This document shows, in pieces, positions 1 to 32,264 of a DNA stretch of 32,264 bases. The stretch is from Ilumatobacteraceae bacterium (GTDB taxonomy: Bacteria > Actinomycetota > Acidimicrobiia > Acidimicrobiales > Ilumatobacteraceae), in the NCBI GenBank assembly GCA_023262325.1, contig JALRBS010000176.1, forward strand, positions 1 through 32,264, read 5' to 3'. Every line of letters starts with the position of its first letter. Position 1 is the stretch's first letter. The position numbers were made by a program, and so were the translations under genes. The notes under the pieces are model-generated. The model saw nothing but the letters and a program-made list of their open reading frames with translations. It was not told where the DNA came from and searched no databases.

Positions 1-798
1 AAGAAAACGCAGCACCAGATCGGACACGCCAAAGTCGAAAAGATTGCTGTGATGGGCGCCGTCAACTGTTCGGAAGACTTTCGGTTCCTGAGCCGCCTCG
101 AACAGCCGGCGGCCTAGCGACATCGGCACGACCGAGTCCAGGTTTCCGTGAAACACCAGAAGCGGTGCGGCGATACCCGCGATCTTGGAAATCGAATGAT
201 ATCTGTCCTTTACCAGCCACCTCGCCGGCAGAAAGGGGTAACGGGACTGCGCCGCGTCGCCCATGGAGGAAAACGGCGCCTCCAGCACCACGGCAGCCAC
301 CGGCGAAGACTTATCCGCCGCACGTTTGGCCATTTCCACCGCCAAACCGGTGCCCAGGGATTCGCCATAGAAAATCCACCTCTCCGGCCCGACGCCGATG
401 CCCTTAAGATAGGCGAGCGCCGCCTCGGCATCATGGTAAAGCCCGGCTTCGGTGGGATTTCCGGGATTGTCTCCAAAGCCGCGGTATCCGACCAGCATGA
501 CGCCGAACCCGGCATCCAGAAACGGCCGCGCCTTGAAGCCGCGGTCGCCGATATGGCCCGCATTGCCGTGAAAATAGACCACCACGGGGCGCTCGCCCGC
601 CGGTGGTGAATACCAGGATTGCAGCGACAGTCCATCCGCCGTGTTCAGGCTCAACGGCGACATTTCCTGCACACCATAGGATGCCGGTGCCGCCAAGTCG
701 CCGCTGGGATGGTACATCAACTGCCGTTGCGAAAAGTACATGATGCCGATCACGCCGGCATAGAGTCCGGCCACCGCCGTCAGCACGGAAGTCAGCAT
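1..798 (-). CDS. Alpha/beta hydrolase (BEM46/ABHD13-like serine hydrolase), C-terminus cut by window edge
   Basis: I read 266 codons with no stop before the left edge, so the C-terminus is outside the window. The protein opens with one hydrophobic N-terminal helix (about residues 4-22, MLTSVLTAVAGLYAGVIGIM), which suggests a membrane anchor. The hydrolase core follows: an oxyanion-hole segment VVVYFHGNAG, a nucleophile elbow GESLGTG with Ser147, an acid segment FHGNLDSVVP, and a histidine segment DGAHHSN near the edge. This is the complete Ser-Asp-His order of the fold. Family members hydrolyse esters, thioesters or lipids; the substrate cannot be deduced here. The ATG at 796-798 is chosen because the hydrophobic anchor starts right after it. 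It lies 49 bp downstream of the lipoprotein gene on the same strand, so co-transcription is possible. It belongs to the left, alphaproteobacterial-like piece. Confidence 0.85.
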   Translation of the reverse strand, partial: MLTSVLTAVAGLYAGVIGIMYFSQRQLMYHPSGDLAAPASYGVQEMSPLSLNTADGLSLQSWYSPPAGERPVVVYFHGNAGHIGDRGFKARPFLDAGFGVMLVGYRGFGDNPGNPTEAGLYHDAEAALAYLKGIGVGPERWIFYGESLGTGLAVEMAKRAADKSSPVAAVVLEAPFSSMGDAAQSRYPFLPARWLVKDRYHSISKIAGIAAPLLVFHGNLDSVVPMSLGRRLFEAAQEPKVFRTVDGAHHSNLFDFGVSDLVLRFL

Positions 799-847
799 GT
801 CTCGGAAAATCGTTCCATTACAGCCGCTTGCACCAGCGCCAGATGAC

Positions 848-1351
848 TCAATTGAAGCTGTCGTTCATCGCCAGCCATTGGCCATTCGCTTGCATGCATG
901 CCGACCCATTGCCGGAGGCGACTCCGTCTTCGAAGACCACCGATGCCCGATACTGCTGGCACGTAGTGCCGTCGGAGCGGCGGTAGCTCGCCATTGTCCG
1001 AACCATGCCACTATGACCGCTTTCCGGATTGTTCCAGTGATAGGGCGTTCCGGGGGTGTTGGACGCGAGCGCTTTGTGGGTGGTCTCGTTGTGAAGCGCC
1101 TGGTCGCGCTGCGACATCATGCGCGCGCCGATGTAACCGATACCGCCGCCAACCATGACACTGGTGGCCGTGAACATGGTCTGCGCCAGGCCGCCACCGA
1201 ATTGCGCGCCGGCATATCCACCAATGGCGGCGCCGCCGAGCGTGCCTGCGACTTCCATCCAATTCATCGAACGGATCCGGTCCGTGGTTTGCGCACAACC
1301 ACTGACGGCGAGCGCGCATACCGTACCGATGATCATTTTCCGAGCTTTCAT
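848..1351 (-). CDS. Glycine-zipper lipoprotein, 17 kDa surface-antigen type
   Basis: 167 residues. The start is an N-terminal signal (MKARKMIIGTVCALAVSGCAQ) with the lipobox VSGC, so the mature protein should be an outer-membrane or periplasmic lipoprotein. Residues about 35-75 are a Gly/Ala-rich two-helix glycine zipper (GTLGGAAIGGYAGAQFGGG, then VMVGGGIGYIGARMM), as in the Rickettsia 17 kDa antigen family. The C-terminal part carries WNNPESGHSG, CQQYRASV and CMQANGQW, the usual surface-antigen domain that ends the family. The ATG at 1351 has AAGGAG 8 nt upstream; a GTG one codon earlier is less likely. This family is typical of alphaproteobacteria, which helps to assign the left piece. The exact cellular role is unknown; members are thought to be structural envelope proteins. 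Confidence 0.85.
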   Translation of the reverse strand: MKARKMIIGTVCALAVSGCAQTTDRIRSMNWMEVAGTLGGAAIGGYAGAQFGGGLAQTMFTATSVMVGGGIGYIGARMMSQRDQALHNETTHKALASNTPGTPYHWNNPESGHSGMVRTMASYRRSDGTTCQQYRASVVFEDGVASGNGSACMQANGQWLAMNDSFN

Positions 1352-1378
1352 CACGTCATCTCCTTCTGGAGCTTCCTG

Positions 1379-1735
1379 TTACGAGCCAATTCTTTCCGCC
1401 GGTCCGACCATTGTCTTTTTCGGGCCGATGCACTCATAAACCGCCGCGACGGGTGTCGTCAGCGGGCAAACATTGTAGTCGGTCTTCGAGAACGCCGCCG
1501 CCCTGCCGTATCGACGGCATTCGTTGACAGCCAACTCCTGGATTGCCGCCGGTGTGGCCTTGCGTTTGTGGTAGCAGACTTGAACCGTCGTCCGATCCTG
1601 GTACCCGTGTACAAAATACTTCGATTCACGATTGAATTCCTCAGCATTGAGCACGTACGGTTCACCGGCACAGCCGAAAATCAGGACCAACGTCGCCAGC
1701 ACACCCACCCGAATCAGAAAACCTTTAGCTATCAT
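1379..1735 (-). CDS. Small predicted lipoprotein of unknown function
   Basis: 118 residues from an ATG at 1735. The N-terminus is basic then hydrophobic (MIAKGFLIRVGVLATLVLIFGCAGE) and ends in a weak lipobox (IFGC), so lipid attachment at Cys is likely but not certain. The mature part is short, with four further cysteines (VCYH, NECRRYG, NVCP, YECIG) that could form disulfides in the periplasm. I do not recognise a family. The frame stays open for 32 more codons upstream, but that extension is not hydrophobic and would bury the signal peptide, so the internal ATG is preferred. It lies 27 bp before the glycine-zipper lipoprotein and 92 bp after putA on the same strand. Confidence 0.65.
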   Translation of the reverse strand: MIAKGFLIRVGVLATLVLIFGCAGEPYVLNAEEFNRESKYFVHGYQDRTTVQVCYHKRKATPAAIQELAVNECRRYGRAAAFSKTDYNVCPLTTPVAAVYECIGPKKTMVGPAERIGS

Positions 1736-1827
1736 ACTGAATCTTAATAAAGAATCGCCAAGAAAAAGACAACTGCATTGTTTTGTCCCCGCAAAAGCGG
1801 CGGAACCGCTGCGGTTGCGAACGCCGG

Positions 1828-4773
1828 TCAATCTTCCAACGACATTAACGCGGCATTGCCGCCGGCCGCCGTGGTATTGACGCTCAACGTACGTTCGACC
1901 GCAAAACGATAGAGATAGCGCGGCCCTCCGGCCTTGGGTCCGGTGCCAGAAAGCCCCTCCCCACCGAACGGCTGCACGCCGACGACGGCACCGATCATGT
2001 TGCGATTGATGTAGGCGTTGCCGGCGTGGACACGGGTGCTGATGTGTTCATGCACGGTGTCGATGCGACTGTGCACACCGAGTGTCAGGCCGTAGCCTGT
2101 TGCATTGATGGCATCGATGACTTCATCCAACGCGGCGGCGTCGAAGCGGATAACGTGCAGGATCGGTCCGAACACCTCACGCTCGAGGACCGCAAGATCG
2201 GCAATCTCGTATGCACGTGGCGCGAAGAAATGACCCTTGTCGAGGCCGTGCGGCAACTTGGCCAGGCAGATCGGTTTACCTGCACTCTCCATCCGCAGGG
2301 CATGGGCTTGGAGTATCGCCTTGGCGTCGGCATCGATCACCGGTCCGACGTCCGTATCGAACATTGCCGGATCGCCGAGTTTCAGTTCCTTCGTCGCGCC
2401 GGCCAGCATGCGGATCACCTTGTCGGCGATGTCGTCCTGCACGAACAACACCCGCAGCGCCGAACAACGCTGACCGGCACTCCGGAATGCCGACAGCACC
2501 GCATCGCCGACGACCTGCTCGGGCAACGCCGTGGAATCCACGATCATCGCGTTTTGCCCGCCTGTCTCCGCGATCAGCGGCACGATCGGGCCGTCGCGGC
2601 CGGCCAGCGCGCGATTAATTGCGCGCGCCGTCTCGGTCGAACCGGTAAAGGCAACGCCATCCACTCGCACATCGGCGACCAGTTTTCCTCCGACTTCGGC
2701 ACCGTCACCGGGCAGCAGGTGGAGAACCTGATCCGGAACGCCTGCCGCGTGCAGCATGTCGACGGCGCGCTGGACGATCAATGGCGTCTGTTCCGCCGGC
2801 TTGGCGGCGACCGCATTTCCGGCGGCAAGGGCCGCGGCGACCTGGCCGGTAAAGATGGCGAGCGGAAAGTTCCACGGGCTGATGCAGGCGAAGGTGCCGC
2901 GACCATGGAGACTGATGGTGTTGGCTTCGCCGGTTGGGCCGGGCAACGCCTGCGGCGCGTTGAAATCCGTTTCCGCACGGGCCGCGTAATAACGCAGGAA
3001 GTCGACCGCCTCTCGCACCTCGGCGATGCCGTCGGCCAGGGTCTTTCCCGCCTCCAGCGCGCAGAGCGCCATCAGTTCCGGGGTCGCCGCTTCCATGGCA
3101 TCGGCGGCACGCTTTAGTACCGCACCGCGGGCGACACCACCCAGACGGTCCCAATCCGGCTGCGCCTTGCGAGCCTGGTCGAGAGCGCGTTCGATATCTT
3201 CGCTGTTTGCGTTTCGGACGGTCCCGACAACGGCCGTGCCGTCTGTCGGACTTATCACCGCCACCTCTTTGCCGCCAAGACCGCTACCGGCCTGCCAAGG
3301 GCCCTTGTGGCGGTCCATGGCTTCGGCCAGGGCGCGCAACGAAGCGCGGTCGTTCAGGTCGATCCCCTTGGCGTTGGCCCGCTCCGGTCCATAGAGGTCG
3401 ACCGGCAGTGGAATCCGAGGATGCGACACCGGGAAGAACCGGGCCACCACGTCGACCGGATCGGCGATAATGTCGTCGATCGGTGCGTCCTGATCGACGA
3501 TGCGATTGACGAAGGAACTGTTGGCACCGTTTTCGAGCAGCCGGCGGACGAGATACGCCAGCAGGTCCTCGTGCGAACCGACCGGCGCATAAATCCGGCA
3601 CGACACAGGCGCTTCTCCAGTGGCGCCGCTGACGACCTGATCGTAAAGCGCCTCGCCCATGCCGTGCAGGCGCTGGAACTCGAAATCCCTTTCGCCGCCC
3701 GCCATCTCCATCACCGCGGCCAACGTGTGGGCGTTATGGGTGGCGAATTGAGGATAGAACAGATTTCGGTTCTCCATCATGAAGCGCGCGCAGGCCAAGT
3801 AGGACAAATCGGTCGACGGCTTTCGCGTGAACACAGGGTATCCGTCTAGCCCTTGTTCCTGCGCGAGCTTAATTTCGGTATCCCAATAGGCGCCCTTGAC
3901 CAACCGAACCATCCATCGGCGACTGTCGCGCCGGGCGATTTCAGCGAGCCACGGCAGAACCGCATGGGCACGCTTCTGGTAAGCCTGCACGGCAAGGCCG
4001 AGACCGTCCCAGCCGGCCAGCGCCGGATCGGCGGAGAGCTTGTCGACGATATCGAGCAAGAGATCGAGCCGCGCCGCCTCCTCGGCATCAATGGTAAAAC
4101 CAATGTTTACGGCCTTGGCCTGAGCGGCCAGTTCGTGCAGTCGCGCATAAAGCTGATCGAGAACCCGGTCGTGATGTGCCAGCTCGTAACGGGGATGCAG
4201 CGCCGACAGCTTGACCGAGATTCCCGGTCCGTCGACAACGCCGCGTCCAGCGGAAGCAGCACCGACCGCCTTGATGGCTGCGGCATAGGCGTCGAGATAA
4301 CGAACAGCGTCGGCGTCGGTTCGCGCGCCTTCGCCCAGCATGTCGAAGGAATGCCGATACCCCTCCTTCTCGTCGTCGCGTGCGCGAGCCAGGCCTTCCT
4401 TGATAGTCCTCCCCATGACGAACTGCCGGCCCATGATCCGCATTGCCTGGACCATGGCCTGCCGGATCACTGGCTCGCCGCTTCGCGCCACCAGCCGGCC
4501 AAAATAGCCGCCGAAATCCATGTCGTTTGGTTGGTCGAGCGCGATCACGCGGCCGTTCAGCATCAACGCCCAGGTCGACGCATTGACGAACAGCGACGAA
4601 CTGTGGCCGAGATGCCCTTCCCAGTCCGCCTCCGCGAGCTTCGATTTGATCAATTTGTCGGCGGTTTCCGTATCGGGAACGCGCAGCAGCGCCTCGGCGA
4701 GACACATCAGGATCACGCCCTCCCGATTGGAAAGCTCGTACTCCTGCAGAAACGCGTCCAGACCGCCCGCACT
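1828..4773 (-). CDS. putA: PutA, bifunctional proline dehydrogenase / P5C dehydrogenase, N-terminus missing
   Basis: Oxidises proline to glutamate in two steps: an FAD-dependent proline dehydrogenase domain, then an NAD-dependent delta-1-pyrroline-5-carboxylate dehydrogenase domain. About 980 residues are visible. The first domain shows EGVILMCLAEALLRVPD, RLVKGAYWDTEIK, FATHNAHT and the proline-binding RRLLENGANSSFV. The second shows SPWNFPLAIF, AETGGQNAMIV, the catalytic Cys in GQRCSALR (codon 2464-2466) and a C-terminal QPFGGEGLSGTGPKAGG. The frame is open past the GTG at 4716 and still matches PutA (AGGLDAFLQEYELSN) up to about 4770, where it runs into the start of mihF on the other strand. 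The true N-terminus is therefore missing. A ribbon-helix-helix repressor domain cannot be judged, but the spacing suggests the shorter form of about 1000 residues. Confidence 0.95.
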   Translation of the reverse strand, partial: SAGGLDAFLQEYELSNREGVILMCLAEALLRVPDTETADKLIKSKLAEADWEGHLGHSSSLFVNASTWALMLNGRVIALDQPNDMDFGGYFGRLVARSGEPVIRQAMVQAMRIMGRQFVMGRTIKEGLARARDDEKEGYRHSFDMLGEGARTDADAVRYLDAYAAAIKAVGAASAGRGVVDGPGISVKLSALHPRYELAHHDRVLDQLYARLHELAAQAKAVNIGFTIDAEEAARLDLLLDIVDKLSADPALAGWDGLGLAVQAYQKRAHAVLPWLAEIARRDSRRWMVRLVKGAYWDTEIKLAQEQGLDGYPVFTRKPSTDLSYLACARFMMENRNLFYPQFATHNAHTLAAVMEMAGGERDFEFQRLHGMGEALYDQVVSGATGEAPVSCRIYAPVGSHEDLLAYLVRRLLENGANSSFVNRIVDQDAPIDDIIADPVDVVARFFPVSHPRIPLPVDLYGPERANAKGIDLNDRASLRALAEAMDRHKGPWQAGSGLGGKEVAVISPTDGTAVVGTVRNANSEDIERALDQARKAQPDWDRLGGVARGAVLKRAADAMEAATPELMALCALEAGKTLADGIAEVREAVDFLRYYAARAETDFNAPQALPGPTGEANTISLHGRGTFACISPWNFPLAIFTGQVAAALAAGNAVAAKPAEQTPLIVQRAVDMLHAAGVPDQVLHLLPGDGAEVGGKLVADVRVDGVAFTGSTETARAINRALAGRDGPIVPLIAETGGQNAMIVDSTALPEQVVGDAVLSAFRSAGQRCSALRVLFVQDDIADKVIRMLAGATKELKLGDPAMFDTDVGPVIDADAKAILQAHALRMESAGKPICLAKLPHGLDKGHFFAPRAYEIADLAVLEREVFGPILHVIRFDAAALDEVIDAINATGYGLTLGVHSRIDTVHEHISTRVHAGNAYINRNMIGAVVGVQPFGGEGLSGTGPKAGGPRYLYRFAVERTLSVNTTAAGGNAALMSLED

Positions 4774-4782
4774 TGCGAAGGC
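4758..4782. other. Probable chimeric junction between two genomes
   Basis: Two convincing coding sequences on opposite strands both lose their N-terminal parts here. On the minus strand PutA is recognisable up to about 4770. On the plus strand the mIHF homologue is recognisable from about 4766 (PALAKAAQARTARAAIKARLK) with no start codon of its own. The exact breakpoint is hidden in a short shared stretch. Everything left resembles alphaproteobacterial DNA with strongly GC-rich third positions; everything right resembles an actinobacterium. A joined reading frame running across the point (4520-5038, plus) is an accident of the join. Confidence 0.8.
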
Positions 4783-5038
4783 AGCTCAGGCGCGTACTGC
4801 TCGGGCAGCAATCAAGGCGCGACTGAAGAATCAGACGTTGTCGCTGAAAGACGCTCTCGACTCGACCGATGAACACATCGGAAAGTTGAAGGTTGTCGCG
4901 CTACTCGAGTCGCTGCCAAAGGTTGGCAAAGTAAAAGCACGCCGCATGATGGATGAAATTGGCATCGCCCCAAATCGAAGGGTGCAGGGCCTCGGGACAC
5001 AGCAGCGTTCAGCGCTGCTCGAACGACTCGGTGACTAA
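4766..5038 (+). CDS. mihF: Actinobacterial integration host factor mIHF, N-terminus missing
   Basis: About 90 residues of a ~105-residue nucleoid-associated protein that bends DNA and is essential in mycobacteria. Visible are the helical N-terminal part (ALAKAAQARTARAAIKARLK), the core KLKVVALLESLPKVGKVKARRMMDEIGIA, and the DNA-contacting end RRVQGLGTQQRSALLERLGD. The core contains the helix-hairpin-helix-like SLPKVGKVKA. The usual first ~12 residues are absent because the sequence is interrupted at the junction with putA. It overlaps gmk by 8 bp (its GAC-TAA end lies within GTG-ACT-AA), the standard actinobacterial order mihF-gmk-rpoZ. Confidence 0.88.
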   Translation, partial: PALAKAAQARTARAAIKARLKNQTLSLKDALDSTDEHIGKLKVVALLESLPKVGKVKARRMMDEIGIAPNRRVQGLGTQQRSALLERLGD

Positions 5039-5597
5039 TTCAGGTAGTCCGCTCATCGTTGTGGTCTCAGGACCTGGCGGGGTTGGGAAAGGAACGATCG
5101 TCGATCGTCTCATCGAGCAGGACGAACGCCTGTGGTTGAGTCGATCCTGGACGACTCGGGAGCGTCGCGAGGGCGAATCGGCAGACGCCTACACGTTCTG
5201 CGCTCCACAACAGTTCGAAGAACGAATTGCAACGAACGGTTTCCTCGAGTGGACCGAATTTCTTGGGAACTACTACGGAACACCAGTTCCCGACCTTGAT
5301 GGCCTCGATGGTCGCGATGTCGTGCTCGAGATTGAACTTGATGGTGCCCGCCAGGTGAAGGCGAGGTTTCCGGAAGCCATTCTGATCTTCCTTCTTCCGC
5401 CATCGCGGGAGGAACAGGAGCGTCGCCTACGCGGTCGAGGCGATGCCAATGACAAGGTCTTCGCTCGCCTTCGAAAAGCCGAGCTCGAAGAGCCGCTCGG
5501 CAAAGCGCTCGCCGATTACGTGCTCGTCAACGATGATCTCGATGGCACCGTTCGTGAGATGGTGTCGGTGATCGCAGCGGAGCGTTCTCGACGTTGA
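5031..5597 (+). CDS. gmk: Guanylate kinase
   Basis: 188 residues; phosphorylates GMP to GDP with ATP in the cytoplasm. The P-loop GPGGVGKGT is at residues 14-22. The GMP-binding region SRSWTTRERREGE, the block VLEIELDGARQVK and the lid-side GRGDANDKVFARL follow in normal order. The GTG at 5031 is chosen because it overlaps the mihF stop and places the P-loop at the usual distance from the N-terminus. Upstream in-frame starts would lie inside mihF. It probably depends on translational coupling, since no Shine-Dalgarno sequence is visible. Confidence 0.95.
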   Translation: MTNSGSPLIVVVSGPGGVGKGTIVDRLIEQDERLWLSRSWTTRERREGESADAYTFCAPQQFEERIATNGFLEWTEFLGNYYGTPVPDLDGLDGRDVVLEIELDGARQVKARFPEAILIFLLPPSREEQERRLRGRGDANDKVFARLRKAELEEPLGKALADYVLVNDDLDGTVREMVSVIAAERSRR

Positions 5598-5603
5598 CGG
5601 CGG

Positions 5604-5616
5604 TACACTCCCGGTG
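5604..5616 (+). promoter_or_regulatory. Putative leaderless promoter of rpoZ
   Basis: A -10-like TACACT at 5604-5609 ends exactly 6 nt before the rpoZ GTG at 5616. No Shine-Dalgarno lies between them, so the transcript would begin at the start codon. No clear -35 is seen. Confidence 0.5.
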
Positions 5617-5927
5617 TGCCACAGACGAATGAAACAATGATGACGCCTCGAATCGAAGGTCTTCTTGACCGCGTCGATTCGAAGTTCAGCCTCGTCACCT
5701 TGGCAGCACGTCGCGCCCGGGATATCAACTCGTATTTCAACCAACTTGGTGGTGGTCTCGGACACATGGTTCCGCCGCAGGTGTCGTCGACGGCTCGTAA
5801 GCCACTCAGCGTCGCATTCGAAGAGATTTCAGCCGACAAAATTGTGTGGGGCGAGCCAGTCGAAGAGGTTGCCGATCTCGATCTCCCCGTCGGCGAGGGT
5901 TACGACGCCGAGGGTTCTGACGACTGA
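5616..5927 (+). CDS. rpoZ: RNA polymerase omega subunit
   Basis: 103 residues; the small subunit that supports beta' folding and RNA polymerase assembly. The conserved core RIEGLLDRVDSKFSLVTLAARRARDIN is followed by the actinobacterial insertion NSYFNQLGGGLGHMVPPQV, then RKPLSVAFEEISADKIVW and an acidic tail. The GTG at 5616 is favoured because it sits 6 nt after a -10-like hexamer (a leaderless arrangement). ATGs at 5637 and 5640 (MMTPRIEG) are alternatives and would give a 96- or 95-residue protein. It lies 18 bp after gmk and 7 bp before coaBC. Confidence 0.92.
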   Translation: MPQTNETMMTPRIEGLLDRVDSKFSLVTLAARRARDINSYFNQLGGGLGHMVPPQVSSTARKPLSVAFEEISADKIVWGEPVEEVADLDLPVGEGYDAEGSDD

Positions 5928-5934
5928 GAACGTC

Positions 5935-7158
5935 ATGCTGTCGGGCAAGCGAATCGTCCTCGGCGTGAGCGGCGGCATCGCTGCCTACAAATCTGTTGAG
6001 TTGTGCCGACGTCTCGTCGACGCTGGTGCCCACGTCACACCGGTAATGACCGCTGGTGCAGAGCACTTCATTGGTCGCACGACGTTGAGCGCGCTTGCGA
6101 GTGAACCGGTTCGCACAAGTTTGTGGGACGGCCCGGATCCAATTCCGCACACGACGCTTGGCCAGCAGGCCGATCTCATCGTCGTCGCTCCAGCAACCGC
6201 AAGGGTGATAGCGGCGTATGCGCATGGGTTGTCCACCGACCTGCTCACGAACGCGTTGATCGCAACACGAGCACCCGTGATCGTTTGCCCAGCGATGCAC
6301 ACCGAGATGTGGGAGCACGCAGCGGTACAAGCGAATATTCGAACGTTGCGGGAGCGCGGCGTCATCATTGTCGACCCCGAGGAAGGTCGGCTTGCGGGTG
6401 GAGATATCGGCAAAGGACGACTTGCAAATATTGATTCGATCGCCGATGTTGTTCACCGAACGCTCGCCATACGCGATCTCGAAGGTGTCAAGGTGCTCGT
6501 CACCGCCGGTGGCACGCGTGAACCGATCGATGCTGTTCGAGTCATCGCGAATCGGTCCTCGGGCAAGCAGGGGCATGCGATTGCCGCCGAATGCAGTCGA
6601 CGCGGTGCGATGGTGACCCTAGTGACCACATCGCACCTCGATCATCCATCATCGATCGAACGCGTCGACGTTGAGACGGCCGCGCAAATGCAGCAGGCTC
6701 TCGACGTACACGCAGCGGCTCACGACGTCATCATCATGTCGGCCGCCGTTGCAGATTTCAGACCGGTGAACCCAGCGGGTGAAAAATTGAAGAAGGATCG
6801 TGGTGCTCCCGAGCTGTTGCTCGAGCCGACTCCAGACCTCCTGTTGCACCTTGGTGCAGCGAAGCAGCCGCATCAGGTACTCGTCGGATTTGCTGCTGAA
6901 ACCAGCAACCTTGCCGAGAACGCCCGTTCGAAACTCGTCCGGAAGAACCTTGACCTTGTTGTTGCGAACGATGTGAGCGCCGAAGGGGTTGGGTTCTCGC
7001 ACGATACAAACGCGGTCACGTTGGTGGCCGCAGACGGTGACCGGACGATCGGTCTCTGTTCGAAAGCGAAGATTGCCGAGGCTGTCGTTGATGAAATCGC
7101 TAAGATTCGCCTCGCGATGCGCCCGGCAGATGCCAGACGCGTCGACCCCACCACATAA
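5935..7158 (+). CDS. coaBC: CoaBC: phosphopantothenoylcysteine decarboxylase / phosphopantothenate-cysteine ligase
   Basis: 407 residues; performs two consecutive steps of coenzyme A synthesis. The N-terminal FMN-dependent decarboxylase domain (about 1-180) has GVSGGIAAYKS, a PHTTL segment with the likely catalytic His72, and PAMHTEMW (119-126) for substrate binding. The flap that reads ACGD in E. coli Dfp reads AGGD at 154-157, so the catalytic Cys is absent at that position. The C-terminal ligase domain (about 185-400) has VLVTAGGTREPIDAVR, NRSSGKQG, MSAAVADF and KLKK. The ATG at 5935 puts the glycine-rich loop at residue 10. The frame is open further upstream but only antiparallel to rpoZ coding information. 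Confidence 0.95.
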   Translation: MLSGKRIVLGVSGGIAAYKSVELCRRLVDAGAHVTPVMTAGAEHFIGRTTLSALASEPVRTSLWDGPDPIPHTTLGQQADLIVVAPATARVIAAYAHGLSTDLLTNALIATRAPVIVCPAMHTEMWEHAAVQANIRTLRERGVIIVDPEEGRLAGGDIGKGRLANIDSIADVVHRTLAIRDLEGVKVLVTAGGTREPIDAVRVIANRSSGKQGHAIAAECSRRGAMVTLVTTSHLDHPSSIERVDVETAAQMQQALDVHAAAHDVIIMSAAVADFRPVNPAGEKLKKDRGAPELLLEPTPDLLLHLGAAKQPHQVLVGFAAETSNLAENARSKLVRKNLDLVVANDVSAEGVGFSHDTNAVTLVAADGDRTIGLCSKAKIAEAVVDEIAKIRLAMRPADARRVDPTT

Positions 7159-7170
7159 GCCCGCAACGCC

Positions 7171-7191
7171 CCTGCTAGAGGGCTGAGCAGG
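7171..7191 (+). promoter_or_regulatory. Weak inverted repeat after coaBC
   Basis: Arms CCTGCT (7171-7176) and AGCAGG (7186-7191) around a 9-nt loop, 12 bp after the coaBC stop. There is no run of T after it, so it is not a convincing intrinsic terminator. Confidence 0.3.
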
Positions 7192-7200
7192 CACCAAAAC

Positions 7201-7221
7201 GACGTCGACAATTGCGACGTC
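7201..7221 (+). promoter_or_regulatory. Perfect inverted repeat upstream of metK
   Basis: Arms GACGTCG (7201-7207) and CGACGTC (7215-7221) flank the 7-nt spacer ACAATTG. The arms are exact complements. The element lies 28 bp before the metK start and 16 bp before its Shine-Dalgarno. It could be an operator for a dimeric repressor or an RNA hairpin in the metK leader; the sequence alone does not decide. Confidence 0.45.
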
Positions 7222-7249
7222 CGCCAATCTGTTAACCGGAGGAGTCGAC

Positions 7250-8437
7250 GTGGCCCGTTGGACATTTACATCTGAGAGTGTGACCGAAGGTCACCCGGAC
7301 AAAGTTGCTGACCAGGTCAGTGACGCGATCCTTGACGCAATTCTTGAGGTTGACCCAAAGGGTCGTGTCGCGTGCGAGACGCTCGTAACGACTGGATTGT
7401 GCGTTGTCGCCGGCGAAATCACGACATCGGAATATGTCGAGATCCCGAAGATTGTTCGTAAGACCATCACCGACATCGGTTACGACGATGCAAATGCTGG
7501 ATTTGATGGCAACACCTGCGGCGTCATTGTCTCGATCGACGAGCAAAGTGCTGACATCGCGCAAGGCGTGAATGCATCCGAAGAAGTGCGCAGCTCGGGC
7601 TCAACTGATGACGACCTCGATCTTCAGGGCGCTGGTGACCAGGGCATGATGTTCGGTTTCGCTTGCGACGAAACGCCAGCTTTGATGCCGCTTCCGATTT
7701 GGACGGCTCACCGTATGGCTGAACGACTCGCCGAGGTTCGTCATAAGGGTCAGGTTCCGTATCTTCGCCCAGATGGCAAAACTCAGGTGACGTTCGAATA
7801 CGAAGATGGCCGACCGGTTGCGTTGAAGAACGTTGTCATTTCGACCCAACACCAAGATGGCGTGGATCGTGACACGGTCATTCGTCCGGACCTCATTGAG
7901 CAGGTCATTGCTCCGGTGGTGCCCGAGCAGTTTGCAAACGATGAGTACGAGATTTTCATTAACCCGACTGGACGTTTCGTCATCGGTGGACCGCAGGGTG
8001 ACTGTGGGCTGACGGGTCGAAAGATCATCGTCGATACCTACGGTGGTATGGGCCGACATGGCGGAGGCGCATTCAGTGGCAAGGACCCATCGAAGGTTGA
8101 CCGATCTGCTGCGTACGCCGCCCGTTGGGTTGCGAAGCACGTTGTTGCGTCGGGCGCTGCGCGTAGGTGCGAACTGCAGGTTGCCTACGCGATCGGCGTT
8201 GCGCACCCAATGAGCATCCTCGTCGACACCTTCGGCACGGAAACGGTCGATCCCGATCGCATCGTCGCTGCGGTTCGCGATGTGTTTGACCTTCGCCCTG
8301 GCGCGATTGTTCGCGACCTCGACCTTCTTCGTCCCGGTTACCAGCGAACCGCCGCCTACGGCCACTTCGGTCGCGAAGGGTTTACTTGGGAGACCCTGTC
8401 GCGACTCGACGAGTTCAAGTCTGCAGTCGGCGTGTGA
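7250..8437 (+). CDS. metK: S-adenosylmethionine synthetase
   Basis: 395 residues; makes S-adenosylmethionine from methionine and ATP. The signature blocks are present in order: [22 protein letters not shown] near the N-terminus (ATP and Mg site), [16 protein letters not shown] (methionine and ATP site), then [23 protein letters not shown] (P-loop-like phosphate binding). Length is normal for the family. The GTG start at 7250 is supported by GGAGG at 7238-7242. Its stop codon is followed immediately by the priA GTG, so the two are probably translated from one message. SAM made here also supplies RsmB, the RsmC-like and the TrmH-like enzymes of this window. Confidence 0.97.
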
Positions 8438-10174
8438 GTGTCGGCGCCTGATCGAACCATTGCCCGCGTACTCTGCGACGCGTCTGGCCCCGATCGGGCG
8501 TTTGACTACGAAGTTCCGCCGACTCTCGTCGGAACAATTGAAATCGGTACGCAGGTCCGGGTAGATCTCAACGGTCGTCGTATTGGCGGATGGGTTGTGG
8601 CAATCGAGTCGAGTCGAGACTCGATCGACCGAGAACTTCTTCCAATTCGAAAAGTGTCGGGCGTCGGCCCCGACGAAGAAGTCGTTGAGGTTTCTCGATG
8701 GGCGGCGCATCGCTGGGCCGGTCGATGGTCACACTTTCTGAGGGCTGCCTCTCCGCCGCGTCACGTGACACGTGTTGGTGCATCGCTTCGAACGGTGATG
8801 AGCCCGGAACCACGATCACCGGCTACCACACGTGCCTTAGTCGCAGGGGGCGCGGTGTTGCGACTGCCGCCAACATCCGATGTGCTCCCGGCCGTCTGGA
8901 GTTGCCTGCAACGGGGGTCGGTGCTGGTGCTCGTTCCAGGCATCGATGACGCCAAGGTGCTCGCCGCTCGTGTGCGGCGAGCCGGTTCGAGTGTGGCGCT
9001 CCTTCCCGATGAGTGGGCACGTTCGGCGGCCGGCGTTGACGTTGTCATCGGCACCCGCACAGCGATTTTTGGTCGATGTACCGATCTTCAATCGGTGCTC
9101 ATTATCGATGAGCACGATGAGCGTTATTACTCGGAGGCCTCGCCAACCTGGAACGCTCGCGATGTCGCGGTCGAACGATGTCGACGCCTCAGCATTCCGC
9201 TCGTGCTTATTTCGTCGGTTCCGAGCCCGGAGGCGGCGGTTGATCGCGAAATCATTGCGCCGAGTCGCGACCGTGAGGTTGCGGGATGGCCGAACATCGT
9301 CGTCGCGCCACTGCGTGATGATGCCGCTCCCGCTGTCGGCCGACTTTCATCGGAGGTCATTGCCGAACTTCGCGACCAGCAACGACGGGTGTTGTGCATT
9401 GCGAACACCTCCGGTCGATCGGCTCTGCTTTCGTGTCGCGCCTGTAGCGAACTGGTCCGTTGCGAGCACTGTGATGCCATTGTGAGTCAGCGTTCGGATG
9501 CGCAACTTTCGTGCCGTGTGTGCGGTTCCGAACGTCCGGCGGTGTGTGTCTCGTGTGGATCTACCGCATTGCTCAATCTGCGCCCTGGAGTTCGACGCCT
9601 CGTTGAGGAGCTCGCAGCGGCGGGAAACCGTGAAGCTCGAGTCATCGAGGGCGATGAAGAGCCGAGTTGGAAAGACGGCGCTGTGAGCGCAGAGATCATC
9701 GTGGGCACCGAAGCACTGCTGCACCGAATCCGGTTTGCCGAATCAGTTGTATTTCTCGATTTTGAACGTGAACTTTTCGCACCGCGAATGCGTGCGGTGC
9801 AGCACGCGAGTGAACTTGTGGCGCGCGCCGCACGGATTGTGGGCCGCGTCGCCGATGGCGGGCGGGTTGTGTTGCAAGTTGATCACCGTGGTCACCCGTT
9901 GGTCGAGGCGTTGAGTCGCGTTGATCCCGCTGCGGTGACCGAACACGAGATCGCAACGCGCAAGATGCTGTCGCTGCCACCATTCGGTTCGGTTGCGTTC
10001 ATCGAAGGTCACGGCGCGCAGGAATTTGTCGCCCATGTTCAAGGCGATGTGATGGTCGGCGGGCTCGGCGAATCGGTCCAGGTGCGAGCCACCTCGGCTG
10101 AGTTGCTCGCGGATGCCTTGGCGCACGGTGTTCGTCCGGCTCGAGGCCGCCTTCGAGTTGCAGTCGATCCGTAG
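8438..10174 (+). CDS. priA: Primosomal protein N' (PriA), degenerate actinobacterial form
   Basis: 578 residues, shorter than the ~730 of E. coli PriA. The N-terminal DNA-binding domain (about 1-110) recognises the 3' end of stalled forks in family members. The helicase core has lost its Walker A loop: where GETGSGKT is expected the sequence reads RLPPTSDVLP. A DEAH-like IDEHDE survives. A zinc module with eight cysteines (CRAC, CEHC, CRVC, CVSC, about residues 333-370) is intact, and the C-terminal domain follows. Actinobacterial PriA proteins are known to lack helicase motifs and probably act as a primosome scaffold only. The GTG directly abuts the metK stop. Confidence 0.9.
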   Translation: MSAPDRTIARVLCDASGPDRAFDYEVPPTLVGTIEIGTQVRVDLNGRRIGGWVVAIESSRDSIDRELLPIRKVSGVGPDEEVVEVSRWAAHRWAGRWSHFLRAASPPRHVTRVGASLRTVMSPEPRSPATTRALVAGGAVLRLPPTSDVLPAVWSCLQRGSVLVLVPGIDDAKVLAARVRRAGSSVALLPDEWARSAAGVDVVIGTRTAIFGRCTDLQSVLIIDEHDERYYSEASPTWNARDVAVERCRRLSIPLVLISSVPSPEAAVDREIIAPSRDREVAGWPNIVVAPLRDDAAPAVGRLSSEVIAELRDQQRRVLCIANTSGRSALLSCRACSELVRCEHCDAIVSQRSDAQLSCRVCGSERPAVCVSCGSTALLNLRPGVRRLVEELAAAGNREARVIEGDEEPSWKDGAVSAEIIVGTEALLHRIRFAESVVFLDFERELFAPRMRAVQHASELVARAARIVGRVADGGRVVLQVDHRGHPLVEALSRVDPAAVTEHEIATRKMLSLPPFGSVAFIEGHGAQEFVAHVQGDVMVGGLGESVQVRATSAELLADALAHGVRPARGRLRVAVDP

Positions 10175-10176
10175 GT

Positions 10177-10764
10177 TTAGCGTTGTACGTGGAGCAATCG
10201 AAAGCCTTTTCGAGAACTCACCCTGGCGACGTTCCAACCGTGCTGAGTGAGCCAGTCGTGTAACGAATCTGCGCCAAGGTGCCGTTGCACGACGAGATAT
10301 GCCTCGCCCTGCTCAGTGAGACGATCGAGCCACACCTGCAACATGTCATGTAAGGCGGTTTTGCCGATGCGAATTGGCGGGTTTGACCAGATGAGGTCGA
10401 CCCGTAACGCGTCTGGGACCTCGTCGGGGTGCATTGTGGTGATGTCAACGTTGACCCGACGCGCATTGGTGGCGGTGAGTTGACGTGCCCGATCATTCGT
10501 GTCGACCGCGACAATGTGGGCCTCGGGGGAACGTAATCCGAGGGTGAGCGCAATTGGACCGGCGCCGCATCCGAGGTCGACGAGCACCCCATGGGATGGC
10601 GGTGGGGGAGCCTCCTGCAGCAGCACGGCGGTACCGCTGTCGAGTTCACCATGGCTAAACACCCCTCGATCGGTTTCGTACGAAAACGCGACGTCATGCA
10701 ACATGACTTCAACCGTGCGTCGGTCGCTTGCTGATGCCTGGTTCGAGTCGAAGTAATGCGACAT
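10177..10764 (-). CDS. Class I SAM-dependent methyltransferase, RsmC-like
   Basis: 195 residues. The single methyltransferase domain carries the SAM-binding loop VDLGCGAGPIALTLG, the acidic strand end AHIVAVDTND and the catalytic loop SNPPIRIGK, which is the NPP(F/I) motif of N2-guanine or N6-adenine RNA methyltransferases. Closest in type to the C-terminal half of RsmC (16S rRNA m2G1207); one-domain versions are common in actinobacteria. The target is inferred from the family. The ATG at 10764 (MSHYFDSN) has TGGAG 4 nt upstream and removes a basic, unlikely N-terminal extension. Its 3' end is 2 bp from that of priA, and it is divergent from def. Confidence 0.85.
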   Translation of the reverse strand: MSHYFDSNQASASDRRTVEVMLHDVAFSYETDRGVFSHGELDSGTAVLLQEAPPPPSHGVLVDLGCGAGPIALTLGLRSPEAHIVAVDTNDRARQLTATNARRVNVDITTMHPDEVPDALRVDLIWSNPPIRIGKTALHDMLQVWLDRLTEQGEAYLVVQRHLGADSLHDWLTQHGWNVARVSSRKGFRLLHVQR

Positions 10765-10899
10765 GCAACTCCAGCATTGTCGAATTTGCTTGGAGAAGGG
10801 TTGATTGCACGCCTCCGGTGGGCGACAACGCGCGGCGAGTCGGTGAAGTCCAGATGCTTGTTCGTCGCATTCTTCTCCTGCGTCGCCGCTATGCAGCGG

Positions 10900-10912
10900 T
10901 AAACTTGAGGGA
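10900..10912 (+). promoter_or_regulatory. Putative leaderless promoter of def
   Basis: TAAACT at 10900-10905 ends 6 nt before the def ATG. The GAGGG that touches the ATG is too close to serve as a ribosome site. The remaining 147-bp divergent space back to 10764 contains no recognised element. Confidence 0.55.
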
Positions 10913-11442
10913 TGGCACACGAAATTCGCACCTTTGGTGATCCTGTGCTGAAGTCGAACGCCTCGCCGGTAACTGACATTGACGGCAAACTCATCCGCCT
11001 TGTTGACGAAATGTTCGAAACGCTCGAGTCAAGCAACGGTGGAATTGCCCTCGCTGCGCCACAGATTGGTGTGCAGAAGCAGGTATTTGTCTGGGACCTT
11101 GACGAAGGACGTGAAGTGATTTTCAACCCAGAAATCGCCGAATCTGATGGCGAGTGGGTGTATGACGAGGGGTGCCTCTCGATTCCAGGTCTTTATGTTG
11201 AGATCGTCCGTCCTCGCAACGTGCTGCTTAAAGGAATCGATCTCAATGGCAACGAGGTCACCCGAGAAGCGACTGACCTCGAAGCCCGCATGTACCAGCA
11301 CGAACTTGATCACCTCCACGGTGTATTGATGTTCGACCGCATGACCGGTGATCAGCGATCAGAAGCGCTTGCGGAATATCGACGACTCACGAGTGAGGAA
11401 ACAACATCCGCACGACAGCCACGTCGGCTTCGCTTGAGGTGA
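10912..11442 (+). CDS. def: Peptide deformylase
   Basis: 176 residues; removes the formyl group from nascent N-formylmethionine, with a divalent metal. The three signature motifs are clear: GIALAAPQ at 44-51 (Ala in place of the second Gly of the usual GxGLAAxQ), EGCLS at 86-90 with the metal-binding Cys88, and QHELDHLHG with metal ligands His130 and His134 and catalytic Glu131. A basic tail (RQPRRLRLR) ends the protein. It heads an operon with fmt (GTGA overlap), rsmB and a MoaB-like gene. Fmt adds the formyl group that this enzyme removes. Confidence 0.96.
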   Translation: MAHEIRTFGDPVLKSNASPVTDIDGKLIRLVDEMFETLESSNGGIALAAPQIGVQKQVFVWDLDEGREVIFNPEIAESDGEWVYDEGCLSIPGLYVEIVRPRNVLLKGIDLNGNEVTREATDLEARMYQHELDHLHGVLMFDRMTGDQRSEALAEYRRLTSEETTSARQPRRLRLR

Positions 11443-12251
11443 ACGCCAGCGAATCGATCGCGTTTCTTGGTTCGCCCGAGGTCTCAGCGTCGACCCTGAC
11501 TGCACTGCACGAAGCAGGTCACAAGATTTCGCTCGTTGTGACGGCTCCTGAGCGTCGTCGTGGTCGTGGTGGCGCGACCTCAGCAACGCCGGTCGGTGAA
11601 ATCGCCCAAGCGCTCGGTATTCCGGTCAGTCACAACGTTGCTGACGTTGTCGACGCGGGTGCGACGCTTGGCGTTGTCGTTGCCTTTGGACAGATCATCC
11701 GGCCGCACATTCTCGATCGCGTCCCAATGGTCAACATCCACTTCTCGTTGTTGCCACGTTGGCGTGGAGCGGCCCCTGTTGAACGTGCGATGCTCGCCGG
11801 CGACGCCGAGACGGGCGTGTGCATCATGGAGGTCGTCGAAGCGCTTGATGCCGGCGGTGTGTACGCCTCGACTCGGGTACCAATCGGCGACCGGTCGGCA
11901 CACGAGTTGACAACAGAGCTTGGTCGGTGTGGCACGTCACTATTGCTCGACTGTTTGACACGTGGCTTTGGACGTCCTGAACCGCAGCAGGGTGAGGTCA
12001 CCTACGCCGCGAAAATATTGGCCGACGACCTTCGCCTCGATTGGTCGGAACCAGCCGAAGTGTCGATGCGGCAGATTCGTGTCGGCGGCGCGTGGACGAC
12101 CTTTCGCGGCGAGCGCTTTCGAATCCATGATGCGCGGATTGAAGCCGGAATCCTCGTGCCGGTTCGGGTTCAGCCCGCCGGAAAGCAGGTACTCAAATTT
12201 GATGATTGGGCGCGAGGGGCTCGGCTCGTCGAGAGCGAATGGTTTCTGTGA
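11439..12251 (+). CDS. fmt: Methionyl-tRNA formyltransferase
   Basis: 270 residues, somewhat shorter than the usual ~310, mainly in the C-terminal tRNA-binding domain. It formylates initiator Met-tRNA with 10-formyl-tetrahydrofolate. The N-terminal fold begins IAFLGSPEVSASTLTAL. The catalytic block is VNIHFSLLPRWRGAAPVERAM with the Asn and His of the active site, followed by the Asp of AGDAETGVCIMEV. The GTG at 11439 overlaps the def stop as GTGA, and its own stop overlaps the rsmB start in the same manner. Confidence 0.95.
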   Translation: MNASESIAFLGSPEVSASTLTALHEAGHKISLVVTAPERRRGRGGATSATPVGEIAQALGIPVSHNVADVVDAGATLGVVVAFGQIIRPHILDRVPMVNIHFSLLPRWRGAAPVERAMLAGDAETGVCIMEVVEALDAGGVYASTRVPIGDRSAHELTTELGRCGTSLLLDCLTRGFGRPEPQQGEVTYAAKILADDLRLDWSEPAEVSMRQIRVGGAWTTFRGERFRIHDARIEAGILVPVRVQPAGKQVLKFDDWARGARLVESEWFL

Positions 12252-13372
12252 CGACGGCTCGCGAACTCGCACTCGACCTATTACGCCGTATCGACGAAGA
12301 AGGTGCCTATGCGAATCTCGTCGTACCCTCGGCACTGTCGCGCGCGACGTTGTCGAAAGCCGATCGAGCCCTTGTCACCAATCTCGTCTACGGCACGACA
12401 CGAATGCGACGGGCGTGCGACGCGATTGCCCAGCGATTCATTGCTGAACCACCTGATGCCTCGACCGCGCGCTTGCTCCGGCTCGGCGTGTACCAGTGGG
12501 GCTGGGGTGGTATCGCCCCGCATGCCGCTGTTCACGAAACGGTGTCCCTAGCGCCCCGACGAACGAAAGGTTTCGTCAACGCGGTGTTACGAAAGGTCGT
12601 CGCAGGGGCGACTCCAGATGACGTCGCGTGGCCGTCGGATTCGGTTCGTCTCAGCATGCCCGATTGGCTCGTTGAACGACTGGTGAGCGAACTCGGGCAA
12701 CACGATGCCATTGCCGCCTGCGAGCGCATGAATCAGCCGCCCCCCGTGACAACACGTGAGGACGGATACACCCAAGATGTCGCATCCGCTTGGGTGGCTC
12801 AGGCCGTCGGGGGTCGCGCTGGTGAGCGAATTCTTGACGTGTGTGCAGCTCCGGGAGGTAAAGCGACTCTCATCGCCAGCACGGGCGCGTATGTCGTCGC
12901 AGCAGATCGGCGACCTCACCGGGCGTCGCTCGTGCAATCAAACCGCGCCGCTGTTGGCCTCGCACCGTCGTCCCTCTCGGTCGTTACGTGTGACGGGCTT
13001 GCTCCGTCGTATCGACCTGAGTCCTTTGATGCCGTCCTCCTCGACGCTCCCTGTTCGGGACTCGGCTCATTGCGGCGGCGGGCCGACGCGCGATGGCGAA
13101 TCCTGCCGTCAGATATTGAGATCCTCGTCGAACTGCAAAAGGGTCTTCTCAATTCGTGCGCGGCACTCGTCGCGCCCGGGGGTCGACTCGTCTACAGCGT
13201 GTGCACCGTGACGGCGGCAGAGTCGATAGAGCACGTCGTTCCCGCAGATTTTGAGATCGACCCAACGCCACCTGAGGGTGTTTGGCGTCCCTTTGGACAC
13301 GGTTGGCGGGTACTGCCACAAGATGCTGACACCGATGGCATGGTGCTCGTGCGGTACCGTCGATCGAGATGA
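12248..13372 (+). CDS. rsmB: 16S rRNA m5C methyltransferase RsmB (Sun/Fmu)
   Basis: 374 residues. The N-terminal NusB-like RNA-binding domain (about 1-130) has ARELALDLLRRIDEEGAYAN and FVNAVLRKV. The C-terminal methyltransferase domain has the SAM loop ILDVCAAPGGKATLIA, the motif IV DAPCSG (266-271, Cys269) and the motif VI YSVCT (Cys319, the nucleophile). In E. coli the family methylates C967 of 16S rRNA. The start is ambiguous: GTG at 12248 overlaps the fmt stop (GTGA), as at other joins here; ATG at 12239 is three codons earlier. Confidence 0.94.
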   Translation: MTTARELALDLLRRIDEEGAYANLVVPSALSRATLSKADRALVTNLVYGTTRMRRACDAIAQRFIAEPPDASTARLLRLGVYQWGWGGIAPHAAVHETVSLAPRRTKGFVNAVLRKVVAGATPDDVAWPSDSVRLSMPDWLVERLVSELGQHDAIAACERMNQPPPVTTREDGYTQDVASAWVAQAVGGRAGERILDVCAAPGGKATLIASTGAYVVAADRRPHRASLVQSNRAAVGLAPSSLSVVTCDGLAPSYRPESFDAVLLDAPCSGLGSLRRRADARWRILPSDIEILVELQKGLLNSCAALVAPGGRLVYSVCTVTAAESIEHVVPADFEIDPTPPEGVWRPFGHGWRVLPQDADTDGMVLVRYRRSR

Positions 13373-13842
13373 GCAGCCTGTTCGCCAAAGTGCTGACCGT
13401 GAGCGACGGCGTTGCGCATGGTGCTCGTGATGACACCGGCGGTCGAGGGGTGCGCGATTTTCTCGTTGCGCACGACTTCAGTGTCGTTGATCATCGTGTC
13501 GTTGCCGACGGAGTCGACACGGTCGCCGCTGCGCTTATCGAGATGTCCGATGGTTATAGCGGTCTCATTGCGACGACGGGGGGAACAGGTTTTGCCCCAC
13601 GCGACCTCACTCCTGAGGGAACCTTGAGCGTTGTTGAACGAGTGGCGCCCGGTATTGCTGAAGCGATGCGGGCGATCAGCCCCTTCGGTCGTCTGTCTCG
13701 CGGCGTCTGTGGCATCAGGGGGCGTGCGATCATCTGCAATCTGCCCGGTTCACCCAAGGGCGCGGTTGAACAACTCGGCGCGGTAATTGACGTGTTGCCG
13801 CACGCGCTCGCGCTTCTCGCCAATGAGCCGACAGAGCACTGA
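13369..13842 (+). CDS. MoaB/Mog-family molybdopterin-binding protein
   Basis: 157 residues. One MoCF-binding domain: the N-terminal KVLTVSDGVAHGARDDTGG, the central molybdopterin-binding TTGGTGFAPRDLTPEGT, and a C-terminal ICNLPGSPKGAVEQ. In Mog-type proteins this domain adenylylates molybdopterin; in MoaB the activity varies, so the exact step of molybdenum cofactor synthesis is left open. The ATG overlaps the rsmB stop (ATGA), making it the last gene of the def operon. No other molybdenum cofactor gene is in this window. Confidence 0.88.
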   Translation: MSSLFAKVLTVSDGVAHGARDDTGGRGVRDFLVAHDFSVVDHRVVADGVDTVAAALIEMSDGYSGLIATTGGTGFAPRDLTPEGTLSVVERVAPGIAEAMRAISPFGRLSRGVCGIRGRAIICNLPGSPKGAVEQLGAVIDVLPHALALLANEPTEH

Positions 13843-13858
13843 GGCGATCGTTCGCCGT

Positions 13859-13872
13859 TAGCCTCATCGCCG
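13859..13872 (+). promoter_or_regulatory. Putative leaderless promoter of hisG
   Basis: TAGCCT at 13859-13864 ends 7 nt before the hisG GTG at 13872. No Shine-Dalgarno precedes the GTG. Confidence 0.45.
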
Positions 13873-14744
13873 TGTTGCGCGTCGTACTCCCAAAGGGCTC
13901 CCTCGAAAAGGCAACCTTCGAACTCTTCGAAGCTGCCGACCTGGCCGTCGTGCGTTCCTCGAGCGTCGACTACCGGGCTTCAATCGATGATCCGCGAGTG
14001 CACGAGGTTCGGATTCTTCGACCACAAGAAATCCCGGTCTATGTCGCAGAGGGCCTATTTGACGTCGGAATTACAGGTCGAGATTGGGTTGAAGAGACGT
14101 CGAGTGACGTGGTGAGTCTGGGTGAGTTGCGCTACTCGAAAGCAACCTCGAATCCGGTCAAGGTTGTCGTTGCGGTGGCTGGCGACTCGCCCTACGAGTC
14201 GGTCGCTGATCTGCCCAATGGTGTTCGTGTGACCTCCGAATACCCCGAGATGACGCGCCGATTCTTCGCCGAACGTGGAGTTGAAGCGGATGTTCGGCTC
14301 TCGTACGGTGCGAGCGAGGCGAAAATCCCTGACATTGCGGATTGTGTTGTCGACATCACCGAGACGGGCCGCGCTTTGAAAGCGGCGGGGCTCCGTGTCA
14401 TTGACACGATCCTCACGAGCTTTACCGAAGTGGTTGCGAATCCAAAGTCGTACGAGGACCCCGACCGGCGACGTGCAATGGAGCAGCTCATGATCCTGCT
14501 GAATGGTGCGCTCGATGCACGCGGCAAGGTTCTGTTGAAACTGAACGTTCCCGCGAACCTGTGCGATGCAGTCGTCGGTATCCTGCCTGCCGCCAAAAGT
14601 CCCACAGTGAACCAATTGGCGAATGGCGATTTTGCCGTCGAAACAGTCGTCGCAAAATCAGAAATCAATCGGCTGATTCCGGCGTTGTCCGAGGCCGGCG
14701 CGACCGATCTCATCGAGTTGCCAATTTCAAAGATCGTGCCGTGA
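13872..14744 (+). CDS. hisG: ATP phosphoribosyltransferase, long form
   Basis: 290 residues; first committed step of histidine synthesis, joining PRPP to ATP. The N-terminal LRVVLPKGSLEKAT and the PRPP loop region DCVVDITETGRALKAAGLR are typical. The length and the C-terminal segment (ILPAAKSPTVNQLANGDFAVETVV and ALSEAGATDLIELPISKIVP) mark the long form, which carries its own ACT-like histidine feedback domain and does not need HisZ. The GTG at 13872 is preferred; a TTG one codon later is possible. No other his gene is adjacent. The next gene overlaps its stop. Confidence 0.95.
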   Translation: MLRVVLPKGSLEKATFELFEAADLAVVRSSSVDYRASIDDPRVHEVRILRPQEIPVYVAEGLFDVGITGRDWVEETSSDVVSLGELRYSKATSNPVKVVVAVAGDSPYESVADLPNGVRVTSEYPEMTRRFFAERGVEADVRLSYGASEAKIPDIADCVVDITETGRALKAAGLRVIDTILTSFTEVVANPKSYEDPDRRRAMEQLMILLNGALDARGKVLLKLNVPANLCDAVVGILPAAKSPTVNQLANGDFAVETVVAKSEINRLIPALSEAGATDLIELPISKIVP

Positions 14745-14965
14745 TGCCGGTATTGCGTGACGGCATAACTGCGAGCGCAATCGTCACGTCATTCGATGAA
14801 GTTGTCGGTCTTGGAACCGTCGATGTCGATGGCGTGATGCTTGGCTTTCATTGTGTCGCCATCGCCGATGGCTCGCGCGTCATCGACGTTGGTGCAGCCG
14901 TTCGCGTCACCCTCGGCCGCCGATTTGGCGCGCTCGAAGCGTTGTCGGTCGCAACACAGGATTGA
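14744..14965 (+). CDS. Cold-shock-domain-like small protein
   Basis: 73 residues resembling the cold-shock (CspA-like) fold: an opening IVTSFDEVVGLGTVDVDG in place of the RNA-binding strands, then LGFHCVAIADGSRVIDVGAAVRVTL and a closing LGRRFGALEAL. The FHC-IADG-R-I-VG-V pattern is seen in a group of actinobacterial cold-shock-like proteins. Binding of RNA or single-stranded DNA is inferred; classical RNP1 (KGFGFI) is replaced by VGLGTV. It starts at ATG 14744, sharing one base with the hisG stop (a GTG at 14741 is also in frame). It lies 4 bp before the ATL gene. Confidence 0.72.
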   Translation: MPVLRDGITASAIVTSFDEVVGLGTVDVDGVMLGFHCVAIADGSRVIDVGAAVRVTLGRRFGALEALSVATQD

Positions 14966-14969
14966 CCCG

Positions 14970-15263
14970 TTGACACCGCAGGAACTATCGGCACGGCTGG
15001 CTGATGTGATTCGCATGCTCGGCGCTGGCGAAGTGGTCTCATACGGTGACATCGCGAAGGTTGCTGGAGCCCCTCGTCAAGCACGACTTGTCGGACGGGT
15101 GCTTGCCACGACGAGTGGGCTGCCATGGTGGCGAGTTGTGAACGCACAGGGTCGCCTCGTGCCGGGAGCAGAGCAGGAGCAGCGGCGACTCCTTGAGGCT
15201 GAAGGTGTCGTTGTGGACGGGAATCGTGTTGTCGCAGCGGCAGTGGGTAGGTTCGCTCGATAA
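14970..15263 (+). CDS. Alkyltransferase-like protein (ATL, MGMT family without catalytic Cys)
   Basis: 97 residues. It matches the DNA-binding domain of O6-alkylguanine-DNA alkyltransferases (VVSYGDIAKVAGAPRQARLVGRVLATT) and the recognition turn GLPWWRVVNAQGRLVPG at 51-67. Where MGMT has the alkyl-accepting PCHR, this protein has PWWR, so it cannot take up alkyl groups. Known ATL proteins bind alkylated guanine and recruit nucleotide excision repair. Start: the TTG at 14970 gives the usual length; the first in-frame ATG (15015) would cut into the domain. It is convergent with the DUF1844 gene, 28 bp apart, with no terminator seen between. Confidence 0.85.
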   Translation: MTPQELSARLADVIRMLGAGEVVSYGDIAKVAGAPRQARLVGRVLATTSGLPWWRVVNAQGRLVPGAEQEQRRLLEAEGVVVDGNRVVAAAVGRFAR

Positions 15264-15291
15264 CTGGTCCGATCATCGTCCGCGGCAGCGG

Positions 15292-15615
15292 TTACTGGTC
15301 GGCGATGGTCTGTTTCACCTGTACGAACGCCATTCGGATATTTGCGAGTGCAGCCTCGAGGGTCGCTGACTCCTCGCCGAGCCGGCCGCGTAGTCCTTCG
15401 ACGATGCAGGCAAAGGCATCGATGGCGAGTGCCGCGGCGCTGAGATTGGGTGGGTCTGACGACAGGTGAATGGCACCGAGCTCGTAGAGGCCTACCGCAT
15501 GGTTCGTGACGACGGTTTCGACTGGTGCTGCAGCGACTCGTGCCCGCGCCTCGTGAAGTTCGCTGTCGATCGCGCGGAACTCGTCCTCGTTGAAGTCGTC
15601 GGTTTCATCGCTCAC
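15292..15615 (-). CDS. DUF1844 family protein
   Basis: 107 residues, predicted cytoplasmic. The N-terminus is acidic (MSDETDDFNEDEFRAID). The DUF1844 core is NHAVGLYELGAIHLSSDPPNLSAAALAIDAFACIVEGL, followed by a helical C-terminus. Function is unknown. In many actinobacteria a DUF1844 gene sits beside infC, as here (divergent), which suggests a link with translation but proves nothing. The GTG at 15615 is preferred because a -10-like TACGCT ends 7 nt upstream of it. Confidence 0.8.
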   Translation of the reverse strand: MSDETDDFNEDEFRAIDSELHEARARVAAAPVETVVTNHAVGLYELGAIHLSSDPPNLSAAALAIDAFACIVEGLRGRLGEESATLEAALANIRMAFVQVKQTIADQ

Positions 15616-15628
15616 CGGCGCTAGCGTA
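15616..15628 (-). promoter_or_regulatory. Putative leaderless promoter of the DUF1844 gene
   Basis: On the minus strand TACGCT (plus coordinates 15623-15628) ends 7 nt before the GTG at 15615. No Shine-Dalgarno is seen. Confidence 0.5.
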
Positions 15629-15634
15629 CCTTCC

Positions 15635-15651
15635 GGTCAGTTTCGCTGACC
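15635..15651 (+). promoter_or_regulatory. Inverted repeat in the DUF1844-infC divergent region
   Basis: Arms GGTCAG (15635-15640) and CTGACC (15646-15651) with a TTTCG loop. It lies just upstream of the DUF1844 -10 and about 145 bp before infC. It may be an operator or the 5' hairpin of a long infC leader. No clear infC promoter was identified in 15616-15796. Confidence 0.3.
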
Positions 15652-15796
15652 AGAACAACCGAATCGAAGTGGGCTCAGCCCCACCCAGCCACGACACGTG
15701 CGTCTGGGTCATTTCGCAGGGCACTGGTGCTCCGCGTGTGGCTTCGTACTTATGTATTCATGGGAGGCCACCGCCCTTGCTCAGGAGAACAACGTC

Positions 15797-16429
15797 ATAG
15801 CAGCACCACGTAGCGATCAGCACCGAATCAATGACCGTATTCGGGCTCGCGAGGTTCGCCTCATCGGACCAGAGGGTGATCAGCTCGGAATCAAGGCCGT
15901 GCCAGATGCCCTCCGCCTCGCTCGAAGTTTCGATCTTGACCTTGTCGAGGTTGCTCCGAACGCCAATCCACCCGTGTGTCGGGTGATGGACTACGGAAAG
16001 TTTCGGTACGAGGAAGCCCAGAAAGCGAAGGAATCTCGGAAGAAGAGCGTCCAGATCTCGGTGAAAGAAGTCAAATTCCGACCAAAAATTGGCAAGGGAG
16101 ACTTCGATACCAAGGTTCGACATCTCATCGGTTTCCTTGAAGACGGGCACAAGGTGAAAGTCACGCTTCAGTTCCGAGGTCGCGAAATGGCGCACCCAGA
16201 ACTTGGTTCACGGATCCTCGACCAGGTGCTTGAAGCAGCTGGGCCTCTCGCACGTGTCGACAATCAGGCTCGACTCGAAGGTCGAGCGATGTCGATGGTG
16301 CTCTCGCCAGACAAGAAAGCTGCAGAACTCGCAAAAAAGGCACTCGATGCGGAAGCGAAGCAATCCGAACCCGTGCCTCCCAAGATTGAACATTCAGGAG
16401 ACGAACATGCCGAAGATGAAGACAAGTAA
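15797..16429 (+). CDS. infC: Translation initiation factor IF-3, probable AUA start
   Basis: 210 residues. IF-3 binds the 30S subunit and rejects wrong start codons. The N-domain begins [27 protein letters not shown], with [26 protein letters not shown]; the linker is KAKESRKKS; the C-domain has [20 protein letters not shown] and [16 protein letters not shown]; a charged tail follows. AGGAG at 15783-15787 is 9 nt before ATA at 15797, and no ATG, GTG or TTG lies in frame at a usable distance. Rare start codons are typical of infC and allow self-regulation. An in-frame ATG at 15752 would add 15 residues but has no ribosome site. The last 23 nt overlap rpmI. Confidence 0.93.
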
Positions 16430-16604
16430 GACCGCTGCAAAGCGATTTAAGAAGAGTGGCACTGGAAAGTTGCGTCGGCAGCAGGCTATGCGCCAGCACC
16501 TTTTCGAGAAGAAGGCGTCGACGCGGACCCGTCGTTTGGACGGCGATGTCGATGTGCATCCGACAGATGCCAAGAAGATCAAGCGCCTACTTGCTGAGCG
16601 CTGA
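16407..16604 (+). CDS. rpmI: 50S ribosomal protein L35
   Basis: 65 residues, a small basic protein: [20 protein letters not shown], then [23 protein letters not shown] and a C-terminal [12 protein letters not shown], all typical of bL35. The ATG lies inside the end of infC in another frame, with its own AGGAG 6 nt upstream (16396-16400). The 23-nt overlap makes translational coupling with infC likely. The order infC-rpmI-rplT is near universal. Confidence 0.96.
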
Positions 16605-16642
16605 TTCCGTAGCCCACTAGAGAACGAACGAGGAGAAAGAAC

Positions 16643-16996
16643 ATGGCACGTGTAAAGCGTGGTGTCGCTGCGAAGAAGCGTCACAAGAAGGTGTTGAAGC
16701 AGGCCCGCGGCTACTACGGCAATAAGAGCCGGTCGTTCCGCGCCGCAAACGAGCAGGTACTCAAGAGCGGTCAGTATGCATTCCGTGATCGTCGAGCAAA
16801 GAAGGGCGAGTTCCGCCGCCTGTGGATTCAGCGAATCAACGCGGCCTGCCGTCAGAACGACATGTCGTACAGCCGATTCATCGCTGGCTTGAATGCCGCG
16901 GGAATCGAAGTGGACCGCAAAATTCTCGCGGATCTCGCAGTGACCGACTCCGCTGCCTTCGCGGCGCTCGTCGCTCAGGCGAAGGCCGCGCTCTGA
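16643..16996 (+). CDS. rplT: 50S ribosomal protein L20
   Basis: 117 residues, normal for bL20, which binds 23S rRNA early in assembly. The sequence starts [20 protein letters not shown], followed by [42 protein letters not shown] and the C-terminal rRNA-binding domain. GAGGAG with correct spacing precedes the ATG. In several bacteria L20 represses its own operon; no L20-type operator was recognised here. Confidence 0.97.
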
Positions 16997-17031
16997 GCTC
17001 AGTCCGGGGCGATAGCCCGCCGGAACCACCG

Positions 17032-17760
17032 GTGGGCTTGGCGCCCCGGAACGCTCGCGTCCACGCCTTGCGGGCGCTTGCGCGCGATCGTCAACTTCGG
17101 CGCGAGTCCGCAGAGGTGCTCATCGAAGGTGCGACGCTCATCGCTGAGGCCGCTTCCGCTGGCTGGACCATCCTTGAGGAGTTCCACAGTTCGGCTGGGA
17201 AGCCAGTCGTGCTCTCAGAGGCGGTCGTGCTGTCAGATGCGGCGCTTGAACGGATTGCGACCACGGAACATCCTCAACCGAATATCGCGACGGCAACTCG
17301 GTCGCAGGCCACTCCACTCAATTCGTGCTCGACGTTGCTCGTACTCGACCGAATCGCAGACCCTGGAAATCTCGGAACGTTGGTGCGGTCAGCCGAGGCC
17401 GCTGGAATTGATGCGGTGGTTGTCACTCCCGGTTCGACTGATCCGTTTAGCCCAAAGGTCATTCGGTCATCAGCGGGAGCGATCTTTCACCAGTCGATCA
17501 TCGAATGCGAACTTGCGGAACTTCGGATCGAGCGATTCCGACTCGTCGGTACGTCGTCGCACAGGGGCGAGCATTACCGCGAATGTGACTGGTCGGGAAA
17601 GGTTGCGATCGTGCTTGGTAACGAGGCGCACGGTCTCGATGATGATGCGCCGATTGACACTTGGGTGCAGATCCCACATGGTGGTCGATCCGAAAGTCTG
17701 AACGTTGCGATGGCGGGAACCCTCGTTGCGTTCGCGCTTGCCGAGTCGCGATCGGCATGA
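17032..17760 (+). CDS. TrmH/SpoU-family rRNA 2'-O-methyltransferase (TsnR-like)
   Basis: 242 residues. The N-terminal substrate-binding part (RNARVHALRALARDRQLRRESAEVLIEGATLIAEA) is followed by the knotted SPOUT domain with its three motifs: LDRIADPGNLGTLVRSAEAAG, VAIVLGNEAHGLDDD and IPHGGRSESLNVAMAGTL. The enzyme transfers a methyl group from SAM to a ribose 2'-OH of RNA, probably 23S rRNA. Actinobacteria commonly carry such a gene (tsnR) between rplT and pheS, as here. Start uncertain: GTG at 17032 is used, 35 bp after rplT; a TTG two codons later is possible. Confidence 0.9.
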   Translation: MGLAPRNARVHALRALARDRQLRRESAEVLIEGATLIAEAASAGWTILEEFHSSAGKPVVLSEAVVLSDAALERIATTEHPQPNIATATRSQATPLNSCSTLLVLDRIADPGNLGTLVRSAEAAGIDAVVVTPGSTDPFSPKVIRSSAGAIFHQSIIECELAELRIERFRLVGTSSHRGEHYRECDWSGKVAIVLGNEAHGLDDDAPIDTWVQIPHGGRSESLNVAMAGTLVAFALAESRSA

Positions 17761-17766
17761 GAGTCG

Positions 17767-17796
17767 TTGGTTCAGGTCGTGTCCGACGCGTATCCT
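17767..17796 (+). promoter_or_regulatory. Putative pheST promoter
   Basis: TTGGTT (17767-17772), an 18-bp spacer and TATCCT (17791-17796), right after the stop of the methyltransferase gene. A start near 17803 would give a leader of about 164 nt before pheS. Confidence 0.4.
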
Positions 17797-17802
17797 CAGA
17801 AC

Positions 17803-17966
17803 ATATGAGTCGGTCGATGCGATTTCTGTGCCCCGGACGAGTTGTCCGGGGGGTCCGAGATCGTGCCCTATGTGGCGCGCGGTCATCCTGAACGTTGTCT
17901 GGGGAACTCACACATCGGGTTGCTGAAACCCGCGAGACTGGTACGCGCACTACATAAGGAACTCCC
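17803..17966 (+). promoter_or_regulatory. Structured leader upstream of pheS
   Basis: Three stems are visible. Stem 1 is CCCCGGAC / GTCCGGGG (17831-17851, 8 bp, 5-nt loop). Stem 2 is CGGGTT / AACCCG (17916-17932, 6 bp, loop GCTGA). Stem 3 is CGCG / CGCG (17931-17947), whose loop shows TGGTA. Stems 2 and 3 share two bases and so compete. A Shine-Dalgarno AAGGAA follows at 17956-17961, 5 nt before the pheS GTG. The layout suggests control of pheST expression. A T-box is conceivable from TGGTACGCG, but the canonical T-box sequence and stem I are not convincing. Confidence 0.45.
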
Positions 17967-18983
17967 GTGATCGACGACATCACACAAGCAACAGAAGAAG
18001 CACTCAAGGCGATTCAGACTGCAAGCGATCTTGCCGAACTTGATCGCGCCGCGGCCGAGATGCTCGGCAAGCGAGGCGCGCTTGGCGTGTTGAAGAGCAG
18101 CCTCTCGAAGGTTGCAGACATTGACGAACGAAAGAATCTTGGTCGTGCTCTCAACGACGCGATGTCCGCCGTCAACGAGGCGCTCGCAACGCACCGTGCG
18201 AATCTCGTGACCGAAGAACGTCTTCGGCGAGTGGAGGCGGAACGACTTGACCTCACCGAATTTCCATCGGCGCCGAGCCGCGGGCATCTGCATCTCGTCA
18301 CTCAGGCGTGGCAGCATCTCGAGGATGTCTTCGTTGGACTCGGGTTCACCGTCGCAGAAGGGCCGGAGGTTGAAACCGATTGGTACAACTTTGAGGCGCT
18401 CAACATGGGGGAGGGACATCCGGCTCGCGGCGAATTCGACACCCTGTTTGTCGGTCATGACGCGGCCGAGAAGCCGGGCGATTCTGGACTACTACTTCGG
18501 ACCCACACATCGCCGGTTCAAATTCGAACAATGCTCGAATCGGAACCTCCGATTTACATCGTTGCTCCAGGGCGGGTGTTCCGGCGTGATACGCCAGATG
18601 CAACTCACATGCCCGTGTTTCATCAGATCGAAGGACTTGTGGTCGATCGGGGTATCACGATGGCGCACCTTGCGGGAACGATCGAAGCCTTTACCCACGC
18701 CTTCTTCGGACCGGGCTTCACCTCGCGCCTGCGACCGTCATACTTTCCGTTCACCGAGCCATCGGCGGAGTTTGACATCCGACGTCCCGACGGATCATGG
18801 CTTGAACTTGGTGGCTGCGGAATGGTGCACCCCGAGGTGCTGCGAGCCGGTGGTGTCGACCCAGAGGAGTGGAGTGGCTTCGCGTTTGGGTTTGGCATTG
18901 ACCGAATGGCAGTGATGCGGCATTCGGTTTCTGATATCCGTGACATGTACAGCAACGACATACGTTTCATCGAGCAGTTCTGA
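17967..18983 (+). CDS. pheS: Phenylalanyl-tRNA synthetase alpha subunit
   Basis: 338 residues; the catalytic subunit of the alpha2-beta2 enzyme. The N-terminal coiled coil (about 1-85, with GKRGALGVLKSSLSKV) contacts tRNA. The class II catalytic core has GFTVAEGPEVETDWYNFEALN, motif 2 LLRTHTSPVQIRTM with GRVFRRDTPDATHMPVFHQIEG, FPFTEPSAEFDI, and motif 3 GFAFGFGIDRMAVMRH. The GTG at 17967 has AAGGAA 5 nt upstream. pheT follows after 9 bp. Confidence 0.97.
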   Translation: MIDDITQATEEALKAIQTASDLAELDRAAAEMLGKRGALGVLKSSLSKVADIDERKNLGRALNDAMSAVNEALATHRANLVTEERLRRVEAERLDLTEFPSAPSRGHLHLVTQAWQHLEDVFVGLGFTVAEGPEVETDWYNFEALNMGEGHPARGEFDTLFVGHDAAEKPGDSGLLLRTHTSPVQIRTMLESEPPIYIVAPGRVFRRDTPDATHMPVFHQIEGLVVDRGITMAHLAGTIEAFTHAFFGPGFTSRLRPSYFPFTEPSAEFDIRRPDGSWLELGGCGMVHPEVLRAGGVDPEEWSGFAFGFGIDRMAVMRHSVSDIRDMYSNDIRFIEQF

Positions 18984-18992
18984 GGTCAACCG

Positions 18993-21365
18993 ATGCGTGT
19001 ACTTCTTTCTTGGTTGAACGAATTTGGACCGTTCGCAAATCCGCACGACGCTGCTGCGATTGACGCGCTGGCAGCCGACCTCACCGCGCTTGGTCTTGCG
19101 GTTGAGGATGTCGTTGCCGTCGGCGGGAGCGTTGCGGGAGTCGTGAGCGCTCGAGTCATTCGAGTCGAACAGCATCCTGATGCGGCGAAAGTTCGGCGAG
19201 TCTGGGTTGATGCAGGCGATGGTGCGGAGCGTCATGTGTGGTGTGGAGCGTCAAACATGGGTGCAGGCGACGTGGTGCCGCTTGCGACGCTCGGCACGAC
19301 GATGCCTAACGGTATGACGATTGAGCGTCGTGGCATTCTCGGCATCGACTCTGAAGGAATGCTCTGCTCGGCCGCCGAACTTGGCATCAACGACGATCAC
19401 TCAGGCATTCTTTTGCTGCCGGCCGATAGCGCGCTCGGTGTTCCGTATGGAGAGGTACTCGGGCTTGACCACGACGTCGTCTTCGATCTCGACCTCACCC
19501 GAAATCGTCCGGATTGCTGGTCGGTCGAAGGCATCGCGCGTGATCTTGCCGCATGGCGAAAGGTTCCATTTGCGGCGCGAGCGCCGATGATTGCCGAGCG
19601 CGGCGTCGCACGGACGATCCCGGTTGAGGTGCTCACCGACGGTTGCGGTCGATTCACCGCAACCGTGATGTCGGGAGTCGTCGTCGGTGCGTCGCCAGAA
19701 TGGATGATCCGAAGGCTCGAAGCAGTCGGTATGCGGTCCATCAACAATGTCGTTGACGTGAGTAATTACGTCATGCTCGATATCGGGCAGCCAAACCACG
19801 CCTACGACTTCGACAAGGTGGCGAACGGATTTCGTATTCGAAATGCGCGAGAGGGCGAGGTGCTCGTCACGCTCGACGAGGCAGAACGCACCTGCTCACC
19901 GGACGATGTCCTCATTTGTGATGGTGCCGACGTTCCGGTCGGTCTCGGTGGGGTGATGGGCGGGCTCGACAGCGAGATTGCTGCGAGCACAACCACCGTC
20001 GCGCTCGAAGTGGCGTGGTTTCCGGCGATCGGAGTCATGCGAACAGCGACGCGACACGGACTTCGGTCCGAAGCATCAGCGCGATACGAACGCGGAGTCG
20101 ATCCGACGCTTGCCGAACGTGCGGTGCTCCGATTCGCTGAACTGTTGTCGATCACATGCCCTGATCTCGTTGTCCACGAGGGGACCACGGACGAACGTTC
20201 AGCCGGTATGCCACCGGTTGACCGGTCGACCTCGCTGCGAGCGTCTGAGGTGACGAGAATTCTCGGCATCGAGTTGTCCGCAACCGAAATTCGACAGCTC
20301 CTCGACCCGATTGGGTTTAGCGCAGCGGAGAATGGCGACTCGCTGAGTGTCACACTTCCAAATTGGCGCCCCGACTCGACAACCGAAATTGACGTCATCG
20401 AGGAAGTTGCTCGACACTACGGGTACGACCGCCTCGGACGATCGGTGCCGAAGTCCACGGTTCATGGACATCTCACTCCGTTGCAGTTGCGACGTCGGCT
20501 CCTTCGAAATGTGCTCGTCGGCCTTGGTCTTTCTGAGGCGATGCCCAACCCGATTGTCGCCCCCGATGTGATGCAACGAGCGGGAGTTGAAGGCGCGCAA
20601 CTGCGTATTCTGAATCCGCTTGTCGCTGAAGAGAGTGCGCTTCGAATTTCATTGCGTCCCGGATTGTTGTCGGCGATCTCGAACAATGAGCATCACCGAC
20701 GGTTCGGTGTCTCACTCTTCGAGATTGGTCATGTGTATCCGCCATCAGGTGACGGATTACCGAACGAATTTGAGGCGCTCTGTGTCGTGCTTGCGGGTCG
20801 TGAGGCACCTGATGCGCTCGCAATTTGGCGAGAAATCGCCGAAGCGCTCGACGTCGGTGCGATGGTCGACCAGTCGTCGGTGCCAAGTGGTTTGCACCTC
20901 ACGCGTTCCGGTGTGCTTCGAGCAGGCCGTGACGTCATCGGCGCGGTCGGAGAAATTGCCCCCGAAGTGCTCGACGAGTTCGATGTCACTGAACGCGTCG
21001 CTGTTCTTGAACTTCGTCTCGACTCGGTGCTCGGGGTGGTGAAAGCACCACCGACGTATCGGCCGGTGAGCAAGTACCCGTCGAGCGACCTCGACCTTGC
21101 GTTCGTTGTGGCTGATGACGTTGCTGCAGATCGTGTTGAACGTGCGATCCGTCAGGGTGCCGCGACGTTGCTCGTTGGGCTGGAATTATTCGATGTGTAC
21201 CGGGGGAGTGGCGTGAGTGACGGCCAACGATCGCTCGCCTGGAGGCTTCGTTTGCAGGCTCCCGACCGAAACCTCACTGACGCAGATGTCGCAGAGGTTC
21301 GCATGCGTGTCGAAGATGCTGTTGCGAAATTTGGTGGCGAGCTGCGCAGCTCGACGGCGCGTTAG
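18993..21365 (+). CDS. pheT: Phenylalanyl-tRNA synthetase beta subunit
   Basis: 790 residues, normal length. Domains in order: an OB-fold tRNA-binding domain (about 40-150, VVSARVIRVEQHPDAAKVRR, GMLCSAAELGI), the B3/B4 editing domain (DLDLTRNRPDCWSVEGIARDLA, VDVSNYVMLDIGQPNHAYDFDKV), the B5 domain (about 400-475, RILGIELSATEIRQLLDPIGF with VIEEVARHYGYDRL), a catalytic-like domain, and the C-terminal anticodon-binding FDX-ACB domain (SKYPSSDLDLAFVV, GVSDGQRSLAWRLRLQ). The ATG at 18993 is preceded by GAGG overlapping the pheS stop. Its stop codon overlaps that of the convergent YqgE gene. Confidence 0.97.
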   Translation: MRVLLSWLNEFGPFANPHDAAAIDALAADLTALGLAVEDVVAVGGSVAGVVSARVIRVEQHPDAAKVRRVWVDAGDGAERHVWCGASNMGAGDVVPLATLGTTMPNGMTIERRGILGIDSEGMLCSAAELGINDDHSGILLLPADSALGVPYGEVLGLDHDVVFDLDLTRNRPDCWSVEGIARDLAAWRKVPFAARAPMIAERGVARTIPVEVLTDGCGRFTATVMSGVVVGASPEWMIRRLEAVGMRSINNVVDVSNYVMLDIGQPNHAYDFDKVANGFRIRNAREGEVLVTLDEAERTCSPDDVLICDGADVPVGLGGVMGGLDSEIAASTTTVALEVAWFPAIGVMRTATRHGLRSEASARYERGVDPTLAERAVLRFAELLSITCPDLVVHEGTTDERSAGMPPVDRSTSLRASEVTRILGIELSATEIRQLLDPIGFSAAENGDSLSVTLPNWRPDSTTEIDVIEEVARHYGYDRLGRSVPKSTVHGHLTPLQLRRRLLRNVLVGLGLSEAMPNPIVAPDVMQRAGVEGAQLRILNPLVAEESALRISLRPGLLSAISNNEHHRRFGVSLFEIGHVYPPSGDGLPNEFEALCVVLAGREAPDALAIWREIAEALDVGAMVDQSSVPSGLHLTRSGVLRAGRDVIGAVGEIAPEVLDEFDVTERVAVLELRLDSVLGVVKAPPTYRPVSKYPSSDLDLAFVVADDVAADRVERAIRQGAATLLVGLELFDVYRGSGVSDGQRSLAWRLRLQAPDRNLTDADVAEVRMRVEDAVAKFGGELRSSTAR

Positions 21366-21925
21366 TTCGCTTCGAGATCGTCAGGCGCGTCGGCGAGCCA
21401 ACTCAGCCGACCAGGTTGGCGAGAGAGGACCTGTCGCCAGAGTGTCTCTGGCTTCGAACCGAAGAGGTCGTTTGTTTCGGCGTTCACCACGATCCATCCG
21501 CCGGCGTCGATCTCGGCGTCGAGTTGCCCGGCCGACCAACCTGCGTATCCACGGAAGATTCGAAGACCTCCAAAATATGGCGCGATAAACGACGGATCTA
21601 ACGAGAGATCGACGGACCAGACGGCGTCGGCGATGCGAACGGCTCCTTCGATTGATTCCGGTGTCGTTGGCGTTCCGAGTGCGAGTGCAATGAGCGCGGA
21701 AGGGTCGACGGGACCACCATCAAAGATCACGACCGGTTCAGTGAGGTGGTCATGCCACCGCTCCATCGGATCAATCTCGGGGAGAAACAACGGGCGATTA
21801 ATGATGACGCCGATAGCGCCTTCATTGCTGTGATCGATGATGTAGACGACCGATCGATCAAAGTTGGGGTCGTCAAGGGGTGGGGAGGCGACGAGCAGGC
21901 GACTGCGAGCGTGTGCTTCGACCAT
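21362..21925 (-). CDS. YqgE/AlgH family protein (DUF179)
   Basis: 187 residues. The family pattern is complete: SRLLVASPPLDDPNFDRSVVYIIDHSNEGAIGVIINRPL, FDGGPVDPSALIAL, and FRGYAGWSAGQLDAEIDAGGWIVV. Structures of family members show a compact fold without a known active site, and its biochemical role is unknown. The ATG at 21925 (MVEAHARS) begins just before the conserved core; the frame continues upstream into argC-proximal DNA, but that is not conserved-looking. It overlaps the pheT stop by 4 bp in convergent orientation and is divergent from argC. Confidence 0.92.
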   Translation of the reverse strand: MVEAHARSRLLVASPPLDDPNFDRSVVYIIDHSNEGAIGVIINRPLFLPEIDPMERWHDHLTEPVVIFDGGPVDPSALIALALGTPTTPESIEGAVRIADAVWSVDLSLDPSFIAPYFGGLRIFRGYAGWSAGQLDAEIDAGGWIVVNAETNDLFGSKPETLWRQVLSRQPGRLSWLADAPDDLEAN

Positions 21926-21937
21926 TTGCCCAGTCTG
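21926..21937 (-). promoter_or_regulatory. Putative leaderless promoter of the YqgE gene
   Basis: On the minus strand CAGACT (plus 21932-21937) ends 6 nt before the ATG at 21925, with no Shine-Dalgarno. It departs from TANNNT at the first base. Confidence 0.4.
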
Positions 21938-21970
21938 TCGCACGAAACAGGAGGGTTCCACGCCGCATGG

Positions 21971-21999
21971 TTGTATGAACATACAGCAAGCTGTATGAT
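21971..21999 (+). promoter_or_regulatory. argC promoter (arginine operon)
   Basis: TTGTAT (21971-21976), a 17-bp spacer and TATGAT (21994-21999), the best promoter in the window. An overlapping GATAAT (21997-22002) is an alternative -10. The argC ATG at 22008 lies 5-8 nt downstream without a Shine-Dalgarno, so the operon message is probably leaderless. Confidence 0.7.
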
Positions 22000-22005
22000 A
22001 ATTCG
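21972..22005 (+). promoter_or_regulatory. Tandem ARG boxes (predicted ArgR operator)
   Basis: Box 1 (21972-21985) fits TGNAT-N4-ATNCA exactly: TGTAT-GAAC-ATACA. Box 2 (21992-22005) is TGTAT-GATA-ATTCG, with one mismatch at the last base. Their centres are 20 bp apart, close to two helical turns. Box 1 covers the -35 and box 2 the -10 of argC. ArgR, encoded five genes downstream, would repress here when arginine is bound. Confidence 0.7.
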
Positions 22006-22007
22006 TT

Positions 22008-23051
22008 ATGTCGTCATCAATCGGCGCGGTACAGCGAGTCGGGATCGTCGGAGCCTCGGGTTTTACCGGAGCCGAACTCCTGCGAATCATCGATCGTCAC
22101 CCCCTTCTCACGGCAACGGTGCTTCAAGCCTCCTCCCAGGCGGGTCAGCAGGTGGCTGCGCTCTACCCGGCGCTCACGGCAGCTGTTGGCGATGCTGTCT
22201 TCGATGCGGTCGATGTCGATGCGCTCGACGGACTCGATGTCGTTGTTCTCGGTCTGCCACATGAAGCGTCGCTGGCGATGGTTCCGTCTCTCGAAGGACG
22301 AGTCGGCTGCGTTGTCGATCTGTCGGCGGCGTTCCGACTGAAGAACCCGTCGGATTACCCGAAGTACTACGGGTTTACCCACGAGCAACCCGAAGCGCTC
22401 GCACGTGCGGTCTACGGCTTGCCCGAATTTCACCGAAGCGAACTCGCCGGGGCGTCGCTCATTGCGACCCCAGGGTGTTATGTCACTGCCGCCATCCTTG
22501 CGTTGCGCCCGCTCACTCAAGCGAACGTCGTCGACACGGTAGGCGTCATCGTTGACGCCGCGAGTGGGGTAACTGGCGCAGGACGAAAGGAAGATCTTGC
22601 GTACTCGTTCACCACGGTCGATGAGAACTTCACCGCGTACGGTCTGCTGCAGCATCGGCACACTCCCGAAATGGAACAAGAGATTGGTGCACAGCTGCTC
22701 TTTACGCCTCATCTCGCACCGATGAACCGCGGCATTCTCGCAACGTGTTACTCGCGGCCAGTCGATGACAACGCAGTCTCGACGGCTTCGGTGCTCGACG
22801 TGCTTCGCAACGCCTACCGAAACGAACCATTCGTTCACGTCATCGACGGCATTCCTGGCACGAAAGCGACGATGGGATCGAATCTGGCGCTCGTCACCGG
22901 CAGATATGACGAACGTACTCGCACCGTCGTGACGATGTGCGCGATTGACAATCTCACGAAGGGTGCTTCTGGAGGTGCGATTCAGGCGCTCAACGTTGCG
23001 CTTGGTTTCGATGAAGCCTGTGGACTCGACCGGATCGGAGTCGCGCCGTGA
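22008..23051 (+). CDS. argC: N-acetyl-gamma-glutamyl-phosphate reductase
   Basis: 347 residues; third step of arginine synthesis, reducing N-acetylglutamyl phosphate with NADPH. The NADP-binding N-terminus reads VGIVGASGFTGAELLRII. The active-site Cys157 is in LIATPGCYVTAAIL, the middle has DAASGVTGAGRK, and the end has TMCAIDNLTKGASGGAIQALN. It heads the operon and overlaps argB by 4 bp (GTGA). Confidence 0.97.
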   Translation: MSSSIGAVQRVGIVGASGFTGAELLRIIDRHPLLTATVLQASSQAGQQVAALYPALTAAVGDAVFDAVDVDALDGLDVVVLGLPHEASLAMVPSLEGRVGCVVDLSAAFRLKNPSDYPKYYGFTHEQPEALARAVYGLPEFHRSELAGASLIATPGCYVTAAILALRPLTQANVVDTVGVIVDAASGVTGAGRKEDLAYSFTTVDENFTAYGLLQHRHTPEMEQEIGAQLLFTPHLAPMNRGILATCYSRPVDDNAVSTASVLDVLRNAYRNEPFVHVIDGIPGTKATMGSNLALVTGRYDERTRTVVTMCAIDNLTKGASGGAIQALNVALGFDEACGLDRIGVAP

Positions 23052-23935
23052 CATCTACGCATTCGCAACGAGCAGAGATTCTTGTTGAAGCGCTGCCGTA
23101 TATCCGACGCTTCGCTGGAAAGACGATCGTCGTGAAGTATGGCGGCAACGCGCTCGCCGGAACCTCTGGCGACGACGCATTGAACGTCTTTGCGACCGAC
23201 GTCGTGCTCATGCGACTCGTCGGCATGCGTCCGGTTGTCGTGCATGGTGGTGGACCGCAAATCAGTGAACTCATGGATCGGCTCGGCAAGCAACCCGAAT
23301 TTCGAGATGGTCTGCGGGTGACGGATGCCGAAACCGTCGACATTGCGCGAATGGTGTTGATCGGTCAGGTCAACCCTCAGATCGTGTCCGCGATCAATGT
23401 TCACGGTGATTATGCGGTTGGGGTGAGTGGCGAAGATGGCGGACTCATTCGGGCAAAGGTCCGGGACCCGCAGCTTGGATTTGTCGGCGATGTCGCAGAC
23501 GTCAACCCGAGCGTCTTGGAGCGACTGCTCGCTGACGAGTTCATACCGGTCGTTGCAACCGTCGGGGTCGATGATCACGGACAGGCATACAACATCAATG
23601 CGGATACCGTCGCCGGCGAGATTGCCGCCGCCCTTGGCGCTGAGAAACTCATCTACCTCACCGATATCGAAGGACTTCGTTCAAATATCGAAGATTCGAA
23701 CTCGCTGATCCGACAGACAACACCCGACGATCTCGAGGAGCTCATCGCTCAGGGAATTATCGCTGGGGGCATGATCCCGAAGGTGCGGAGTTGTATCGAT
23801 GCGGTGCGCCGTGGTGTGCGACGTGCGCACATACTCGACGGCAGAACGCCGCATGCGTTGCTACTCGAACTCTTCACCGATGATGGGGTTGGGACGATGG
23901 TTCATGATCGCGCCGACGGCGCCAAGGAGGATTGA
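23048..23935 (+). CDS. argB: Acetylglutamate kinase
   Basis: 295 residues; phosphorylates N-acetylglutamate, the usual point of arginine feedback. The N-terminal helix (AEILVEALPYIRRFAGK) typical of arginine-sensitive hexameric enzymes is present. Then come VVKYGGNAL, VVHGGGPQISELMDRLG, the substrate region FRDGLRVTDAETVDI, and GGMIPKVRSCIDAVRRGVRRAHILDGR near the arginine site. The GTG start overlaps the argC stop. It directly follows argC: the argJ gene that usually sits between them is absent. Confidence 0.97.
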   Translation: MTSTHSQRAEILVEALPYIRRFAGKTIVVKYGGNALAGTSGDDALNVFATDVVLMRLVGMRPVVVHGGGPQISELMDRLGKQPEFRDGLRVTDAETVDIARMVLIGQVNPQIVSAINVHGDYAVGVSGEDGGLIRAKVRDPQLGFVGDVADVNPSVLERLLADEFIPVVATVGVDDHGQAYNINADTVAGEIAAALGAEKLIYLTDIEGLRSNIEDSNSLIRQTTPDDLEELIAQGIIAGGMIPKVRSCIDAVRRGVRRAHILDGRTPHALLLELFTDDGVGTMVHDRADGAKED

Positions 23936-23936
23936 C

Positions 23937-25145
23937 ATGGGTCACTCATTTGATACGACAGCGGCGGTCGGGCATTGCCCGTTTATGCCCGTGTTCGGTG
24001 CTCCTCCGATCATGATCGACCACGGTCATGGAACCGAAGTTTTCGATTCGAACGGCAAGCGGTATCTCGATTTTCTCGCTGGTATTGCGGTCGTGTCGCT
24101 CGGGCATGCAAATCCCGTCATCGCAGACGCGATCGCGGCTCAGGCGCGTCGACTTGTACACGTCAGCAACTTCTTCTCAAACCCGATCGCGACGTCAGCA
24201 GCGATGTCGATTGACAGTTTGCTCACCGCAGCGACTGGACGTCCCGGCCAGGTGTTCTTCACGAACTCGGGAGCCGAGGCCAATGAATGTGCATTGAAAC
24301 TCGCTCGAAAGCATGGCGGACCCGGCAGGTACCGAGTGATTTCGGCCCTCGGGTCGTTTCACGGCCGAACGCTTGCAACCCTGGCGGCAACAGGTCAGCC
24401 CGCAAAGCATGTGCCGTTCGCGCCAATGCCGGATGGCTTTTCCCATGTCCCGTGGGGTGACCTCAGTGCGCTCGAAGCCGAAATCGACGATTCGGTTGCG
24501 GCCGTGTTTCTCGAGCCGCTACAGGGTGAAGGCGGGGTGGTCCCGGCGCCCGAGGGGTATTTCGAAGGCGTGCGGGCACTATGTGATCGGGTTGGTGCGC
24601 TCTTCATGGTCGATGAGGTGCAGACTGGTTTTGGGCGCACCGGGCGCTGGTTCGGCTTCGAGCATTCGGGCATTTCGCCTGACGTCGTCACTCTCGCAAA
24701 AGCGATGGGTAACGGAATGCCGATCGGGGCATGTTGGGCGCCAGTCGAAGTTGCTGCAGCCTTCGTGCCGGGCGACCACGGGAGCACCTACAGCGGTACC
24801 GCTCTTGCAACGGCAGCGGTTGAAGCGGTCATTTCCGAGATGCGTCGACTTGACGCACCGTCGCTTGCGGTTCAGGCCGGCGCGCGAATTCGCACGCGAC
24901 TTCATGGTGCGTCAGGTGTATCGAATGTTCGTGGACTCGGGCTGCTGCTCGGAGTCGCGCTTGAGGAGGGCATCGTGGCCGGCGAGGTTGCCGCTGCTGC
25001 GCTGGAACGCGGCTTGATCGTGAACGCAGTGAATGCATCGACGATTCGTCTTGCACCACCGCTCACCGTCACCGATGACGAGATCGATGAGGCCATCGTG
25101 TTGCTCACCGATTCAATTGCGACTGTTAGGGCAAATGCCGCATGA
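23937..25145 (+). CDS. argD: Acetylornithine aminotransferase
   Basis: 402 residues; PLP-dependent, converts N-acetylglutamate semialdehyde to N-acetylornithine. Marks of class III aminotransferases: YLDFLAGIAVVSLGHANP, FFTNSGAEANECALKLARK, SFHGRTLA, FLEPLQGEGGVVP, MVDEVQTGFGRTG and the PLP lysine in TLAKAMGNGMPIGA. AAGGAGG sits 6 nt before the ATG at 23937, one of the strongest ribosome sites in the window. It overlaps argF by 4 bp (ATGA). Confidence 0.97.
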   Translation: MGHSFDTTAAVGHCPFMPVFGAPPIMIDHGHGTEVFDSNGKRYLDFLAGIAVVSLGHANPVIADAIAAQARRLVHVSNFFSNPIATSAAMSIDSLLTAATGRPGQVFFTNSGAEANECALKLARKHGGPGRYRVISALGSFHGRTLATLAATGQPAKHVPFAPMPDGFSHVPWGDLSALEAEIDDSVAAVFLEPLQGEGGVVPAPEGYFEGVRALCDRVGALFMVDEVQTGFGRTGRWFGFEHSGISPDVVTLAKAMGNGMPIGACWAPVEVAAAFVPGDHGSTYSGTALATAAVEAVISEMRRLDAPSLAVQAGARIRTRLHGASGVSNVRGLGLLLGVALEEGIVAGEVAAAALERGLIVNAVNASTIRLAPPLTVTDDEIDEAIVLLTDSIATVRANAA

Positions 25146-26044
25146 CGCGCCACTTGCTCAACATCGTCGATTTCACTGTTGACGAACTACAACTTGTCCT
25201 CGAGTTGTCGACGCGCCCCGTCGAAGCGCTCGCTCGCCCGCTCGATGGCAGTGGCGTTGCCCTCATCTTTGAAAAGCCGTCGAATCGAACACGACAGTCC
25301 ATGGAGATGGCGGTCGTGCAACTCGGCGGCCACCCGATCTACACGCGCGGTGAAGAGGTAGGAATCGACAAGCGCGAACCCGCCGAAGACATCATTCGAA
25401 TTCTTGAGGGCTACCACGCGATGGTCGCTGCACGAGTGTTCTCGCACTCGGTTGTCGATCGAATGGCAGCAGTTGCGTCGGTCCCAGTTATCAACATGTT
25501 GTCGGACGTGTCGCATCCGCTGCAGGCGCTTGCCGACGCGTTGACGATGCAACGTGAATTCGGAACTCTTGCCGGACGAACCATTGCCTGGGTTGGCGAT
25601 TACAACAACGTTGCGCGTTCACTTGGAGAGGTGAGCGTCATGCTCGGCGCTGAAATTCGCTATGCGTGCCCCGACGGCTACGGCCCTTCTGAACACGAGA
25701 TTGCACGACTTTCGAGCCTGGCGACTGGTGACGCTCACGCTGGCAGCGATCCTTCGTGGGCTGTTGGCGGTGCGCATGCGGTGCACACCGACACGTGGGT
25801 GTCGATGGGTCAAGAGGCTGAGGTTGAAGAACGAAAGCGAGTGTTCGCTGGATACACGGTCGACGATTCGTTGATGTCGAAAGCCGCAGACAATGCGATC
25901 TTCATGCACTGCCTACCTGCATACCGAGGTCTTGAAGTCGCCACCGAAGTCATTGATGGCACTCAGTCACGAGTGATTTCCCAAGGCCATGACCGAATGC
26001 ACGCAGCACGTGGCGCGCTCGCATTTCTGGGAGGTGTGCGATGA
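25142..26044 (+). CDS. argF: Ornithine carbamoyltransferase
   Basis: 300 residues; makes citrulline from ornithine and carbamoyl phosphate. The carbamoyl-phosphate loop reads SNRTR at 47-51 (STRTR in most family members), then HPLQALAD at 125-132, the ornithine-specific SMG loop at 221-223 (DTWVSMGQE), and the catalytic HCLP at 256-259. The SMG loop supports ornithine over other substrates. The ATG overlaps argD, and the stop overlaps argR (ATGA). Confidence 0.95.
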   Translation: MTRHLLNIVDFTVDELQLVLELSTRPVEALARPLDGSGVALIFEKPSNRTRQSMEMAVVQLGGHPIYTRGEEVGIDKREPAEDIIRILEGYHAMVAARVFSHSVVDRMAAVASVPVINMLSDVSHPLQALADALTMQREFGTLAGRTIAWVGDYNNVARSLGEVSVMLGAEIRYACPDGYGPSEHEIARLSSLATGDAHAGSDPSWAVGGAHAVHTDTWVSMGQEAEVEERKRVFAGYTVDDSLMSKAADNAIFMHCLPAYRGLEVATEVIDGTQSRVISQGHDRMHAARGALAFLGGVR

Positions 26045-26526
26045 GCGGAAAGGCGCGACGGCAGCAGGCAATTAGTCGTCACATCGAACAAAGTGAAGTT
26101 GGTAATCAGGTTCAGCTCGTCGAGTTGCTTGCAGCCGATGGCATAGCGGCGACTCAGGCAACCGTGTCGCGCGACCTCGATGACATTGGTGCAATCAAGG
26201 TGCGAACCGCGGGTGGTCAATCGGTCTACGCGCTACCTGCTTTCGCCCCCGATCGAATTGCACCACTCGACCAACTTCGACGGGTAATGGGCGAGTGGGT
26301 CGCCGAAGTGACGAGTTCGCACAACCTGGTAGTAGTGCGCACACCACCAGGCTGTGCGCACGTTGTGGCGTCTGCGCTTGATCGAAGCGCCTTCGATGGC
26401 CTTATTGGAACAGTCGCAGGCGATGACACGGTGATCTGCATTGCTGCTGAGGAGATCACCGGACTCGAACTTGCGTCGCGCCTCAAAGAACTTGCAGGGA
26501 TTGGTGGGGGTGAAGCTCATGACTGA
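26041..26526 (+). CDS. argR: Arginine repressor ArgR
   Basis: 161 residues. The N-terminal winged helix-turn-helix has VQLVELLAADGIAATQATVSRDLDDIGAIKV with the DNA-contacting Ser43-Arg44. The C-terminal oligomerisation and arginine-binding domain ends in LIGTVAGDDTVICIA (GTVAGDDT at 123-130, the arginine site with the Asp pair). It should bind the ARG boxes at 21972-22005 as a hexamer when arginine is plentiful, controlling its own operon. It overlaps argF by 4 bp and argH by 8 bp. Confidence 0.96.
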   Translation: MSGKARRQQAISRHIEQSEVGNQVQLVELLAADGIAATQATVSRDLDDIGAIKVRTAGGQSVYALPAFAPDRIAPLDQLRRVMGEWVAEVTSSHNLVVVRTPPGCAHVVASALDRSAFDGLIGTVAGDDTVICIAAEEITGLELASRLKELAGIGGGEAHD

Positions 26527-27916
26527 GTCAAAGAGTTCGGGCGCCCTGTGGCATGGCCGTTTCGCTGACGGTCCGGCTGCGGCTCTCATGGCGTATACCG
26601 CAAGCCTTCCGTTCGATCAGCGGTTGTGGTCCGTCGACATCGACGGCTCAATGGCACATGTGCGCGGCCTCGGCAGAGCCGGTGTGTTGGAAGAGGCCGA
26701 AGTTTCGTCAGTGCTCGACGCGCTCGCTCGCGTTCGTGGAGAGTTTGAAAACGGGACCTTCACGTTCGCCGAGGGCGACGAGGACATTCACACGGCAATC
26801 GAACGACGGGTCACCGAATTTGCTGGTGACGCGGGCGCGCGTCTGCACACGGCGAGAAGTCGAAACGATCAGGTTGCAACCGATCTTCGTCTGTGGACTC
26901 GTGCTGCGCTGCGCGACGTCGCACATCATGTGATGCGGCTGCAGTCGGTGCTCATTGCCCGGGCCGAAGCGGCGGGAGACGCGTATCTTCCCGGTTATAC
27001 CCACGTGCAACGTGCTCAGCCGGTGCTATTGGCGCACCACTTGCTTGCTCATGCGTGGAGTTTGAGTCGAGATGTTGATCGGCTGACCGCGACGATTCGA
27101 CGGCTCAACGTTTCGCCGCTTGGTGCGGGGGCGCTTGCCGGCACATCGATTCCGATCGATCCCGCTGCCACGGCGGCAGAATTGGGGTTCACCGATGTGT
27201 TCGCGAACTCGCTCGATGCGGTGAGCGACCGAGATTTTGTCGCTGAGGCATTATTCGATCTTGCGCTCATCGGCGTTCACCTTTCTCGACTCGGTGAAGA
27301 GTGGGTGTTGTGGACGTCTGAGGAGTTCGGATTTGCGACACTCGACGACGCGTACGCAACAGGTTCCTCGATGCTTCCGCAGAAGAAAAACGCCGACATC
27401 GCTGAGCTTGCCCGAGGCAAGTCAGGCAGGCTCATTGGCAACCTCACGTCGGTACTTGCGATGCTCAAGGGGTTGCCGCTTGCGTACAACCGCGACCTTC
27501 AAGAAGACAAGGAGCCGCTGTTCGACTCCGTCGATCAGACGGTGCTTGCGCTGATTGCGCTTTCAGGAATGATCGAGACCGCAACCTTCCATCCTGCGTC
27601 AATGGCGAAGGCGGCAGATGCGGAAGTGCTCGTGGCGACGGATCTGGCGGAGCACCTTGTGCGAAGCGGTATGCCGTTTCGGCAGGCCCATGCAGTCGTC
27701 GGTCAGTTGGTTCGACGCCACCTTGCTGGAGAGGGCTCGCTGCGGTCGCTTGCAGTCGAAGAGATCGGCGATGAATGTGCGAAGTACTTCGAGCCCGGTA
27801 GTGCCGTGCGGATGAGGAAGTCTCCCGGTGGTGCGGGGCCTGAGGCACTCGATGCGCAGTTCGTGCGAATGAAAGCGACAGTGGCTGAACTTGAACGGTC
27901 GCTCGGCGATTCGTAG
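26519..27916 (+). CDS. argH: Argininosuccinate lyase
   Basis: 465 residues; last step of arginine synthesis, splitting argininosuccinate to arginine and fumarate. It begins LWHGRFADGPAAALMAYTASLPFDQRLW. Motifs in order are EDIHTAIERRV, HTARSRNDQVATDLRLW, PGYTHVQRAQPVLLAHHLLAHAW with the general-base region, and the signature GSSMLPQKKNADIAELARGKSGR at about 281-303. The ATG at 26519 overlaps the argR stop by 8 bp. argG, which normally precedes it in actinobacteria, is not in the operon. Confidence 0.97.
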   Translation: MTESKSSGALWHGRFADGPAAALMAYTASLPFDQRLWSVDIDGSMAHVRGLGRAGVLEEAEVSSVLDALARVRGEFENGTFTFAEGDEDIHTAIERRVTEFAGDAGARLHTARSRNDQVATDLRLWTRAALRDVAHHVMRLQSVLIARAEAAGDAYLPGYTHVQRAQPVLLAHHLLAHAWSLSRDVDRLTATIRRLNVSPLGAGALAGTSIPIDPAATAAELGFTDVFANSLDAVSDRDFVAEALFDLALIGVHLSRLGEEWVLWTSEEFGFATLDDAYATGSSMLPQKKNADIAELARGKSGRLIGNLTSVLAMLKGLPLAYNRDLQEDKEPLFDSVDQTVLALIALSGMIETATFHPASMAKAADAEVLVATDLAEHLVRSGMPFRQAHAVVGQLVRRHLAGEGSLRSLAVEEIGDECAKYFEPGSAVRMRKSPGGAGPEALDAQFVRMKATVAELERSLGDS

Positions 27917-27927
27917 CTGGGGTGTGT

Positions 27928-28716
27928 TTAGTTGACGAGGTACGACGTCATCGTCAGAGAGCCGAACATCGCACCTTCGATGGTGACCTGCGCACCCTGG
28001 TTGCCTGACGCCGCCAGACCCGCGATGTAGAGCAATGGCAGAAAGTGTTCGGGGGTGGGCGCCGAACGTTGCCAATCCTCGCCGCGCATGACTGCTGGAA
28101 GTTCACCGGGCGCGCTCGTCATGAGCTGCTGCACCTGTCGATCGAAGCGACCGGCCCAGTCGTACGCCTCGTGTTCGAGTGAACGGTTCATCGCTCCCAG
28201 GTTGTGGACGACATTTCCGGTTCCGATGATGAGCACGCCTTCGTTGCGAAGTGGTTGCAGCGCAGCGCCAACAGCCATGTGTTCCTTCGCCGGAAGCGAA
28301 AGGTCGAGTGATAGTTGAAGGACGGGAACCTGCGCACTCGGATACATGCGAGCGAGCACTGACCATGTGCCGTGGTCGAGCCCCCAGGAATGGTCGATAG
28401 CGCATCGCTGGGAGCCGATCGCGTCAACGATGCGAGCGGCAAGTTCTGGGGAGCCTGGTGCCGGGTAGTCGAATGTGGCGAGACGCTCGGGAAATCCATA
28501 GAAATCGTGAATTGTCGGTGGCATGTCGTTGCCCGTCACGAGCGATCCATTCGTCGTCCAGTGTGCGGAGATCGCAAGTACGGCACTCGGTTCGGCAATC
28601 TCGGTGCTGAGGCGCTCCCAGTGGCGGGTGTAGACGTTGTCGTCGAATGTGTTCATCGGACTCCCGTGCCCGATGAAGAGGGCTGGCATTCGGGTGGTAT
28701 TCGTTGCACCAGTCAC
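27928..28716 (-). CDS. DODA-type extradiol dioxygenase (LigB/YgiD-like)
   Basis: 262 residues, a single LigB-type domain. Likely metal ligands and active-site residues lie in LFIGHGSPMN, AISAHWTTNG, TIHDFYGFPE, GLDHGTWSVL and IIGTGNVVHNLG. E. coli YgiD and plant DODA of this class open the ring of catechols such as DOPA using non-haem metal and O2. The natural substrate here is unknown. The GTG at 28716 is chosen because TAGGCT ends 6 nt before it; an internal ATG (MPALFIGHG) is a later alternative. It is convergent with argH (11 bp apart) and divergent from the MarC gene. Confidence 0.88.
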   Translation of the reverse strand: MTGATNTTRMPALFIGHGSPMNTFDDNVYTRHWERLSTEIAEPSAVLAISAHWTTNGSLVTGNDMPPTIHDFYGFPERLATFDYPAPGSPELAARIVDAIGSQRCAIDHSWGLDHGTWSVLARMYPSAQVPVLQLSLDLSLPAKEHMAVGAALQPLRNEGVLIIGTGNVVHNLGAMNRSLEHEAYDWAGRFDRQVQQLMTSAPGELPAVMRGEDWQRSAPTPEHFLPLLYIAGLAASGNQGAQVTIEGAMFGSLTMTSYLVN

Positions 28717-28728
28717 GGCTCTAGCCTA
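28714..28728 (-). promoter_or_regulatory. Putative leaderless promoter of the dioxygenase gene
   Basis: On the minus strand TAGGCT (plus 28723-28728) ends 6 nt before GTG 28716. It occupies nearly the same bases as the -10 of the opposite gene. Confidence 0.5.
28722..28727 (+). promoter_or_regulatory. Putative -10 of the MarC-family gene
   Basis: TAGCCT on the plus strand; transcription would start near 28734, 18 nt before the ATG, leaving room for its GGAGG. It overlaps the opposing -10 by five bases. Confidence 0.4.
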
Positions 28729-28751
28729 TGAGCAGCGTCCTTGGAGGGGTC

Positions 28752-29360
28752 ATGGCTATCTCATTTGGCGTCGTCTTTACGACGATGGTCGTCATCATGG
28801 ATCCGTTTGGGAACGTTCCAATATTTCTCTCGGTAACACGCCATCTCACGAACCAAGCTCGGGCTCGAGCGGCATTTGTTGCCGTGCTTACTGCGGCAGT
28901 CGTGATCGCTGTCTTTGCCGCCGTCGGTCGACAGGTGCTTGGTTACCTCGACGTCTCAGTTCCGGCGCTGCAGGGTGCAGGTGGGCTGCTGCTGTTGCTT
29001 GTTGCGCTCGAACTCTTGACGAGCAGTGACGATGAAGTTGAACCGGCTGCCGACGGCGACCACGTCGCCGTTGCAATGGTGCCGCTTGGGACGCCACTTC
29101 TCGCAGGTCCTGGAGCAATCGTCGCAACGATTGTTTTCTTTGGCGATGCACATTCTGCTGGAGATCGACTTGTGATTGCGGCGGCAATTGGCGTGGTACT
29201 TGTTGCGGTGTATCTCGGCCTGCGCTTTGCGTCGTTTCTGCATCGAATCCTCGGACGTTCAGGAATTTTGCTCGTGAGCCGTATTGCGGGACTCTTGCTC
29301 GCAGCGATTTCGGTCGAAATGATTGCCACCTCCGTGCTCGCCTTCGCCCGCACCATGTGA
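28752..29360 (+). CDS. MarC-family integral membrane protein
   Basis: 202 residues with about six hydrophobic segments: AISFGVVFTTMVVIMDPFG, AAFVAVLTAAVVIAVFAAV, LQGAGGLLLLLVALELL, PLLAGPGAIVATIVFF, LVIAAAIGVVLVAVYLGL and IAGLLLAAISVEMIATSVL. The family marks MDPFGNVPIFL and PLGTPLLAGPGAI are present in the first and fourth. Despite the name, MarC proteins are not proven in multidrug resistance, and their transport role is open. The ATG at 28752 has GGAGG 4 nt upstream; an earlier ATG at 28728 overlaps the promoter and is less likely. Confidence 0.9.
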   Translation: MAISFGVVFTTMVVIMDPFGNVPIFLSVTRHLTNQARARAAFVAVLTAAVVIAVFAAVGRQVLGYLDVSVPALQGAGGLLLLLVALELLTSSDDEVEPAADGDHVAVAMVPLGTPLLAGPGAIVATIVFFGDAHSAGDRLVIAAAIGVVLVAVYLGLRFASFLHRILGRSGILLVSRIAGLLLAAISVEMIATSVLAFARTM

Positions 29361-29365
29361 CCGGT

Positions 29366-30463
29366 TCACAGCCGAGGGTGAAACCAGTAGCCGTGTGGGT
29401 GCATGACCCCAAGGTGTTGCACGGTCCGCGCTCCACTGAGCCAGTCGATTCGGGTCACGCTCGTGATGTCGTCGCGCGCCGTCGCCGCGATATTGACGGG
29501 GTGTTCGAGTTCTGCTGTCGTTGACGGTTGTTCGAGGTAGATCCAGGTGAGATCTCTGCTCCTCCCGATGTCGTCGATTCGATTCCGATATGCGACACGA
29601 TCCTCGGCGGTGAGGTATGAGAGCACCCATGAATTGACGATGAGTGGGAGTGCGTCCGGTGGCACCAGCTCGACCTCATGAAGCGCAGCGAGAGCGTCTG
29701 CGGTTTGCACACTGTGGTCGCGACGGCGAGCCCACGTGATGGCCTCGTCAAGTCGTTCAAGCCGGTCGAGTTGATCGGGCCAGATGCAGGCACGTAGCCA
29801 CCTGCTCGCGGTGTCGTCGAAGATGTCGATTGGTTTCGGATCGAAGCCAACGCGATTGACAACTGTGCCCACTTCGAGGTCGACGGGAATGTTGCTTCGA
29901 ACACCACACGAGAGTTGAGGAGCACCTGGCAGGCCGGCGGATGAGGACCAACTGCCGTCTTCGGCGTGGTATGTCGCGAAGTACTCATCGAAGTAAAGGT
30001 TGAGTCCACCAGAGCATCCGATGTCGATGAGGTGGAGCGGGGAGTGATGGTGCTTGACGGCACATGCGAGGCGCAGAATTGCCGATCGAGAAATGTCGTT
30101 TGTCTGTGTGTGGCGGTGGGCGACGATGTCGCGAATGGCGTCGGCGTGTTCCGCGCAGAATGCGGCGGCATCACGTGCGAGGTCGTCTGCATTTGCCGTG
30201 GGGGTGCCGACCGACGGGTAATGCCGAGCGAGATCCGAGGATGAATGTTCAAGGACGAGATCGTGGATCGCTGCGAAAAGGAGTACCGGTCGACGTTGCG
30301 TTGGGGGAGCGCTATCGAGAAGCGCGATCAAGTTGTTCGAGTCGTCGTCGGCAACGAGTTGCGACAATGTTGCATAGAGCGGAGCGCGCCGGCGTACCGA
30401 TTCACCAAAGGTCGCAAACTCGCGCCGAAGCGCTTCGTGAGCGCTCGACGAAGTCGCTGGCAT
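29366..30463 (-). CDS. DUF2332 family protein
   Basis: 365 residues. It matches the actinobacterial and alphaproteobacterial DUF2332 family: an N-terminal helical part (LRREFATFGESVRRRAPLYATLSQLVADD), the central LIDIGCSGGLNLYFDEYF and a C-terminal LTWIYLEQPS with HPHGYWFHP. The IGCSGGLNL loop resembles the SAM-binding loop of class I methyltransferases, so a methyltransferase-like role is possible but not shown. The ATG at 30463 is preferred to a TTG 11 codons upstream because TACCCT ends 6 nt before it. It is convergent with the MarC gene (5 bp apart) and divergent from tyrS. Confidence 0.82.
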   Translation of the reverse strand: MPATSSSAHEALRREFATFGESVRRRAPLYATLSQLVADDDSNNLIALLDSAPPTQRRPVLLFAAIHDLVLEHSSSDLARHYPSVGTPTANADDLARDAAAFCAEHADAIRDIVAHRHTQTNDISRSAILRLACAVKHHHSPLHLIDIGCSGGLNLYFDEYFATYHAEDGSWSSSAGLPGAPQLSCGVRSNIPVDLEVGTVVNRVGFDPKPIDIFDDTASRWLRACIWPDQLDRLERLDEAITWARRRDHSVQTADALAALHEVELVPPDALPLIVNSWVLSYLTAEDRVAYRNRIDDIGRSRDLTWIYLEQPSTTAELEHPVNIAATARDDITSVTRIDWLSGARTVQHLGVMHPHGYWFHPRL

Positions 30464-30475
30464 AGGTTCAGGGTA
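30464..30475 (-). promoter_or_regulatory. Putative leaderless promoter of the DUF2332 gene
   Basis: On the minus strand TACCCT (plus 30470-30475) ends exactly 6 nt before ATG 30463, without a Shine-Dalgarno. Confidence 0.5.
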
Positions 30476-30523
30476 GGCGGGAACTGTTGACCGCAATGTG
30501 TCGGATTGTGTGCACGGTCATGG

Positions 30524-30536
30524 CACGATAAGACCA
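30524..30536 (+). promoter_or_regulatory. Possible leaderless promoter of tyrS
   Basis: CACGAT (30524-30529) ends 6 nt before the tyrS ATG; it keeps A at position 2 and T at position 6 but lacks the first T. No Shine-Dalgarno is seen. Confidence 0.3.
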
Positions 30537-31801
30537 TGAATTTCTTGGCCGACCTCGAGCGTCGTGGGCTCGTCCACGACACAACCGATCGCGACACCCT
30601 TGCTGCACGCCTGGCAAGTGGACCGATCGGGGTTTACGTCGGTTTCGACCCAACCGCGGACTCACTTCACGTAGGCCATCTGCTTGGTCAGATTGGTCTT
30701 CGGCGATTTCAATTGGCAGGTCATCACGTGTTCCCACTTGCGGGAGGCGCGACGGGAATGGTCGGCGATCCGAGCGGTCGTTCGGAAGAACGAAACCTTC
30801 TCACGCGAGAAGAACTTGACCACAACGTCCGCCGTATCTCGGGACAACTCGAGTCGATCCTTGAGTTCGACGGACCTAACGCGGCGACCCTCGTGAATAA
30901 CGCCGATTGGACGGCGAATGCAAGCTTGCTCGAATTTCTCCGTGACATTGGCAAGCACGTATCGGTCTCTCAGATGCTCGGCAAGGACTCGGTGAAGTCG
31001 CGGTTGTCCGGTGACTCTGGTCTGTCCTTCACCGAGTTCAGTTACATGTTGTTGCAGGCGAACGACTTTCGTCACCTGCACGACACCCACCACGTCGAAC
31101 TGCAAATGGGTGGGAGTGATCAGTGGGGAAACATCACTGCAGGAATTGATCTCATTCGGCGCACTTCGGGTGCTGGCGCCTACGGACTCACCTGGCCGTT
31201 GCTCACGAAGAGCGACGGGTCGAAGTTTGGCAAGACGGCCTCGGGCGCGGTGTGGCTCGATCCCGAGCGCACGAGTCCGTATCAGTTCCGACAGTTCTGG
31301 ATCAATACCGATGATGCTGACGTTGCTGATCGGCTTATGCGTTTCAGTTTGAGGCCGATTGATGAGATTGAGGAAGTTCTCAGGCGGCACGGCGATGCCC
31401 CCCATGAGAGGGAGGCGCAGCGGATGCTCGCCGACGAACTCACCGCGCTTGTGCATGGAGAAGTTGCCGCCATGGCCGCTGCGACTGCAGCAGAGGTGTT
31501 ATTCGGCGGCGACCCTCGAGATGCGGATGGCGCCGCAATGGCGGTAGTCGCCGGTGAACTCGCGCTCACCGAGATTGCATCGAACGAGTGTGACGACCTG
31601 CCAGCGGTGCTCGTCACGACCGGGCTTGCGAAGTCAAAAGGCGATGCACGGCGAACGCTCGAGCAGCGCGGCTTTCGCTGCAACGGAGAGGTGCTTGACG
31701 GGGATTGCGACCTGCGAACGATCGCGCCCCTCGAGGGTGGGTTTGTGCTCTTGCAGAAGGGACGAACGTCACATCATCTTCTGCGAATATTTTCTGCGTA
31801 G
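30536..31801 (+). CDS. tyrS: Tyrosyl-tRNA synthetase
   Basis: 421 residues; charges tRNA-Tyr. A class I synthetase: YVGFDPTADSLHVGHLL with the HIGH-type HVGH at 45-48, GGATGMVGDPSGRSEER, the tyrosine-binding region LQMGGSDQWGNITAGIDLIRR, and the KMSKS equivalent KFGKT at 230-234. The C-terminal S4-like RNA-binding domain (about 350-421) reads LVTTGLAKSKGDARRTLEQRGFRCNGEVL. The ATG at 30536 is chosen because the conserved N-terminus MNFLADLERRG starts there. Its stop lies 4 bp before the -35 of the rRNA promoter. Confidence 0.97.
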   Translation: MNFLADLERRGLVHDTTDRDTLAARLASGPIGVYVGFDPTADSLHVGHLLGQIGLRRFQLAGHHVFPLAGGATGMVGDPSGRSEERNLLTREELDHNVRRISGQLESILEFDGPNAATLVNNADWTANASLLEFLRDIGKHVSVSQMLGKDSVKSRLSGDSGLSFTEFSYMLLQANDFRHLHDTHHVELQMGGSDQWGNITAGIDLIRRTSGAGAYGLTWPLLTKSDGSKFGKTASGAVWLDPERTSPYQFRQFWINTDDADVADRLMRFSLRPIDEIEEVLRRHGDAPHEREAQRMLADELTALVHGEVAAMAAATAAEVLFGGDPRDADGAAMAVVAGELALTEIASNECDDLPAVLVTTGLAKSKGDARRTLEQRGFRCNGEVLDGDCDLRTIAPLEGGFVLLQKGRTSHHLLRIFSA

Positions 31802-31805
31802 CGGG

Positions 31806-31834
31806 TTGTAGTGCGTGTCGAACAGGACTAGTGT
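31806..31834 (+). promoter_or_regulatory. Putative rRNA operon promoter
   Basis: TTGTAG (31806-31811), a 17-bp spacer and TAGTGT (31829-31834), starting 4 bp after the tyrS stop. Transcription from about 31841 would give a 16S leader of roughly 290 nt. Confidence 0.5.
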
Positions 31835-31840
31835 TACCCC

Positions 31841-32129
31841 TCGCCCCAAAAGCCAGTAGGCGTGGGGCTGGCACCAAGACACTTCGGTGGACGTGCCCGA
31901 GCTATGGCTCCTTGAAAACGGAAGAGAAGACAGAACGCCAGTGCGGGCAGTCGGTCAGGGGGAGCTTCGGCTCTTGAGACACGACTGTCTGTCAATTCAC
32001 GTCGCCGGGTTCCCACCCGGTGACATCATTTATCAAGTCAAGACTGCAGTCCCTGAATACATTCCATTCACACTGCGCTCGACCATCAGCCGTTCGGTCG
32101 AAGGGCAACCGCTCGACGATCGACAGGTT
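31841..32129 (+). promoter_or_regulatory. 16S rRNA leader with boxA-like site and hairpins
   Basis: Non-coding stretch between tyrS and 16S rRNA. GGCTCCTTGAAAAC at 31906-31919 resembles the boxA antitermination site. A UUCG-capped hairpin GAGC-TTCG-GCTC lies at 31962-31973. A 10-bp stem GTCGCCGGGT / ACCCGGTGAC with a TCCC loop (one G-U pair) lies at 32001-32024. These fit a leader loaded by Nus factors and processed by RNase III. No tRNA or reading frame with protein-like content is seen. Confidence 0.5.
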
Positions 32130-32264
32130 TTTGTTGGAGAGTTTGATCCTGGCTCAGGACGAACGCTGGCGGCGTGCTTAATACATGCAAGTCGAACGAG
32201 GTTTAGCCGATCTTCGGATTGGCGAAGACCTAGTGGCGAACGGGTGCGTAACACGTGAGAAACC
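32130..32264 (+). rRNA. rrs: 16S ribosomal RNA, 5' end (cut by window edge)
   Basis: The universal 16S opening is present: GGAGAGTTTGATCCTGGCTC, followed by GACGAACGCTGGCGGCGTGC, AATACATGCAAGTCGAACGA and, after a short variable helix, CGAACGGGTGCGTAACACGT. The rest lies beyond the window. The exact 5' end (about 32130-32137) is estimated from the distance to the conserved motif. The GCGGCGTGCTTAA stretch and the short V1 loop are consistent with Actinobacteria, possibly Acidimicrobiia. Confidence 0.96.

Follow-up and report, generated by a model that had tools for sequence, protein, structure and literature searches.

Misassembly yields chimeric contigs and is a rarer event than mis-binning, according to the GUNC paper (PMC8201837). 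The contig analysed in this study, C19, is like the chimeric contigs described there (PMC8201837), as two distant lineages occupy one contig in a bin whose scores (96.69% complete, 2.04% contamination) satisfy the usual quality filters. Compared with that account we see no difference in kind; what differs is that the true partner contig, C40, belongs to the same bin and fixes the position of the break to a single base. The window is the whole of C19 (32,264 bases), one of 221 contigs in a bin of 2,230,599 bases (2.23 Mb). We conclude, with a probability of about 0.97, that C19 arose by misjoining in a draft assembly of metagenome type, in which an alphaproteobacterial segment (1-4766) was attached at 4766|4767 to the mihF-gmk region of the actinobacterium that accounts for the rest of the bin. 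Its parts are as follows, G083 being a genome of one alphaproteobacterial order.

1..4766, no strand: foreign left arm, alphaproteobacterial (composition outlier; gene order in relatives; PutA distribution)
1..798, minus: alpha/beta hydrolase gene, truncated at the edge of the contig (Pfam Hydrolase_4 and others; 59% identity to G083)
848..1354, minus: 17 kDa outer membrane surface antigen gene (Pfam 17kDa_Anti_2; 60% identity to G083)
1379..1831, minus: small conserved ORF adjoining putA (no Pfam match; 48% identity to G083 across 84% of its length)
1828..4766, minus: 5'-truncated putA (positions 64-1042 of 1042 in the NCBIfam PutA model; Pfam Pro_dh and Aldedh; frame open to 4785 within mihF sequence)
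4766..4767, no strand: false join (the window matches C40 from 4767 onwards to the right and is unrelated to it on the left; in other genomes of the family, homology begins no further left than 4761)
4767..5038, plus: mihF, lacking codons 1-13 and the first base of codon 14 (NCBIfam actino_IHF; gene start on C40)
4767..4865, plus: segment shared with the end of C40, which is the true neighbour on the left (single mismatch at 4831)
4767..32264, no strand: right arm, native to the actinobacterial bin and reaching from mihF and gmk as far as tyrS and the beginning of a 16S rRNA gene (collinearity of 26 of 27 ORFs in all 4 relatives compared; 16S start at 32131)

Opposite the 17-kDa antigen gene, in antisense, is a further open frame of 316 amino acids (797-1747, plus strand); neither Pfam nor NCBIfam gave a match to it, and it is probably not a gene.

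Two truncated genes meet at the break. The putA frame runs on the minus strand from 1828 to its open edge at 4785, and its match to the NCBIfam bifunctional PutA model begins only at position 64 (of 1042), which leaves the protein short of about 63 N-terminal residues. On the plus strand, a mihF fragment without a start, ending at 5038, is matched by the actinobacterial IHF model. A second match to this fragment in the bin, identical across 32 residues, lies at the start of C40 on the minus strand. At the DNA level, bases 1-99 of C40 correspond to window 4767-4865 (99 bases) with one mismatch, at 4831. On the left side of 4767, C40 and the window bear no relation to each other, and the point of divergence is 4766|4767. 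Measured against C40, the C19 fragment has lost 13 complete codons plus the first base of codon 14, and when the two contigs are joined they encode a complete mIHF of 103 residues with an ATG start. Upstream of mihF, C40 carries a pyrimidine operon, with matches to dihydroorotate dehydrogenase, to both the large and the small chain of carbamoyl-phosphate synthase, to a dihydroorotase-type amidohydrolase, to an aspartate/ornithine carbamoyltransferase and to a phosphoribosyltransferase; we read these ORFs as pyrD-carB-carA-pyrC-pyrB-pyrR. A preliminary description of this DNA had held that putA and mihF lose their 5' coding sequence at one point on opposite strands, somewhere within 4758-4782; the profile matches and the comparison with C40 bear this out, and the divergence from C40 narrows the junction to a single position in that interval. 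The same description spoke of two essential or core genes neatly destroyed. Both are indeed truncated at one point in C19, but C40 and C19 taken together give an intact mihF, so no core gene was destroyed.

The location of the C40 match is singular among the contig ends compared. We compared contig ends in 82 of the 221 contigs, C19 and C40 included; 21 consisted entirely of N and were dropped, leaving 61 contigs and 114 ends, with eight contigs read to 20 kb only. Four end-to-end overlaps were found (94, 102, 131 and 155 bases, with 0, 0, 0 and 6 mismatches), and the remaining matches fall within ~350 bases of a contig end. The sole end among the 114 that lies deep within another contig is the start of C40, at 4835 of the 32,264 bases of C19; the left arm of C19 is therefore false, and C40 is the true neighbour. 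The right arm thus has its true continuation elsewhere in the assembly. We considered whether the 99-base overlap with C40 reflects a fixed assembler k-mer (k=99) and dropped this idea, because overlap lengths vary among the other pairs (94, 102, 131 and 155 bases) and because there is a mismatch within the one involving C40. As a side observation, the far end of C40 (L019) and the start of contig C4 (L118) share 94 bases without a mismatch, and there are overlaps of C13 with C48 (102) and C65 (131); scaffolding of the bin could be extended through these three overlaps.

The composition of the left arm sets it apart from the rest of the bin. Against a reference of 60 other unmasked contigs, its tetranucleotide z-score correlation with the bin is 0.21, while 96 bin windows of equal size have a mean of 0.64 (SD 0.07, minimum 0.43), none of the 96 being as far off; five windows from the right arm give 0.49 to 0.71. 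Plain tetranucleotide frequency distance agrees (0.33 for the left arm versus a maximum of 0.25). The G+C content, 0.62 on the left and 0.59 on the right, is by itself a weak sign.

Both the sequence and the gene order of the left arm point to Alphaproteobacteria. Its PutA has 53-68% identity to PutA of many Proteobacteria, and the best match, 74%, is to G083, in whose order 153 of 317 genomes were matched and which includes a Rhodospirillales MAG (L089, G019) and Caenispirillum salinarum (L034, G020). In G083 itself, putA, the small ORF, the 17-kDa antigen gene and the hydrolase gene are arranged as in the window (4 of 4). All three neighbours occur in window order at 5 of 20 putA loci of this order; the other loci have fewer, partly because their flanks are short (~1.5 kb). 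Among a wider, first set of 92 putA loci, many of them gammaproteobacterial or short-flanked, L089 alone matched the hydrolase and the small ORF, and none matched the 17-kDa antigen.

These same loci show where homology to PutA stops. In 91 of the 92 the match begins at query residue 1-9 (bases 4785-4759), and the remaining locus, L082, is cut by its own contig edge. In the putA genes of the 20 relatives from the order of G083, the open frame carries on upstream at the place where the window turns into mihF sequence.

A near-identical source of the left arm was not found in the collections searched. A protein search of a genome contig collection, with 80 loci kept, gave 53-67% identity; a protein search of the order of G018 matched 16 of 17 genomes (E up to 1e-200) at 54-67%; and a DNA search of the family of G083 matched 35 of 48 genomes, the best long pieces reaching ~72% over 1.3 kb. 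Among 213 plasmid records matched at the DNA level, none covers 80% of the query, and in the best 20 of the 213 the match ends by 4775. Since no near-identical genome was found, the left arm's own continuation was not seen, and none was found in the bin.

The right arm, by comparison, belongs to the actinobacterial family. A mihF gene was found in 14 of the 16 genomes of the genus, our own included (G004 and G010 gave no match), and the order pyrD-mihF-gmk occurs at 9 of 9 same-genus loci, that is, in 9 of the 13 relatives with a mihF match, with pyrD cut by the contig edge at one of the nine (L015). Four relatives have long contigs; in each of them collinearity with the window holds for 26 of the 27 right-hand ORFs tested, and none of the four left-hand ORFs was found in the stretches compared. 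The segment 4600-4930 was matched in 31 of 150 sampled family genomes, our own included; in all 30 others the match begins at 4761 or further right, so none enters the left arm beyond a few bases. Full-length PutA was found in 1 of 150 sampled family genomes, which is the window itself, at a cut-off (E up to 1e-100) that leaves out unrelated aldehyde dehydrogenases, of which the bin has six with weaker matches to PutA (25-31% identity). The left arm is foreign to the actinobacterial lineage, and two arms of different lineage meet at one point. Composition, the PutA survey and gene order in relatives thus uphold the earlier assignment of the left piece to Alphaproteobacteria and of the right piece to Actinobacteria. 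The diagnosis of a chimeric contig or amplification artefact is likewise sustained by the presence of the true neighbour of mihF in the bin, by the lack of full-length PutA in the other 149 family genomes sampled and by the result for a related genome sharing the junction, of which there is none among the 30 others matched.

Could the junction instead be real, with an alphaproteobacterial segment inserted by horizontal transfer into mihF in some cells, and C40 representing the cells without it? The one base at which C40 and C19 differ could mark two such strains. At position 4831, 64 bases from the join, the window has T and C40 has C, a synonymous difference in an Asn codon. A sequence variant therefore exists there, which a second strain might have contributed; variation between strains would fit, and so would an error in a read of low coverage bridging a false join. 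On the other hand, an inserted island at the same place in a relative was not seen in the 30 matching family genomes, which match only from 4761 rightward; repeats of 12 bases or more were not found at 4500-5050; and the left ORFs scanned contain no mobile-element family. Moreover, the left arm retains an alphaproteobacterial gene order with unrelated housekeeping genes, putA and mihF are cut at one base, and none of the other 149 family genomes sampled has PutA. We therefore regard a real insertion as very improbable. Still less credible to us is that a minority of the actinobacterium's cells carry alphaproteobacterial DNA joined into mihF, represented in the assembly as a second path. A PutA-mIHF fusion would place both domains in one frame on one strand, and here the two genes lie on opposite strands. 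The preliminary description warned against claims of horizontal transfer or of such a fusion, and we agree, given the lack of a shared island, of edge repeats and of mobile genes, and the opposed strands; neither of these, nor a gene disruption, should be claimed from C19.

Under the preferred reading of a misjoined contig, two unrelated ends would have been bridged either by a chimeric read or amplicon or in the course of scaffolding or gap filling. The arms share only a short stretch at the join, as the window and C40 are unrelated left of 4767 and PutA homology ends within a few residues, and overlap assembly alone would presumably need a longer one; a chimeric read or amplicon, or pair-based scaffolding or gap filling, is thus probably likelier than overlap assembly alone. 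We give slightly better than even odds to a chimeric DNA molecule, formed during amplification or library preparation, that bridged the two genomes and was then assembled, bearing in mind that the trace left by pair-based scaffolding or by gap filling would look no different and that overlaps of 94-155 bases between contigs were left unresolved in this bin. Those overlaps, irregular in length (94, 102, 131 and 155 bases) and with several joins not made, speak for a purely computational join through scaffolding or gap filling, a somewhat doubtful but serious candidate, against which the shortness of the shared stretch counts.

The junction is of no biological import and matters for data hygiene. 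Because the bin has good quality scores, an automatic survey could wrongly attribute to the species a PutA that degrades proline, as well as a 17-kDa surface antigen and a broken mihF. C19 needs to be split between 4766 and 4767, and its right part set beside C40.

Two observations concern the remainder of the right arm. A 16S rRNA gene starts directly after tyrS (32131-32264, plus strand) and the contig stops inside it; its continuation beyond 32264 was not found by a DNA search of the bin's genome. At 27928-28716 (minus strand), a LigB-type dioxygenase gene lies between ORFs that adjoin each other in four same-genus relatives. As this ORF is missing from 4 of 4 relatives, a second misjoin was considered there and rejected, since the gene was matched in 66 of 200 sampled family genomes, our own among them, including two same-genus relatives at 53-60% identity, which indicates a lineage-variable gene.
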